A program made the translations under genes and the position numbers. The notes under the pieces were generated by a model that saw only the letters and a list, made by a program, of their open reading frames with translations, was not told the DNA's origin and did no database searches. Below are positions 1 through 64,000 of a DNA stretch of 64,000 nucleotides, in pieces. Each line of letters begins with the position of its first letter. Within the stretch, counting starts at the first letter, position 1. The DNA lies in contig MWDJ01000011.1 in NCBI GenBank assembly GCA_002070505.1, positions 1-64,000 of the forward strand, read 5' to 3'. This stretch comes from Bacteroidetes bacterium ADurb.Bin145 (GTDB lineage: Bacteria > Bacteroidota > Bacteroidia > Bacteroidales > VadinHA17).

Positions 1-1
1 C

Positions 2-451
2 ATGAAACGTAAGCCCCGGAATTCAAAACAGGGATTTTTAACCAGCGGAATGGTATGGAGGATAATTTACCAGGGGATAATGATAGGATCTATTCCATTG
101 GCAGCATATATACTGGGTCTCCGCGACAGGGGAGAAATACTTGGTCAGACAATGGCATTCGCGACACTCATGTTTGCACAACTCATACATGTGAGGAATC
201 TGCATTCAAATACACGGTCCTCAATGGCAATCAGTCCGTTGAAAAACAAACCATTGATCGGGGCCATCCTGGCTTCCACGGGCCTGGCATTGATCGTATT
301 ACTGATCCCTCCCGTTCGTGACGCGTTCAGGCTGACAGAGATGGATGGCAAACATTGGATTATCGTAGTATTAATGTCATTAATGCCCATATTGATTGTT
401 GATCTCTTTAAATTATTCAGGATCAATGGTACATGGGATGAGAAGGATTAG
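2..451 (+). CDS. P-type cation-transporting ATPase, C-terminal fragment
   Basis: This is the last 149 residues of a gene that begins before the window; the reading frame is open to the left edge, so the first Met need not be the start. Several hydrophobic segments (about residues 17-40, 48-65, 85-105 and 118-138) and the motif GQTMAFATLMFAQLIHVRNL match the C-terminal transmembrane domain of calcium/proton-type P-type ATPases (cation_ATPase_C). In the family these helices carry part of the ion path, while the phosphorylation and nucleotide domains lie upstream and are not visible here. The ion cannot be told from this fragment. It converges on feoB, with only 29 bp between the two stop codons. 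Confidence 0.8.
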   Translation: MKRKPRNSKQGFLTSGMVWRIIYQGIMIGSIPLAAYILGLRDRGEILGQTMAFATLMFAQLIHVRNLHSNTRSSMAISPLKNKPLIGAILASTGLALIVLLIPPVRDAFRLTEMDGKHWIIVVLMSLMPILIVDLFKLFRINGTWDEKD

Positions 452-480
452 CACTATAAGCAGAATCTGAAAAATAAAAG

Positions 481-2415
481 TTAGAAAACAAAATCAAGGA
501 TTCTCATGACAATTCCTGCAAGAACAATTGCAAAAAGAATTTCTGCTATGCAAACTGCAAGAGCCTTCTTCCATCCGTATTCTTTCCAGAGAACAGAAAT
601 TGTTGCAACACATGGTACATAGAACATGCTGACAACAGCAAGAGTAATCATTTGTTGCGGAGAGAGTACAGTGGCGAATTCGGTTGTCCCGAGATAAGCT
701 GCAAGCATTACAAGGATCAGCTCCTTTCTCAGTATACCAAAAATAAGCAGAATACCCGTTATTGCCGGAAGTCCGAGCCATTTCTCAGTAACCGGGCTAA
801 GGAATCCGGAAATTGCAGGCATCCATCCTGCGAGATAGATTGCCTGTATCAATACGCCGGAAATAATAACGATAGGAGCAGCTATATAGATAAATTCTTT
901 CAATGCATCCCACGTCTGGGACACTATTGTTTTTAGATGAGGTGTCTTGTAGTCGGGCATGTGCATAATAAGTTCAACCGGTTCACCAACCATGAATTTT
1001 GATGAGAGTCTTCCGGCTGCAAATATTATGATCATAGCAAAAATATACAGACCAAAAGCCCATAGCATACCTACATATTTGCCCACGAGTCCGAAAACTA
1101 TTACAGAAACTGCTGAGCAGGGAACGAGGGTAACTAGCACAGCCGTAATAAACCTTTCGCGTCGGGATTCCATTATCCGGCACGAAAGGCAACCGGGTAC
1201 GTTGCATCCAAGTCCGATAATGAACGAAATACATCCTTTCCCATGGATCCCCATTTTATGCATCAGCTTGTCCATAAGAAATGATATGCGGGAAATATAA
1301 CCCCAATCTTCCAGGATGTACAGGATAATATAAAAAGGCAGTATATAGGGTAATGCGATCTGAATAAGAGCAAGGACACTTTCTATTGCTGCCCATACCA
1401 GGGAAAAAATAAAAGCGTTACCGAAAGAATTTATCCACCTGTCGTGCCATTTATGGAATACAAGATCCAGGCGTGATGAAGACCAGTTGCCAAAGCTGAA
1501 AACAAAAAGGAACATGCCCCCAAGTATTAGCAGCATAACAAGATAACCTGAAAAACGGTGTGTAGTTATCAGATCAAGCCGTTCATTTAAGGTCATTTTT
1601 CTATGAGGACTGATTTTCACAATTTCCCTGGTGATCTGCGATGCAAGGTGGCTTCTTTCATCTGCAATGACAACATCCGGATCATGTCCATGAATATCTT
1701 CAAGTTTTTTACCCAGGGTGTCAGCCAGATCTATTATCTGTGGATTTATCTGCCGTATTGTTTTAAGTGTTTCTTTATCCTTTTCAAGCAATTTTATTGC
1801 TACCCATCTTTTAGGGTAGGGCAGTTCCGTTTCTTTAAGTGAAACTGATAACTGGTTTATAATGTTTTCAATTTCTTTTCCATATTCCGGGATATGATAA
1901 TCCCTGGTTCCTTCTTCTTTTATCTCAATGACTTTATCAATAATATCTGTCAATCCATAGCCCCGTGAAGCTACTGTAGCAATAACAGGTGCTTTTAATA
2001 TCTTTTCAAGCTTTAAAAAATCAATAGTGACACCTTTTTTCTTAGCCAGATCAACCATGTTTAAAACAAGGATAACAGGGCATTCAAGTTCCAAAAGCTG
2101 AAGTGTGAAGATAAGATTCCTTTCCAGATTGGTGGAGTCGATGATATTAATTACTACATCAGGCTTTTGTTTTATTATATATTCACGGGATATCAGTTCT
2201 TCCTCTGAATATGTTGTAAGAGAATATATTCCGGGAAGGTCAAGTACATCAATTGTATAGTTTTTATAGTAAAGGGTTCCCTCAAGCTTTTCAATAGTCT
2301 TACCTGCCCAGTTGCCTGTATGCTGGTGCAAGCCGGTCAGGTAGTTGAAGACGCTCGATTTCCCAGTGTTACCTTGTCCGGCAAGAACTATATTGATCTT
2401 CTTTTCATCATTCAT
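481..2415 (-). CDS. feoB: Ferrous iron transport protein B (FeoB)
   Basis: Inner-membrane GTPase-permease for Fe(II). The N-terminal G domain shows G1 GQGNTGKS (residues about 13-20), G3 DLPG (about 58-61) and G4 NMVD (about 118-121). The membrane part carries both FeoB gate motifs with their cysteines: GCNVPGC near residue 405 and YVPC near residue 598, the latter followed by a GWKKAL segment. At 644 residues it is shorter than many FeoB proteins (about 700-800), mainly in the spacer and C-terminus. The start codon overlaps the end of feoA by 8 bp, so the two are translationally coupled. Many Bacteroidetes carry a fused FeoAB, but here the genes are separate. An SmtB-type operator lies before feoA, which suggests unusual metal control. 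Confidence 0.93.
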
Positions 2416-2656
2416 GCAGTTTCACAATTATTTTAGAAGCCAGGCCCCATCCCAGAACCAACCTTGAACCAACTGCTTCAACCTGGACCGGACCTGAGAA
2501 CAAAGCTCTCCTCAGAATTTTTATTTCAGTTCCGGAGGTAAGTCCCAGATCGGCCATTCTCTTTATCAGCATTTTTCCTCCGGTTATTGAAATTATTATT
2601 GCCTTCTGACCATCTTCCAGATCAATTAACCTTCTGCTTTCTTCTGTTCGAGTCAT
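2408..2656 (-). CDS. feoA: FeoA-domain protein
   Basis: An 82-residue SH3-like FeoA protein, the small cytoplasmic partner of FeoB. Typical features are the central GGKMLIKRMADLGLTSGTEI segment (family pattern: R-L-x-x-L-G-[IL]-x-x-G) and the C-terminal GSRLVLGWGLASKIIV strand. The start ATG is 2654-2656. The 3' end overlaps the feoB start, so this gene heads a two-gene feoAB operon. The 55 bp between it and the upstream ArsR-type regulator gene contains an SmtB-like dyad at 2677-2696. FeoA is required for FeoB transport in the systems where it has been tested; its exact role is not settled. Confidence 0.88.
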   Translation of the reverse strand: MTRTEESRRLIDLEDGQKAIIISITGGKMLIKRMADLGLTSGTEIKILRRALFSGPVQVEAVGSRLVLGWGLASKIIVKLHE

Positions 2657-2676
2657 TTTTTATTGTTTATATAGAT

Positions 2677-2696
2677 ATATGAACAAGTATTCAAAT
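2677..2696. promoter_or_regulatory. Putative SmtB/ArsR-type operator before feoAB
   Basis: The imperfect dyad ATATGAACAAGTATTCAAAT sits 21 bp upstream of the feoA start codon, between arsR and feoA. It has the TGAA-N6-TTCA core typical of operators bound by SmtB, ZiaR and CzrA. A near-identical site occurs just before arsR itself (3088-3107). The position would let a bound repressor block the feoA promoter. Binding is inferred from the match, not shown. Confidence 0.7.
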
Positions 2697-2711
2697 AAAA
2701 AGAATAAAAAA

Positions 2712-3077
2712 TCATTTTTCTTCAACATGTCTCAATCCCTCTGCAAAAAGATTATTAATATGGATATCATCAAGGGAATAATAAGCAATTTTTCCAATCT
2801 TATTATATTTTACAAGACGCATGTTACGCAATGTTCTTAACTGATGGGAAATAGCCGAATTAGTCGTACCGATTATTGCCGCGATATCATTGACGCAAAG
2901 TTCTTTTTCCTGGCATAATGCATAAATAATCTTAGTTCTTGTGGGGTCGCTCATCGCACTGAATGTTTCAGCAAGATGATGGAAAAAACTATCGGATTTC
3001 ATACTTATCCTTACCGAACGGATCTTTTCTTTCTCGATTCCGCTTATTAATTTAAGATCAGGATTCTTTCCCTTCAT
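2712..3077 (-). CDS. ArsR/SmtB-family metal-sensing repressor (Zn-type alpha5 site)
   Basis: A 121-residue winged-helix repressor counted from the ATG at 3077 (a TTG nine bases upstream is also open). The recognition region reads TTNSAISHQLRTLRNMRLV. The C-terminal helix carries D104-x-H106-x10-H117-x2-E120, the alpha5 Zn(II) site of SmtB and CzrA. C61 and D64 in ELCVND match two ligands of the SmtB alpha3 site, although the N-terminal ligands of that site are missing. Zinc, cobalt or nickel binding would release DNA in family members. A matching operator lies 11-30 bp upstream of the start (autoregulation) and another lies before feoA. Control of an iron importer by such a sensor is odd; the effector metal is inferred. 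Confidence 0.88.
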   Translation of the reverse strand: MKGKNPDLKLISGIEKEKIRSVRISMKSDSFFHHLAETFSAMSDPTRTKIIYALCQEKELCVNDIAAIIGTTNSAISHQLRTLRNMRLVKYNKIGKIAYYSLDDIHINNLFAEGLRHVEEK

Positions 3078-3087
3078 AAATATCAAT

Positions 3088-3107
3088 ATATGAACAATTA
3101 TTCAATT
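3088..3107. promoter_or_regulatory. Putative SmtB-type operator before arsR
   Basis: The sequence ATATGAACAATTATTCAATT contains the SmtB-family core TGAACA-N2-TATTCA and matches the feoA-proximal site at 16 to 17 of 20 positions. It starts 11 bp upstream of the chosen arsR start codon, the usual position for autoregulation in this family. It is also about 140 bp upstream of the divergent sugar permease, which is probably too far to control that gene. Confidence 0.72.
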
Positions 3108-3178
3108 ATTTCTCAAAAATATATATTTCTCGGGAATATTGTTCTTTTTGCAGGAGAAAACAACAAATTACCTTAATG

Positions 3179-3212
3179 TTTGATTTAGTATAGCCAAAAT
3201 TCAATACCTTAG
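3179..3212 (+). promoter_or_regulatory. Possible Bacteroidota-type promoter for the sugar ABC operon
   Basis: TTTG at 3179-3182 and TACCTTAG at 3205-3212 resemble the Bacteroidota -33 (TTTG) and -7 (TAnnTTTG) elements. The -7 box has one mismatch, and the 22-bp spacer is slightly long. It lies 37 bp before the permease start. This is a weak call made by eye. Confidence 0.3.
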
Positions 3213-3249
3213 TATATCTTAATTTATTCTGTAAGGAATAAAGAATCTG

Positions 3250-4239
3250 ATGAATAAAACAGGAACTGCTTCGATCTGGCAAAAATATCTTCGTATCCGG
3301 GAAGTGAATGTATTTATGGCCCTGGTAGTTTTAATAATTATCATGAGCGCAGCAAGCCCTTATTTTCTTAAGCAGGATAATATATTCAATGTACTCAGAG
3401 GGATGTCGACAATAGGGATTATGGCGCTCGGGCAGACAATGGTAATAATTACAGGCGGTATAGATCTTTCGGTAGGATCATTGCTGGCAGTGTCTTCGAT
3501 GCTGACAGCCAGGTTAATAACAGTGCATGATCAGAGTGCTTTTATTGCTGTGCTTACTGGTTTGTCCTTCGGATTGTTTTTAGGGATTATGAACGGACTT
3601 ATAATAACCCGTTTTAAAATCAATGCATTTATTACTACACTGGGTATGCTTAGTATTGGCAGGGGGCTGACGTATCTTCTGGCTACAGGAGTAAAAGGCA
3701 GTGTGGCTTCAAATATCCCGATGCAAAATGGTTTCATTGTTTTTCTCGGGAACGGATATCTTGGACCTGTTCCTTTTTCTGTTGTGCTTTTATTGATACT
3801 GCTGTTTCTGGCTTCCTTGTTTTTGAGGCATACTGTTCCCGGGCGTTATATTTATGCTGTTGGGAGCAATGAAAGATCAGCAAGATTATCAGGTGTTCCC
3901 GTTAATAAAGTCAGGGTTTTTGTTTATGCCATATCAGGCTTTTTTTGTGCACTGGCAGGGATAATTCTGACGGGAAGGTTATCAACTGCAGCCACCAACA
4001 TCGGTCTGGGAAACGAGCTGGATGTAATTGCCGCAGTTGTGATTGGCGGGGCAAGCCTGCAGGGAGGTGAAGGCACTGTAACCGGAGCCATAATCGGCGC
4101 CACTATTATGGCAATAGTCCGGAATGCATTTGTCCTTCTGCATATTCCCAACCATTTTCAGACAATTACTATCGGGATAGTGATCATACTTGCAGTAGGA
4201 TTTGACCAGCTGTTAAAGAGAAAAGTTAAAAACCTTTAA
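3250..4239 (+). CDS. Ribose-type sugar ABC transporter permease (RbsC family)
   Basis: A 329-residue inner-membrane permease of the BPD_transp_2 (RbsC/XylH/AraH) family with about eight to ten hydrophobic segments. Family marks are GQTMVIITGGIDLSVGS (about residues 60-76), GRYIYAVGSNERSARLSGVP (about 198-217) and the late loop GGASLQGGEGTVTGAIIGA (about 264-282). It heads a tightly spaced block: 10 bp to the binding protein, then the ATPase, then an FGGY kinase. The family imports monosaccharides such as ribose, xylose, arabinose, galactose or autoinducer-2; sequence alone does not give the substrate. Permease before binding protein is a less common gene order. Confidence 0.9.
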   Translation: MNKTGTASIWQKYLRIREVNVFMALVVLIIIMSAASPYFLKQDNIFNVLRGMSTIGIMALGQTMVIITGGIDLSVGSLLAVSSMLTARLITVHDQSAFIAVLTGLSFGLFLGIMNGLIITRFKINAFITTLGMLSIGRGLTYLLATGVKGSVASNIPMQNGFIVFLGNGYLGPVPFSVVLLLILLFLASLFLRHTVPGRYIYAVGSNERSARLSGVPVNKVRVFVYAISGFFCALAGIILTGRLSTAATNIGLGNELDVIAAVVIGGASLQGGEGTVTGAIIGATIMAIVRNAFVLLHIPNHFQTITIGIVIILAVGFDQLLKRKVKNL

Positions 4240-4249
4240 ATCTGTCAAT

Positions 4250-5284
4250 ATGTTCAGGAAAGCACTATTGTTGATATTTTTATTGATCTTGAATTATTCA
4301 TGTCAAAGGTCAGCTTCACATAGGAATTCAAGAACATTACCCGAGCCTCCTCCATATTTCTCAGAAGGAAGAGCAGAGGATCAGGGTTCGGTTATGCCCG
4401 TAGCAAACAGGAAAAACGAGCACATTAAAATAGCCTTTCTGGCAATGGAAACCAATCCATGGTGGACTCCGGTAAAAGCTGGAGTCATGGAAGCAAAAGA
4501 ATTACTTAAGGAATATAATACAGAAGTTGACTGGATAGTGGCTGGCGATCGTCATACTGCTGATGTATTTGGAATTGCCATAGAAGCCGCAATGGCCCAG
4601 AATTATGATGGAATAGCTTGTCTGGCCGGCGATGAGGGAATGATACCGTTCATCAAAAAAGCTGTTGACGCTGGAGTTGCTGTAGCTACATATAATTCGG
4701 AAACAAATAAAGAATCTGCCAGGGCATTTTTTATCGGAGCAGACAATTATCAGCAGGGAAGGGCGTGCGGTGAAAAAATGGCTCAGCTCATAGGAGGTAA
4801 AGGTAAAGTCGCAATCATTACGGGATTCTTTGCCGTGGAAGCTCATGAATTAAGGCGTACCGGATTTAAAGATATCTTATCTGAAAAATATCCGGAAATT
4901 ACAATCGCCGGAGAAGTGGAGAACATTGATCTTGCCGATATCGCATATACCCAGGCCACTGATTTTATGAGTTCATTTCCGGATCTGGCGGGCATTTATA
5001 TTACTGCAAGCGGCCAGTTTGGAGCGGCGAATGCTGTAAAGGACTATGGGAAAAAAGGACTGGTAAAAGTTGTTTGTCATGACTTTTTACCAGAGACGAT
5101 GGGCCTTGTCAAAGAGGGAGTAATTCAGGGAGTGATAGATCAAAGCACTAAGCTCCAGGGACGGGATACAGTGATCAGGCTCTATAATTATATTGCCGGA
5201 GGAATTGTTCCGCCATTCGGAAAATTATTGCTTGATACCCCCATGGCGACTCCTGATAATGTAAACCAATACTGGCCAGACTAA
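4250..5284 (+). CDS. Sugar ABC transporter substrate-binding lipoprotein (RbsB-like)
   Basis: A 344-residue periplasmic-binding protein (Peripla_BP_4 fold). The N-terminus is a hydrophobic leader ending at Cys18 (ILNYSC), consistent with a Bacteroidota lipoprotein. A linker of about 45 residues precedes the two-lobed domain, which opens with IKIAFLAMETNPWW and has the typical segments FFIGADNYQQGRACGEKMAQ and GKVAIITG. It would capture the sugar in the periplasm and pass it to the permease encoded just upstream. Aromatic NPWW at the ligand cleft is common in sugar binders. The ligand is unknown; the downstream FGGY kinase suggests a pentose or deoxyhexose. Confidence 0.88.
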   Translation: MFRKALLLIFLLILNYSCQRSASHRNSRTLPEPPPYFSEGRAEDQGSVMPVANRKNEHIKIAFLAMETNPWWTPVKAGVMEAKELLKEYNTEVDWIVAGDRHTADVFGIAIEAAMAQNYDGIACLAGDEGMIPFIKKAVDAGVAVATYNSETNKESARAFFIGADNYQQGRACGEKMAQLIGGKGKVAIITGFFAVEAHELRRTGFKDILSEKYPEITIAGEVENIDLADIAYTQATDFMSSFPDLAGIYITASGQFGAANAVKDYGKKGLVKVVCHDFLPETMGLVKEGVIQGVIDQSTKLQGRDTVIRLYNYIAGGIVPPFGKLLLDTPMATPDNVNQYWPD

Positions 5285-5306
5285 ATAAATAATAACTCAG
5301 GTTCTA

Positions 5307-6833
5307 ATGTCCACAGAAGCCGGTAATATTCTGGAAGCCAGAAATATCTCAAAAAGCTTCGGAGGTGTGAAAGCATTGATCGATATCAATATTGCTGTTC
5401 GCAGGGGTGAAGTGCATGCCGTTATTGGAGAGAACGGTGCCGGGAAAACAACACTTATGAACATCTTCGGTGGTATAATCAGGCAGGATAAAGGAGAACT
5501 GCTGTTCGACGGGAAAAATATCAGCTTCAATTCCCCACGTGAGGCATTTAAAGAAGGGATTTCAACAATTCACCAGGAACTGACTATGCTGCCGCATTTG
5601 AATGTCATGGAGAATATTTTCCTGGGGCAGATGCAGAAATTCAATATTGGCAGAATGATTATCAATGGTCGGAAGCTTGTCAGATCGGCTGAAGAAGCCC
5701 TTGATATCCTTGATCTTTCAATGGATCTTAAAAAGACCGTAAGTGATCTCAGCATATCGGAACAGCAGGAAATTGAAATCATTAAGGCATTATCGGGAAA
5801 TGCACGGCTCATAATTATGGACGAACCCAATTCTTCCCTTACTGATATTGAGACCCGGCAATTGTTCATGATCATAGAAAAACTCAAGAGCAAGGAGATC
5901 TCAGTTATCTATGTATCTCATAAGATTGATGAGGTACTCCGGATCGCTGACAGGATCACAGTATTAAGGGATGGGCGCAATGCCGGGACAATAGAAAAGA
6001 GGGATGCAACGACTACAAAGTTATTCAGATTGATCGCCGGAAGGGATTTGAAAGAAACTCTTTCGAGGGGAAGTACCTCAGATAAACAGATTCTGCTGAA
6101 TGTTAAGAATGCAGGCGGAAAGGGATTCAGCGGGATTAATTTTAATTTATTCAGAGGAGAAATACTCGGTTTTTACGGACTTGTCGGGTCTGGAAGAAGT
6201 GAACTGGCGCGTGCATTATATGGCGCGGATATTCTAACAAGGGGTACTATTGAAATAAACAATAAATTTGTTAAAATCAGTTCTCCGGCAGAAGCTCTGA
6301 AAAAAGGGATTGCCATGGTTCCCGAAGACAGAAAAGATCAGGGGCTTTTTATGAACCTGTCAGTGTTATCAAACATGACTCTCTCGTCTCTTAAGAGTTT
6401 AAGTCATTATAATTTCTTCCTCAGGTCATCGCGGGAGAAAAAGATAATAAATGATTACATTGAAATGCTGCATATAAAAATGGATGAGCTCAATCAGCCC
6501 ATAAGTAATTTAAGCGGAGGCAATCAGCAGAAGGTAATTCTGGCCAGGAACCTGATGACCCGTCCGGGAATACTTATACTGGATGAGCCTACACATGGTA
6601 TTGACATTGGCGCAAAGGAAGAAATTCATACTATAATAAGGGAACTTGCCTCTCAGGGAGTCGGCATTATACTGATTTCCTCAGAGATGCCTGAAATATT
6701 AGCGATTTCTAACAGAATCGCTGTACTTCATGAAGGGAAGCTGGCAGGAATATTAAACCGGGATGCTGCAACCGAAGAAAAATTAATTGCTTATGCAACA
6801 GGTTACATAAATGAAACATCAGCGAGTATATAA
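5307..6833 (+). CDS. Sugar ABC transporter ATP-binding protein, two nucleotide-binding domains (RbsA family)
   Basis: A 508-residue cytoplasmic ATPase made of two ABC domains. The first has Walker A GENGAGKTT (about residues 41-49), signature LSISEQQEIEI and Walker B LIIMDEPNSSL. The second has the degenerate Walker A GLVGSGRSE typical of the RbsA/XylG/MglA group, signature LSGGNQQKVILARNL and Walker B ILILDEPTHGID. Only the first site is fully canonical, as in the family. It follows the binding-protein gene by 22 bp and precedes an FGGY kinase, so the four genes probably form one operon. Confidence 0.93.
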   Translation: MSTEAGNILEARNISKSFGGVKALIDINIAVRRGEVHAVIGENGAGKTTLMNIFGGIIRQDKGELLFDGKNISFNSPREAFKEGISTIHQELTMLPHLNVMENIFLGQMQKFNIGRMIINGRKLVRSAEEALDILDLSMDLKKTVSDLSISEQQEIEIIKALSGNARLIIMDEPNSSLTDIETRQLFMIIEKLKSKEISVIYVSHKIDEVLRIADRITVLRDGRNAGTIEKRDATTTKLFRLIAGRDLKETLSRGSTSDKQILLNVKNAGGKGFSGINFNLFRGEILGFYGLVGSGRSELARALYGADILTRGTIEINNKFVKISSPAEALKKGIAMVPEDRKDQGLFMNLSVLSNMTLSSLKSLSHYNFFLRSSREKKIINDYIEMLHIKMDELNQPISNLSGGNQQKVILARNLMTRPGILILDEPTHGIDIGAKEEIHTIIRELASQGVGIILISSEMPEILAISNRIAVLHEGKLAGILNRDAATEEKLIAYATGYINETSASI

Positions 6834-6860
6834 AAAGAATTATTAGGACGGCATTACATA

Positions 6861-8345
6861 ATGGCAGATACAGTAATAGGAATTGACAGCAGCACCACAT
6901 CGACCAAAGCTATAGCGTGGGATGCTTCGGGGAAAAATATTGCCGAAGGAAGCATACCACTGTCTACGTTTTCTCCGGTGATGGGCTATTATGAACAGAA
7001 TGCTGAAGATTGGTGGAATTCAGCAGCAGGTGCTCTGAAAAAAATCACACAAAAAATAAATAATGAAAGCATCAGGGGGCTGGCAATTTCTAATCAGCGG
7101 GAAACTTTTGTTGGCCTTGATAACAAGGGTAATCCGGTAAGACCGGCGATTATATGGCTTGATGAAAGGTGTAAATGTATCGTGGATAAATTCGCCGGGA
7201 TAGTGGGAGACGACAGGATTCATCAGTTAACAGGCAAACCAAAGGATTATGCTCCTGTTGTGTATCGCCTCGCCTGGATGAAGGAAAAGGAAAATCATCT
7301 TTTCAGAAAAGTATCCAGATTCTGTGACGTTCATGCTTATCTGGTTTACAAACTGACCGGGCAGTTCAGAACAAGCTGGGCAAGTGCTGATCCAATGGGG
7401 ATATTTGATCTTGAAAGGAAAACCTGGTCAGAAGATATTCTTAAACATCTGGATATTAGTCCTGATCAGCTTCCTGTTCCATATTCTCCAGGGACGATTA
7501 TCGGGCATGTTACGCAACAAGCTTCAGAATTAACAGGATTGAAAGCAGGAACTCCGGTAATAGCAGGAGGAGGTGATGGTCAGGCAGCCGGCCTGGGAGT
7601 GAATGCTTTAACAGGAGAACGGGCATATCTGAATTTAGGGACAGCAGTTGTTTCGGGTTCATTTGTAAGTAAGTATATAGTTGACAAAGCCTTTCGCACA
7701 ATGGCAAGCTGTTCTGATAAGGGCTACTATTGTGAAACAAGTCTGAGGGCAGGGACCTTTCTGATTGACTGGTTTCTTCAAAAAGTGTTGCGATCAGATC
7801 CCGGACAGAAAGGAAAAACTTATGATGACCTGGATAAGGAAGCAAAAAACATACCCATTGGAAGTGAAGGACTTATGGTTCTTCCTTATTGGAATGCAGT
7901 TATGAATCCCTGGTGGGATCCTGATTCAAGAGGTTGTATGGTTGGCTTTTCATCGGGACATCATCGCGGCCATATTTACAGGGCGATCCTTGAGGGGATA
8001 GCAATGGAACAATCCCTGTCTGCATCTCTGGTGGAAAAAGTCACAGGAACGAAGATAAAAGAATTTGCCGTAATCGGAGGCGGGGCAAAAAACAAGTTAT
8101 GGAGACAGACTTTTGCTGATGCGTGTGATAAGGCCATATTAAGCATGGAAACTGACGAAGCCTCCTCCCTGGGTGCCGGAATTGCAGCAGTTGTTGGTGT
8201 TGGCTGGTTTAATTCGTTTAATAAGGCAGCTGCAAATATGGTTCATGTTAAAGGAATAACAGAACCAATTCCGGGGAATGTCAGTTTATTCAGGGATCTA
8301 TTGCCAAGATACAGGAAAATCTATCCGGCAATCCGGTCGATTTAA
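6861..8345 (+). CDS. FGGY-family carbohydrate kinase (xylulokinase-like)
   Basis: A 494-residue cytoplasmic sugar kinase. The N-terminal ATPase fold begins GIDSSTTSTKAIAWD, followed by NQRETFVGLD and IIWLDERC. The catalytic-region motif is GGGDGQAAGLG (about residues 235-245), and the second FGGY signature is EFAVIGGGAKNKLWRQTF (about residues 401-418). Length and motifs fit xylulokinase and related pentulose or deoxyketose kinases. It lies 27 bp after the ABC ATPase and probably phosphorylates the imported sugar or its ketose. No isomerase or aldolase is adjacent, so the sugar could be D-xylulose, L-ribulose, L-fuculose or a similar ketose. Confidence 0.87.
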   Translation: MADTVIGIDSSTTSTKAIAWDASGKNIAEGSIPLSTFSPVMGYYEQNAEDWWNSAAGALKKITQKINNESIRGLAISNQRETFVGLDNKGNPVRPAIIWLDERCKCIVDKFAGIVGDDRIHQLTGKPKDYAPVVYRLAWMKEKENHLFRKVSRFCDVHAYLVYKLTGQFRTSWASADPMGIFDLERKTWSEDILKHLDISPDQLPVPYSPGTIIGHVTQQASELTGLKAGTPVIAGGGDGQAAGLGVNALTGERAYLNLGTAVVSGSFVSKYIVDKAFRTMASCSDKGYYCETSLRAGTFLIDWFLQKVLRSDPGQKGKTYDDLDKEAKNIPIGSEGLMVLPYWNAVMNPWWDPDSRGCMVGFSSGHHRGHIYRAILEGIAMEQSLSASLVEKVTGTKIKEFAVIGGGAKNKLWRQTFADACDKAILSMETDEASSLGAGIAAVVGVGWFNSFNKAAANMVHVKGITEPIPGNVSLFRDLLPRYRKIYPAIRSI

Positions 8346-8450
8346 AGATCCTGTTATTTTTGCACGGATAAAGAGATAGAAGTCATTATTATTTTGTTCT
8401 TCGTTTAGGGATGTAAAATTTAATATTTTTAATTCCGAAATTTGAACGAC

Positions 8451-9308
8451 ATGAAAGTACTTGATGAGGAGTATTTTGAAAAACTCTCTCCTGTTTTCCG
8501 GGGAAAGAACGGACGGAAGCGGGCCCAGCTTTTTATGCGGCTTACAGCTATTGATAAAGTAAACCAGGTGTACTATAACTCACGCAATTATACCGGATCA
8601 GCATTTGCTTTCAATTTACTCAAGGACATAGGGGTCAATTATGTTATCGGTTATTCAGAGCGATTAAAACAATTGCCCGGGGGGGCTTTTATTACTATCG
8701 CAAATCATCCTTATGGTGGTCTGGACGGGATAATATTAATAGACCTTATAGCAGGATTACGTCCGGATTATAAATTAATGGTGAATAAGGTCATCTCCCT
8801 TGTAAAAACGATGAAGGAGAATTTCATATCGGTTACACCTACGGTAAGCAAGAAAAGCGGGATTTCCGGGATCAGCCTGCAGGGAGTCCGTGAAGCACTG
8901 ATCAATCTTCAAAATGGGCATCCGGTAGGTTTTTTCCCTTCAGGGGCAGTTTCAAATTTCAGCCTGAGAAATTTCAAGGTCAGGGACCGTAAATGGCAAA
9001 CAAGTATTATCCATCTTATTCAACACGCAAAAGTACCAGTACTTCCGATAAAATTTTTCGATATAAATTCACCATTTTTTTATTTTCTTGGAATGATCCA
9101 CTGGAAGATCAGATCCCTGCGATTACCCTCAGAAGTTTTCAACAAAAGAAAACAGCAACCGCGAATTGCCATAGGTAATATTATTTCTGTTCAGGAGCAG
9201 GAAAAATATCTTGATATAGAGGATCTTAATCTTTTTCTCAGAAAGGCTGTCTATGACATACCATCACCAGCCTCATTTATTCCGAGAACAAGTCTGGAAC
9301 TCCGGTAA
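8451..9308 (+). CDS. PlsC-like lysophospholipid or lyso-aminolipid acyltransferase
   Basis: A 285-residue protein counted from the ATG at 8451; an upstream TTG at 8442 is also open. The acyltransferase block is recognisable: ITIANHPYGGLDGI (about residues 82-95) corresponds to the catalytic HX4D box, here H-P-Y-G-G-L-D with one more residue between H and D, as in the NHPxGGxDG subgroup. FFPSGAVS (about residues 164-171) corresponds to the FPEG-type acceptor motif. Members of this hemolysin-like subgroup acylate lyso-ornithine or lyso-glycine lipids in Bacteroidota, which is a possible role here. It probably acts at the inner face of the cytoplasmic membrane. The neighbours give no clear pathway. 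Confidence 0.75.
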   Translation: MKVLDEEYFEKLSPVFRGKNGRKRAQLFMRLTAIDKVNQVYYNSRNYTGSAFAFNLLKDIGVNYVIGYSERLKQLPGGAFITIANHPYGGLDGIILIDLIAGLRPDYKLMVNKVISLVKTMKENFISVTPTVSKKSGISGISLQGVREALINLQNGHPVGFFPSGAVSNFSLRNFKVRDRKWQTSIIHLIQHAKVPVLPIKFFDINSPFFYFLGMIHWKIRSLRLPSEVFNKRKQQPRIAIGNIISVQEQEKYLDIEDLNLFLRKAVYDIPSPASFIPRTSLELR

Positions 9309-9403
9309 AACATACTTAAAATAAACGTGATCCTCAATAAGTAAATTAAAAAAATACTAATATTGGGGTTCGGATTTTGAGTCTTCTTATATTCCGTTAC
9401 ATA

Positions 9404-10933
9404 ATGGAAATCAAAGATCAGATAGGATTTGATAATGAGAAATATCTTCAGGAACAAACAGCTTCAATCCTGGAGAGAGTTAACCGGTTTAATCATAAAC
9501 TCTACATAGAGTTTGGAGGGAAAATTCTTTACGATTATCATGCAGCAAGGGTTTTACCCGGATTTGATCCCAATGTAAAAATGAGGTTGCTGCAAATGTT
9601 AAAGGACAAGATTGATGTAATTCTTTGTATTAATGCCGGCGATATTGAAAGAAAAAAGATAAGAGCCGATTTTGGGATCGCTTATGATTCGGATGCTTTA
9701 AAATCAATAGATGATTTCAGGGAATGGGGGATAGAAATAAGTGCGGTTGTAATTACACGTTATCAGAATCAGGCTCCGGCGAGGACTTTCAAAAATAAAC
9801 TTGAACGCAGAGGAGTAAAAGTATATCTGCATTATCCCACCAAAGGATATCCTACAGATATAGATCTCATTGTAAGTGACCAGGGTTATGGTTCAAATGA
9901 ATATATTGCAACATCGAATCCCATTGTTGTAGTGACCGGGCCTGGCCCCGGGAGCGGAAAGCTTGCCACCTGTCTGGGTAATCTTTATCATGAGTACAGG
10001 AGAGGAGTAAAAGCAGGGTATGCAAAATTTGAGACATTCCCGATCTGGGATTTGCCGATCGAACATAAAGTCAATATAGCTTATGAAGCAGCGACTGTTG
10101 ACCTTGATGACCGGGTCATGATAGATGAACATCATCTGAAAGCTTATAACAAGGAGGTAGTAAATTATAACCGCGATATTGAAGCATTTCATCTTCTTAA
10201 AAGGATAATTGAAAAAATAACAGGAGGGGAGTCCATGTATCAATCGCCCACTGATATGGGAGTAAACCGTGCAAGTTCCGGGATCATAAACGACAAAATA
10301 ATTTCTGAAGCCTCACATCAGGAAATTATTCGGCGCTACTTCAGGTGTGCCGTGGAATATGTTATGGGGATTGTAGACAAGGACACTCTTAACAGGGCTG
10401 TAAAAATCATGAAGAAGGTAGGCGCATCAGAGGAAGACAGGAGAGTTGTCAAACCTGCGAGAGAAGCTGCAAAAGAAGCTGAAAGAAAGGGAAAAGGCAA
10501 TGCGGGTATCTTTTGCGGCGCAGCCATTGAATTGCATGACGGAACAATAGTAACAGGAAAGAATTCTCCGCTGATGCATGCTTCATCAAGCCTGATCCTG
10601 AATGCGGCAAAAAGACTGGCCGGGCTGCCGGATAATCTGTATCTGTTACCGAAAAACATTATTGATTCAGTTTCCTACCTTAAAAAAAATATCCTCGATG
10701 GGAAAATGGTCAGTCTTGATGTTGATGAAACACTGATCCTTTTAGGAGTAAGCGCACATTCAAACCCCGCAGCTCAGATGGTACTCGAAAACCTTAAATT
10801 TCTCAGGGATTGTGAAGTGCATCTCACCCATATACCGACACCAGGAGACGAAGCCGGACTGCGAAAGCTGAAGGTAAACGTGACATGCGATCCGGAATAT
10901 TCAAGCAAAAGCCTGTTTATCAGCGGACAATAA
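9404..10933 (+). CDS. DUF1846 (UPF0371) family protein
   Basis: A 509-residue protein counted from the ATG at 9404; a TTG at 9377 also opens the frame. It starts IGFDNEKYLQEQTASILERV and carries the family's GPGPGSGKLATCL segment (about residues 187-199), which looks like a phosphate-binding loop, and SPTDMGVNRAS. Its length is typical of DUF1846, a widespread family of poorly defined function that has been proposed to bind nucleotides. No signal peptide or membrane segment is seen, so it should be cytoplasmic. It stands alone between an acyltransferase and a convergent small membrane protein. Family call is firm; the function is unknown. Confidence 0.85.
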   Translation: MEIKDQIGFDNEKYLQEQTASILERVNRFNHKLYIEFGGKILYDYHAARVLPGFDPNVKMRLLQMLKDKIDVILCINAGDIERKKIRADFGIAYDSDALKSIDDFREWGIEISAVVITRYQNQAPARTFKNKLERRGVKVYLHYPTKGYPTDIDLIVSDQGYGSNEYIATSNPIVVVTGPGPGSGKLATCLGNLYHEYRRGVKAGYAKFETFPIWDLPIEHKVNIAYEAATVDLDDRVMIDEHHLKAYNKEVVNYNRDIEAFHLLKRIIEKITGGESMYQSPTDMGVNRASSGIINDKIISEASHQEIIRRYFRCAVEYVMGIVDKDTLNRAVKIMKKVGASEEDRRVVKPAREAAKEAERKGKGNAGIFCGAAIELHDGTIVTGKNSPLMHASSSLILNAAKRLAGLPDNLYLLPKNIIDSVSYLKKNILDGKMVSLDVDETLILLGVSAHSNPAAQMVLENLKFLRDCEVHLTHIPTPGDEAGLRKLKVNVTCDPEYSSKSLFISGQ

Positions 10934-10945
10934 AAAACCAGAGTT

Positions 10946-11314
10946 TTAATTTTTAAAGATAAAATAAACCGCCAGAACAAGAAAACCGAAACCTATAAGG
11001 TGGTTGAGCCGGAACGATTCATTACGAAATACAAATAAGGTAAAAAAGGTAAATACCACCAGGGTTATCACTTCCTGTATCACTTTAAGCTGCCAAAGGT
11101 TAAAGGGGCCTCCGTAGGTCTGATAACCAATTCTGTTTGCAGGAACCTGGAAAATGTATTCAAAAAGTGCAATACCCCAGCTGATAAGAATGATTGCAGG
11201 TAATCCCCATTTACTGATCCATCCGCCTGTTTTGAATTTCAGATGACCGTACCAGGCAAATGTCATGAAGGTATTTGATACTACGAGCAGACCAATTGTA
11301 GAAAGACCTCTCAT
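10946..11314 (-). CDS. DMT-superfamily small membrane protein (DUF486)
   Basis: A 122-residue protein with four predicted transmembrane helices (about residues 4-22, 36-53, 76-97 and 101-120). The conserved features NTFMTFAWYGHLKF, GWGIALFEY-type SWGIALFEYIFQVPANRIG and the central QLKVIQEVITL segment identify DUF486, a small four-helix member of the drug/metabolite transporter superfamily. Transport function has not been established for the family. It converges on the DUF1846 gene with 12 bp between stops and diverges from the GH3 gene at 11457. Confidence 0.85.
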   Translation of the reverse strand: MRGLSTIGLLVVSNTFMTFAWYGHLKFKTGGWISKWGLPAIILISWGIALFEYIFQVPANRIGYQTYGGPFNLWQLKVIQEVITLVVFTFFTLFVFRNESFRLNHLIGFGFLVLAVYFIFKN

Positions 11315-11456
11315 TGTAAGTTCAATTTATGAACGAAAAGATTTAAAAATCTGCAAATATATTATTTTTAAATAATCAGTATCCAGGACTAATGGTATAA
11401 AATGAGATAATTAAGAAATATTTTTAATTTTACTTAAACCTGTTAAACTGACTTCA

Positions 11457-13616
11457 ATGAAAACACTAAAGAAAATCTTGTTGGGATTTCTGATATTTAT
11501 CGGAGTTCTGCTTGTAGTCTTATTTATTCTGGGGATCAATCCAAAACCCCCAATAATTAATCTGGAACGCAGGCCTCTTAGCGAAGCGGAGATTGACAAA
11601 ATGGCCCGGGAAGCTGTCGATCAGATGACACTTGAAGAAAAAGTTCAGATGATGACTCCAAGGTTAAAAAGCATGCTTAAGTTCGTCCTGGAAATGGCAC
11701 GCGATAAGATGAGATACAATCAGAGACCTTACCAGGCAGGAGGTAATTCTAGGTTAAATATCCCGACGATGAGATTTTTTGATGGCCCCAGGGGACTGGT
11801 AAGTGGTGAGGCCACCTGTTTCCCGGTAGCAATAGCACGTGCTGCAACTTTTGACAGAAACATGGAATACAGAATAGGTGAGGCAATAGGTAAAGAGATC
11901 AGGGCAGGCAAGGGGAATTATTTTGGCGGAGTGTGTATCAATTTAATGCGTCATCCTGCAGGAGGGAGATCTCAGGAAGGGTATGGAGAGGATTCTTATC
12001 TCATAAGTCAGATGGGGACTTCTTTGATGAAAGGAGTTCAAAATCATAATGTTATGGCCTGCATAAAACACTATGCCGTAAATAATCAGGAAAATACAAG
12101 ATTTGAAGTTAATGTTGAAGCAGATGAGCGGGTAATGAGGGAAGTTTACCTTGCTCATTTTAAAGAATGTGTTGATAACGGGGCAGCAAGTGCCATGGGT
12201 TCATACAATAAATTCAGAGGCGATTATGCCTGCGAAAGTCCTTATCTTTTGACAAAGGTCTTAAAGAAAGACTGGGGCTTTAAAGGATTTACGATCAGTG
12301 ATTTCATATTTGCTGTTCACGACACTGAAAAAGCTGCCAGGGCAGGCCTTGATATTGAAATGCCTGCAACACGATTTTATGGTAAAAAGCTTCTCTCGGC
12401 AGTTAAAGAAGGAAAAGTTCCGATGGAAAATATTAATGAGAGTGCGTTCCGGATAGCGAGAACAGTGTTAAAATTTGAAACGGCTCCTGATCCTTTACCG
12501 GAATATCCGTCTTCATTGATCGGGAACAACGATCATATATCCCTGGCGCGGGAAGCAGCTGAAAAATCGATCGTACTGATGCAGAACAAAGGATCAGTAC
12601 TGCCATTTAATAAGGAAAAGGTTAAGACAGTGGTAGTTGCAGGAATGCTTGGGAATAACGAAAATATTGGAGATCATGGTTCCAGCAGAGTATATCCGGC
12701 TTATGTTGTCACTCCGCTGGAAGGATTGATAAATGAATATGGCTCCTCAATTAATTTTATTTATGACAATGGAGAGGATGCTGAAGCATTAAAGGAAAGT
12801 GTGAAAAAGGCTGATGCAGTGATATTCGTTGTTGGATATGACCATGATGATGAAGGAGAATATGTTATGCAAAGCAAGGTTGAAATCGGTGGCGACAGGA
12901 AGAGCCTCCGTCTCCATGAGAATGAAAGCAGGATGCTTCAGGAAGCGGGCCCTCTCAATCAGAATTCTGTAGCTGTACTTATTGGAGGGAGTGCTATAAT
13001 TGTTGAAGAATGGAAAGATAATGTCAATGGAATACTGCACGCTTTTTATCCGGGGATGGAAGGCGGAACAGCAATTGCAAGGGTTCTATTTGGAGATGTC
13101 AATCCGGGGGGAAAACTGCCTTTCACGGTTGCTAAAGATGAAAGTGATTACCCTTATTTTGACAGGCTGGCAACCGAAGTGACATATGACAGGTACCATG
13201 GGTATATAAGAATGGATCACAACAAAAAGGAAGCGGCTTTCCCTTTCGGATACGGACTTTCTTATACGCAATTCACTCAGGACAGCATGGATATTGTAAC
13301 AGAGAGTGATAAGATAATTGCTTCAATTAATGTAAAAAATACCGGAAGCAGAAAAGGTGATCAGGTTGTACAGCTTTATATTGGATTCGATAATTCAGAA
13401 GTTGAAAGAGAACATAAATTACTTAAAGGTTTTGAAAGGGTAACCCTGGATCCGGGAGAAAGCAAACGGGTTTCAATAACTTGTCCGTATGATAAGATCA
13501 GGTACTATGATCCGGAAACTGAGGGATGGAAGCTGGAGAAAATGGAATATCAGATTTATATAGGTTCAAGCAGTGATGAAAACGATCTGATTAAATCAAC
13601 TTTCCTTATAAATTAA
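11457..13616 (+). CDS. Glycoside hydrolase family 3 (beta-glucosidase-like)
   Basis: A 719-residue GH3 enzyme. An N-terminal hydrophobic stretch (residues 7-28, with no obvious cleavage site) suggests membrane anchoring facing the periplasm. The TIM-barrel domain runs from about residue 45 and places the nucleophile in GFTISDF at D282. KHYAVNNQE supplies the conserved Lys-His pair. The (alpha/beta)6 sandwich follows and ends at FPFGYGLSYTQF, then a fibronectin III-like domain of about 100 residues occupies the C-terminus. GH3 enzymes release beta-linked glucose, xylose or similar from non-reducing ends by a retaining mechanism. It is isolated from the main CAZyme block and overlaps the convergent phosphoesterase by 11 bp. 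The exact specificity is unknown. Confidence 0.9.
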   Translation: MKTLKKILLGFLIFIGVLLVVLFILGINPKPPIINLERRPLSEAEIDKMAREAVDQMTLEEKVQMMTPRLKSMLKFVLEMARDKMRYNQRPYQAGGNSRLNIPTMRFFDGPRGLVSGEATCFPVAIARAATFDRNMEYRIGEAIGKEIRAGKGNYFGGVCINLMRHPAGGRSQEGYGEDSYLISQMGTSLMKGVQNHNVMACIKHYAVNNQENTRFEVNVEADERVMREVYLAHFKECVDNGAASAMGSYNKFRGDYACESPYLLTKVLKKDWGFKGFTISDFIFAVHDTEKAARAGLDIEMPATRFYGKKLLSAVKEGKVPMENINESAFRIARTVLKFETAPDPLPEYPSSLIGNNDHISLAREAAEKSIVLMQNKGSVLPFNKEKVKTVVVAGMLGNNENIGDHGSSRVYPAYVVTPLEGLINEYGSSINFIYDNGEDAEALKESVKKADAVIFVVGYDHDDEGEYVMQSKVEIGGDRKSLRLHENESRMLQEAGPLNQNSVAVLIGGSAIIVEEWKDNVNGILHAFYPGMEGGTAIARVLFGDVNPGGKLPFTVAKDESDYPYFDRLATEVTYDRYHGYIRMDHNKKEAAFPFGYGLSYTQFTQDSMDIVTESDKIIASINVKNTGSRKGDQVVQLYIGFDNSEVEREHKLLKGFERVTLDPGESKRVSITCPYDKIRYYDPETEGWKLEKMEYQIYIGSSSDENDLIKSTFLIN

Positions 13617-14406
13617 AAAGAGAGATCGAATCTGAACTAAAATCCTCATTACGATCCGCGATGGGATCGGAGAAATCCAGATCTATAACCCTGTGAAAAC
13701 CAGGATTGCCATTCTTATGGGTTGAGGTGCCTGCATTATAGCAGCGTAGTATTCCCCATGTGCCATGAATTATTTTTCCTGCACCGGTTTTGCTTCGGTG
13801 GTAATGCCCGAAAAGAAGAACATCAATCCGGTTTTTAATGATTTCTTTGAGATCATCACTGTCCTTCAATTGTCTTCCCAGTTTAAAATCAAAAGGATGG
13901 TGATGCAGATAAACAATTTTTTTAAGGTAGACAAGGGATGGATCATCAAGGATCTTTTTAAGACTATCAAGCTGTTCTTTACCCAGTTCGCCCTGGGCTA
14001 AAAACCTGTCGTGCCAGTGCAGCTCCCAGGCAGTTGAATCAAGTCCTATGAAAACCATTTCATCAATGATATCCACTTTTGGGTAGGTCACTTCAGGGTT
14101 CTTATAGAACCGTTCCTTAAAAATTCTTACAAATTTTTGATTTCCTATCGTTCCTGTTCCATAATCATGATTTCCCGGCACTGCAAGCACCCTGTAGCCT
14201 CTTCTTTCAAGTTCCTCAATATCATCTGCAGCCTCTTCTCTCATCTCTGGTTTGTTTGCGTTGTCAACAAGATCTCCCGTGATGACTATAATATAATCCT
14301 GAGCAGGTTTTTTCAGAAGTGAAATATTTTCGATAATAGTACGAAAGTTCCTGCCACAATCCTTATGACCGATATGCAGATCAGATAAGTGGATAATTTT
14401 TTTCAT
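13606..14406 (-). CDS. Metallophosphoesterase (calcineurin-like)
   Basis: A 266-residue protein with the five signature blocks of the calcineurin-like superfamily in order: SDLHIGHKD (residues 8-16), ITGDLVDNA (about 44-52), GNHD (about 78-81), YLHHHP (about 165-170) and FGHYHRS (about 201-207). These supply the two-metal centre. No signal peptide is seen, so it should be cytoplasmic. Substrates in this superfamily range from cyclic nucleotides to phosphoproteins and nucleic acids; none can be chosen here. Its stop codon lies inside the end of the GH3 gene on the other strand. Confidence 0.9.
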   Translation of the reverse strand: MKKIIHLSDLHIGHKDCGRNFRTIIENISLLKKPAQDYIIVITGDLVDNANKPEMREEAADDIEELERRGYRVLAVPGNHDYGTGTIGNQKFVRIFKERFYKNPEVTYPKVDIIDEMVFIGLDSTAWELHWHDRFLAQGELGKEQLDSLKKILDDPSLVYLKKIVYLHHHPFDFKLGRQLKDSDDLKEIIKNRIDVLLFGHYHRSKTGAGKIIHGTWGILRCYNAGTSTHKNGNPGFHRVIDLDFSDPIADRNEDFSSDSISLFNL

Positions 14407-14457
14407 TTGTAAAGCTGTAATTAAAAATTATATCTGTTTCAGCTGACGAACGAAAGA

Positions 14458-15858
14458 TCAGTTTTTAACAGGATTTCCATTAATAGTAGTCCCTTTGAAT
14501 TTAAGTCCTTTTATAAGTCCTTCCAACCGGTTACCCTCTTTAACATTTGTCCATTCACAATCAGCCAGATTGATATTTGTTACATTTTCCGAATCGGTGT
14601 AAGCATCTATATATGCACCATACAGACTTTGTTTACACTTCACATTTTCGAGGTATACATTTCTTACAAAGGGAGGGAAATCACGCTGGCATATTTCACC
14701 AGGCTCATAATTGAGGTTTATTCTTAATACTGCTTCACGGCATTGTCCCACATCAACATTTCTTACGTAAATATTTTCAATTGCCCCGCCGCGGCAGTTA
14801 TTTGTTTTAATTCTAATCACTCTGTCAAGAGAAGGACTGTTCATCTCACAAGCTTCAACAAACAGGTTTCTGAATCCTCCCGAGATCTCACTTCCAATAA
14901 CTACTCCTCCATGGCCATTTTGCATACGGCATTTACGGACAACAACATTTTCAGTAGCCAGGTTCCATTTACGGCCGTCTCTGTTGCGTCCTGATTTGAT
15001 AGCGATACAATCATCACCTGTATTAAAAAAGCACTCTTCAATCAGGACGTTTTTACATGATTCCGGATTGCAGCCATCACCATTTGGAGCACCTTCAGTT
15101 ATAATTGTGACTCCTTTCACGGTGATGTTTTCACACATCAGGGGATGGATTGTCCAGAATGCAGGCCGGGTAAGGGTTAGGTCACTTATTAAGATATTCC
15201 TGCATTTGTACAGGTTAATCAGCTGGGGCCTGAGATTATCGCCGGCACCAAAACGCCTTTCCTCAACGGGAGTACCCTTTTCATTCAGTTCCTGTAATAA
15301 AGGTCTTCCTCTAAGTTCCTGTCCCGGAATAACAGCCAACCGCTGCATTCCCCACCAGTTTTCCACCGAAGCTCCTCCATCTATAGTTCCTTTTCCTGTT
15401 ATTGCGATGTTATCCTGACCATATGCATATATCATCGGAGAAGTATTATAACAGTCTATACCTTCCCATCTTGTGAGGACCGAAGGATATTTTGAAATGT
15501 CAGAAGTGAAGATCAGTAAAGCATTTTCTTCCAGTCGGAGATTAACATTGCTCCTCAGAACAAGCGGACCGGTATACCATGTACCATCAGGAATATAAAC
15601 TACTCCTCCGCCGTTTTTACTGCATACCTCAATTGTTGAATTGATAACCTCGTGGTTCAGAATTGCGGGATCATTCCTGACTGCTCCGTAATCAGCGATA
15701 TTATATATCTGGTCTTTGAATTCAGGAACGCGGATGTTATTCAGTATATCAGGATAAATTTTTTTCCATGCCTCCTTATCTGCATCTGAACAGCCGGCTG
15801 AAGAAATAAGGACCGACAAAATTACCGGCAGGATTGTTTTATAATTAGTAGTTTTCAT
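14458..15858 (-). CDS. Glycoside hydrolase family 28 (polygalacturonase-type)
   Basis: A 466-residue secreted beta-helix protein with a lipoprotein leader (Cys23 in ISSAGC). The N-terminal pectate-lyase-like cap includes IADYGAVRND and DGTWYTGPLVLRSNVNL. All GH28 catalytic blocks are present: PNGDGCNPES (N-x-D block), GDDCIAIKSG with D282 and D283, GHGGVVIGSE with H316, and RIKTN. The family hydrolyses alpha-1,4-galacturonan or rhamnogalacturonan by inversion; the subgroup with an RNRDGR loop usually acts exo on galacturonides. The second aspartate of the usual NPDS/DPDS block is Glu here. It lies alone on the minus strand beside the main PUL and is the only pectin-backbone enzyme visible. 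Confidence 0.92.
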   Translation of the reverse strand: MKTTNYKTILPVILSVLISSAGCSDADKEAWKKIYPDILNNIRVPEFKDQIYNIADYGAVRNDPAILNHEVINSTIEVCSKNGGGVVYIPDGTWYTGPLVLRSNVNLRLEENALLIFTSDISKYPSVLTRWEGIDCYNTSPMIYAYGQDNIAITGKGTIDGGASVENWWGMQRLAVIPGQELRGRPLLQELNEKGTPVEERRFGAGDNLRPQLINLYKCRNILISDLTLTRPAFWTIHPLMCENITVKGVTIITEGAPNGDGCNPESCKNVLIEECFFNTGDDCIAIKSGRNRDGRKWNLATENVVVRKCRMQNGHGGVVIGSEISGGFRNLFVEACEMNSPSLDRVIRIKTNNCRGGAIENIYVRNVDVGQCREAVLRINLNYEPGEICQRDFPPFVRNVYLENVKCKQSLYGAYIDAYTDSENVTNINLADCEWTNVKEGNRLEGLIKGLKFKGTTINGNPVKN

Positions 15859-16036
15859 ATGTCATTTATTAACTACTATAAAGCTAATGTAAAATTACAT
15901 AAGCAAAGCTCAAAATAAAACATGGTTAATAATTATATTACATACTTTCAATTAATTCCGGAAGTATCAGGTTTAGCTTTCAGGTTATATTTTATATTAA
16001 CTTTAGTCAGTCAGATTTTGAAAGATATATTCGTTT

Positions 16037-16522
16037 ATGAAACACGAGGTGATAGATCACAGGATCGGGAAACTCTTAGGATCGACAGGAACTGCAGCCG
16101 GTTATTTCCTGATGATATTCGGCATTATCGGGACATTCCTTTATAACTGGACCGGATCTTTTCTCATAGTTGCCGGTATGTTTATGGCATTTACTTACGA
16201 GGGAACAAAGATTGATGTAGAACTTAAAAGAATAAAAAATTATACTTCCTTATTTGGATTGATTAATTCAGGCAAATGGCATCCTTTAAGTCATTTCAAA
16301 AGATTCAGTATTTATAAATCAAAACGCAGTTATACCACATATAGCAGGGCAAATGTTCCTTTAACATTGAAAGACAGCGACATCAGATTAATACTGCTTG
16401 ATGAGACCGGCTCATTCAAGATCACTATAAACAGGTACAACTCCTTCGATGAGGCAAGAAAGGAGATGAATGAGTTAATAAAGAAACTTGATCTCACTGA
16501 ATTAAGAGAATGGGTGAGATAA
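16037..16522 (+). CDS. Hypothetical membrane protein with two transmembrane helices
   Basis: A 161-residue protein that I do not recognise. Two closely spaced hydrophobic helices (about residues 14-36 and 38-56) form a hairpin near the N-terminus. The remaining 100 or so residues are hydrophilic, with a basic stretch at FKRFSIYKSKRSYTTYSR and a mixed alpha/beta look. A PH-like or small regulatory cytoplasmic domain is possible but unproven. It stands alone between the divergent GH28 gene and the GH43 gene. Coding is supported by length, a plausible ATG and the clear hydrophobic pattern. Confidence 0.7.
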   Translation: MKHEVIDHRIGKLLGSTGTAAGYFLMIFGIIGTFLYNWTGSFLIVAGMFMAFTYEGTKIDVELKRIKNYTSLFGLINSGKWHPLSHFKRFSIYKSKRSYTTYSRANVPLTLKDSDIRLILLDETGSFKITINRYNSFDEARKEMNELIKKLDLTELREWVR

Positions 16523-16627
16523 CGATCCTCACTTGAAAAGAAAGATCTGAGAGACTTCAGATTATGATAAATAAGTTATTTTTATACGTTAGAAAGTATT
16601 TTAATAAGTGATTATATAAATGTTAAT

Positions 16628-18340
16628 ATGAAAAAGACAATTGTACTATTCATCGTGATCCTGATCCTGGTTTCATGTTCAAAGGAGATCACCGAGAAAG
16701 AAAAGACTTATTGCAATCCCTTGAACCTTAATTACAGGTTTCAGTTCACAGAAAGCATTTCCTACAGAGAAGCAGCTGATCCGACCATGATAAGATATAA
16801 GGATAAGTATATTCTATTTGTGTCCCATAGCGGCGGATACTGGATCTCTGACGACATGCTTTCATGGAAGCATCTTCCGGTAAAATCACTTCCCATTGAA
16901 GATTATGCAATGGATGCAATTGCGATAAATGATACTGTGTTTTATATTGCTTCTGCCGGGACAAGGAAACCTTTCTATTTTACTACCGATCCCTTTGTGG
17001 ATGACTGGAAACCCTATCCTGACACATTGCCTTTTGCTGTCTGGGATCCGCATTTCTTCATGGATGATGACGGTAAAAGATACCTTTACTGGGGATGCTC
17101 AAATGTAGATCCTATATATGGAGTCCGGCTGAATTCAAAAATGCAGGCTGTCACCGAACCGGAGGTGCTTATAAGACATAATCCTGACAATAATGGATGG
17201 GAAGTACCTGGTGAATTAAATGAACTGACCCGGCCCGGATGGAATGAAGGAGCCTGGATGACTAAACATAATAACCGTTATTACCTCCAGTATGCGGCTC
17301 CCGGCACAGAATTTAAGACCTATGCTGACGGCGTTTATACTTCCGACTCTCCATTGGGGCCGTTTACATATGAAACTTACAGTCCTTTTTCATATAAACC
17401 CGGAGGTTTTGCCGGAGGCGCAGGACACAGCTCAACGTTTCAGGATAAATACGGCAATTACTGGCATGTTTCATCAATGTCAATCTCGATAAGACATATG
17501 TTCGAACGCCGCCTTGGAATATTTCCTGCAGCGTTCGATAAAGATGGTGTGCTCAGAACATTTACGGCTTTTGGCGATTATCCGACAATAATGCCGGATC
17601 ATAAGATAGACTTTGAAAAGGAAGACCTTTTCAGGGGATGGATGTTGTTATCATTTAAAAAGAAAGCAGAAGCGTCATCTGCTATTGGCAACCTTCCGGT
17701 AGAAAATGCATTTGACGAGGATATCAGGACATGGTGGTCAGCCAAAACAGGCGATGCAGGAGAATGGCTTAGCGTAGAGCTTGATGACAACTCAACAGTG
17801 AATGCAATACAGGTTAATTTTGCCGATAATGAATCAACCCTCAAGCCAGACAGCAAAGGCATTTATTATCAATATCGCATTCTTACATCAAACGACGGAC
17901 AATCATGGGATCTTCTCACCGATAAAAGCAATAACACGCTGGATGCCTGCCACGATTATATAGAACTTGAAAAACCTGTTAAAACAAAATTTATTAAGAT
18001 TGAGAACGTCAGAGTACCAGATGGGAAATTCTCAGTTTACGATCTCAGGATTTTCGGTCAGAAGGAAGGGAAGGCTCCTTCTGCTGTTAATAATTTCACA
18101 GTAGACCGCAACGAAGCTGACACAAGAAAAGCAAAAATAGAATGGTCTGGTGACGCAAATGCAACAGGATATATCGTGAATTATGGCACCCGGCAGGATA
18201 AGCTCTATACTTCAGTGATTGTTTATGACACAAATTCAGTAATGCTGACAGGCTTAAATAGAGATGTAACGTATTACTACAGCGTTGACTCTTTTAATGA
18301 ATCAGGAGTAACCAAAGGCAACAAGATAGTAAAGGAATAA
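16628..18340 (+). CDS. GH43-like lipoprotein with CBM32-like and fibronectin III domains
   Basis: A 570-residue lipoprotein (Cys17 in ILVSC). The five-bladed beta-propeller spans about residues 40-330 and shows the GH43/clan-F catalytic set: D51 in AADPTM (base), D140 in VWDPHF (pKa modulator) and E207 in WNEGAW (acid). A discoidin/F5-8C (CBM32-like) domain follows at about 345-480, and a fibronectin III domain ends the protein. The family releases L-arabinose, D-xylose or galactose with inversion, here on the outer or periplasmic membrane face. It converges on the GH95 gene at 18444 across a 9-bp repeat array. The subfamily is not assigned. Confidence 0.88.
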   Translation: MKKTIVLFIVILILVSCSKEITEKEKTYCNPLNLNYRFQFTESISYREAADPTMIRYKDKYILFVSHSGGYWISDDMLSWKHLPVKSLPIEDYAMDAIAINDTVFYIASAGTRKPFYFTTDPFVDDWKPYPDTLPFAVWDPHFFMDDDGKRYLYWGCSNVDPIYGVRLNSKMQAVTEPEVLIRHNPDNNGWEVPGELNELTRPGWNEGAWMTKHNNRYYLQYAAPGTEFKTYADGVYTSDSPLGPFTYETYSPFSYKPGGFAGGAGHSSTFQDKYGNYWHVSSMSISIRHMFERRLGIFPAAFDKDGVLRTFTAFGDYPTIMPDHKIDFEKEDLFRGWMLLSFKKKAEASSAIGNLPVENAFDEDIRTWWSAKTGDAGEWLSVELDDNSTVNAIQVNFADNESTLKPDSKGIYYQYRILTSNDGQSWDLLTDKSNNTLDACHDYIELEKPVKTKFIKIENVRVPDGKFSVYDLRIFGQKEGKAPSAVNNFTVDRNEADTRKAKIEWSGDANATGYIVNYGTRQDKLYTSVIVYDTNSVMLTGLNRDVTYYYSVDSFNESGVTKGNKIVKE

Positions 18341-18362
18341 AAGAAGTTTGGAATTATAAAAG

Positions 18363-18450
18363 TACTTAGAGTACTTAAAGTTTTGGTTTCTTCTAACTCT
18401 AAGTACTCTAGGCACTCTAAGTACTTTAGGCACTTTAAATACTTTAAGTA
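18363..18450. repeat. 9-bp minisatellite, two inverted plus six direct units
   Basis: Six contiguous 9-bp units (18397-18450) follow the pattern CTYTARRYA, for example CTCTAAGTA, CTCTAGGCA and CTTTAAGTA. Two more units in inverse orientation occupy 18363-18380, separated by 16 bp. The array lies between two convergent genes and can pair into hairpins on either strand. Its last direct unit contains the stop codon of the GH95 gene (TAA on the minus strand at 18444-18446). Confidence 0.9.
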
Positions 18451-20894
18451 CTTGTAACTTTGATAACTCCTGCTTTCCGGGTTTTAATGTCGTACTCGAA
18501 AATTTCCCTCACCGGCAGTAATTGTATCTCCGAATTTATTACCGGCTTTTTAGTCTCAGGAATTACGTAGAATGGATTAGGATTCTGACCCTTGGCCTTC
18601 TTTAGTCCTTTGCCTTTAAGAGGCACATAAGAACGCAACCTGCAATTACCCCCCAGTGAAGATTTTATAATGGCAGATGCAACTGCTCCGTTCTTCCATT
18701 CGATATCAACCTCAAAACCACCTCGTGCTTTAAGACCTTTAACACTGCCCTTCTGCCATGCATCCGGGAGAGCAGGAAGCAGATGGATTGCCCCATCCTG
18801 GCTTTGAAGGAGCATCTCTGCAATACCTGAAGTGCAGCCGAAATTACCGTCGATCTGGAAAGGCGGGTGAGCGTCGAAAAGATTTGGATAAGTACCTCCT
18901 CTTTGTCTTCCACCAGGCTGAATGGACGGTGTCAGCTGGTCAGTAATCAACTTATAGGCATGGTTTCCATCCAGGAGCCGTGCCCAAAGATTTACTTTCC
19001 AGCCCATCGACCACCCGGTTGATTCATCTCCTCTTGCAATAAGTGATGTTTTTGCTGCGGAAAACAATTCCGGTGTTCTGTAAGGAGATATCTGGTTTGA
19101 AGGATATAGTCCGTATAAATGTGAAACATGACGATGATTATCTTTTGGGTTGTCCCAATCGTACATCCATTCCTGCAGTTGCCCCCAATTTCCTATTTGC
19201 ATAGGAGGGAGTCGCTTTACAGTCGATTCCAGTTTACTGGCCAGCTCCTGGTCGGTGCTAAGGATTCGTGATGCATTGATAGTTCTTGTTAAGAGATCAA
19301 ATACGATCTGGTTGTCCATAGTTGTTCCCGCAGAAATAGCTTCTCTCGGATGTGCTGAAGGTGCATTTTCAGGAGAAAGAGAAGGGGATACCACGAGCCA
19401 TTTATGTTCAGGCTCTTCAACAAGAAAATCAAGGAAGAACAATGATGCTTCCTTTACAACCGGGTAGATTGATCTTAAAAATTCTTTATCACCGGTATAA
19501 TCATATTTATCGAAAAGATGCTGTGAGAGCCAGGCTCCCCCCATTGGCCATTGTCCCCAGCTGGCACCGTCGATGGGCCCGGTAAAGCGCCAGATATCGG
19601 TATTATGATGTGCAACCCAGCCCTGTGCCCCGTACATATCAGTTGCTGTCTGCCTCCCGGTTTGTGACAGATCGCGGACCATCCCGACCAGAGGTTCATT
19701 CATCTCAGTCAGGTTAGTGATCTCGGAAGGCCAGTAGTTCATTTCTGTGTTAATGTTTATGGTGTATTTGCTGTCCCATGAAGGATTCAGCTGGTCGTTC
19801 CAGATACCCTGAAGATTCGCAGGCTGTCCCCCGGGTCTAGAAGAAGAAATAAGCAAATAGCGGCCAAACTGAAAATAGAGTGAAACCAATTGGGGGTCGT
19901 TCCCTTTTGCAAATTGATCAAGACGTATATCGGTCGGGTTTTTAACGGCATCAGTAATTCCAAGGTCGAGACTTACCCTGTTGAAGTATTTCTGATAATC
20001 CGCAATATGATCCTTTAGCAGCTGATCATAGCTTTTCTTCAGTGCATTCTGAAGATAATTATTTACCCTTTCGTGGGCATTTGCGCTTAAATCATTGTAG
20101 TTAATAAAATTTGTTGCCATTGAAACATATATCGTTGCGACATCAGCCTTCGATACATTAAGTGTTGTATCGGCGGCGGCTACCGAACCACCTGTTGTAA
20201 GTATCCTTACTTTGGTCTCAAACTCAAGCAAATTACCCTTAACCTTTTCAAATTCGTTCGTTTTTCCCGATATAAGTAACTCATTATTGCTACTTGTTGC
20301 TATATCTACTTTTGATGGCCTGTCGAGTGTTGCGGAAAAACTGACGGACCCGGGTTTATCGGCTGAGATGCGAATTATCAGGATCTGGTCGGGGAAAGAG
20401 GTAAATACTTTAGTCTCATATTTAACACCATTAAGGTTGTAACGACTTGTTGCTATTGCATTTGTTAAATCAAGCTCCCGGTAGTAATCTGAGTAATTGT
20501 CATGGCCTGAAAAGGTGAGCCTGAGATTTCCCATAATCTCGTAGGGCATCCCATTGGAGATCTTACTGATGAATTTCTGGTTGACAATATCATGAGCTTC
20601 CTTGTATTTACCCTCAAAGATCAGTTTTCTTACTTCGGGCAGTGCCTCTCTGGCATCGGGATTATCATTGCGGTACGGTGATCCGGCCCATACCGTATTC
20701 TCATTAAGCTGAATGAGTTCCTTTGAGGGATCTCCATAAATCATTGCTCCCAGGCGGCCGTTTCCTACAGGCAGGGCTTCAACCCACTGTCTGGCAGGTT
20801 TTGTGTACCAGAGTTTTAAATAGGGATCATCCTGGGAGGAAATGGATGCAAATGTCTGAAGTATAACAATACAAAAGGCTAATATCCTTTTCAT
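18444..20894 (-). CDS. Glycoside hydrolase family 95 (alpha-L-fucosidase type), canonical active site
   Basis: An 816-residue secreted enzyme with an N-terminal signal peptide (about residues 1-20). The beta-sandwich domain opens with [20 protein letters not shown]. The (alpha/alpha)6 barrel keeps the GH95 catalytic set: N380 and N382 in [11 protein letters not shown], acid E509 in SLSPENAPS, and base-assisting D682 in QIDGNFG. GH95 enzymes cleave alpha-1,2-linked L-fucose, and some cleave alpha-L-galactose, by inversion. It is the last gene of the five-gene minus-strand block that begins at 32699. Its stop codon lies inside a 9-bp tandem repeat. Fucose versus L-galactose cannot be decided from the sequence. 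Confidence 0.93.
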
Positions 20895-20967
20895 AGAAGT
20901 TATTTTTATTATATGGGTGAAAAGAATTATTTAAAATTTAATATGAGGCAAGTGTGTTTGTATAAAT

Positions 20968-23900
20968 CTATTTCAGTCCAGTGTTAATGATATTAAAATA
21001 GTCAAATGATACTTCAAACGGTGTATCGGGTTTAGTTGTATCGGAATCAAAATAATAGGTACTTGTCATGCTCTGCGTAATTACACCGTCGCATGCAATC
21101 AGCCCTGCCTTTATATCCTTTAACAAAGCATCACCTGTCCCCAGCGCCTTAAATGCTTCACCATTTGCAGAATAATACGCTGTATATTTATTCCCTTTTT
21201 TCTCCAGTTTCAGTAATAATGCATTATCACCAACAATTTCACGCTGGAGATTTACACTTGCTACTGATTTGGCAATACCATTTTCTTCGATAAGGAAATC
21301 TATTGTACCAGGTTGTACTCCTGTTTGTCTGGTAGTTTTTATGACAGCCCTGAACATCAGCTTTACAAAATTATCGTCATTCTCATAGGCAAGAATTCCT
21401 GCATTTTCAGGTTGAGAGGGAACTCTTGAAGCTACAAGTTTTGTTTCTATAGTCCAGTCATTATTGGCACTTTGCAACAGGATGTTCCTTGCGTTATTAC
21501 TTCCTTCCGAAACATCGCCTGTTTCACTGGTAATAGTAAGAGAACCTGATTTGGCTGAGAGACTATGCCTTGCCTTGTTTTCCCTGATCCAGCTCCATTG
21601 ATTACCAATGGATCCAGTATTAAAATCATCGCTGGTTGAATTCACGTCAAAATTGATGTAGTAAGTATTTTTTTCAAAGGTGTTATAATCAACAAAATTG
21701 ACAACAGCAGTACCGGGCATAGCTTTTGCCTGGGTAACAACAACATCAATACCTTTATCCAAAGAAGTGGCTTTAATCACCGGAATTTTTGAGTTGGGTT
21801 TTAATAAATAGCTGTATGCTTTAACATCCGGATTAAAACTTTTCATTTTCTTTCCATCGATTGTGATTCCTGCCGGTGTAAGATCAGGCATTACTTTTAC
21901 GGGTAAACTATTTGACACTGTGATCCCATTATATGTAACATAAGCAAAAATTGATGCGGTACCAGGTTTATTGGCAGTTACCTTTCCATTTTCATCAACA
22001 CTTGCGACCGAGGGATCATTACTCTTATAGATTACTGAAGCTTTTTTAATATCAATGAAACTATCATCTGACATGCTTGCAGTTATACTTGTCTGATCTG
22101 TGTTACCTGGGCGGAAGATTATTTTGTTACAATCGATAACAACAGTTTTCAGGATTGCATTATATTCCCCGCTCATTGTTGCTTCAACCTGTCCTTTAAT
22201 GTTTTTTGAAGAAGCTCCTATTTCGAAGATATACCTTCCCTTGTCAAAAGTGATCCTTTTGTTTTCAGTATCCCAGAACCAAAGATCCTGGCAATCGATA
22301 TCAATAGAAACTGTTCTGGTCTGTCCGGCAGGTATTGTAACCCTTTCAAATCCTTTCAGTCTCTTTACGGGTCTCTGTAAAGATGATGGACTGTCAGGAG
22401 TTCTGACATATACCTGTGCGATTTCATCGCCGTCAACTTTACCTGTGTTTTTAATATCAAACGTTATAGTAACCTTAGCGTTCGGGGTAATTCTGGGATT
22501 ACTGATTTTAAAATCACTGTACTCGAAAGAGGTGTATGACAGTCCATATCCAAATTCATAAGAAACTTCTTTATTGTAATACCAATATGTCCTTCCGGTT
22601 TTACCATTACCTCCGCGAAGAGTATAATCATTAAAATCAGGCAGATCTCTGACCGATTTATACCATGAGATGCTTAGTTTTCCTCCCGGGTTGACCTCTC
22701 CGAATAATATTTTGGCAATTGCCGTTCCCTGTGCCTGTCCGTTGTATCCGGTCCATATCATGCCCGGGATATTCTGATTATTCCTGAAATCTTCCACTTC
22801 CACCATTCCCATTCCCTGCATCACCACTATTGTATTTGGATTGACAGCAGCAACTGCTTTAATAAGTTCTGCCTGATTTCCGGGTAATGCAAGTGAAAAA
22901 CGATCAGATTCCTCTCTTCCAGTTGTCTGATCTGTGCCTACAAAAATAATCGCAACATCAGCGGAAGCTGCCAGATCAAGTGTTATTTTATCAGTTGCCG
23001 GAGCTTCGGGTTCACGATAAACAAGGACAATTGTCTGAGGGCCGGTAATTCCCAGAGTATTAATTTTTGATGCTATAATTGTGGGTCTTCCTCCAAATCC
23101 TCTGAATGCTCCGCCTCCCTGCTGCTGAGGTGCTTCAATTTTTTTTGATGCTATAATATTTCCTGTCGCTGATCCTATCCTTGCTTCAATTGTACCACCG
23201 GCAGCTACAGACAACCTGAATCTGATTGAATCGAGATCAGTTAAATCGATATTGTCATAAGCTGTCCAGTCTCCATCCTTAATTCCTCTTAGTGAGGCTC
23301 CGCCAAATCTTGAAGATGTTATAATACCGCTTGCTGAAGCATTGAATTTTGTCGCATCATATTCTTTTACGGTTCTGTCTTTTGTTACTGTTGTAAAACT
23401 GTTAAGTGTGAAGAAATCTGTTCTTCTTTCAGTATTTCCTCCGGAACTGTGCACAATTTCAATATCGTATCCATTTTTCCTGATATAGTTCTGAATACCG
23501 GCCAGGGGAGAAACTTTCAACTCAGGTTCAACGTCACCCGAATAATCACCAAGTTCAGTTTTATCGGCCTGGGGACCCAATACTGCGATCATCTTAATAT
23601 CATTATTAAGAGGTAATGCTTTCTTCCCGGTTTTTGTTACGATTTCATTTTTCAGCAGTACCGGTGTTTTTGTAGCAATTTCAAGTGCCAGATCATTATG
23701 TGAAGGATCATTTATTATATCAGGTTTTATACCAGCATAGCGGACTATTTCCTGTGGGTCAAATTCACCAAGCCGCATCCTGATAGCGAAAATGTTAACA
23801 AGAGCCTTATCCATATCAGCTTCTGTCATCAAACCTTTCTGAATTGCATTAAGGGCGCTTGTCTGATAAACGCTGCCGCAATCAGTATCAACTCCTGATT

Positions 23901-24786
23901 TCAGTCCCAGAGCTGTTGCTTCCTCATTGCTTTTAACATAATTATGGCCTGAGCGTATATCTGATATAGCGCCACAATCGCCGGTTACATAGCCATCCAA
24001 GCCATAAGTTCTTCTTGCTATGGTATCCACAAGGAATTTACTTGCCGATACCGGCACACCATTTACGGCGCTGTAGGCGGTCATTATTGAAGGAAGCTTA
24101 TCATTTGTTATAAGTGATCTGTATGGTGCCAGATAATATTCCCTCATATCCCTGTCATCCATGTCTGCACTTCCCGAATGACGGTTAAATTCGGTATTAT
24201 TTGCAAAGTAGTGCTTACCGCAGGGTACGGCTTTAAGATAGGTTGGATCATTTCCCATTAATCCGCGTATAAAACCACTGCTTATCCGGGATACTAAAAA
24301 CGGATCTTCTCCAAAGGTTTCTGCAGTCCTTCCCCATCTCGGGTCACGGGTTGGTTCAACAACCGGTGACCAATATGTCAGAGTAAAGATTAAATTGTAA
24401 TTGAAGCCCCTGGCTTCATCGGCAATAACTGATGTTTCTTTCAAAATCAGTTCAGGGTCCCAGCTTGATCCGACTGCAACGCTGTTTGGGAAAGATGTTG
24501 CGGTTTTTCCGCTATTATTGTTCCTCCCCATAATTCCGTGAAGTGCTTCACCCCAGATGTCGTATTTATTAACGCCCAGCCGCGGAATTGCAGGCATTGT
24601 ATTTCCTAACTGACTTTGTTTTTCCTCAAGAGTCATTCTTGAAACAAGGTCAACGGCTCTTTCTTTAAAGGAATAAGCTGTATTAAGATAAATTGGTTTT
24701 TTAGCATTCCCTCCATCCCGGGAGAAAGCCATTACGGAAATGCCAATACAAATTAACAGAAGAATCCTGATTGTTTTTGTTTTCAT
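20968..24786 (-). CDS. Large multidomain glycoside hydrolase family 3
   Basis: A 1272-residue secreted protein. After a signal peptide comes the GH3 barrel (from about residue 35), with the nucleophile in VTGDCGAI at D270. The sandwich domain that follows is split by a CBM6-like insert of about 130 residues (from about 460 to 590), with a Gly/Phe/Arg-rich loop at about residues 551-568. A fibronectin III-like domain follows. The C-terminal 400 residues add a bacterial Ig-like (BIG_2) domain with DENGKVTANKPGTASI, then a concanavalin-like domain (SDDFNTGSIGNQWSW) resembling GH43 C2/DUF1349. Most GH3 enzymes are 700-900 residues. The fold suggests beta-xylosidase or beta-glucosidase. It lies 10 bp after its upstream GH95-like gene. 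Confidence 0.9.
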   Translation of the reverse strand: MKTKTIRILLLICIGISVMAFSRDGGNAKKPIYLNTAYSFKERAVDLVSRMTLEEKQSQLGNTMPAIPRLGVNKYDIWGEALHGIMGRNNNSGKTATSFPNSVAVGSSWDPELILKETSVIADEARGFNYNLIFTLTYWSPVVEPTRDPRWGRTAETFGEDPFLVSRISSGFIRGLMGNDPTYLKAVPCGKHYFANNTEFNRHSGSADMDDRDMREYYLAPYRSLITNDKLPSIMTAYSAVNGVPVSASKFLVDTIARRTYGLDGYVTGDCGAISDIRSGHNYVKSNEEATALGLKSGVDTDCGSVYQTSALNAIQKGLMTEADMDKALVNIFAIRMRLGEFDPQEIVRYAGIKPDIINDPSHNDLALEIATKTPVLLKNEIVTKTGKKALPLNNDIKMIAVLGPQADKTELGDYSGDVEPELKVSPLAGIQNYIRKNGYDIEIVHSSGGNTERRTDFFTLNSFTTVTKDRTVKEYDATKFNASASGIITSSRFGGASLRGIKDGDWTAYDNIDLTDLDSIRFRLSVAAGGTIEARIGSATGNIIASKKIEAPQQQGGGAFRGFGGRPTIIASKINTLGITGPQTIVLVYREPEAPATDKITLDLAASADVAIIFVGTDQTTGREESDRFSLALPGNQAELIKAVAAVNPNTIVVMQGMGMVEVEDFRNNQNIPGMIWTGYNGQAQGTAIAKILFGEVNPGGKLSISWYKSVRDLPDFNDYTLRGGNGKTGRTYWYYNKEVSYEFGYGLSYTSFEYSDFKISNPRITPNAKVTITFDIKNTGKVDGDEIAQVYVRTPDSPSSLQRPVKRLKGFERVTIPAGQTRTVSIDIDCQDLWFWDTENKRITFDKGRYIFEIGASSKNIKGQVEATMSGEYNAILKTVVIDCNKIIFRPGNTDQTSITASMSDDSFIDIKKASVIYKSNDPSVASVDENGKVTANKPGTASIFAYVTYNGITVSNSLPVKVMPDLTPAGITIDGKKMKSFNPDVKAYSYLLKPNSKIPVIKATSLDKGIDVVVTQAKAMPGTAVVNFVDYNTFEKNTYYINFDVNSTSDDFNTGSIGNQWSWIRENKARHSLSAKSGSLTITSETGDVSEGSNNARNILLQSANNDWTIETKLVASRVPSQPENAGILAYENDDNFVKLMFRAVIKTTRQTGVQPGTIDFLIEENGIAKSVASVNLQREIVGDNALLLKLEKKGNKYTAYYSANGEAFKALGTGDALLKDIKAGLIACDGVITQSMTSTYYFDSDTTKPDTPFEVSFDYFNIINTGLK

Positions 24787-24796
24787 TTTAAGTTAG

Positions 24797-27523
24797 TTAT
24801 GTAAGTAAGTAATTTATTCCAGCCCATTCAAGCGGATTATGCTGCCCAAGTTCAATATGTATATCCACCGGCTTATTTTCCGGTAAGCTGATTACACAAT
24901 CAGCATTGCCTTTTCTGAATTTTACTGTGATTCCCGAGGAAGCTGAAATATCATTTATTCCATAACGGGCAATCAATGTTATTTCCTGGTTTTTTAAAGA
25001 AGTAATCGTTATATCAACAGTTCTCTTATGCATATCCCAGGTCAGTTCGTCAATTCTGGCGAAAGTACGGGCCAGCATCCCTTTGATAGATCCTTTTACA
25101 AGAGTAAGAGGAAGTGCAGGGAGCACCTCTATCACTCCGGGGCGCGAATAAGCGATCATTTCCATAATAATTGCCGGAATTCCAGCCTGTGCATCAGGTA
25201 TAGGTATTCCATACGGTTCGCGTGAACACCTCAGGGCAGTACTTACATAGCCCTGTTCAAGCAGTTGCCGTAAGTGTGTGTCAACGATGATGTTGTCTTT
25301 AAGTCTTGCACCGGCCAAGGCTCTGTGGCATCGGGTATAAGCAGCCAGGGTTTCTCCTGCAACCGCGGTAGACATAGTATCGAAAGTGCGACGCCGGTTT
25401 GCAATAACTGCAGAGCAGGCCAGTTCCGGGGTTCCATCGGGCTCAATTTCACTGCCCGGCCAGACGCCATAGAGATGAGACACATGTCTATGACTGTAGT
25501 GCTCTTCCAATGTCGGCCAGGCCCATTCCTTAAGTGTACCATCCGTTTCGACAAGATAGGGTGGCATCTTATCCAGCATGGCTTTCCATTTAGAAATATC
25601 GCCACTATCACTGCCGAGTATTTCCGAAGCCTGAATTAAATTTGTCAGCACTTCCCGGCATACTGATATATCCATTGTGGCATTGATCAGAACAGGTCCG
25701 GAAGGATCTGTTCTTCTGGGTAAGTGCTCCGGAGAGATCGATGGTACAAAAATATAATTCCCGTCTTTGTCTGTGACAGTCAGAAAATCCTCGTAGAACT
25801 GAGCCAGTTCTTTATAGGCCGGTACAACGCGATTTCTAAGAAATTCCAAATCTCCTGTTACCAGATAATAGTCCCAGAAGTTGCGCAATAACCATCCTCC
25901 TGCAGAGATCCAATAGGGCCATATTCCAATTTCAGAGGCAGCAGTATAATAGAAATTAACACCAAATTCCTTATCAGGGAAGAGAGGATAGGAAGTACCT
26001 CTGAACCCAAAAATATTCTTTGCATTATTCCGGCAATCCGGTACGATTTCCTCCATCCACTTAAAATAGGCTTCCATTCCTTCCCGCAGATCGCCCTGCA
26101 CAGCTCCCGCCGTTTGCAGGTTTATTGTAGAGTTAATTCCGGTTGCGATACCCGGATATTTGCCACTGTTAAGGATGAACCAGTGTCGACCCATTTCGAA
26201 GACCTTCTGGAGCAGGGCAGGGGAATAATCAGATCTTGACCGCTGATCGGATAAAAGCTCCTCGGCAGAAAGACCATATTGTTCTGCCCCTCCGAAATCA
26301 ACAGTGACCCGGTTAAGGATTTCAGACTGTACCTTTTGATGCCGCTCCAGCAGTGCAGGGTAGTTGGGTGTGATTTCTTCAACGGCTTTCAGAAGGGCTG
26401 CTACCTCAGCCTCGTTGAAATCAGGGAAATATTCAATTCGTGTAAGCAACATTACCGATGATGCGTTCCCAATGACCATAGTATTTCCTTCCATCCTGGA
26501 TGAGCCGCCACTGCTGACGACACGGGTTATTCCGGCATAGCCGCTGTTATCGACAGATGGATCCAGAAGGCATTTGTAAATCAAATTTTGCTTGTTTGAT
26601 CCCTGCCGGACATCACATGTCTCAACACCCTTTGGTGCGAGTCTTTTCTGGTCGGCTGTCAGCTGGACAAATGCTTTCATATCCGGATCTGTAGTGCCTA
26701 TTCCACGACGTGCACCCCAGTCCATTCCGGAAACCATGCTCCATCCGGCAGATCTCTCAAGGGAGATCCGGACGCTTAAAGTCTTGCCTGCAGGAGCAGT
26801 GAGCAATTGAACAATAACATTATCGGGTCGTGAAGCAAAGGTCTGACGAACCCATTCACCCTGTTCGTCGGTCCAGATCACTTTTATCTCGCTGTTTTCA
26901 AAATTGACAGTTCGAAGGTAATTCCTGACTGAACTTGTTTTGGGGAGATCGAGCCTCATCAGGAAGGCCGGAATAGTGAGATGCGGCTCGGTGTCCTGCT
27001 TTACCGGACTTTCATTCATATGCTGAAGGGCAAGAGCTATGGCTTCGTTGTTTTTCCCATCCATTACCATCTGGCGGATCTGTGGAAAGACATCAGCTAC
27101 GTTGGGTGCTTCCACCGGCCTCTTCCATGGCATAAGCAGGTTTTCGTGACGGAATAAAATTTGCTCTGAATAGGGATCGCCCATCAATTCGATATTCATC
27201 GCTCCATTGCCGGATATTAAAGCCTCACTGACCAGATTTCCGGGAGCAATACTGCAAAAGCCTTTTCGGGGTACAATCTCCCGCCTGATCCGTTCATCCA
27301 AAGGCATAGGTGAGACCGGATACGATTTACCGGCTTGTGGCATTTCGGGTAGAAATGGGTCTCCCTTCACACGATTAAGATATTCAGCCGGACGATTATC
27401 AGCTGCAATAGCATCTGTTTTTTGAGATTCCTGTTCAGCAGCAACAAGTATTGATGGTATTTCCATAGTACCAACCAGGCCCACAGCCGACGCACTTGTT
27501 TTAACAAATTTCCTGCGTTTCAT
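24797..27523 (-). CDS. Divergent GH95-like protein with altered Asn motif
   Basis: A 908-residue protein with an MKRRKF leader of the Tat-like or Sec type common on Bacteroidota hydrolases. GH95 similarity is clear in the barrel: WPYWISAGGWLLRNFWDYYLVTG-type repeats, acid candidate E599 in SISPEH and D777 in PDAQAG, followed by a typical EVLPALP segment. The usual ININxxMNYWP stretch is replaced by INSTINLQTA, so the first Asn of the catalytic pair aligns with T466 while the second is N468. It is a paralogue of the next gene upstream (27555-30212), which keeps both Asn. The substrate may therefore differ from fucose. It is part of the 32699-18444 block. Confidence 0.85.
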   Translation of the reverse strand: MKRRKFVKTSASAVGLVGTMEIPSILVAAEQESQKTDAIAADNRPAEYLNRVKGDPFLPEMPQAGKSYPVSPMPLDERIRREIVPRKGFCSIAPGNLVSEALISGNGAMNIELMGDPYSEQILFRHENLLMPWKRPVEAPNVADVFPQIRQMVMDGKNNEAIALALQHMNESPVKQDTEPHLTIPAFLMRLDLPKTSSVRNYLRTVNFENSEIKVIWTDEQGEWVRQTFASRPDNVIVQLLTAPAGKTLSVRISLERSAGWSMVSGMDWGARRGIGTTDPDMKAFVQLTADQKRLAPKGVETCDVRQGSNKQNLIYKCLLDPSVDNSGYAGITRVVSSGGSSRMEGNTMVIGNASSVMLLTRIEYFPDFNEAEVAALLKAVEEITPNYPALLERHQKVQSEILNRVTVDFGGAEQYGLSAEELLSDQRSRSDYSPALLQKVFEMGRHWFILNSGKYPGIATGINSTINLQTAGAVQGDLREGMEAYFKWMEEIVPDCRNNAKNIFGFRGTSYPLFPDKEFGVNFYYTAASEIGIWPYWISAGGWLLRNFWDYYLVTGDLEFLRNRVVPAYKELAQFYEDFLTVTDKDGNYIFVPSISPEHLPRRTDPSGPVLINATMDISVCREVLTNLIQASEILGSDSGDISKWKAMLDKMPPYLVETDGTLKEWAWPTLEEHYSHRHVSHLYGVWPGSEIEPDGTPELACSAVIANRRRTFDTMSTAVAGETLAAYTRCHRALAGARLKDNIIVDTHLRQLLEQGYVSTALRCSREPYGIPIPDAQAGIPAIIMEMIAYSRPGVIEVLPALPLTLVKGSIKGMLARTFARIDELTWDMHKRTVDITITSLKNQEITLIARYGINDISASSGITVKFRKGNADCVISLPENKPVDIHIELGQHNPLEWAGINYLLT

Positions 27524-27554
27524 ATTATTTTTTATTTGATTTTTTGCTTATAGA

Positions 27555-30212
27555 TTATACCCAATTGATCCAGTCCAGGGGGTTTCGCTGGCCTATTTTC
27601 AAATGAACCTCAACCGGTTTCCCTTCCGGTAAGTGCAGATTGCAGGCAGCTTCTCCGGGTTGGGGTTTCACTTCCAGAGTTCCGGAAGAAGCAGAAATTT
27701 CTTCAATACCATATCGTGCAATTAAAGTCACATCCTGCTTTTTCACAGAAGTAACAGTTAAATCCACGATCCGATCATCCAGGTTCCAGTTCAGTCTATC
27801 AAGTTTTGCAAACGTTCGCAGAAGCATTCCATTGATAGATCCTTTGGTAAGCGAGGGAGGAAGAGCCGGAAGCACTTCAATAACCCCGGGACGTGAATAC
27901 GCAAGCATTTCCATCATTATCGCCGGGATACCGCCTTGTGCGTCAGCTATTCGCATGGCGGCATATGGATCGTGAGGACAAATAAATGTTGTGCTCACGA
28001 AACCCTGCTCAATCATAAGCCGTAGCTGGCTGTCTACCAAAAAGCCGTCTTTGAGCCTTGCTGCAGCCAGAGTCCGTTGGCAATGACTATGAGCGGCTAA
28101 GCGCTCGTCTACACGTTTGCGGGCTGCTATCACCAAGGCTTTGGCCAGTTGAGGTGTACGATCCGGATCAATTTCATCACCGGGCCATGCACCGTAACAT
28201 TGAGAGATATGCCGGTGGTTATAACGGTCTTCCAGATCGGGCCATGCCCATTCCTTAAGGGTCCCATCCGGATTTAGCAGATAAGGCGGCATTTTAGCCA
28301 GCATAGCTTTCCATTTCGACACATTGTCAGCTTCAATGCCCAGCAGTTCGCAAGACTCCACCAGATTAGCAAGAACTTCGCGGCATACCGAAATATCCAT
28401 TGTGGCATTGATCACTGCCATACATCCGGGATTCAGATTACCGGGATTGTTCTCAGGAGAAAAAGAAGGGACAAAGATGTATTTTCCGTTTTTATCTGTA
28501 AGGGTCAGGAAATCCTCGTAAAACAATGCCAGGTCTTTATAAAGCGGCACCAGGCGATTACGGAGGAAATCGAGGTCGCCAGTTACAAGATAGTGATCCC
28601 AGAAGGGGCGCAAAACCCACCCTCCGGCACTTATCCAATAGGGATGCGGCCAGGTCTCACCGGTGTTATCTGCGTAATCGAACATATTAAAAACACCGGA
28701 ATCTTTCGACGGCGCGATAGGATAATGGGCGCCACGAAATCCATATATGTTCTTTGCATTTGTTCGGTAATCGGGGACAAGACTTTCAATCCAGTCGAAG
28801 TATGCCATCTCTCCTTCACGGTAGTTGCCTATACTTATTGGCGCAATCTGAAGGTTGATATTGACATTTGTCAGAGCCGATACGCTTAAATACTTGCCGC
28901 TGGAAAGAATAAACCAGTAGCGGCACATTTCGAAAAACGTTTTGAGAAAAGCACCCGAAAAGTCAGTGCTGGATCTTTGATCAGACAGAAGTTCCTCAGA
29001 TGACAGGCCATATTTTGAGTTGTCACCGAAATCCACAGTAACACGGTTAAGCATTTCTGACTGGACTTTACTGGCCCGCTCCAGAAGGGTCTTATAGTCG
29101 GGAGTGAGTTCTTCCAGGGACTTACGCACGGCTTCCACATTGTCCTCACTGTAGTCCGGGAAATATTCTATCCGGGTAAGCAGAGTCACAGATGTTGCAT
29201 CCCCGATAATCAGGGTATCATCCTCCATCCGGGCTGAGCCGCCTTCACAGACCACGCGGGTCACGTTGGCATAACCCCTGTTATCAACTGAAGGATCCAG
29301 ACGGCCTTTAATAATCAGACGTTGCTCGTTGAAATCGTTTTGAGTGTTTGTTACTCCACTGCCTCCAGCCTGTGTTTCTCTTCGGCTGCGTATGCCTGCA
29401 AAATCCTGTCCTCCTCTGGCAGCAGGGCCCCTTCCTTCCGACATTCTTATACGGACATTCACCAACTGTCCTACCGGAGGCGTAAACTGTTGGACAACCA
29501 CATTATCAGGTCTCGATGCAAATACACTACGAACCCAGTCGCCTTTTTCATCTGTCCAATGGACCTTAATCTCAGTGCTCTCAAAATCAACTGTACGCAA
29601 ATAGTTGCTGACAGATGAGCTTTTTGGAAATTCCAGAAGCATAGAGAATCTTCCACCGCCAAATCCGCCCATTCCCCGGGTGACAGGATTCTTTTGCCAT
29701 TCATTATAGCCCACCATAGCTGCCTCGTGATATTTTCCGTCCATTATCATCTGCCGCACTTTTTGAAAAACATTTGCGATCTTCGAGGTTTCCGAAGATT
29801 TCTTTCGGGGTGCGAACAGGCTTTCATGGTTGAAAGGGATCAGTTCAGTGTAAGGATTTCCTGCAACTTCAATACTTACAGCTCCATTCCCTGAGAGAAG
29901 AACATCACCTCCGGGAGCCAGACTGCAAAAACCACGGTTCGGAACAATTTTACGTCTGATTCGCTCCGCTAAAGCCATTGGAGGGATTGTGGGATTTTTG
30001 TATTTCAGCTTTTTTGGAAGGAACTTGTCAGACTGAGCACGCTGAAGATAAGCGGAGGAGCGAATTTCTTTCTTTTTCGCCCTGGAAGATAAAGTACCAG
30101 ATTTCGGCTTTTGTGAGGATTCCTTACAGGCTGTCAGTGGCAGAAAGGAAGCCGGGATACCGACCAGTCCTGCCGCGACTACACTTTTTTTTAAAAATTT
30201 TCTTCTTTTCAC
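27555..30212 (-). CDS. Divergent GH95-like protein lacking the MNYW segment
   Basis: An 885-residue paralogue of the 24797-27523 product, with the same leader type (MKRRKF) and domain plan. Candidate catalytic residues are N451 and N453 in NVNINLQIA, E587 in FSPENNPG and D757 in IADAQGG. The MNYWP block that normally follows the Asn pair is absent, and the surrounding loop differs from canonical GH95. Gly/Arg/Phe-rich loops occur near residues 178-190 and 254-276. The pair probably arose by tandem duplication and then diverged at the active site. It is 72 bp downstream of a canonical GH95 gene and cotranscription is likely. Confidence 0.85.
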   Translation of the reverse strand: MKRRKFLKKSVVAAGLVGIPASFLPLTACKESSQKPKSGTLSSRAKKKEIRSSAYLQRAQSDKFLPKKLKYKNPTIPPMALAERIRRKIVPNRGFCSLAPGGDVLLSGNGAVSIEVAGNPYTELIPFNHESLFAPRKKSSETSKIANVFQKVRQMIMDGKYHEAAMVGYNEWQKNPVTRGMGGFGGGRFSMLLEFPKSSSVSNYLRTVDFESTEIKVHWTDEKGDWVRSVFASRPDNVVVQQFTPPVGQLVNVRIRMSEGRGPAARGGQDFAGIRSRRETQAGGSGVTNTQNDFNEQRLIIKGRLDPSVDNRGYANVTRVVCEGGSARMEDDTLIIGDATSVTLLTRIEYFPDYSEDNVEAVRKSLEELTPDYKTLLERASKVQSEMLNRVTVDFGDNSKYGLSSEELLSDQRSSTDFSGAFLKTFFEMCRYWFILSSGKYLSVSALTNVNINLQIAPISIGNYREGEMAYFDWIESLVPDYRTNAKNIYGFRGAHYPIAPSKDSGVFNMFDYADNTGETWPHPYWISAGGWVLRPFWDHYLVTGDLDFLRNRLVPLYKDLALFYEDFLTLTDKNGKYIFVPSFSPENNPGNLNPGCMAVINATMDISVCREVLANLVESCELLGIEADNVSKWKAMLAKMPPYLLNPDGTLKEWAWPDLEDRYNHRHISQCYGAWPGDEIDPDRTPQLAKALVIAARKRVDERLAAHSHCQRTLAAARLKDGFLVDSQLRLMIEQGFVSTTFICPHDPYAAMRIADAQGGIPAIMMEMLAYSRPGVIEVLPALPPSLTKGSINGMLLRTFAKLDRLNWNLDDRIVDLTVTSVKKQDVTLIARYGIEEISASSGTLEVKPQPGEAACNLHLPEGKPVEVHLKIGQRNPLDWINWV

Positions 30213-30284
30213 AATTACTTATTTTAATAATTTAAATACTGGATCAGGGTATTAAGAAGTTTTTTATCCCAGAAGAATGACGAT

Positions 30285-32699
30285 TTATTGCAATTCTTCA
30301 TTTATTCTAATAGAATTTCCTAAGGGAAGTTTAAATGTTTTGGTTTTTTCGCCGTAGCGTACAGTGAAAGGATTACCAAGCAGAGATTTGATATCGCATG
30401 CTTTTAATTTACCGTTTTCCCAGCTTATATTTATCTCAAATCCGCCTCTTGCCTTAAGCCCTGTCACAGAACCATTTTTCCAGCTGACCGGCAATGCAGG
30501 TAACAGGGAGATTTCACCTGCATGACTTTGTAAAAGGCATTCCGCAACACCAGCCGTAAATCCGAAGTTGGCATCCGACTGGTTACTTGACGGGTTATGC
30601 AGATTATTTCCTATTCCGCCTCTTGGCATCTGTGTACCAGGTATGTCTCTTCTTATTGGCGGGACACGGAAGAACTGCCGGATTGCTGTATCGGCTCTTA
30701 TGCCATTCTCAAGACGTGCCCAGTCGCAGATATCCCAGGCGCTTGGCCAGCCTAATCTTGAAACACGCGGTTCCAGCCATTTTTGGATTGCTGCAGCTAT
30801 TTCAGGATCCTTTCTCAACGTTATTGAATTACCGGGGAAGAATCCGAAGTTAGCAGACATATTGTGACCTTCATTGCCTCTTATCCAGTCCTCCAGCCAT
30901 ACCTGCAGAAGACCATCTTTACCGATCATATAAGGCGGTATCTGGTCAAGTGCTTTTTCAAGCATATCACTGAATTCCTTGTCGACATTCAGGATCTTTG
31001 CAGCCTCGATGCAGTGAGGGAAAAGGTCTTTAATCATACCGATGTTCATTGTTGTAGAGGGAGCAAGGAATGCCTCTTCAGCACCTTCTCTGACAAAGAA
31101 TCCCTGTTCAGGCGACATTGAGAACGGAATTACCAGGTAATTATATTTTGGTTCATATGTCATTATATCTGTCAGGAATTGTGCAGCCCCTTTCATAATG
31201 GGATAATACTCTTTCAGGAATTCCAGATCGCCTGTGTACAGATAATGTTCCCAGATATGCTGGCATAACCAAACACCTCCAACGGGCCACATCCCGTAGC
31301 GGGCTGCATCAACAGGTGCGGTACCGCGCCAAAGATCTGTATTATGATGAGCTACCCATCCTCCTGCATTGTAATATAATTTAGCTGTTTTAGCACCATT
31401 TTCCGAAAGATCTTTTATCAGGTTAAACAAAGGGGGTGTACATTCTGTCAGATTTGTTACCTCTGCCGGCCAGTAGTTCATCTCAGTGTTAATATTAATT
31501 GTGTATTTACTTCCCCAGTTAGGCAGCAGATCCTGATTCCATCTTGCCTGTAAATTAGCCGGTTCACTTCCGGCCCTGCTGCTTGAAACGAGAATGTAAC
31601 GACCGAACTGGAATATTTTGGATAGCAGTTCCGGATCGGAGAGTCCCTTTTTAAGGTCAGCAATTCTCACATCCGTAGGTTTTTCATTCATCATGGGATC
31701 GCCAATTTTAAGATGCACACGCCCCATCAATCCTGAGAAATCTTTCAGGTGGGTGTTTTTCAGGGTATTATAATCTTTGCCTGAAATATCCGATAAAATC
31801 TTTTCGCATTTAGCTGCAGGATCCCCGCTTATATCCTTATAATTAACAAAACTGGTGGCAATTATAAGTACAAATGTTACAGAATTGGAATTTGTGATCA
31901 CAAGGCTTGAATCAGTCGCTTCAAGTTTTCCTTTATCGGGTGTTGCAATTAGTGAAGTCTGAAATTTTGTACCAGGGCCATCGACTTTTGCAATGAGCCA
32001 GCTGTCGCTTTTCGGGAGATATTTCCAGGTACCATTCATAGTCAGCTTGTTATCCTTGGCGATTGATTCTTCAAGGAAAGGGCTTCTTAGTTTTGCCTCT
32101 ACAGAGACTTTTCCCGGTTTGTTTGCTGAGACTTTCATCACCATTGCATGATCGGGATATGACATGAAAATCTCCCGTGTCATCTTAACATTTCCGTCGG
32201 TATAGCTTATCTTAACAATACCGGTTTCCATATCCAGCTCACGGTAGTAGTCTTTTATTGAGTCTCCTGTTATCTTAAAGTCAAGAAGAAAGTCGCCTAA
32301 CGGCTGATAAGCCTGCTGAGCCGCCGGTATTCCATAAAAATGCTCGTCAGCCAGTTTTTCAGCTTCCTTGTATTTACCTGCAAATACAAGGTCTTTGATT
32401 TTATCAAAATATCTGTATGCTTCAGGATCGTTATAATCATGGGGTTTCCCGGACCAGAATGCAGATTCATTCAAAGCGATACGTTCATTGCGTACTTTTC
32501 CAAAAACGTTCGCTCCCATGTAGCCGTTCCCTATGAACATACCATCAAGCCAAACCTTTTCGGCGGGTTTGTCATACCATAGAACCATCTCTTTTGCTTC
32601 AGGCGGTTTTTGAGAGGAAGTTGAACAGGATGTTGGTATCATCAAAACAGCCATAATCAGAATGATAACTTCTCTCATGTGAAAAATAACTTTTTTCAT
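30285..32699 (-). CDS. Glycoside hydrolase family 95 lipoprotein, canonical active site
   Basis: An 804-residue lipoprotein (Cys25 in IPTSC). The catalytic set is intact: [11 protein letters not shown] carries the Asn pair, E531 lies in SMSPEQ and D709 in NQSDANFG. It is closely similar over its full length to the product of 38463-40841, including the same leader cysteine position, so the two are recent paralogues. It is the first gene of the five-gene minus-strand block. Its long upstream region contains a 20-bp element also found before susC, so co-regulation with the glycan importer is likely. Predicted action: removal of alpha-L-fucose or alpha-L-galactose in the periplasm. Confidence 0.93.
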   Translation of the reverse strand: MKKVIFHMREVIILIMAVLMIPTSCSTSSQKPPEAKEMVLWYDKPAEKVWLDGMFIGNGYMGANVFGKVRNERIALNESAFWSGKPHDYNDPEAYRYFDKIKDLVFAGKYKEAEKLADEHFYGIPAAQQAYQPLGDFLLDFKITGDSIKDYYRELDMETGIVKISYTDGNVKMTREIFMSYPDHAMVMKVSANKPGKVSVEAKLRSPFLEESIAKDNKLTMNGTWKYLPKSDSWLIAKVDGPGTKFQTSLIATPDKGKLEATDSSLVITNSNSVTFVLIIATSFVNYKDISGDPAAKCEKILSDISGKDYNTLKNTHLKDFSGLMGRVHLKIGDPMMNEKPTDVRIADLKKGLSDPELLSKIFQFGRYILVSSSRAGSEPANLQARWNQDLLPNWGSKYTININTEMNYWPAEVTNLTECTPPLFNLIKDLSENGAKTAKLYYNAGGWVAHHNTDLWRGTAPVDAARYGMWPVGGVWLCQHIWEHYLYTGDLEFLKEYYPIMKGAAQFLTDIMTYEPKYNYLVIPFSMSPEQGFFVREGAEEAFLAPSTTMNIGMIKDLFPHCIEAAKILNVDKEFSDMLEKALDQIPPYMIGKDGLLQVWLEDWIRGNEGHNMSANFGFFPGNSITLRKDPEIAAAIQKWLEPRVSRLGWPSAWDICDWARLENGIRADTAIRQFFRVPPIRRDIPGTQMPRGGIGNNLHNPSSNQSDANFGFTAGVAECLLQSHAGEISLLPALPVSWKNGSVTGLKARGGFEINISWENGKLKACDIKSLLGNPFTVRYGEKTKTFKLPLGNSIRINEELQ

Positions 32700-33379
32700 A
32701 TAGTTGTTTTTAAGTAATTTCTTCGCCAGTCAGTAAAACTGAAAATAGGTCGGATATAATTACAACTTTAAAAATGGACTGCCAAACTATTAAAATCATT
32801 TTGATTATAAAGAGCTGGATATTAATTTTCCAATAGTTAAAAATTTAAATTCTATTTATTCGGGGTTGTAAAGAATCATGAACCAGATTATTAATAAGAT
32901 TGTAACATTTGTTTTTAATTACAAGGTTTTCGCTTATTTCGCCCGTCTTCAACACCCCTTTTAAATAAAATTTTGCTTTCCCGGTAACTTTCTCGTATAA
33001 AATTATAATAAATATAATATATAGAACTATTAAAATTAATAAATTTAAAAATGCATAATCAATATATATCTAATTCATTTTTAATGTATAATCCGGTTAT
33101 GTAAACAGCGACCAATAAAATACATAACACATGAAAAAGTGGATTTCAAATGTGGTCATTATCAGGCAAATGCTTATATTCAATATTAAAACTACAATTA
33201 TTGATAAGATACTAATTTTGTTTTCAAACCTGATATCTATTATCAGAAATAATTTTGGTTTTGCATTTCAGCCGGCTGAATATTTCGGCTTTAAACAAAT
33301 AAATAACAATATTTTTATTAGCACTATTTGAGAGTTTATTATATAATGTAATATGTCAGAAATATTAAAATATACGAAT
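32700..33379. other. Divergent intergenic region with shared regulatory element
   Basis: This AT-rich stretch of 680 bp separates the minus-strand GH95 operon from the plus-strand GH97 gene. A short open frame at 33131-33331 has no recognisable product and is not called. The only distinctive signal is the 20-bp element at 32982-33001 shared with the susC upstream region. No clear TTTG/TAnnTTTG promoter pair was found by eye on either strand. The region is long enough to hold two promoters and long 5' leaders. Confidence 0.6.
32982..33001 (-). promoter_or_regulatory. Shared upstream element, copy A (before the GH95 operon)
   Basis: The plus-strand sequence CGGTAACTTTCTCGTATAAA matches copy B at 46129-46148 at 19 of 20 positions. 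Read on the minus strand it lies about 280 bp upstream of the GH95 start at 32699, in the same orientation as copy B relative to susC. It may be a binding site for the PUL regulator, perhaps the LacI-type protein encoded at 46319-47353, or part of a promoter. Confidence 0.55.
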
Positions 33380-35239
33380 ATGAAATCAATTAACAGAGGG
33401 ATGTTACTAATAAGCATATTTTGCTTTCTGAACCAGTGCGGTATTCAGAAGAAGGTGTCAGATGCAATTCAGGTCTACAGCCCTGATGGTAAAATATGTG
33501 TTGAAATGTTTAAAGGCACTGATTCTAAGCTTTTGTACAAAGTTACAGCCTCTGGAATGGAGATAATTACTCCTTCGAGGTTCGGAATTATAAGTGATAG
33601 TATTGATCTGGGTTCCAATATTACATTTGGATCAGTTGAGTCAGGGATGATTGATGAGACATATTCAGTTTTCGGTATTCATAATAAAGCAATTAATCGT
33701 TGTAATACTAAAACAGTTGAAGTTCGGACCGGAGGAGAGAAGTGGTTTCTTGATATACGCGCATATAATGATGGTGTTGCAGTTCGTAGCCGGCTTTCAG
33801 CTAAACCGGATCGTCATATCACAGGTGAAGTAACAGAATGGAAGCTACCGTCTAATACTCTATACTGGTATCAGACTGACCTTGTTTCCTATGAAGGAAC
33901 ATTTCAAAAAGTTTTAACAGACACTCTCGCATCCGATCAGATTATTGGACTGCCTGTAACTGCATTATTATCATCGGGTAAATATGCTTTATTAACAGAA
34001 GCCAATTTGGTTGATTATTCTGATCTTGCTGTTAAGTCAGGAGAAGGGGGGACGTTAAAAGGCTTTTTCCATGCAGAGGAAAAGGGATGGTTCACAAATG
34101 ACGAAGTTACTCAACCCTGGAGAGTAATCCTTATTCCGGATGATCTAAATGCTTTAGTCAATAGTGATTTGATACGAAATCTTTGTCCGCCACCTTCATC
34201 AGAATTGGTAAATGCAGACTGGATAAAACCTGGCCGCGCGGCATGGAACTGGTGGTCAACACCTGCACTTGTATATAACCAACAGCATCAATGGATTGAT
34301 TGGACAAAACAATTAGGCTTTGAGTTTTACCTGATTGATGCAGGTTGGACCCGGTGGCAAGAAGGTAATATGAATGCATGGGATTGCCTTACAGAGGTAG
34401 TCAGTTATGCAAAGTCTGTCGGAGTCGATATCTGGATCTGGCTTCATTCAAGGGAAGTTTCTAATGAAGCAGACCGTACAAGGATATTTGAAAATGCTGT
34501 AAAAGCTGGCGTGTCTGGACTTAAAATCGATTTTGTTCCAAAATGTACACGCGATTGGTCAAACTGGTATGAGGCGACATTGCGGGATGCTGCAAAAAAC
34601 AGGTTAATAATAGATTTCCATGGTCCCGTAAAGCCAACAGGACGTGAACGCACATGGCCAAATGAACTTACCCGGGAAGCCATCAGAGGTCATGAATACC
34701 ATATTAAAAGGTATAACCGGATACTGGAACCTGATCATGATTGTACTGTACCATTTAACCGGTTTGTACAGGGATTTGCCGATTACACACCGACTGTTTT
34801 TAATCCGTCCGAACTCCTGGGATATACCTGGACCCGTGAAATTGCTCAGGCAATAGTGTTTACATCACCATTTTTATGTTATGCCGATCACCCTGAAAAT
34901 TATTTGAAAAATCCGGCAGTTGATATAATAAAGTCTATTCCTTCAACCTGGGACGAAACCATTGTCCTGCAGGATAGTGAAATAGGAAAGTGTGCTGCGT
35001 TTGCCCGACGTAGTGCAAATACCTGGTTTATTGGTGTAATAAACGGCGGTGAAAATAAAAATATAAATATTCCTCTGAGATTTTTACAGGCAGGTTCTTA
35101 CAAGATGGATGCCTGTGAAGATGATCCTGATCGGGATGATGATATTAATAAATATGTAAGTACGGTTAGCCAGTCGGACAGTATTAAATTAACAATAAGA
35201 CCGAAAGGAGGTTTTGTGGCGAAATTAACCAGATTGTAA
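33380..35239 (+). CDS. Glycoside hydrolase family 97, retaining type (alpha-galactosidase-like)
   Basis: A 619-residue lipoprotein counted from the ATG at 33380, which gives a clean leader ending in LNQC; the ATG at 33353 would add nine residues. The N-terminal GH97 beta-sandwich starts VYSPDGKICVEMF. The barrel opens at RAAWNWWSTPALV and FYLIDAGWTRW. D384 in GLKIDF occupies the nucleophile position of retaining GH97 enzymes such as alpha-galactosidases; inverting SusB-type members lack it. A C-terminal beta domain follows. It is divergent from the GH95 operon and is followed by a decayed oxidoreductase on the other strand. Specificity for alpha-galactosides is inferred from this one residue class. 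Confidence 0.88.
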   Translation: MKSINRGMLLISIFCFLNQCGIQKKVSDAIQVYSPDGKICVEMFKGTDSKLLYKVTASGMEIITPSRFGIISDSIDLGSNITFGSVESGMIDETYSVFGIHNKAINRCNTKTVEVRTGGEKWFLDIRAYNDGVAVRSRLSAKPDRHITGEVTEWKLPSNTLYWYQTDLVSYEGTFQKVLTDTLASDQIIGLPVTALLSSGKYALLTEANLVDYSDLAVKSGEGGTLKGFFHAEEKGWFTNDEVTQPWRVILIPDDLNALVNSDLIRNLCPPPSSELVNADWIKPGRAAWNWWSTPALVYNQQHQWIDWTKQLGFEFYLIDAGWTRWQEGNMNAWDCLTEVVSYAKSVGVDIWIWLHSREVSNEADRTRIFENAVKAGVSGLKIDFVPKCTRDWSNWYEATLRDAAKNRLIIDFHGPVKPTGRERTWPNELTREAIRGHEYHIKRYNRILEPDHDCTVPFNRFVQGFADYTPTVFNPSELLGYTWTREIAQAIVFTSPFLCYADHPENYLKNPAVDIIKSIPSTWDETIVLQDSEIGKCAAFARRSANTWFIGVINGGENKNINIPLRFLQAGSYKMDACEDDPDRDDDINKYVSTVSQSDSIKLTIRPKGGFVAKLTRL

Positions 35240-35263
35240 TTGACCTTCAGTCTGTAATTATTT

Positions 35264-35595
35264 TCAATGTGAGAGATGCGAAGATTCACATTGCCATTCT
35301 GCTATCATGATCTTCACAGCCTCTTGAGAGGTCAGCTTCATCTTTTCTAAGTATTTCCTGTATTTTTTTACTTCCAGCTCTCTTGGGATTTTTTTCAATT
35401 TATAAGAAATAGCTGCAGCCACACCTGCAGCTTCCCCTATCCGTGCAGGACCACCTCCCATAACCAGTACATCTGTTTTAATAGTATTAGATCTCTTTTT
35501 TCTGATTATCTCAGGCGATTGAGTGATCTGCCTTTTAAGCCGCCTATTCCTAAAAGCGAGGCACCTGTTGCTGTCAAAAATTTTCTCCTTTTCAT
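35264..35595 (-). pseudogene. Remnant of an FAD-dependent oxidoreductase
   Basis: The minus strand from 35595 encodes a typical leader, MKRRKFLTATGASLLGIGG, that reaches a TAA at 35506-35508. A one-base frame change near 35515 restores the frame SPEIIRKKRSNTIKTDVLV, which leads into the Rossmann dinucleotide motif VMGGGPA. This is joined directly to RIGEAAGVAAAIS and about 40 more residues, which look like the C-terminal end of the FAD-dependent oxidoreductase family (PF12831) found in many PULs. So the N-terminal FAD loop is fused to the family's C-terminus with several hundred residues missing. Both a frameshift and an internal deletion are seen. It cannot make a working enzyme. Confidence 0.75.
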
Positions 35596-35938
35596 TTTAA
35601 TTAATATTGCATTAATAATCAGGTTTGTTTAAAGTTAAGTAAGAAAAAAAATGAACAGTTGGAAGGATATCAATTTCAGTCAGGTTTATTTTAACACAAA
35701 ACCAACCACTTAGTAACACAAATTTATCCATTTTCTCCCGGATTTTCAGATTAGTTCACTGTGTTAATATTCTCAGTACTTCAGGATAGGCTGTTCTTAT
35801 ACAACATTGTCAGCAAAGATTATCTATTATGATTAGTAATATATTGCCAACTTGCTTTTTAACAACGATATAGGTAAATTTATAAATTGTTGTAATTATT
35901 TGTCTAGTACTTAATTTGATTTATTAAAATACGATACT
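35596..35938. other. Intergenic region before the atypical GH95 gene
   Basis: This AT-rich stretch of 343 bp has no supported gene. It should contain the promoter for the plus-strand GH95 at 35939. TTTG (35899-35902) and TTAATTTG (35911-35918) resemble promoter elements, but their spacing is too short to call. The 20-bp PUL element is not present. Confidence 0.5.
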
Positions 35939-38365
35939 ATGCACGTTAAAATGTTTTTTCTGGTTTGTTTTAGTCTGGGTATTCAGTCACTCTGCTCTCA
36001 AAAGAATAATATAGAAGTTATACAGGATGAAATGTGCTGGTGGTATAATAAACCTGCAACAAAGTACTGGGAGGGACTCCCAATCGGAACCGGACGATTT
36101 GCGGGAATGGTATCTGGCAAAACGTCGGATGAAGTTATCCCTTTTAATGATGAAACTTTATGGACAGGGGGGCCTTATAATCCAAATAATCCGAATGGTC
36201 CTGAAATCTTAAAGAATATTCGAAAATATGCTTTAGAAAAAGATTGGGTAAACGCAGATAAAGAAGCTGAAAAACTCTCCAGCGATCCAATGAGTGTGCA
36301 ATACTATCAGCCAATGGGCCGGTTGCACATTCAATTTCCCGGACATGATGAGGGCAGAGTAGAAAAATATATCAGAAAATTAAGCATGGATAGTGCCATG
36401 GTTACTATTTCATATCAACTCGACGGTGTGGATTATAAAAGGGAAGTTTTTGCCAGTTACCCGGATCAGGTAATTGTGATGAGGTTAAAATCAAATAAGA
36501 AAGGTGCGATTGATATTAATGTGTGGTTGTCCAGTCTTCAACCGTCAGCAACAACCTATTTTGAAAACGATGTTATTGTAATTGAAGGCACAACAATTGA
36601 GAATACTGAAAACCCTTATAACTTAAGAATATTACCTGCACAAATGAAATGGCAATCGAAGGTGAAAATACTTCAGGAAGGTGGAAGTCTTACAAGAGGT
36701 TCGGGTGAGAACAGAAATAAAATCATTGTTAAAAATGCCAATGCAGTTACTTTAATCCTGGCAGGAGCCACGAATTGGAAAAACTGGAACGATGTCTCAG
36801 AAAATGAAAAAGACAAATGTGCGGAATACATTTCAAGAGCATCTCATTACACTTATCCTCAGCTTAAAGAACGACATTTAAAAGACTATTTACCCTTATT
36901 CCATACCTGTAAGATTGATTTAGGTAAGAATAGGAATTCAGAATTAAATACAACGCAAAGAATGGATAGGTTAAGGGCAGGTGAAAATGACCCGTTGTAT
37001 ATTTCACAATATTTTCAATATGGCCGGTATCTTTTGCTTGCAGGGGCCAGGGAAAATACACTGGCTTTTAATAATCACAACATATGGCTGGATGATCTTG
37101 AAGGACGGTGGAGAGGCAGATGGACATTAAACATTAATATTGAAGAATGCTACTGGCCTGTTGAAAGTACTAACCTGCCCGATATCAATGAATCTTTACT
37201 TCTCTTTGTCGAGAATTTAGCCGAAGCCGGAGCCAGAACAGCTAAAGAGTTATATGGCTGCCGGGGCTGGACAGCTCATCATGGAACAGATATATGGTTT
37301 AATACGGCGCCAACAGATGGGAATCCACAATATGCGACATGGCCCATGGGAGGGGCATGGCTTATGCAGCAATTATTTGATCATTATGAATATTGTTGCG
37401 ATACATCTTATCTTAAGAGGATATATCCCTTGCTGAAAGGGGCCACAGAATTTTTTCTTGATTTCTTAATGACGGACCCTGAAACCGGATGGCTTGTGAC
37501 ATGCCCGTCAACCACCCCAGAAAATAGTTTTGTTACTGATAAAGAGGGAATTTGCTCTATTTCAATGGGAACATCCATGGATAATCAACTCATACGCAAT
37601 CTCTTTAGAAACTGTATAACAGCATGCAAAGTACTAAATACAGACAGCGAACTAAGACAAAAGCTTGGAGATAATTTGATGAAGTTGCCTCCGCATCAGG
37701 TTGGACGATTTGGACAACTGCAGGAATGGTTGTATGACTTTAAAGAAGCAGAGCCCACCCATCGGCATTTATCGCATCTTTTTGCAGCATATCCTGATGA
37801 CGATATTACATTACGCAAAACACCTGAATTGGCACAAGCGGTTGGTGTAGTTCTGGAAAGAAGAGGGGACATAAATCTCGGGTGGTCAGGTGCATGGAAA
37901 ATAAACCTTCATGCAAGGCTGGAAGAGCCACAATCAGCATATAATATCCTGAAAAATATGTTAACAGAAGTAAGTCTTCATCCTAGACCAGAAGATAGCC
38001 AGATTACTCCTTCCTTTGAGGGAAATCAGGCAATCCAGGGGGTGACTGCCGGAATTACAGAGATGTTGATGCAAAGTCATTCTTCTGAAATATCACTTTT
38101 ACCTGCTTTGCCAGATGAATGGAAAAATGGCGGTATTCAGGGACTTGTCGCCAGGGGTGGTTACAACATAACTATCTTTTGGAATAGTGGTAAATTAACC
38201 AGGGCACTTATATTTTCAAAATTCAGCAATAGATGCAGAATCCGGACCAAAAGCAATGCAAAAATTCTCCTCGATGGTAAAGAAATAAAAACTTACAGTC
38301 CTGAACAGAATGTATTTGAGTTTAATACAGAAGCCGGGAAATTGTATGAGATTATGTCAGTTTAA
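35939..38365 (+). CDS. Glycoside hydrolase family 95 with altered base motif
   Basis: An 808-residue secreted protein with a signal peptide (about residues 1-20). The N-terminal sandwich starts MCWWYNKPATKYWEGLPIGT. The Asn pair is kept as N398 and N400 in LNINIEECYWP, and the acid as E528 in TTPENSF. The usual [QD]xDxNFG motif that carries the catalytic-base aspartate is replaced by FEGNQAIQG (E694), with two extra residues before the conserved TAGITEMLMQS helix, so no Asp sits at the expected place. This may change the substrate or the mechanism. It is on the plus strand, apart from the other GH95 genes, and converges with the GH95 at 38463. Confidence 0.87.
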   Translation: MHVKMFFLVCFSLGIQSLCSQKNNIEVIQDEMCWWYNKPATKYWEGLPIGTGRFAGMVSGKTSDEVIPFNDETLWTGGPYNPNNPNGPEILKNIRKYALEKDWVNADKEAEKLSSDPMSVQYYQPMGRLHIQFPGHDEGRVEKYIRKLSMDSAMVTISYQLDGVDYKREVFASYPDQVIVMRLKSNKKGAIDINVWLSSLQPSATTYFENDVIVIEGTTIENTENPYNLRILPAQMKWQSKVKILQEGGSLTRGSGENRNKIIVKNANAVTLILAGATNWKNWNDVSENEKDKCAEYISRASHYTYPQLKERHLKDYLPLFHTCKIDLGKNRNSELNTTQRMDRLRAGENDPLYISQYFQYGRYLLLAGARENTLAFNNHNIWLDDLEGRWRGRWTLNINIEECYWPVESTNLPDINESLLLFVENLAEAGARTAKELYGCRGWTAHHGTDIWFNTAPTDGNPQYATWPMGGAWLMQQLFDHYEYCCDTSYLKRIYPLLKGATEFFLDFLMTDPETGWLVTCPSTTPENSFVTDKEGICSISMGTSMDNQLIRNLFRNCITACKVLNTDSELRQKLGDNLMKLPPHQVGRFGQLQEWLYDFKEAEPTHRHLSHLFAAYPDDDITLRKTPELAQAVGVVLERRGDINLGWSGAWKINLHARLEEPQSAYNILKNMLTEVSLHPRPEDSQITPSFEGNQAIQGVTAGITEMLMQSHSSEISLLPALPDEWKNGGIQGLVARGGYNITIFWNSGKLTRALIFSKFSNRCRIRTKSNAKILLDGKEIKTYSPEQNVFEFNTEAGKLYEIMSV

Positions 38366-38462
38366 TTATTTGTTTGAAAGTTATAAGACGTTCTGTAAAC
38401 CCCCACACCAGAAATAAAAACAATTCAACGGGAACTGCTAGCAGAAAACTAGAATCCTTGAG

Positions 38463-40841
38463 CTAAGTACCTTCTATAACAATTGTTTCACCCTTAACCG
38501 GGCTATATTTTGTAGTTTTCCCGTCAACCCTGACAATACACGAATTTCCAAGCAATGACCTGATCTCTGCCTTTGTCAATTTTCCATCCTTCCATTCAAT
38601 ATCGACCTCAAATCCGCCTCTGGCTTTTAATCCAGTCACCAATCCGTTTTCCCAGGTTACAGGCAGTGCCGGTAGCAAAGAGATTTCACCTGCATGACTT
38701 TGCAGCAGGCATTCAGCAATACTTGCAGTCAATCCGAAATTTAAATCTGATTGATTAGCGACAGAATTGTGTAAATTATTTCCAATTCCTCCCCTGGTAC
38801 TAGGAGTGCGTAAGCAACCTCTCATAATTGAATCAGCTCTTAATCCGTTTTCAAGCCTTGCCCAGGAGCATATATCCCAGGTGCTGTTAAACCAATTTCT
38901 TGCAGGACGGGGGTCCAGCCATTTTTCAAGTGCTGCAGATAACTCCGGATTTCCCCTTAAGGTAATTGAGTTTCCCGGATAGAATCCAAACATTAACGAC
39001 TCGTTGTGAGATTCCTTGCCTCTTATCCAGTCTTCAATCCAGGTCTGAAGACGGCCGTCCTTACCTATCTGGTATGGTGGAATTTTTTCTAATGCCTTTT
39101 CGAGCTGATCTCCGAATTCCTTATCAACATTAAGAATCTTCCCTGCTTCAATGCAATGTGGGAAAAGATCTCTTATTATCCCGATATCCATTGTAGTTGA
39201 TGGAGATAAAAAGCATTCTTCAGCTCCCTCGCTGACAAAATAACCTTGTTCAGGAGACATTGAGAATGGTATTACCAACCATTTATACTTTGGATGTTCA
39301 ACCATAAGATCCATTAAGAACTGTGCAGAGCCTTTCATGATCGGATAGTACTCTCTAAGAAATTCGATGTCACCGGTATAAAGGTAATGTTCCCATATAT
39401 GCCGGCACAACCAACTTCCTCCGACCGGCCACATACCGTATCTGGCTGCGTCAACAGGAGCTGTGGCCCGCCATAGATCAGTATTATGATGGGCTACCCA
39501 GCCGTCCGCATTATAATATAATTTTGCTGTTTTAGCCCCGTTTTCAGCTAAATCCTTGATCATGTCAAACAATGGTATGTGGCACTCTGAAAGGTTTGTG
39601 ACTTCAGCCGGCCAATAGTTCATCTCAGTGTTGATGTTGATCGTATATTTACTTCCCCAGTTTCCAAGCTGTTCCTGATTCCATCGTGCCTGGAGATTTG
39701 CAGGTTCGCTGCCTGGCCTGCTGCTTGAAACCAGCATATAACGGCCAAACTGGAATAATTTACCGATAAGATTTGGATCCTGAAGGCCCTTCTTAAGGTC
39801 TGTAAGTCTCTCGTCAGTTGGTCTTTCATTCATCAGGGGATCCCCAATATCCAGGTGAACCCGCCCCATCAGATTGCTGAAATCATTTACATGCGTATTT
39901 TTTAGTTGTTTAAATTTTTTGCCTCTGACCCTTGCAAGAATTTCTTCACATTTTGCTGCAGGATCTCCGCTAATATCAGTGTAATTAACATAGCTGGTTG
40001 CTGCGGTAAGGATGAATGTCACGGAATTTGCGTCAGTAACAATTAAACTCGAATCGGTTGCCAGGAGGCTTCCCTTTTCAGGCAGGGCAACAATATCTGT
40101 CTGAAACCTGAGACCTGTTCCTTCTACTTTTGCAACAAGCCAGTTTTCGGTAAGGGAAAGATATCTCCATATACCATTTATTGTTAACCTGCTGTCGTTT
40201 GTGGTTGTTTGCTCGGTAAAAGGGCTCGCTAACTTTGCCTCAACAGATACACGGCCTGGTTTATCAGCTGACACTTTCATTACCATCACATGGTCAGGGT
40301 AAGACATAAATACCTCGCGGGTCATCTTCACATCTCCATCAGTGTAACAGATTTTAACAATACCGGTTTTCATATTTAGTTCACGATAGTAATCACTGAT
40401 GGAATCACCGGTTACCTTGAAATTCAGTAAAAGATCTCCAAGAGGCGCATATGCTTGAAGTGCCGTAGGTCTACCATAGAAGTGTTCATCCACAAGTATC
40501 TCCGCTGCCTTGAATTTCTCTGCGAAGACAAGTTCCTTGATCTGATCAAAGTACTTAAAGGCATCAGGATCGTTATGATCATGGGGCCTTCCGGACCAGA
40601 ATGTGGATTCATTTAAAGCGATTCTCTCGTTCTGTACTCTTCCAAAAACATTTGCACCCATATAACCATTCCCGATGAGTAATCCATCATGCCACACCTG
40701 ATCGGCGGGTTTATTATACCAGGCGACCATATTTTTCTCCTCCGGAGACTTTTGAGTGGAATATGAACACGAAGTCGGCAGGATAAAAGCAGCCATCAAT
40801 GCGACGAACATAATGTTGATCAAAGTAGTTGAATTTTTCAT
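38463..40841 (-). CDS. Glycoside hydrolase family 95 lipoprotein, canonical, downstream of susD
   Basis: A 792-residue lipoprotein (Cys25 in LPTSC) with all GH95 residues: the Asn pair in [12 protein letters not shown]531 in SMSPEQ and D699 in NQSDLNFG. It closely resembles the product of 30285-32699 throughout. It follows susD by 129 bp on the same strand, but an apparent intrinsic terminator lies in that gap, so expression is probably lower than that of susCD or set by read-through. In the PUL it would remove alpha-L-fucosyl or alpha-L-galactosyl caps from imported oligosaccharides. Confidence 0.93.
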   Translation of the reverse strand: MKNSTTLINIMFVALMAAFILPTSCSYSTQKSPEEKNMVAWYNKPADQVWHDGLLIGNGYMGANVFGRVQNERIALNESTFWSGRPHDHNDPDAFKYFDQIKELVFAEKFKAAEILVDEHFYGRPTALQAYAPLGDLLLNFKVTGDSISDYYRELNMKTGIVKICYTDGDVKMTREVFMSYPDHVMVMKVSADKPGRVSVEAKLASPFTEQTTTNDSRLTINGIWRYLSLTENWLVAKVEGTGLRFQTDIVALPEKGSLLATDSSLIVTDANSVTFILTAATSYVNYTDISGDPAAKCEEILARVRGKKFKQLKNTHVNDFSNLMGRVHLDIGDPLMNERPTDERLTDLKKGLQDPNLIGKLFQFGRYMLVSSSRPGSEPANLQARWNQEQLGNWGSKYTININTEMNYWPAEVTNLSECHIPLFDMIKDLAENGAKTAKLYYNADGWVAHHNTDLWRATAPVDAARYGMWPVGGSWLCRHIWEHYLYTGDIEFLREYYPIMKGSAQFLMDLMVEHPKYKWLVIPFSMSPEQGYFVSEGAEECFLSPSTTMDIGIIRDLFPHCIEAGKILNVDKEFGDQLEKALEKIPPYQIGKDGRLQTWIEDWIRGKESHNESLMFGFYPGNSITLRGNPELSAALEKWLDPRPARNWFNSTWDICSWARLENGLRADSIMRGCLRTPSTRGGIGNNLHNSVANQSDLNFGLTASIAECLLQSHAGEISLLPALPVTWENGLVTGLKARGGFEVDIEWKDGKLTKAEIRSLLGNSCIVRVDGKTTKYSPVKGETIVIEGT

Positions 40842-40863
40842 AATTGGTAATTGTTGATTCCCT

Positions 40864-40924
40864 GATAAAAACTGGCCAGCCCGAATTTAACTTTCCGTTT
40901 CAGGCTGAGACCCAGGCTGGCCAG
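40864..40924 (-). terminator. Intrinsic terminator between susD and GH95
   Basis: Perfect 10-bp inverted arms, CTGGCCAGCC (40872-40881) and GGCTGGCCAG (40915-40924), are separated by 33 bp. On the minus strand the second arm is followed by TTTTTATC. The structure lies 47 bp after the susD stop codon. The long loop is atypical, but the GC-rich arms and U-tract fit a terminator or attenuator that separates susCD from the next GH95 gene. Confidence 0.7.
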
Positions 40925-40970
40925 AAAACTTATTTCCACTCAATAACAAGCATTCAACTGGCTAAATGGT

Positions 40971-42677
40971 CTAATCATAACCAGGATTTTGATCTATCTG
41001 AGGGTTACGTTGTCTCTCATCCTGTGCAATGGGAAGGAGACTCTGATAATCCTTAAATGTATTCGACCTGTCAAGCAATACTACCTTTTCATACCTTTTA
41101 ACGCCGGTCGACTTATTCAAATAAATATCGTACGTTGTAATCTTTGCATTTTCGACTGTGGTAGCTATTTTCCAACGCCTGACATCAAAGAACCGGTGAT
41201 TTTCAAATGCCAGTTCTATCCTTCTTTCATTATAAATTCTTCTCCTCAGGTCCTCCCCGGTAACAGTGGCAGGGATGTCTGGCAGGTTAACACTTGCTCT
41301 TCTTCTTACTTTATTTACATACTCTCTGGCCGTAACTTCATCGCCCAGCTCAAACTTTGCTTCGGCATAATTCAGGTATATTTCGGCGATCCTGAAAAAC
41401 GGCCATTGTATTGTGAACTGTGTTTGCCAGTTAAAAGGACCCTGTTCAGGCATGAACTTCAGGAGTACCGTATTTGTTCTGGGATTGTCACCCGTGGCTT
41501 TATATGAATCATAGCCCCAGGAAGCACCATCTTCAGCAATCCACATCTCAAAATGGTCTCCCCGGAAATACATATCATCATGCAGAATAGTAGCTTCAAA
41601 CCGGGGATCACGATTCTTGAAAGGTTGGGTTGGATCATAGCCTGAAGCAGGATTAACAGATCCATCGGGCAGGAATGCCGGTTCCCCGTTGATCATGTCG
41701 TAACTATCAATCAGGTTCGCGGAAGGCCCGTTACTGCCCCACCATCCTCCATAACCTTCATAACGACGGTTGAAATTATGCATGGGTCCCTGATGACCGT
41801 TGGCGGTGGTAAAGCCCCTGGAAAATATCACTTCATCATTGGCGGCACCCTGTGACATTTGAAAAAGCTTATTGTAATCAGAATACAAAGCGAAACCTTT
41901 GTTTAACAGAGCTTCTGCGGCATCAGCGGCTTTCTGCCATTTTTGCTGGCTTTTTGTAGGACTGAATAAAGGGGAAGCTGCATAGAGATACACACGGGAA
42001 AGCAGAGCCTGGCAGACAACACCTGAAGCCCTTCCGTATTTAGCATCCGTGGATGAGTACTTATCCGGCAAAACTGCTTTGGCCGCAGTAATATCCTGTT
42101 CAATAAAAGTCACGCATTCATCAAAGGTACTTCTCGTAAATTGTACTTCATCGCCGAGTTGATAAACCTCGTCGACGATCGGTACTCCGCCAAACCTTTC
42201 AATGAGATTGAAATAAATGAAGGCTCTTAAGAACCTTGCTTCTCCAATCAATTGGTCTTTATCATTCATTTGAACATCGCTTTCCTGCATTTTACTCAGG
42301 AAAACATTAATCTTGCGAATATACTCATACGCACGATCCCAGTAATACATGTAACCGCTGCCTGAAGCCCAGAATCCAGTACCACCTCCTGCCTCTGCAA
42401 TATTGTCGGGAGTATATGTATTGAGTTTAAATAGATTGGCTCCGCAGCATGGGGCATTGTTAAAAGCTTCATCAGTATATTTTGAATACATATGAATGAA
42501 AAATCCGTGCGGTACCGCGTTATAAAGTTCGGTATGGTAAGCACGTATAAGGTTTGGATCACTCCACACGGCATCTTCAGCAATACGATCCTGAGGTGAA
42601 ATATCCAGTATATTCTCACAGGAAATACTGAACAGTATAAGTAATATTACTGGTATTATTATTTTTATCGTTTTCAT
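40971..42677 (-). CDS. susD: SusD/RagB-family glycan-binding lipoprotein
   Basis: A 568-residue outer-membrane lipoprotein. The ATG at 42677 gives the leader ending at Cys20 (FSISC); a longer frame to 42716 would overlap susC and is not preferred. Family features are SCENILDISPQDRIAEDAVW at the mature N-terminus, TPR-like helices such as GEARFLRAFIYFNLIERFGG, and the C-terminal RRIYNERRIELAFENHRFFDVRRW. It forms the lid of the SusC importer and binds oligosaccharide at the cell surface. The start is 13 bp after the susC stop, so the two genes are cotranscribed. SusD sequences do not predict the glycan. Confidence 0.95.
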   Translation of the reverse strand: MKTIKIIIPVILLILFSISCENILDISPQDRIAEDAVWSDPNLIRAYHTELYNAVPHGFFIHMYSKYTDEAFNNAPCCGANLFKLNTYTPDNIAEAGGGTGFWASGSGYMYYWDRAYEYIRKINVFLSKMQESDVQMNDKDQLIGEARFLRAFIYFNLIERFGGVPIVDEVYQLGDEVQFTRSTFDECVTFIEQDITAAKAVLPDKYSSTDAKYGRASGVVCQALLSRVYLYAASPLFSPTKSQQKWQKAADAAEALLNKGFALYSDYNKLFQMSQGAANDEVIFSRGFTTANGHQGPMHNFNRRYEGYGGWWGSNGPSANLIDSYDMINGEPAFLPDGSVNPASGYDPTQPFKNRDPRFEATILHDDMYFRGDHFEMWIAEDGASWGYDSYKATGDNPRTNTVLLKFMPEQGPFNWQTQFTIQWPFFRIAEIYLNYAEAKFELGDEVTAREYVNKVRRRASVNLPDIPATVTGEDLRRRIYNERRIELAFENHRFFDVRRWKIATTVENAKITTYDIYLNKSTGVKRYEKVVLLDRSNTFKDYQSLLPIAQDERQRNPQIDQNPGYD

Positions 42678-42690
42678 AATCACACTTATT

Positions 42691-45600
42691 TTAAAAATTG
42701 ACATTAATACCAACATTTATAATCCTTAGAGGCGGATAGGTCCCAAATGAGCCGTTAATTTCCGGATCTCTCCATGTAATTTCTTTAGCCCATGTAAGTA
42801 AATTAGTGCCACTTACAAATACACGGACGTCATTAAGACCTATTCTTTTAGAAAGATTATTCCCCAGGCTGTATCCAAGTTCAAGGTTTTTAATTCTGAT
42901 AAACGTGGCTTCGTAAAGGAAGAAATCTGTAGTTCCGGGTTGCACGGCATCTGCCCTGGGCATGGTAGCGCCCTCCTGATTGTCCTTGGTCCAGCGGTTG
43001 GTTGCCCGGTAAACGGTATTATTATCAAGATTTGTCCGTGCAAATGATTCAAGTCCACCATCATAGGTCCAGGCATTGGTTTGTCCCTGGAAATACAGGA
43101 TCAGATCAAATCCTTTGTATTGCAGATTTGTAGTAAGACCAAATACATATTCCGGAATTGGAGAACTATTGGTCATATACCGGTCATTTCCAGTTATTTT
43201 ACCGTCTTTATTCAGGTCAACTAAAAAGATATCGCCCACCTGAGCTCCGTTGGCGTGCGGGTAATTGGCATACTCTTCCTGGGTGTTGATAATACCATCA
43301 GACTTGTAATAAAGCCCTGATCCAAGTGGATGTCCGGTTTGTGCCATATAAGGTTCAGCCGGCGGCACTTCGTCCATGAATATTATCTTACTTCTGGCAA
43401 AAGATACGTTTGCATTCACTGAATAGGTCAATTGTCTAACAGTGTTACGGTGAGTCAGCATCAGTTCAAATCCATGATTCTTCACCTCCCCGATATTTTG
43501 GTCGGGTAATGCGGGAAATCCGAACACATGACTTACCGAAAGGACAGGCTGGAGAAGGATGTTGGATCTTGTTTCACTGAATATTGTCACTTCAGCACCA
43601 AGCAACCTGTTCCAGAGAGAAGCTTCCAGTCCAAAGTCCATTTTCTTACTGACCTCCCAGGTAATATCCGGGTTGGGCAATCTGCTGGAGTATATGCCCG
43701 GCGAATCTTTGCCGCCGAAAACATAATTGTTACCAAACTGGAAAGCCTGCAGGTATTGGTATGCAGGTACCCGGTCGTTACCCAACTCGCCATACGAACC
43801 TCTGAGTTTCAATTCATCTACGAATGGCAGATTGTCTTTAATGAAGTTTTCTTCAGACAGTCTCCATCCCGCTGAAACTGCGGGGAAGAATCCATATCTT
43901 TTTCCTTTCGGAAAAATCTGTGAACCATCGTAACGGAATACAAATTCTACCAGGTATTTGGATTTGAAATCATAATTCAGACGTCCAAAAAAGTTATTGT
44001 AGGCACTCTCCGAAGCGCTTCCACCGGTTTCGGCATCAGTCGCACTCGTACTTCCTACATTGATCTGTGGGATAACTGCACTGACGAAATTCTTCCGGTA
44101 GGCCATTGCATAACTATAGTTCGCCTTCTGTTGCTCAGTTCCCAACATAGCAGAAATATTATGGTTTTCCGCGATTGTTCTTCTATATGAGATCCTGAAA
44201 TTGAACAGGGAGTTTGTCCACCTGCTGTATGTGTCCCTTACTTCGATAGGTTGAATAGTCCAGAACATATCATATTGCTTGGTTATAACGTTGTACTCAT
44301 GATACCAGGCTGGTTTGCCGAAATTCTTCTGGAACTGATTTCTTAAATCGTAATTGTAGGAAGCATCCAGTGTAAGGCCCCGAACGAATGGCACTTTATA
44401 TGAGGCCGTAAACGTTGATTGTAAAGGATAATTTTTAATTTCATTAAATCCCCTCCGGTCTGACAGCAGAGAACTCTGACGGAAACGTCCGGGAGCAATC
44501 AATCCGTTGGGATATATGGCCACCACCGTTGGGTTTGACAATAATATACTGGCAAAGTCAGTTCCAACTGATGCATGTCGGTTAGAGGGAATAGCACTAA
44601 TATTCGCACCAACAGTTAAATTATCCGATAAATCAACATCAACTTTTACTCTTGCATTATAACGCTTATAGCTGTCGTCAACATGTACATAATTACCACC
44701 CTGATCTGACGCACCGAAAGAGAGAAGATACCTGACATTATTTGATCCTCCGCTTACCTGGAGATTTGCATTTTGCTGAATCGCCCAATTTCTTGTTGAT
44801 ACATCACTCCAGTCGGTATTTGGGTATAAAATGGGATCGGAGCCGTCACGGTATTTCTGAATGGCTTCATCTGAATAGAATGGAACGAAACCAGTGGCCG
44901 GCCGGCCTTGTCTGTACCACTCAGCTTCATTATATGATTCTGCAAATACGACCGCATCCTCCATATCCGGGTTTATTGTAGGCTGATTAATAGCGTAATT
45001 GTAAGTCAGGTTGAACTTAGGGTTGATTTGAGATCCCTGTTTTGTGGTAATCAAGATTACTCCGTTGGCTGCCCGGGCACCATAAATGGCTGCTGAAGCA
45101 TCTTTCAATACCGTTATACTTTCAATATCTTGTGCATTAAGATCTTGTAAAGTATTATCACGTGGCACACCATCAATGACTACCAGAGGATTATTATCGT
45201 TAAAAGTACCCGATCCACGGATCAATATACTTAGATTTTCAGCTCCGGGCTGTCCTGTACGCTGGTTTATAACCAAGCCAGGAAGTTTCCCCGCCAGCGA
45301 GGTAGTAACGTTTACCGAAGGACTTTTAACTATCTCCGCACCTTCGACTTTAGAAATCGATCCCGTCATGGTTTCCTTTTTTTGAGTACCGTACCCAACT
45401 ACAACAACTTCTTCCAGTCCTGTAGTTTCAGATATCAGTGCTACATCAAGAGTTGTTCTGCCGGATACATTTACCTCCTGGGTCGTATATCCAATAAATG
45501 AGAACACCAGTATAGCAGATCCGTCAGGGACATTTATTGTATACGTTCCGTCAGCAGAGCTGGTAGCTCCGGTATTTGTTCCTTTAACTACAACGGTTGC

Positions 45601-45795
45601 TCCAACCAAAAGCTCTCCGGTATTGGAGTCAGTTACTTTACCCCTGACCTGAAGTTGCTGCAGGTCATTAGCTCCATTTGCGTTTACCTGTAAAAGGTTT
45701 AAGCAGGAGACTACCAGGGCAAGGTTCATAGTTAAAAGAAATCTTTTTATTCCCGTTTTAATCAGAGGGAAATAACACAGAAGATTTTTTTTCAT
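42691..45795 (-). CDS. susC: SusC/RagA-family TonB-dependent outer-membrane transporter
   Basis: A 1034-residue outer-membrane beta-barrel importer of oligosaccharides. After a signal peptide (about residues 1-40) it has a carboxypeptidase D regulatory-like domain (VRGKVTDSNTGELLVGATVV, about 49-130), then the plug domain beginning EEVVVVGYGTQKK. The SusC-specific segment KDASAAIYGARAANGVILIT lies at about 220-240. The barrel ends NVGINVNF with the expected terminal Phe. No STN domain is seen at the N-terminus, so regulation by an ECF sigma/anti-sigma pair is unlikely. The upstream gene is a LacI-type regulator. The leader contains two hairpins and an upstream 20-bp element shared with the GH95 operon. 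Confidence 0.96.
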   Translation of the reverse strand: MKKNLLCYFPLIKTGIKRFLLTMNLALVVSCLNLLQVNANGANDLQQLQVRGKVTDSNTGELLVGATVVVKGTNTGATSSADGTYTINVPDGSAILVFSFIGYTTQEVNVSGRTTLDVALISETTGLEEVVVVGYGTQKKETMTGSISKVEGAEIVKSPSVNVTTSLAGKLPGLVINQRTGQPGAENLSILIRGSGTFNDNNPLVVIDGVPRDNTLQDLNAQDIESITVLKDASAAIYGARAANGVILITTKQGSQINPKFNLTYNYAINQPTINPDMEDAVVFAESYNEAEWYRQGRPATGFVPFYSDEAIQKYRDGSDPILYPNTDWSDVSTRNWAIQQNANLQVSGGSNNVRYLLSFGASDQGGNYVHVDDSYKRYNARVKVDVDLSDNLTVGANISAIPSNRHASVGTDFASILLSNPTVVAIYPNGLIAPGRFRQSSLLSDRRGFNEIKNYPLQSTFTASYKVPFVRGLTLDASYNYDLRNQFQKNFGKPAWYHEYNVITKQYDMFWTIQPIEVRDTYSRWTNSLFNFRISYRRTIAENHNISAMLGTEQQKANYSYAMAYRKNFVSAVIPQINVGSTSATDAETGGSASESAYNNFFGRLNYDFKSKYLVEFVFRYDGSQIFPKGKRYGFFPAVSAGWRLSEENFIKDNLPFVDELKLRGSYGELGNDRVPAYQYLQAFQFGNNYVFGGKDSPGIYSSRLPNPDITWEVSKKMDFGLEASLWNRLLGAEVTIFSETRSNILLQPVLSVSHVFGFPALPDQNIGEVKNHGFELMLTHRNTVRQLTYSVNANVSFARSKIIFMDEVPPAEPYMAQTGHPLGSGLYYKSDGIINTQEEYANYPHANGAQVGDIFLVDLNKDGKITGNDRYMTNSSPIPEYVFGLTTNLQYKGFDLILYFQGQTNAWTYDGGLESFARTNLDNNTVYRATNRWTKDNQEGATMPRADAVQPGTTDFFLYEATFIRIKNLELGYSLGNNLSKRIGLNDVRVFVSGTNLLTWAKEITWRDPEINGSFGTYPPLRIINVGINVNF

Positions 45796-45830
45796 ATTTT
45801 TGCAAAGTTTTTAGAAGTTTAATATACCAC

Positions 45831-45848
45831 GGCCTGCTAAAGGAGGCC
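45831..45848 (-). other. Small leader hairpin before susC
   Basis: GGCCT (45831-45835) pairs with AGGCC (45844-45848). The minus-strand loop region reads CCTCCTTTAG, which resembles the 3' end of 16S rRNA. It sits 36-53 bp upstream of the susC start codon and may be part of a structured mRNA leader. Function is unknown. Confidence 0.45.
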
Positions 45849-45873
45849 TCATTAGGAAATTTTTAAAAACCCG

Positions 45874-45899
45874 ACGCAGGGTGTTGCAGCATCCTGCGT
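45874..45899 (-). terminator. Terminator-like hairpin in the susC leader
   Basis: Perfect 7-bp arms, ACGCAGG (45874-45880) and CCTGCGT (45893-45899), enclose a 12-nt loop. On the minus strand the stem is followed by CGGGTTTTT, and on the plus strand directly by TTTTT. Placed 79-104 bp before the susC start, it could attenuate susC transcription or end an antisense RNA coming from the other strand. Nothing else on the plus strand here needs a terminator. Confidence 0.6.
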
Positions 45900-46128
45900 T
45901 TTTCATTATAGTTTTAATTTCTCATAGGCAGATGGATTTAGGTTATTACTAGGGTTAATTATTTATTACAATTTTAACGCCTATATTCAGTATCGCGTCC
46001 GAACCTGAGCTTTAACCTGAAAAGGGATCATGGTAGTTTGCGTGATTATGTAAATTCCCAAAAAGCCAGTAATACTTTTCTTTCATGAGTTTACTTTCGT
46101 TTTGAAAAAACTCAAAACTTCAATTACG

Positions 46129-46148
46129 CGGTAACTTTCTCGTGTAAA
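46129..46148 (-). promoter_or_regulatory. Shared upstream element, copy B (before susC)
   Basis: The plus-strand sequence CGGTAACTTTCTCGTGTAAA differs from copy A (32982-33001) at one position. It lies about 335 bp upstream of susC in the same orientation. In this copy the minus strand also shows an imperfect dyad, TTACACG-N10-CGCGTAA, which would suit a dimeric regulator; copy A keeps only one half of it. Confidence 0.55.
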
Positions 46149-46318
46149 TCTAACACATTTTTTTTTAAAATGCAATAGATCAGGAGAAAAAAGCTTTGAT
46201 TATCAATAATACAGCTTATAATGTGATTGTACTTTCACAGGGCGTAGTCTGACTTATGTATAGGAATCGTATAATTCAGAGATTTACAAGGATATCTTAT
46301 TTTGAAAGCATTTCTGCT

Positions 46319-47353
46319 TCAGGACAGGATTGATTGTTTTTTTAGGATCGAAGTATTCCATTGAAAATCTACTTCAATAAGTATTTCAGTATGAGAATTC
46401 TGTGAAATGCCCTGAATTTCATCAATCAATAAATTTGCGGCTATTCTCCCCATTTTTCTCGGATCCTGGTTGATAATTGACAAAGTCGGACTAAATAAGT
46501 GGGCTGTATCACTGAAGCCATAACCTAAAATGCCGATATCATGAGGAATTTTTAATCCTGTCTTTCTTATTGCTTTGTATGCACCTGAAGCAACACGATC
46601 ATTAACAGCCAGAATGATTTCAGGTAATTTTCCGGTAGCCCATAATTTTTCAAATGCCCTTATACCATCATCAATCTCATAACCTCCTTCGATTATCCAT
46701 TCTTCCCTGATTGGGATGCCGTTACTTATCAGCGCTTCCTTATAACCGGCGCATCGCTCACTGCCAATGCTAGTACTTGAAAACCCGGCAAAATGGGCAA
46801 TTTTGGTATAACCACCTGCAATTAATTGATTAATAGCCTCTTTAGTGGCGATTTTATCATTAAAAGCAACATAACTGAAATTCAAATCCTTGATAGCACG
46901 ATCAAAAAATACAAGAGGAATTTTCATTTTGCGGGCATATTTAAATACCTTCTGATCGGATGTTTGTTGTGAAACGCAAACAAGAAGACCGTCCACACGC
47001 ATCCCGATCAAATTCATAATATTATTCCTCTCAAAAGCTTCTTTTTCCCGGGATACCGTTAGGATAATATGATAATTATGTTCAGTAGCTGTGTCAATTA
47101 TACTATCAACAAGATATGCAAAAAAGCAATTCTCCAGGTCTGGTACGACAATACCCAATGTGAAGGTTTTCTGAAGTGATAATTGTTTAGCAATGAGATT
47201 TGGAGAATATCCCATCCTTTCAACAGCTTTAATAATCCTTTCCTTCATTCCCGCAGATATGTCAGGATGATTTCTCAATGCTTTTGAAACAGTAATACGT
47301 GATACTTTTAACTTGTCGGCTATATCCTGTTGAGTTATATGATTTCTTTTCAT
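46319..47353 (-). CDS. LacI/GalR-family transcriptional regulator
   Basis: A 344-residue regulator counted from the ATG at 47353; a TTG at 47368 also opens the frame. The N-terminal helix-turn-helix reads ITQQDIADKLKVSRITVSKA with the hinge helix YSPNLIAKQLSLQK. A periplasmic-binding-like effector domain follows, starting FTLGIVVPDLENCFFAYLV. It is the only transcription regulator in the PUL and lies directly upstream of susC and at the end of the nine-gene hydrolase block. It probably senses a sugar released from the glycan. LacI-type PUL control is less common than hybrid two-component or sigma/anti-sigma systems. Its operator has not been identified with certainty. Confidence 0.93.
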   Translation of the reverse strand: MKRNHITQQDIADKLKVSRITVSKALRNHPDISAGMKERIIKAVERMGYSPNLIAKQLSLQKTFTLGIVVPDLENCFFAYLVDSIIDTATEHNYHIILTVSREKEAFERNNIMNLIGMRVDGLLVCVSQQTSDQKVFKYARKMKIPLVFFDRAIKDLNFSYVAFNDKIATKEAINQLIAGGYTKIAHFAGFSSTSIGSERCAGYKEALISNGIPIREEWIIEGGYEIDDGIRAFEKLWATGKLPEIILAVNDRVASGAYKAIRKTGLKIPHDIGILGYGFSDTAHLFSPTLSIINQDPRKMGRIAANLLIDEIQGISQNSHTEILIEVDFQWNTSILKKQSILS

Positions 47354-47619
47354 TTTATTAGTTAACAATTACTTTAATAACCCAATACAAAAATATAATT
47401 TCCCTAAGACTTTCAAATTGACATTCTTCATATCCAACAGTAAAAATTCAGACATAACGGCCTATGCCTGAATTGGACAGAGATGCCGAAGCTATTCGTA
47501 CTTTTACCGATGAGCTGGGTCTGACTCTAAAAATATATTAGAATAACTGATATAAAGAGCCCTTTACTCTGTCAACAATCAGAGATCAAATAAATCAGAA
47601 TAAGTGTTATTTCTACACT

Positions 47620-48963
47620 TTATTTAAAGCTTATCCAGTCGATTTCGACGGGATTATTACTCATTGATGTAACAACCAGATTCTGAACACCTTTTTTCGA
47701 TTTTGACACTTTTGCATTTACAGTATTCCATCCGCTGCCAGCCGGGATCTTCATTTCTGAAATGACAGGTCCCTGATTATTATTCAATCTGATCTGAATG
47801 ACGCCTCCATCTCTGGCAGATACCATGGCTGAAACGGATTTTGCCTTTTTCTTTCCAAAATCAACGCTGTTGTACTGTATCCAGCTGTTCTGCTTGTCGA
47901 ATATTGTTTTCCACCCTTTGAAGGTATTAGTAGTATCAAGAAAAGCAACCGACACTCCTGCGTCACCTTTTTTGCTGTACCTGTCGATTTCAATTTTCTT
48001 TGAAGCATTTGTCAGACCCACTCCCCGCAAGGTGGGTTTAACTTTTTGAATAGTGCCATCGGGATTAAAGAACAGGCTATCTATCCTTGCAGATCTGTTC
48101 TTGTCAAAATTGGGCGACAGGTCTTTATCATGATAAAATAGATACCACTGATTTTTAAATTCGATAAGTGAGTGATGGTTTGTCCAGCATCCGGATTCTG
48201 ATTCATCCATTATCACACCTGTAACTTTAAATGGGCCCAGAGGATTATCGCTTATAGCATATTCTAACCTTTCTGTATTCTTCTCCACATGAGGATATGT
48301 CATATAATAGATACCGTTTCGCTCGAAAAAGAAAGGACCTTCCACCAGCCCTTTTGTTGGAAAATCTCCCAGTACCTTAACTTCGGAATCAAGTTCCAGC
48401 ATATTTTCCTTCAATTTCGCTCCGAAAAGCCTGTTCATGGAATAGTAAATATAAGCCTGGCCATCTTTATCAATAAACACCACAGGGTCTATGCCTGTAA
48501 TACCCTTTATTGGTTCAGGCTCGGGAGTATAAGGCCCTTCCGGCTTGTCGGCAACAGCAACACCTATCCCAAATCCTCTTCCATGTCCCGTCTTAACGTT
48601 CGCCGGGAAATAGAAATAATACTTCCCGTTTCGTTCAATACAATCCGGTGCCCACATGCTGAATGTTGCAGGATCTACCCAGTTAACATTTTTCTGAGTA
48701 ACAATAACTCCGTGGTCTGTCCAGTCTGTAAGATCAGACGATGAAAAGACATGGTAATCTTCCATACAGAACCAGTCCTTGCGTTTAAACTCTTCCGGAG
48801 CCTTGATATCATGAGAGGGGAAGAGATATACCTTTCCGTTAAAGACCCTGGCTGTGGGATCGGCAGTGAACTGATCACGGATTATAGGATTTTGCGCAGA
48901 TAGAACAGCTGTAAATAATACAGTTAATACAATTGTTAGAATGAATCGTTTGTAAGTTTTCAT
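47620..48963 (-). CDS. GH43-like secreted enzyme with C-terminal CBM6-like domain
   Basis: A 447-residue protein with a signal peptide (cleavage near LSAQ, residue 24). The five-bladed propeller spans about residues 25-320 with D35 in FTADPTA, D159 in TGIDPVV and E208 in GLVEGP at the expected GH43 catalytic places. A C-terminal beta-sandwich of about 120 residues with RDGGVIQIRLNN and VEIDWISF resembles CBM6. The family releases arabinose, xylose or galactose with inversion. It lies 38 bp downstream of another GH43 gene and 266 bp upstream of the LacI-type gene, so it is probably the last hydrolase of the minus-strand block. Confidence 0.9.
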   Translation of the reverse strand: MKTYKRFILTIVLTVLFTAVLSAQNPIIRDQFTADPTARVFNGKVYLFPSHDIKAPEEFKRKDWFCMEDYHVFSSSDLTDWTDHGVIVTQKNVNWVDPATFSMWAPDCIERNGKYYFYFPANVKTGHGRGFGIGVAVADKPEGPYTPEPEPIKGITGIDPVVFIDKDGQAYIYYSMNRLFGAKLKENMLELDSEVKVLGDFPTKGLVEGPFFFERNGIYYMTYPHVEKNTERLEYAISDNPLGPFKVTGVIMDESESGCWTNHHSLIEFKNQWYLFYHDKDLSPNFDKNRSARIDSLFFNPDGTIQKVKPTLRGVGLTNASKKIEIDRYSKKGDAGVSVAFLDTTNTFKGWKTIFDKQNSWIQYNSVDFGKKKAKSVSAMVSARDGGVIQIRLNNNQGPVISEMKIPAGSGWNTVNAKVSKSKKGVQNLVVTSMSNNPVEIDWISFK

Positions 48964-49001
48964 AATAGTAAGTATAAATTTATAGTTTAATTTTTAAGAA
49001 T

Positions 49002-50555
49002 TTATTTAATCCTGAACCAGTCGAAATCGACAGATCCTCCTGGCGTTTTAGTTGCATAATTAAAAAGCCCGTAGCGATAGCCCATAAAATGAGGCATTGA
49101 ATATTCCATTTTCAGCTGATTACCGATAGGTTTCCACGTTTTTCCGTCTAGACTGTAGAAGAAAACAGCTACATCCTTAAGGTCTGTAAAGTCACAATCT
49201 GCTTTCAGATAAGCGACCTTCTGGTTAAAAGGGATACTCTCCACAACAACAGGTCTTCCTGACTGGGCATTAACCATGACGATCGCTTTTGCCCCGTCTG
49301 TATATTTTACACCAACCAGTCCAAATTTTCTTTGAAGAAGAGCAAGTCCGGCAAAATCCCCTTCCTTCATATTAGTGACATCAATCGCTGCTGAACCTGA
49401 ACATTTTGGGCCGAAAGTGCGCTGGGTTAATGTATTGCGCGCCTCTACAAACAAAGTATCTATACGGCTTGTGGTAAGACGAAGGAATCCTTTCCGTGCA
49501 GTCACCGACCATAACTCATTAACCGGATTATGGTTCCACTGCCATACAAGTGGAAGAGCCTGATCCTTCTTTCTGCGTTTAAACTCATCAGAGGCGACTA
49601 TCCCCGGAATCAAACCTTTGCTTGCAGGAAGGTCAAGAAGATCAGGAGCCTTTCCATTCACTCCGATAACCGGCCATCCATCTTCCCATTTCATAGGAAC
49701 GAGATAGGGTATACGCCCCACTGATCCATAATCACGGAAAAGATAGGCAAACCATCTGCCATCTGGAGTATCCACTATTCCACCCTGTGCTACTCCTTTG
49801 TCCTGAAAAACAAGTTTCCCTTCCCAGGGACCTGTTATTTTATCTGCCCTGTGAACGACAACTGTACGCATTCCGCCCTTGGGCCAGGTAATGTTAAAAA
49901 GATAAAGCTTACCGTTTACCCTGAATAATTGCGAACCCTCACCAAGGCTGCTTTCCGGACCAGAGGGAGCACTTGAATTCTCAATAATTACCTGGTTTAT
50001 CCCACCGTCCTTAACTCCGGTAAGATCAGGTTTTAGTTCAACAAGGGTTAGTTTTTTATTACCATAGATCAGATAAACACGACCGTCATCATCGAAAAAC
50101 AAAGTATGGTCATGAAAACTCGGGCTGAACGATATCTCTTTCCAGGGTTCTATACCAATATTCTTTGTTGACCAGATATAGGTCTTACCAGTTGTAGATG
50201 AAAAGGATGATACATAAAAAGTCCCGTTGTGATAACGAATACAGCTTGCCCAGGTACCCCGGCCATAAGCATTTTTTCCGTTATTAAGTGTCAGGGCATC
50301 GTTATCACCAAGAGTACTGTAAGTGTAACTGACAATCTCCCAGTTTACAAGGTCCTTTGATCTCATTACCGGAACACCGGGATTCATATGCATTGTTGTA
50401 CTGCTCATATAATATGTGTCTCCGACCCGTATCATTGATACATCGGGCACATCAGCAAAGATTATCGGGTTTTGGGCAGTTTTGACCTGTGCAGTAACAG
50501 GCATTCCAGAAAGTATAACAATAAGAACTACTAAAGTGGAAGAGAGTTTTATCAT
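49002..50555 (-). CDS. GH43-like secreted enzyme with beta-xylosidase C2-type domain
   Basis: A 517-residue protein counted from the ATG at 50555, which gives a clean signal peptide (MIKLSSTLVVLIVIL, ending near MPVTAQ); the longer frame to 50594 adds 13 residues. Catalytic candidates are D38 in DVPDVSM, D149 in FHDHTLFF and E206 in LGEGSQ. The motif YYMSSTTMHMNPGVPVMRSK is typical of GH43 subgroups paired with a C-terminal concanavalin-like C2 domain, here about residues 310-517. Known members act on xylosides or arabinosides. It is placed between a mutarotase-like protein and another GH43 in the same direction. Confidence 0.9.
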   Translation of the reverse strand: MIKLSSTLVVLIVILSGMPVTAQVKTAQNPIIFADVPDVSMIRVGDTYYMSSTTMHMNPGVPVMRSKDLVNWEIVSYTYSTLGDNDALTLNNGKNAYGRGTWASCIRYHNGTFYVSSFSSTTGKTYIWSTKNIGIEPWKEISFSPSFHDHTLFFDDDGRVYLIYGNKKLTLVELKPDLTGVKDGGINQVIIENSSAPSGPESSLGEGSQLFRVNGKLYLFNITWPKGGMRTVVVHRADKITGPWEGKLVFQDKGVAQGGIVDTPDGRWFAYLFRDYGSVGRIPYLVPMKWEDGWPVIGVNGKAPDLLDLPASKGLIPGIVASDEFKRRKKDQALPLVWQWNHNPVNELWSVTARKGFLRLTTSRIDTLFVEARNTLTQRTFGPKCSGSAAIDVTNMKEGDFAGLALLQRKFGLVGVKYTDGAKAIVMVNAQSGRPVVVESIPFNQKVAYLKADCDFTDLKDVAVFFYSLDGKTWKPIGNQLKMEYSMPHFMGYRYGLFNYATKTPGGSVDFDWFRIK

Positions 50556-50695
50556 TTTAAGATCTAATAGTATTTTAAATTTAAGATAATTCAAGTATTC
50601 TTAATAGTGATTATTAAATTCAAATTTTGGTTAAGCTCTAAAGATAAATTTCTTTTTTTACTGCTCAATAATTTTGCAGTATAATCTGATCAAGC

Positions 50696-51829
50696 TCAAT
50701 AATGTGATTGATCAACCGGGATTGTATAGTATTCTAATTTATTCTTCCATGTGAACTCAGATCCCGGCTCAATATCTATTTCAATATAAGGTTCAACAGC
50801 AAGAACACTTCTGACAGACCACAGAAGATTTCTTATCAAAGGCCGGTCGCCCGTTATTTTCACTCCTGCGCCGACTTTTTTATTTTCGATAATTACTTCA
50901 GTGTCAGAGATATTGTCTGTGAATCCCTGAATAGGTACAGCTACTTCATCTTCTCCGGATAACGTTTTTAAATAGACCACCTGGTTATCCCTTACCTCAG
51001 CAAGATTCTTGTCAGGTGGCCGGTTTGTCTTTATATTATAAGGTACACTGATAGTAAAATCCGGTCCCGGAGCCTGCCTGTCAAGCACAATAAAGTTATG
51101 GTTGTAAACATCGCTCTGGATAGGCTTTTGTCCGGTATTCTTAAGACTGTGTTGTATAATCATTTCAGGCCTTCCTTTTTCGAGGCGTACAACTTTTTTA
51201 TATATATAAGCGTAACCCAGATCAGGATCACTTAGCTCCTGGGTAAATTCAACTGAACTTTTATTTTTCCTGACAGACCATTTACCACTGTTAATTACAT
51301 CATAGGGTTGGAAGCGATTATAATTACCAGCGTCTCTTTTAAGTACACCAACTCCCAGTTTGATAAATTTTCCACCTGGTTTTGCTTCATTATATCCCAG
51401 AGGAGTCTGGAATTCGTCAACGGGTCCGAATAAAGCACTGCAAGGTCCTGAAACGATTTCCTGGCCTTTGTGAACCCAGTTAATTACTTCCGGATCAATC
51501 CTGTCGAACCACGATCCGTAAAAATCATGCCCTTTATAATTAAGGCTATAGACAGCTCCTGACCAGTCGAAACGGGTAGAGCGGTAATACCCCTTCTCGG
51601 GATCGGGAAGATATATCTTAGCCGTGATTATACCATTTGATATCCCGGCCTCAGGGAAATCAGCTATAGGTAAGGTTGTTTCAGAGGAAACGTAATATTC
51701 CCTTTTCTGACATCTCATCTGGTTTTCGTTTGGAGCCGGGCCAAAAGAAGCAGGAGGTTTAGCTTGGCGGTTCGAGAAGGAAATGACAGCTGTATACAGC
51801 AGAACCCCCAATATAATTTTCCTGATCAT
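50696..51829 (-). CDS. Secreted mutarotase-fold protein of unknown function
   Basis: A 377-residue protein with a hydrophobic leader (residues 5-18). The mature part begins near SNGIITAKIYLPDPEKGYYR and continues with STRFDWSGAVYSLNYKGHDF, a pattern seen in a Bacteroidota group related to aldose-1-epimerase/galactose-mutarotase beta-sandwiches. The segment GSEFTWKNKLEYYTI near the end also fits that fold. The family's exact activity is not known to me; it could epimerise or bind released sugars, or act on a sugar linkage. It lies in the hydrolase block between GH43 and GH29 genes with short gaps, which supports a role in glycan breakdown. Confidence 0.6.
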   Translation of the reverse strand: MIRKIILGVLLYTAVISFSNRQAKPPASFGPAPNENQMRCQKREYYVSSETTLPIADFPEAGISNGIITAKIYLPDPEKGYYRSTRFDWSGAVYSLNYKGHDFYGSWFDRIDPEVINWVHKGQEIVSGPCSALFGPVDEFQTPLGYNEAKPGGKFIKLGVGVLKRDAGNYNRFQPYDVINSGKWSVRKNKSSVEFTQELSDPDLGYAYIYKKVVRLEKGRPEMIIQHSLKNTGQKPIQSDVYNHNFIVLDRQAPGPDFTISVPYNIKTNRPPDKNLAEVRDNQVVYLKTLSGEDEVAVPIQGFTDNISDTEVIIENKKVGAGVKITGDRPLIRNLLWSVRSVLAVEPYIEIDIEPGSEFTWKNKLEYYTIPVDQSHY

Positions 51830-51893
51830 GGTTGATAGAATTGAAATTATATGTTTTATAGATCTTGGCAGTTATATATTTGATATAATCATA

Positions 51894-54260
51894 TCAATTG
51901 ACTGTAAGTGCATCAATTGCTACCGGTCCCGGGCCCCGGTTAATTATTGATACAGTGTGTCTGTCGTGAGTAAGACCTTTAATTTCACAAACCACCTGTT
52001 GAGCAAGCCTTTGGCCGTCGGTTGACAGATCGGCTGTTCCCATTTTTTTCCCGTCAACCTGAACTTCGATACTGCCTGCTCCCTTTTCCCTGGGCGCAAT
52101 GATTTTAAAGCCTGTTCCGGTAAATGATGCGTTCCAGTTTAATCCGGGCGTATTACTCATAGTGATATCATTATTATAATCACCGGTCCCAAGGTTACAA
52201 TATCTCATCCATCCGGGATAAATAGCGCCAGGATCATCGTCATTGAACCAACTCTTCTCGTGCGTGATACGCAGGACGTGGCACATGGATGCAAAAGATT
52301 TATCAGTTATTCCCGGGAGCGGTTGCACTGATCCACCGGGTACGATAGTTAATCCATGATCGTCCTGAACAAATGTGAGCGGGACATCAGTACCAACAAT
52401 TTCAACTTTCGATATCTTACCGAGTGTCGCACCGCCTGCGCGTAAGGCTTTGAGAGTGACCGGCCCTCCCTGCCACTTCATCAATGTGGCATAGACCTTT
52501 CCGTAATTACGGGTGTAAAAAACAGATCCGGAGTCTTCCTCTGATATTTCGAACGGACGCGATGTATAAACAGCTTCACCGTTAACTTTAAGCCATGCCC
52601 CCACATCCCTGGAAATATTGATAACCAGCGTATCGAGATCTCCACGGCCATGTTGGCTGAGATTGAGCAACAAACTTCCGTTACGGGAAACATTCTGCAT
52701 CAGCAACCGGATTATTGTTCCGGCATCGAGATAACTCTGGCCCGTCTGGTAATGCCACACTCCACTGGTTGTCTCAGTCTGGAAAGGATATGCCATAATT
52801 ATAGGTTCGATGATTGCCTCACTGCTCTTAACCAGGGCGCGTTCAACAATATTAATAAGTTCAGGATTTTTCTTGAAGCTGTCGTAACGTCCGCCAATAC
52901 ACTTAAGGTTGATAACCACATCCATTTTTCCTTTGTTCCATTTCAGTGATTTATTATAGTAGTTGGAAACCAGCCTGGGAGCAAGAAAACCCAGCCCCAT
53001 GCGAACACCCAAATCCATCAGGGTATCGCCGGCGGCCTCATCAAAATAGATCACATCCGGATGGTACCTGTTGATGGCGTCATCAACACGCCACATAAAT
53101 TGGTTTGCAAAGGGTGAAAGGAGGGGATATTCTTTTGTATGAACGGGTCCGTAAAGGTCTACAGGATCCATGCCATCCCACCATTTTCCCCTTCCATCCA
53201 GGATTGTCATGAGCGCGTCATAAGGTTTGCCCTGCATCGGACCTGATCTGTCGCTTGTATAACGAACAGGCATGAACTGACCCCATGTCCGTGGAGGAGA
53301 ATTATGAAAACCTATACCGAAGCGCATTCCGTATTTGCGTGCTGTCTTTTCCCAGGTACCCACTATATCTGTCTTGGGACCAACATTCACAGAATTCCAG
53401 GGTTGATATTTGGAATCATAACAGTCGAAGTTACCGTGATGACAACCCATTGCAATGAAGTATTTTGCACCCATTTCCAGATACAGATTCATCAGCCCCT
53501 CCGGATCCCATCTGTCTATTACCCAATTGCTGCATATTTCTTTGTAGCCATATTCAGAGGGATGGCCAAAGTTCTTGAGATGGTATTCGTATTGCCTGTG
53601 ACCCTGCATATACATTCCACGTGCATACCAGTCGCCATATTCGGGCATTGACTGAGGACTCCAGTGCGACCATGCCCCAAACTTTGCATCACGCCACCAT
53701 TCTGGTGTGAAGTAAAGCCCGCTTATGTCATACCAGTCGGGAGAATACGGACCATCTGTTAGTGGTAACGAAGGTAAATTCCAGATATCCGGAGAAAGAC
53801 CAAGATCTCCTTTCCCCACCAGAATATAGTCAAGACTCAGACTAATATCCGAGCTATCCTGCATAATTGTAAGACTGGCGTCTTCAGGAATAGTCAGATC
53901 GATTACAGCATTTAAATAACTGCCGGCGAGAGCTCCTGAAGAGTGAACATTTACTTTTACAGGTGGAAGGTCGTTTACATAAACACTTATTGTCCCTGTG
54001 TTCACCGATGCATATCGGATAGCCAGCCTGACGGAGGAGGGAAGTTTACTGAATTTTGCTGCCCCTCCTGGCTTTTCCAGGCTGACCAGATTTCCGCCGG
54101 ATGCATTTTTATCTGTAATCTTCAATGCTCCACCGGTTAATCTGGCTTTTTCAGCCTCAACCTTATGTGGTCCGGGAGCAAAGGATGCAACAAGTGCAAG
54201 AACGGCAAAAAAGACCCCTGCAAGATGGACAAAAAGCTTGTTTTTTCCTCTTTTCGTCAT
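51894..54260 (-). CDS. Glycoside hydrolase family 29 (alpha-L-fucosidase) with flanking binding domains
   Basis: A 788-residue secreted protein. After the leader (to about residue 33) comes a CBM6-like sandwich of about 115 residues. The GH29 barrel then runs from about residue 170, with WWRDAKFGAWSHWSPQSMPE, GAKYFIAMGCHHGNFDCYDS and the nucleophile in VIYFDEAAGD at D407. A C-terminal beta domain and a final carbohydrate-binding-like domain (FKIIAPREKGAGSIEVQVDG) follow. GH29 removes alpha-L-fucose with retention, so it complements the inverting GH95 enzymes of the same PUL. It is longer than a typical GH29 (about 450-600) because of the added domains. Confidence 0.9.
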   Translation of the reverse strand: MTKRGKNKLFVHLAGVFFAVLALVASFAPGPHKVEAEKARLTGGALKITDKNASGGNLVSLEKPGGAAKFSKLPSSVRLAIRYASVNTGTISVYVNDLPPVKVNVHSSGALAGSYLNAVIDLTIPEDASLTIMQDSSDISLSLDYILVGKGDLGLSPDIWNLPSLPLTDGPYSPDWYDISGLYFTPEWWRDAKFGAWSHWSPQSMPEYGDWYARGMYMQGHRQYEYHLKNFGHPSEYGYKEICSNWVIDRWDPEGLMNLYLEMGAKYFIAMGCHHGNFDCYDSKYQPWNSVNVGPKTDIVGTWEKTARKYGMRFGIGFHNSPPRTWGQFMPVRYTSDRSGPMQGKPYDALMTILDGRGKWWDGMDPVDLYGPVHTKEYPLLSPFANQFMWRVDDAINRYHPDVIYFDEAAGDTLMDLGVRMGLGFLAPRLVSNYYNKSLKWNKGKMDVVINLKCIGGRYDSFKKNPELINIVERALVKSSEAIIEPIIMAYPFQTETTSGVWHYQTGQSYLDAGTIIRLLMQNVSRNGSLLLNLSQHGRGDLDTLVINISRDVGAWLKVNGEAVYTSRPFEISEEDSGSVFYTRNYGKVYATLMKWQGGPVTLKALRAGGATLGKISKVEIVGTDVPLTFVQDDHGLTIVPGGSVQPLPGITDKSFASMCHVLRITHEKSWFNDDDPGAIYPGWMRYCNLGTGDYNNDITMSNTPGLNWNASFTGTGFKIIAPREKGAGSIEVQVDGKKMGTADLSTDGQRLAQQVVCEIKGLTHDRHTVSIINRGPGPVAIDALTVN

Positions 54261-54352
54261 TCAGATTCCGGATTGACTTATTAAATGGTATTTTTATTAC
54301 TACATGATAGACTATTAAGTAATTATTCTTCCGTTAATAGATGTTTATTTTT

Positions 54353-56971
54353 TCAGAGAATAGTAATTGTCCGTTTTTTCAAATCCCTTGGTGCCGAACT
54401 CTGGCCGTACCAGATTTCATATTCACCGGGTAACGCAGTCATTTTATCACTTGCCCTGTCGTAGAATTCGAATGCAGTTGGCGGCAGTGAAATTGTAATT
54501 TCTTTCGTTTCTTCTGCTTTCAGGTTCACGCGCCGAAAGGCCCGGAGAGTTCTCAAAGGTCCATCAGTTGAGTTTGATTTCCGGATATATATCTGTACAA
54601 TCTCCGTCCCGTCGCGTTTTCCTGTGTTTGAAACAGGTATCTTAATGTCTGCAGTTTCATTAGCCCTGACAAGATTCCTATCGATCTTTGCCTCTCCGAC
54701 TTGAAAGGTTGTAAAGCTTAATCCAAATCCAAACGGAAACAAAGGGTCGGACATGAAACGGTAAGTGCGGTTCTTCATTGAGTAATCTTCAAAATCGGGA
54801 AGTTGATCAATACTTTTATAAAAGGTTACAGGTAATTTTCCGGAGGGATTATAATCACCGAAAAGAACATCAGCAACTGCCTGTCCGCCCGATTCACCAC
54901 CATACCAGGCCTGAAGTATTGCTTCACAACTTTTCGTTTCAGGCACAAATCCTATAGCAGATCCAGATAGATTTACAAGTATTACTTTCTTTCCTGCCTG
55001 TTTTAAAAGGTTTATACAGCGACGTTGTATCCATGGTAATTCAATATCGGTACGATCCCCACCCTTAAATCCGGGGAAGGATACCGGCATTTCTTCTCCT
55101 TCAAGAATATTGGAAAGCCCTCCTACAAATATGACTGTATCTATTCCTTTCATCTTTTCCAGTAATCCTGAAAAATCCTTTTCAGATTCAATGCCGAAAT
55201 CAAATTCGATTGCTGCCTGCCAGGTGTAAAGCTGTTTAAACAGGATTTCAATTTTATATTTCCTTCCTTCTTCTACTTTATATGAAGTTTTCGAGATAAG
55301 AGTCCGCCAATCTTCAAAATTCTTAATGGTATCTCCATTTATGAAAAGCTGAAAGGATCCAGCGGCTCCGCATTTAATTGTTAACTCACCAGTTTTGGCA
55401 GGGATGAACTCTGTTTCAAATTTTGCAGAAAATCCTTCAAGTTGTACTCCGGCCGCCAGAGGACGTACACCTTCGGTTGCCAGATGCAAAGGAGATTCCT
55501 GCTGCTGTTCAGCTGCAATATCGCCACTCATGTCATTGCTGTTCCAGTAAGTAGCTTTGAATCCTTGTTTTCCATCAATGGAACATCCGGAAGCCAGGCT
55601 TTCAAGGACTTTATTATCAATAATATCACAGGCGTCATCATATATTATCCTGTCTGCAGACAATTTTGATTTAATGCCATCCAGGATAGTAATTGTACGG
55701 ACAGGAGTTCCGTTATAATTTCCCCATAAAACTCTTTCATTATCTGCATTTGGACCTATAACAGCGATTTTTCTAGCTGATTTACTCAGAGGCAGAATAT
55801 TATTTTTATTTTGAAGTAAAGTCATCGTTTCCCTCGACATTTCAAGGGAAAGTTTTCTATGTTCTTCATTGTTAATTACAGAAGAGGGGATTTTAGTCCA
55901 GGGAACAATCGCGTCATCATCCATTTCACCCAGGTCGAAACGACCAACAAGTAAGCAGAACACGCTTTTGTCAATATCTTCTTCCTTAAGCAGACCTTTT
56001 GAAACAGCCTCGGGGATATGTTTATAACTGTAATCCATCCAGGCACATTCGACGTCAGTCCCGGCCGGAACGCTTTTTGCCACGGCATGAGTGGCATCGG
56101 GAGAGAATTTATGGCCATTATAAAAATCGGCTATTGCATCGCAATCAGATACTACCAGGTATTTATACCCCCAATCGTCCCTCAGGATTTTTTGCAGTAA
56201 TTTTGAATTACCACAGCAAGGTTCGTCCTCCAGACGCTGATATGCACACATCACTTCACGTACATCTGCTTCCTGAACCAATGCTTTAAAAGCCGGCAGA
56301 TATGTTTCATTCAGATCGAGCGGATCAAGATTATTTATGTTCAGGGAATGACGACTCCATTCCGGCCCTGAGTGTACGGCAAAGTGCTTTGCGCAGGCAA
56401 GCAGTTTACGGTACCTGGAAGAGTCGGGTCCCTGGAGCCCTTTGACAACAGAGATGCCCATTCGTGATGTCAGATAGGGATCTTCGCCGTATGTTTCCTG
56501 ACCGCGACCCCAGCGGGGATCACGAAAAATATTGACATTAGGGGTCCATACAGAAAGGCTCAGAAAACGTGAGTTTTCCTTTCCCTGCTGTATTGTTTCA
56601 TTATACTTAGCCCGTGTTTCATCTGATACGGCATCGAAGATCCGGTAAACCAGATCATCATCAAATGAGGCAGCCATGGCGATTGGTTCAGGAAATACTG
56701 TTACATTTTCATTGTTTGCAAGACCATGTAAAGCTTCACTCCACCAGTTGAATTTCTTGATCCCAAACCGGGGGATCGCTTCCGATGCATCACACATGAG
56801 AGTTACCTTTTCATCAAGTGTAAGGCGTGATAAAAGATCTTTAGCTCGCTCCTCAGAGCTTAGCCCGGGATCCTGATATGCGTATTTTTTCCCGCAGGAA
56901 CATAGTGAAACTATAATGACCGATGTGATAATCAGATAGTTTCGAGGGCAATGGATTAATGATAATTTCAT
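54353..56971 (-). CDS. Glycoside hydrolase family 3 with PA14 insert
   Basis: An 872-residue lipoprotein (Cys25-26 region in SLCSCG). The barrel shows FNWWSEALHGLAN, DPRWGRGQETYGEDP and the nucleophile in VVSDCDAI at D276, a pattern typical of the beta-xylosidase/alpha-arabinofuranosidase branch of GH3. The sandwich domain is interrupted by a PA14 domain (about residues 460-610; FKATYWNSNDMSG at its start). FPFGFGLSFTTF and a fibronectin III-like domain complete the protein. It lies 18 bp downstream of the GH97 gene at 56990. Beta-xylosidase activity is likely but not certain. Confidence 0.92.
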   Translation of the reverse strand: MKLSLIHCPRNYLIITSVIIVSLCSCGKKYAYQDPGLSSEERAKDLLSRLTLDEKVTLMCDASEAIPRFGIKKFNWWSEALHGLANNENVTVFPEPIAMAASFDDDLVYRIFDAVSDETRAKYNETIQQGKENSRFLSLSVWTPNVNIFRDPRWGRGQETYGEDPYLTSRMGISVVKGLQGPDSSRYRKLLACAKHFAVHSGPEWSRHSLNINNLDPLDLNETYLPAFKALVQEADVREVMCAYQRLEDEPCCGNSKLLQKILRDDWGYKYLVVSDCDAIADFYNGHKFSPDATHAVAKSVPAGTDVECAWMDYSYKHIPEAVSKGLLKEEDIDKSVFCLLVGRFDLGEMDDDAIVPWTKIPSSVINNEEHRKLSLEMSRETMTLLQNKNNILPLSKSARKIAVIGPNADNERVLWGNYNGTPVRTITILDGIKSKLSADRIIYDDACDIIDNKVLESLASGCSIDGKQGFKATYWNSNDMSGDIAAEQQQESPLHLATEGVRPLAAGVQLEGFSAKFETEFIPAKTGELTIKCGAAGSFQLFINGDTIKNFEDWRTLISKTSYKVEEGRKYKIEILFKQLYTWQAAIEFDFGIESEKDFSGLLEKMKGIDTVIFVGGLSNILEGEEMPVSFPGFKGGDRTDIELPWIQRRCINLLKQAGKKVILVNLSGSAIGFVPETKSCEAILQAWYGGESGGQAVADVLFGDYNPSGKLPVTFYKSIDQLPDFEDYSMKNRTYRFMSDPLFPFGFGLSFTTFQVGEAKIDRNLVRANETADIKIPVSNTGKRDGTEIVQIYIRKSNSTDGPLRTLRAFRRVNLKAEETKEITISLPPTAFEFYDRASDKMTALPGEYEIWYGQSSAPRDLKKRTITIL

Positions 56972-56989
56972 GTTATTAAAATGATCAGT

Positions 56990-58918
56990 TTAATCAAGTG
57001 GTTTTAATACTGCTGCAAAACCTCCGCGTCGCAGCAATTTGATACTTAAGGTGCTGGATTTATCCACAACCTTATACTGAGTAGAAAAGTCCTTGTCGTG
57101 TTTACCATCGGCAATTAAAGTAAGCTTATACTTTTTATTATCAGGCAGGAAATTAAAATTCAGGTTTTTTGTCCTTTCAAATCTTTCAGAACTAATACCG
57201 CCGATATACCACTGAGCACCTTTCCTCCGGGCAATAATTAAATCCCGTCCCGGATAGCCATCGAGTAATTTTGTATCGTCCCATGCAGCAGGCACTTCTT
57301 TCAGGAAGGTCCTTGCAGCATCAGGTAAGCCATAGTATCCTTCAGGACGATCAGCCAGATGCTGTAATCCTGATTCGAAAACCACACTAAGGGCCAGTTC
57401 GTGTCCAAACGATGTAATATGCGGGTACTGTGAATTTGTAAAAGTTACAGGTGTGTAATCCATAGGGCCCACCACATTTCTCGTAAATGGAAGGATAGTA
57501 TTGTGTTCCGGTGCAGTAGTTGTTAAATCAGGTCCGTTATTGTACCATTCTGCACCACGCACCGCCTCAAGTGTCATCAGGTTAGGATATGTTCTTTCCC
57601 ATCCGCGGGGCACAATGCATCCATGAAAATATACCATCATTTCAAATTGAGCGGCATCATCGAGGATATCCAGGTAATACCTTATCATATCCTGTTTTTC
57701 ACTTTCAAAAAAATCTACTTTAACTCCGGCAACACCCATCTTCTTCAGTTTGGTGAATTCTTCAACACGGTTTTCATGGGTAAGCATCCGATCGCGTGGT
57801 GTTGAGCGCACTCCCGTATGCGGACCTCCCGAATTGTACCAGATTAAGGGTTTAACTCCTAATGAATGAATATATTTTATTGCATCATCAAGATTCCCTC
57901 CGTTACTCATAGCATCCCATTCCCAGTCGATCAGGGTATAGGGCCAGCCCATGCTGGCTGCCAGATCAGCGAAATCACAAACAATTTTATAGTCTTTGGT
58001 GCCATGATTACTTGACCAGTAATTCCATGATACAAGACCGGGTTTTATCCAATCGGTATTCTTTATAACTGAAGGGGGAGAAACATCATGAATTAGAGTT
58101 GATTCTACTATGTCTGAAAGAGTCCCCATTATGACCACACGCCAGGGAGATTTCCATGGGAGATTAATAGTCGGAGCCGATTCCCCCAGTCCATTTCCAT
58201 CTTTAGGATAAGGGAATGTGATCTTATAAAATGATTTATCATCAGTGTTACTAAGTTTTGAACCGCAGTAATTACGGTCGACATCAGCTTCATGTATGAG
58301 ATACCAGCAATCGTTATCGGGTGAATCAAAGAGGGCCGGGTAACCCCAGCTTTGCTGGGTGTTATCATCATTCATGACACTGTAAAGACCTTCATTTGCA
58401 GTATTCCATTTTTCAAGCCAACGTTTTGTTGAGGAGGGAATGTTATAGGAAGTCAGCTCATCCTTAATTACAAAAGAACCTTCTTTATCAGGAAATTCAT
58501 AACGGAATGTCATTCCATCATTATAAGCCCTGATAATCAAATTCAATTTTGCCTTCCGGGAATTCTCAAAATATACAACAGCTTCATTGCCTGAATTTGA
58601 ACAAGCTGATCGTTTCCCGTGTAAGAGGTTATATTGTTCGGTTATCTGAACCTGTTTCCCGGATTTCAGTAATTTAAGATCCTTTGAAAAATCCTGATCA
58701 TTTCGTGACAATCCAAGAATAATCTCAGGTATTACTACTGAAGTTGCATTATTGTCATTATAACTGACTTTTAAGAACCATTCCCCTTTATCGGTATTCT
58801 GCCTGTTAATAAGATCGACAATAATCTTATTATTGGGGGATACAACTGTCACCTTTTGCGGAAATGCAGGTATTGCACTAATAAAAATCAATACCGCAAA
58901 TGCCTTATATTTAATCAT
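56990..58918 (-). CDS. Glycoside hydrolase family 97, retaining type
   Basis: A 642-residue secreted protein with a signal peptide (about residues 1-20, ending IPAFPQ). The N-terminal sandwich starts VTVVSPNNKIIVDL, and the barrel contains SWNYWSSNHGTKDY and DWEWDAM. D402 in VKVDFF is at the nucleophile place of retaining GH97 enzymes. The C-terminal beta domain includes RRGGFAAVLKPL. It is a distant paralogue of the plus-strand GH97 at 33380. Alpha-galactosidase is the best known retaining activity; other alpha-linked sugars, including beta-L-arabinopyranose, are also possible. It sits between GH51 and GH3 genes in the same direction. Confidence 0.9.
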   Translation of the reverse strand: MIKYKAFAVLIFISAIPAFPQKVTVVSPNNKIIVDLINRQNTDKGEWFLKVSYNDNNATSVVIPEIILGLSRNDQDFSKDLKLLKSGKQVQITEQYNLLHGKRSACSNSGNEAVVYFENSRKAKLNLIIRAYNDGMTFRYEFPDKEGSFVIKDELTSYNIPSSTKRWLEKWNTANEGLYSVMNDDNTQQSWGYPALFDSPDNDCWYLIHEADVDRNYCGSKLSNTDDKSFYKITFPYPKDGNGLGESAPTINLPWKSPWRVVIMGTLSDIVESTLIHDVSPPSVIKNTDWIKPGLVSWNYWSSNHGTKDYKIVCDFADLAASMGWPYTLIDWEWDAMSNGGNLDDAIKYIHSLGVKPLIWYNSGGPHTGVRSTPRDRMLTHENRVEEFTKLKKMGVAGVKVDFFESEKQDMIRYYLDILDDAAQFEMMVYFHGCIVPRGWERTYPNLMTLEAVRGAEWYNNGPDLTTTAPEHNTILPFTRNVVGPMDYTPVTFTNSQYPHITSFGHELALSVVFESGLQHLADRPEGYYGLPDAARTFLKEVPAAWDDTKLLDGYPGRDLIIARRKGAQWYIGGISSERFERTKNLNFNFLPDNKKYKLTLIADGKHDKDFSTQYKVVDKSSTLSIKLLRRGGFAAVLKPLD

Positions 58919-58987
58919 TTAGCTGCCTTTAAGATTTCATTCTTTAAAATTTTTTAAATATCAGTACAAAGGAATCAGACACTATGC

Positions 58988-60583
58988 TTATTTAATCTTG
59001 CCGCGTATCATTGTAAGAGAATGAGCGGGGAAAGAATAGGTAACTGTATTTCCTTTTGCTTTTACATCAGGTTTTGAAACCGTTTTTACATTTTCGACAC
59101 CAAAATCATTTGCTGCCTTAATATCCGGAGCATTTATCTCTGATATTTTAAGCATATCACTGAACTCGCCTGACTGGCATATGATATCAGTTTTAATAGC
59201 GTTCTCCTTATGCCTGTTTACGACACAGATTACAACCTCTCCGTTGTTATATGTGGCTGACACATCAAGATAGGGAACATTTGACTGTTTTGTTTGTGTT
59301 TCACCCAGACCAAGATAGAATTCATCAGTATTGTATGTGGGACAATCAACAACGAGATCAAGTGATTTGCCTTGCATGTTTTTGGCAAAAAGTTCCAGGG
59401 GAAAATAGATTGTCTGTCTGAACATGCCTTTTTCTTCAGCAAAGACAGGAGCAATAACATTTACAAGCTGGGCCATATTAGCCATTTTAATTATATCGGC
59501 ATTACGGATAAATACATTCAGGAATCCTCCAATGACAAGTGCATCTTCAAGATTGTATTTTTCCTCAAGCGCTCTTGTTCCCTGCATTAGTTCATCTGTC
59601 CTTGCCCTGTACCATACATTATATTCATCCCAGGCTATATACATGGGAGGTCTGTTTCCCCTGTCGGCTTTCTGCATAGCCTCCTTTATCATTCCCCTTA
59701 CGATATCAGTTCTTTGCTCCATTACCAGGGGGGTTGCAAGAAAATTATAATAATTATTCTCAGGATTACCGACATACATATGAAGTGCAATATAATCCAC
59801 AACGTCTCGAAGGTTGTTAATTGTTGTCCGGTTCCAATGATCCGGGTCAGCATGAGGTCTGTAATTTGAAGAACCGGCAGCAATAAGTTTGATATCAGGA
59901 GAAGTAAGCCTCATAAGCTTGGCGGCTTCAAGAGCTTTCTTTGTATAATCTTCAGCATTAAGATGTCCCATCTGCCACTCTCCATCCATCTCATTTCCAA
60001 GGCTCCAGTATTTTACATTATAAGGTTCCGTAAAACCATGTTTTTTCCGGAGCTCTGCATAGTAAGGGCCTTCTTTTATATTACAGTATTCGACCCACCT
60101 TTGTGCCTCCTCGATAGTTCCGGTTCCCATGTTGACCGACAGATAAGGTTCACTGCCCACAGCCCGGCAGTATTTAATGAATTCATTTGTTCCGAATTCA
60201 TTTGTCTCCAATCTTGCCCAGGCAAGCTCCATTCTTGGCACTCGTTCATTTTTAGGTCCGACGCCATCAATCCAGTGATAATTAGATACGAAATTTCCTC
60301 CCGGATAACGGATGAGTGAGACATTCAATCCCTTAACAGCTTCAAGCACATCTTTACGGAAACCATTGGCATCAGAAAGTGGCGATCCGGGTTCATAAAT
60401 CCCGCCATATACGCATCTTCCAAGATGTTCAACAAAATTGCCGTAAAGATTTTTATCAACCTCTCCGATAATACGGTCGGTATCAAATTTTATCCTGGCG
60501 TTCTGACCAAAAACTTCAGAGAAACCGGGGAAGAATAAAAGGATTACTAAAGATCCGAGATAGATTTTAATTGTCTTTTTCAT
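58988..60583 (-). CDS. Glycoside hydrolase family 51 (alpha-L-arabinofuranosidase)
   Basis: A 531-residue secreted enzyme with a signal peptide (cleavage near VFGQ, residue 27). Landmarks are YGNFVEHLGRCVYGGIYEPG, RYPGGNFVSNYHW, the acid/base E198 in LGNEMDG and the nucleophile E320 in AWDEYNVW. The C-terminal jelly-roll ends with HSLTMIRGKI. Length matches typical single-domain GH51. The enzyme removes alpha-L-arabinofuranose from arabinan, arabinoxylan or arabinogalactan with retention. It follows the 905-residue gene by 27 bp and lies 69 bp before the GH97 gene, within the long hydrolase block. This is the most secure substrate clue in the PUL. Confidence 0.94.
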   Translation of the reverse strand: MKKTIKIYLGSLVILLFFPGFSEVFGQNARIKFDTDRIIGEVDKNLYGNFVEHLGRCVYGGIYEPGSPLSDANGFRKDVLEAVKGLNVSLIRYPGGNFVSNYHWIDGVGPKNERVPRMELAWARLETNEFGTNEFIKYCRAVGSEPYLSVNMGTGTIEEAQRWVEYCNIKEGPYYAELRKKHGFTEPYNVKYWSLGNEMDGEWQMGHLNAEDYTKKALEAAKLMRLTSPDIKLIAAGSSNYRPHADPDHWNRTTINNLRDVVDYIALHMYVGNPENNYYNFLATPLVMEQRTDIVRGMIKEAMQKADRGNRPPMYIAWDEYNVWYRARTDELMQGTRALEEKYNLEDALVIGGFLNVFIRNADIIKMANMAQLVNVIAPVFAEEKGMFRQTIYFPLELFAKNMQGKSLDLVVDCPTYNTDEFYLGLGETQTKQSNVPYLDVSATYNNGEVVICVVNRHKENAIKTDIICQSGEFSDMLKISEINAPDIKAANDFGVENVKTVSKPDVKAKGNTVTYSFPAHSLTMIRGKIK

Positions 60584-60610
60584 GCTGAAAAAATTATTAG
60601 TTAGACTTGT

Positions 60611-63328
60611 TTAGATTTTACGAATTACAAAGTAGGGCTGACTGGTTAATGTTGCATTAAAACCAGGGAAGAGGCAAACTTTTTCAGGTCCTTCTCTCAG
60701 TTCAAAATAATATTGAAGAGGATATTCAGAATTTGAATATTCAGCAGATATAGTCGCTTTATAACTATTACCGGTGCGCACCATTTCAATTGTCTGATAG
60801 CGTTCGGCATGATTGACATGACGGTAATACATTGTTACTGAAGCTATGTCCTTTTCAATCGAAAGATCAAGTTCCAGTGGTTTTCCCGCAACAAAGTTTT
60901 TCGGCTGCTGATGAAGGCATTTCACAGAAATCCGTTCTGGTTTGCCCAGGGTTTCCTGAATAGCTATCCGGACATTTTCCGGTTGCCTGTCAGAAGGCTC
61001 AATGCTTTTCAGCTTTGCAGCCATTAAATCTATATCTTTATCCATAGCGGGCAGCCTGTCGAGCCAGTGTCCCCTGATCACATCGTTTTCCCCGATTGTA
61101 ATGTCAGGTTTATATACATTCCTTGCAGTTTCAGCAAGATCAGACCAATAACCCCTGGCTTTACGGTATAATTCCAGAGACGATTCAAGGGCTGACCGAT
61201 CGTTGCTCTGTTCAAAAATCCCATAAAGGACTCCCGACCTGAACCGTGCTCCAAAGAACCGGCCTAATCCGATCATTATTTTTAGATCAATTGACACCCT
61301 CCTGAATTCAGTACTTCTTTTATCTTTTATCCTGTTTTCGGCACGGATCAGCAACCTTGATGCTTCTTCAGCATAGTTTTCTATCCATTGTGCATATTCA
61401 ACAGGAGAATATTTACCGCTGCGTTCCCTTTTCAGCAGCTGACCGGCAAAATCATTGATACCCGTAAATAATTGCGGATCAAACGGGCTGACATTACCGA
61501 AAACTTTCGGAGCGGGTGTATCAGAAAAGGGTGTTCGCATCTTCGGATCGACAACCGACAAATTAGTATAGATTTCAGGCCAGTAAATATTATTTGCAGC
61601 AGAGACTCCATGAGCTGTTGTAACGAGCGGAAGAATCCTCGAAGCGTTGGCAAGAGCCAGTTCAATGTCTTCTGATGCTTCACCAAAATGCATGTTGAGG
61701 AACCTCTGCCAGACATCCGGCTCTGTATCAGGGTTATAGGCTAATCTGCCAAAAACGCGAAGGCTGTAGAGGTATTTTTCCCAGTCCCAGCGGGGTTTCA
61801 GTGAAGAGTCAAGGTATGCGCAACGATCTCCGGAAATTCCCGATCCGCGACGGCCCTTGAAAGACAGGGGTTCCATAAGATCTACACCGGCACTCCCGCA
61901 GAAGCTGAAATTCCGTGAATGGGCAGCACTTGTCTCCGGGTCACCCCAGATCAAAAGACGTTGTGTACCTGGCCAGATTCTATGCACCACACCATGTTTC
62001 CGGTTTTCCTTAAACAGATCGCCATAGCCGTACCGGGTAAAACTGCGCGAACCAGCACTAAGGTTCATCAGTCCCTGAGCATTTTGATTGTCTTTTGGAA
62101 TTTCAAGCGCGCGAATATCAGCCTGATGATATGGCAGACCCAGGTGCTCAGCCCAGTATTTTGGAGAAATGTTAACAGGCATGCCTGATCCAACCGCCAG
62201 ATCGATCATCTCCTGGTTCATCCCTTTGGCATGCATATCGATCTCAACTTCACGGCCACAGGAGGAAACACCTTCAAAAACGGTTTTCCAGAAATTGTAA
62301 CTTCCTTCTGTTACTCCGCTTTCTCCATGTATGCGGAAAGTTATACCACTGATAGCAGGGCATTCCTGTAAAAGCTGCCTGACAGCATCCCTGCAATAAG
62401 GACCATGTGTTTCCGGAGTTAATCCTTTGATTGTATAATTCGGACTGGGGCTGTTCAGCCATTCATAACCATGCATCCAGATTCCCAACTGGAACTGAAT
62501 ACCACGGGCAACAGTATTTTCGCTTATGAACTTCAGCATTTCCAGGTTATTCTTCTGTTCCTCAACAGGCAATTCCGGTACACTGACATCGTAACCCGGG
62601 ACAGACAAGAAAAACGGATAGGCAAAAAGAAAATATCCGTCAGTTACATTCTGCAGAAAGTCATAGCCGATTCCCAGGCTCAGATTAAATCGGTTAAACC
62701 TTTGCGTGGCAATCATATTAAGATACTGTTCCCACATTTCCCGGTCATTGAACCAGGGCTTGTCTTCAATATCGCTTACAAAAAGCCGGTTCAGACTTCG
62801 GATTTTATTAGCCGGTTTCTCAATAACCGGTTTCCTGATTGTCAGGGAATCAAGGGGCTGGTCTGAATATCGCACACGGTCAGCAAGTTCCAAAACAGCA
62901 TAAACAAGGCCACGTATATCATATCCACAGGCCAGCAGAACCTGTCTGCCTTCCTGTTGAACCGGAACAAGACCAAGTGCTTCCGGGATCTGCGGGATAT
63001 CTGTTTTGGCTTCTTCAAGTAATTTCCGGCCCAGTAAAGAACCGGCAGAAGCTGCAACTATGATCAGATCATTATCTTTTGCATCATTAATCTGATTTGT
63101 ATTCCCGACATTAATTCCCGCGGATTTCAGCCAGCTTTCAAGTTCTTTTAAAGACCATTGTACCGGCGCAGATCCGGCAATCATATCTCCGGCTTCAGTG
63201 ACAATACTAACTCTTTTAGCATTGAATTTTACGCAGCCAAATGTAGAAAGCCCTGCAGCTGAAATTCCGGCGACTTTTACGAAATCACGCCTGCTTATAT
63301 TTTTATGTCCTGCAGACTGTTTCTTCAT
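60611..63328 (-). CDS. Putative glycoside hydrolase of unassigned family with Tat-type lipoprotein leader
   Basis: A 905-residue protein. The leader ISRRDFVKVAGISAAGL has a twin-arginine motif and ends in STFGC, so it may be a Tat-exported lipoprotein. Residues about 40-150 look like the small alpha/beta domain that precedes GH20 and GH67 barrels, including the segment GYDIRGLVYAVLELADRV. A probable barrel follows (RSLNRLFVSDIED onwards) with acidic candidates in FRIHGESG and IWGDPE. A helical region (about 560-780) and a final beta domain come last. I cannot assign it to a known family; an alpha-glucuronidase-like enzyme is one option. Its start overlaps the upstream stop by 4 bp (ATGA), so the two are coupled. 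Confidence 0.7.
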   Translation of the reverse strand: MKKQSAGHKNISRRDFVKVAGISAAGLSTFGCVKFNAKRVSIVTEAGDMIAGSAPVQWSLKELESWLKSAGINVGNTNQINDAKDNDLIIVAASAGSLLGRKLLEEAKTDIPQIPEALGLVPVQQEGRQVLLACGYDIRGLVYAVLELADRVRYSDQPLDSLTIRKPVIEKPANKIRSLNRLFVSDIEDKPWFNDREMWEQYLNMIATQRFNRFNLSLGIGYDFLQNVTDGYFLFAYPFFLSVPGYDVSVPELPVEEQKNNLEMLKFISENTVARGIQFQLGIWMHGYEWLNSPSPNYTIKGLTPETHGPYCRDAVRQLLQECPAISGITFRIHGESGVTEGSYNFWKTVFEGVSSCGREVEIDMHAKGMNQEMIDLAVGSGMPVNISPKYWAEHLGLPYHQADIRALEIPKDNQNAQGLMNLSAGSRSFTRYGYGDLFKENRKHGVVHRIWPGTQRLLIWGDPETSAAHSRNFSFCGSAGVDLMEPLSFKGRRGSGISGDRCAYLDSSLKPRWDWEKYLYSLRVFGRLAYNPDTEPDVWQRFLNMHFGEASEDIELALANASRILPLVTTAHGVSAANNIYWPEIYTNLSVVDPKMRTPFSDTPAPKVFGNVSPFDPQLFTGINDFAGQLLKRERSGKYSPVEYAQWIENYAEEASRLLIRAENRIKDKRSTEFRRVSIDLKIMIGLGRFFGARFRSGVLYGIFEQSNDRSALESSLELYRKARGYWSDLAETARNVYKPDITIGENDVIRGHWLDRLPAMDKDIDLMAAKLKSIEPSDRQPENVRIAIQETLGKPERISVKCLHQQPKNFVAGKPLELDLSIEKDIASVTMYYRHVNHAERYQTIEMVRTGNSYKATISAEYSNSEYPLQYYFELREGPEKVCLFPGFNATLTSQPYFVIRKI

Positions 63329-63999
63329 TGAGGTTTTCTTACATATTGATTCGGTTCACCCGGTGTAGGGACATTGCCAGCTACCTGTGAACCTTTTTCA
63401 TGAGCCATACTCAATGGCCTGGCAAGGGTTATACCACTGCCGGAGACCATTGAACCCACAGCATGCACATTTTTTAGCGGTGCAGTGACTTTGATTGTGT
63501 CCATCGGCATAGTAAAACCTCCGCCGCCAAAACGTCTGCGTCCGGCTGCTATTGAGGCGATAACTGCAGTCTCCATTTTTGCACCGGTGTTTATTGTTAT
63601 TGTCTGACCGGCACTAAAGCCTTCGATGCCTGTGACAGGAATTGATGTCGCACCCGCCCCAGTAGAAGTACCCACTGTTGTTGCTCCTGCGGTGCCAATT
63701 TCAGTAATTACAGCTTTCTCGCTGTTCTTATCTGTCCCGATTATAATTTCCTGACCAATAATAAAGTCGTTCACACTGGCGGTTTTAATATTATTTGCCC
63801 CGATTCCTGATCCTGCTGACAGAGTAGTTGTGTTCTGAAGCATAAAATCAGTGCAGTTATTATCTGTATCATTTCCATCGGGGTAACGGCCCACGCTTTT
63901 ATTGTTATTTCCAGATATCGGGGCGAATGGTCCTGTGTTTCGTCCGGCACCAGGAGCTATTACTATGCAACCACCCTGACTTTGATCGCCTTCAAGGAT
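63325..63999 (-). CDS. Secreted protein with lamin-tail-like segment and repeat modules, 5' partial
   Basis: The frame is open to the right edge, so the start is outside the window; a GTG at 63894 is not a credible start. The visible 224 residues begin near LEGDQSQGGCIVIAPGAGRN and include VGRYPDGNDTDNNCTDF, a signature of lamin-tail (LTD) domains. Two modules of about 40 residues follow, each with the plan GIGA/GAGA, FxxGQxIxI, then KAVITEI or TAVIASI. A Gly/Arg/Phe-rich loop (RRRFGGGGF) lies near the end. Similar modules appear at the ends of large secreted hydrolases, so the missing part may hold a catalytic domain. The stop overlaps the next start (ATGA). Confidence 0.6.
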   Translation of the reverse strand: MLEGDQSQGGCIVIAPGAGRNTGPFAPISGNNNKSVGRYPDGNDTDNNCTDFMLQNTTTLSAGSGIGANNIKTASVNDFIIGQEIIIGTDKNSEKAVITEIGTAGATTVGTSTGAGATSIPVTGIEGFSAGQTITINTGAKMETAVIASIAAGRRRFGGGGFTMPMDTIKVTAPLKNVHAVGSMVSGSGITLARPLSMAHEKGSQVAGNVPTPGEPNQYVRKPQ

Positions 64000-64000
64000 A

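Follow-up and report, generated by a model that had tools for sequence, protein, structure and literature searches.

The window, by which we mean the whole 64,000-nucleotide stretch of contig MWDJ01000011.1 that was analysed, contains two predicted controlled units, both on the minus strand. The first (40971..45795) has susC (42691-45795) as its first gene and susD (40971-42716) as its second, and the GH95 gene after susD (38463..40841, minus strand) is probably in the same unit. The second (18444..32699) consists in order of GH95 (30285-32699), GH95 (27555-30212), GH95 (24797-27523), GH3 (20968-24786) and GH95 (18444-20894), with gaps of 10-73 bp. Beyond the window there is also a nine-gene block. 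Its SusC-like gene is cut by the end of the contig at C11:85678, which places the promoter of the block off this contig.

A LacI-family gene lies at 46319..47368 on the minus strand. It is listed from a TTG, while alignment suggests an ATG at 47353 as the start. The protein has the N-terminal LacI HTH and the sugar-binding domain of the LacI/GalR family, with PF00356 (45.7 bits, cut-off 27) together with PF00532 and PF13377, both above their own cut-offs. A search of genome contigs with it gave one distant relative at 31%, which was set aside. It is the likely binder of the element described below.

The shared element and its copies in this genome

A 20-base element is present ahead of the GH95 operon at 32982-33001 (CGGTAACTTTCTCGTATAAA) and ahead of susC at 46129-46148 (CGGTAACTTTCTCGTGTAAA). 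Both copies are on the plus strand, in the same orientation as the first-pass annotation had it; the minus-strand reading is TTTAYACGAGAAAGTTACCG, and both downstream genes are also on the minus strand. That annotation gave a match at 19 of 20 bases, distances of about 280 and 335 bp from the genes and unconserved surroundings, and it was right on each: none of 100 shuffles matched with up to 3 mismatches allowed, the start codons are 283 bp (GH95 copy) and 334 bp (susC copy) away, and when the two upstream regions are aligned locally the top alignment spans these 20 bases and no more.

The whole-genome scan that it proposed covered 3,954,725 bases on 218 contigs and gave three matches at up to 3 mismatches, the two window copies with none and C2:98414 with 3. 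There are only two copies of the element in this genome. Partial matches at C2:98414, C15:34918 and C11:82674 were rejected as further sites, being inside ORFs, as was a site-model match at C3:148301 (E 0.29). C103:2717 falls between genes, but the spacing of its CG steps is 10 bp and it is not among the site-model matches. The site model found no third strong site on the 218 contigs of this assembly, which is 92.5% complete. Weak site-model matches were seen at C6:39086 in this genome and once each in G424, G509 and G511 (E 0.3-0.95).

Two 12-bp units fused to a probable -7 box

The 20-mer is real but incomplete, as the conserved site extends 4-8 bases further towards the gene (to 46121 and 32974), so that the 20-mer covers unit 1 completely but unit 2 only in part. 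As read from the aligned sites, the full site consists of two 12-bp units that abut and carry CGnGwAA twice, 12 bp apart, with a unit consensus centred on CG that is roughly TTWCnCGnGWAA. On the minus strand the predicted operator units for susC are unit 1 at 46136..46147 (TTACACGAGAAA) and unit 2 at 46124..46135 (GTTACCGCGTAA), and those for the GH95 operon are unit 1 at 32989..33000 (TTATACGAGAAA) and unit 2 at 32977..32988 (GTTACCGGGAAA), each unit 2 lying partly beyond the 20-mer. Thirteen of the 28 columns are invariant across eight aligned sites, 12 of them being the two CGnGnAA sets and a GT, and the central CG is invariant in both units. Each unit is a partial palindrome, with 3-5 of 6 pairs matching in unit 1 and 2-4 of 6 in unit 2. 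The second unit is 12 bp from the first in all eight aligned sites and in one site found afterwards, and the G511 site has four units in a row.

A LacI-family operator is an even palindrome with CG at its centre, according to a survey of the family (PMC4052901). It is possible to read our site instead as a single 24-bp palindrome centred on the AG between the CG steps and bound by one dimer, with the 12-bp repeat as a by-product, and 6-10 of the 12 pairs do match in the eight sites, with 10 of 12 in G371. However tandem palindromes always yield a third between them, the centre is CG in 1173 of the 1303 LacI-family motifs surveyed (PMC4052901), the row of four units in G511 does not fit, and relatives of the regulator carry a full CG-centred palindrome with an extra half-site 12 bp away. 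We consider the single palindrome unlikely.

The hinge helix of LacI/GalR proteins places a leucine in the minor groove at the operator centre, and L63, which we take to be that leucine by alignment with LacI, is invariant in all nine aligned proteins.

At its 5' edge the site runs into a predicted -7 box of Bacteroidota type (TAnnTTTR), with one and the same offset in eight of eight promoters. The TA is at this offset in all eight sites and in at most three of eight at the 27 other offsets counted; TAnnTTT is found in all eight promoters and the final G in two. For susC the predicted box is at 46145..46152 on the minus strand (TAGATTTA), its TTTA belonging to operator unit 1, and for the GH95 operon it is at 32998..33005, also minus (TAATTTTA). 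The primary promoter of Bacteroidota has a -7 element TANNTTTG, a start 4-5 nt onward and a -33 TTTG, and the G at -10 (third position) of the susC box is unusual against the F. johnsoniae consensus TAHHTTTG (both from PMC6847099). No common -33 box is visible by eye across the aligned promoters; the same paper calls this box much less evident in F. johnsoniae. With the site fused to the -7 box in this way, repressor and RNA polymerase should compete. The first-pass annotation had allowed for an unrecognised promoter element, and this stands in so far as the 5' edge forms a probable -7 box, while the operator reading is the one that is supported.

The predicted leaders are long, about 345 nt for susC and 294 nt for the GH95 operon, which counts against the combined operator and promoter. 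No Rfam family reached its gathering score in 32600-46400, the folding z-scores of the leaders are -1.62 and -0.32, and for a 24-residue ORF within the susC leader Pfam gave nothing at 0.001.

The site and the regulator across genomes

Orthologs of the regulator are present in five other genomes at 54-67% identity, and a version of the site is directly 5' of the orthologous lacI in all five. The recognition helix, RITVSKAL, is identical in the six orthologs and differs in four xSTVSRAL relatives; relatives with this second type of helix carry a different operator, GCAAWCGWTTGC. Among 393 genomes of the order, all four with an ortholog carry the site, and one of the 389 without an ortholog has a match, inside a peptidase-like ORF. 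Wide occurrence of the motif in unrelated places, which the first-pass annotation saw as fatal to its proposal, is not what we find, as the site model gives six places in four of the 393 genomes and this one ORF match. Within the own family (117 genomes, up to 2 mismatches) matches are confined to this genome and one in G014, which we take as chance; it lacks the unit 1 CG and is at the converging ends of two ORFs.

In G424 there are 16 matches to the 15-base core, and the only one with a single mismatch is 20 bp from lacI. The sites of G371 and G174 differ at 4 of the 15 core bases and were found by inspection 5' of lacI, not by pattern search. One of the five other genomes has the site also 5' of a GH29 alpha-L-fucosidase gene; this site was absent from the set on which the site model was built, the model recovered it, and its -7 box is in register.

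The element is thus most likely the operator of the adjacent LacI-type regulator, and the suggestion that it serves a regulator of the polysaccharide utilisation locus (PUL) gains support from the way the site goes with the ortholog across genomes. One observation that counts against this is that in this genome the site is 3' of lacI, ahead of susC, and not 5' of lacI.

Other proteins have also to be considered. A hybrid two-component system (HTCS) or a SusR-type activator would be a natural candidate for a direct repeat, as the motifs predicted for both at PULs are direct repeats ahead of susC-like genes as well, though these proteins are of other families. However the repeat centres are some 21 bp apart for HTCS and 67 or 77 bp for SusR (PMC3878776), neither of which fits the 12 bp here; the site lies over the -7 box, which is a repressor position, and it goes with the LacI ortholog in six of six genomes. 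Another regulator is therefore very unlikely. It is still less probable that a sigma factor reads the element as no more than an extended promoter motif, with the regulator acting elsewhere. The -7 box at the 5' edge in eight of eight cases would suit this, but one would expect a promoter motif to recur throughout the genome, and the strong sites given by the model number two here, while 388 of the 389 genomes of the order without the ortholog have none; conservation also continues for about 20 bp past the -7 box, beyond the likely start point. Chance similarity or a recent duplication, for which one could cite the mere two copies in this genome, can be dismissed given the shuffles, the flanks that do not align and the recurrence 5' of orthologous genes in five other genomes.

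We propose, with a probability of about 0.8, that the site is a two-unit operator of the regulator at 46319-47368 that shares the -7 box, and that repression is lifted by a fucose-type inducer. Unit 1 would share TTT with the box; without inducer the bound repressor, possibly on both units, would cover roughly -8 to +17 relative to predicted start points near 46140 and 32993 and keep RNA polymerase off, repression rather than activation being what we infer, and inducer would release it to allow transcription of the susCD-GH95 and GH95/GH3 units. The ortholog in G371 heads an L-fucose operon with fucP and GH29, which suggests a fucose-related inducer; L-fucose itself, or something formed when fucosides are broken down, is the most likely one. 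In G424 and G511 the neighbours give no hint of fucose. This counts against the proposal, as do the partial palindromes of the units, the four core differences in G371 and G174, the final G of the -7 box in two of eight, the G at -10 in susC and the lack of a visible common -33 box.

The 12-bp spacing in related regulators and known systems

The 12-bp spacing is also preferred in a related LacI subfamily whose half-site is different, as judged from the best 30 relatives of L021, in which all other spacings total 14. The search behind this set matched 150 of the 393 genomes, and the set is its 30 best loci. Twenty-seven regions were counted as new, but at least L126 and L136 among them are genes already examined, both without the repeat. 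In the xSTVSRAL-type relatives the site is the full palindrome with a single extra half-site at this distance. The best 30 PF00356 loci have no excess at 12 bp: two of 30 reach at least 8 of 10 there, of which one is a gene already examined, and at 27 and 33 bp the count is likewise two of 30. Of these loci 21 are in another subfamily (GTVDRVLH/GTVDRVIH-like), and the L097 region was misplaced in the count. Pairs of ATCGTTTGC at most 30 bases apart occur at 10 places in the 393 genomes, three at 12 bp, which is weak as two of the three are from one genus.

Tentatively, and with more doubt than confidence, we suggest that a second operator unit exactly 12 bp off may be a regular part of the operator for a large clade of LacI-type regulators in the order, with half-sites that differ by subfamily and binding beyond canonical dimers, and that in the window's subfamily the array is also the promoter. 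If so, a higher oligomer could hold the third half-site, dimers could be staggered along DNA that is unwound, or the proteins could form an array, as the site with four units has it.

Overlapping double sites about 13 bp apart are given for the LacI family, upstream of 110 operons, with E. coli GntR at gntKU as an example, in PMC4052901, by which they are too close for two dimers and their binding mode is unexplained in print. Ours are alike in having two CG-centred sites too close for two canonical dimers and conserved in an ortholog group. They differ in their spacing (12 bp against a published peak of 13), in being in every site found for the ortholog group, with four units in one genome and fusion to a -7 box, and, from the gntKU type, in half-site and regulon. 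CytR is also a LacI-family protein with direct repeats of a half-site, but in PMC3454398 these are octamers, with 1-bp spacers in the direct repeats, variable spacing and operators between CRP sites, whereas here the period is fixed at 12 bp. KdgR, UxaR, UxmR and UxuR (LacI) and FucR (GntR) of Bacteroides are likewise local sugar regulators; in the table of PMC3878776 the four LacI regulators serve uronates, fucose use is controlled by FucR, of another family, and there is no LacI-type fucoside regulator. We found no LacI-type fucose regulator of Bacteroidota, nor a 12-bp LacI double site there, in the titles and abstract openings that the literature search covered.

For a PUL repressor that did not come up in the literature searched, the site would give a candidate operator together with a small regulon, and the fusion of operator and -7 box may serve as a rule for finding LacI targets by sequence. 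It would also be a clean case for the printed puzzle of LacI-family double sites too close for two dimers (PMC4052901). The spacing here does not vary, the orthologs conserve both units, there are four units in one genome, and a related subfamily favours the spacing too.

The shared element and its link to a LacI-type regulator

The 20-base element that the first-pass annotation reported upstream of the susCD-GH95 unit and of the GH95/GH3 operon is indeed present at 46129-46148 and 32982-33001 respectively, with 19 of 20 bases identical on the forward strand, and reads TTTAYACGAGAAAGTTACCG on the minus strand, the sense of both downstream genes. None of 100 shuffled windows contained it at up to 3 mismatches, and the whole genome has three such matches, the two copies and a 3-mismatch match within an ORF. 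The flanks are not conserved, as had been observed: the top local alignment of both upstream regions is the element exactly, and it is thus not a piece of a longer duplication. The 20-mer does mark a real site, but it ends within the second of two predicted abutting 12-bp units and so is incomplete.

The adjoining gene (46319-47368) encodes a LacI-family protein. Matches to it at E 1e-60 or better are found in 14 of 393 genomes of the order Bacteroidales, comprising this genome, three (G371, G424 and G174) at 57-67% identity and ten at 35-38%. Two further regulator genes, in G509 (58%) and G511 (54%), came from the 12 genomes of the G424 family, and none from the 3 genomes of the G371 family. 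We treat these five genes (54-67% identity) as orthologs, and all five have a version of the element directly 5' of lacI, the G174 lacI gene itself being truncated by a contig end. G424 has 16 matches to the 15-base core, of which only the one upstream of lacI has a single mismatch. The G371 and G174 versions differ at 4 of the 15 core bases and were therefore missed by the pattern search, being identified by inspection of the sequence 5' of lacI. Here one copy of the element is 3' of lacI, before susC, and the other precedes the GH95 operon; neither inspection of the upstream sequence nor the site-model scan found a site 5' of lacI itself.

Architecture of the site and its probable recognition

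A gap-free alignment of eight sites, to which G511 contributes two, reads roughly TTTACnCGnGwAAGTTnnCGnGwAAGTA, with 13 of 28 columns invariant: T3, two CGnGnAA blocks at a distance of 12, and the GT after the first of these. CG is the usual centre of LacI operators according to PMC4052901 (1173 of 1303 regulators). As CG-centred palindromes the units are imperfect: out of 6 pairs, unit 1 matches at 3-5 and unit 2 at 2-4. Agreement between units (lags 9-15) peaks at lag 12, with a mean of 7.4 of 12 bases as against 1.75 to 4.9 at other lags, and the longest array among the sites found, 5' of lacI in G511 (C410:10449-10500), has four units in a row with a 12-bp period.

The recognition helix is V(S/T)RITVSKAL in all six proteins (this regulator and the five orthologs) and (I/V/L)S(A/P/V)STVSRAL in four more distant relatives, a difference at the positions that determine which operator E. 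coli LacI binds (Tyr17 and Gln18). Relatives of the STVSRAL kind have GCAAWCGWTTGC wherever a site is visible, and in some this half-site is repeated 12 bp away, as in CGCAAACGnnnnCGCAAACGATTGC. We looked at 30 upstream regions for this second subfamily, from locus L021 and its best-scoring relatives. Ten of the 30 have a CG-anchored repeat of at least 8/10 at distance 12, and the 34 other distances (6-40) together have 14, with a maximum of 3 at any one; 20 regions have no such repeat. Without the three regions that prompted the idea the figures are 7 of 27 at distance 12 and 12 in total for the 34 remaining distances (Fisher p 2.7e-7, kinship not corrected), and the seven span five genera and four families. 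The best 30 PF00356 loci, 21 of them from a third subfamily, have no 12-bp excess (2/30). The simplest reading of these sequences is that the second unit is read by the same regulator, since it changes along with the regulator's own half-site.

An intergenic CGGTAACTTTC match elsewhere in this genome (C103:2717-2727), 57 bp from an ORF start and with CG steps 10 bp apart, is perhaps a site of another regulator.

Overlap with the predicted promoter

In all eight promoters (seven from the aligned sites, with G511 counted once, and one identified later) TA stands at a fixed offset before the TTT of the site's 5' edge, giving TAnnTTT[A/G]. At each of the 27 other offsets counted TA is present in at most 3 of the 8, and the product of local TA frequencies at the fixed offset is 2.1e-9 (kinship ignored). 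In sequence this has the form of the Bacteroidota -7 box, for which PMC6847099 gives the consensus TANNTTTG and a distance of 4-5 nt to the transcription start. These boxes and the susCD genes fit the placement of this genome in the Bacteroidota. The predicted starts are therefore inside unit 1, near 46140 and 32993, and it follows that binding of a protein to the site and binding of RNA polymerase should be mutually exclusive. Several features speak against the promoter reading: the final G of the -7 box is present in 2 of the 8 promoters, position -10 of the susC promoter is a G, the eight have no -33 box in common, and the predicted leaders are long, about 345 nt for susC and 294 nt for GH95 (for the G424 lacI gene, 28 nt).

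The likely susC transcription start is separated from susC by a GC-rich hairpin with T runs nearby (45870-45905), terminator-like on the forward strand only (scan, 12 pairs); read on the minus strand, CGGG and next five T come after the stem. The hairpin may act as an attenuator or as an antisense terminator. The leader also has a 24-residue minus-strand ORF, MKEKYYWLFGNLHNHANYHDPFSG, at about 46012-46086, with no Pfam match at 0.001; by eye it resembles the start of PHP-type hydrolases.

Predicted regulon and mode of action

A sequence model from the eight aligned sites, run on the six regulator-bearing genomes, recovered all eight sites that it was built from and one further strong site, at G174 C557:4312-4339 (E 5e-4), whose -7 box, TAACTTTG, is in register. 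This site is some 77 bp upstream of the start of a GH29 alpha-L-fucosidase gene and is the sole test of the model, because the other sites match by construction. There were also five weak matches (E 0.29-0.95), of which the one inspected, in this genome, is inside an ORF. The motif is not widespread in unrelated places, a prospect raised in the first-pass annotation: at E up to 0.01 the model matched in 5 of the 393 genomes. Four of these, with 6 places between them, are the genomes that have an ortholog; the fifth is G411, where the match is in the low-complexity beginning of an ORF named peptidase-like from its sequence. That scan had stricter filters and scored 19 candidates per genome, so weak sites may escape it.

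The nine-gene block beyond 64000 on the same contig (64001-85678, loci L010 and L011) includes arabinofuranosidase, GH43, GH127, esterase and SusD genes as well as part of a SusC-like gene, its end; this gene runs past the contig end, which cuts the block and leaves its promoter off the contig. Two ORFs of the glycosidase block (50696-51829 and 60611-63328; 377 and 905 aa) have no Pfam match at 1e-5.

GH95 includes alpha-1,2-L-fucosidases and alpha-L-galactosidases. Downstream of lacI in G371 are fucP and genes for an aldo/keto reductase, an amidohydrolase, an alcohol dehydrogenase and a GH29 protein; FucP scores 304 bits against an NCBI cut-off of 280, and the amidohydrolase 285 bits for L-fucono-1,5-lactonase, under the cut-off of 400. 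This operon, the site at the fucosidase gene in G174, and those in this genome at the susCD-GH95 unit and at the operon of four GH95 genes and one GH3 gene make a fucose-like inducer likely. The lacI neighbours give no fucose sign in G424 (epimerase, GH27, GH42, GH101) or G511 (epimerase, cytidylyltransferase-like, ROK, URO-D, TonB receptor).

Most probably the regulator would repress by keeping RNA polymerase off the promoter, and a fucose-related sugar would lift the repression. The two units may serve one dimer with two registers, a dimer and an extra half-site, one dimer across 24 bp, or a higher oligomer. Close double sites are already a known kind for the LacI family, as PMC4052901 reported sites about 13 bp apart for 110 operons, the tested case being E. 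coli GntR; its authors find them hard to square with structures, and suggest that they are bound in a special way, with the DNA partially unwound. CytR, also of the LacI family, can likewise use direct repeats, but with a different geometry (PMC3454398). In comparison with the double sites described in PMC4052901, the distance here is 12 bp, in every site of the ortholog group. Besides this spacing, the present analysis adds the four-unit array, a second subfamily in which the 12-bp distance recurs, the overlap of the site with a -7 box, and a new predicted regulon.
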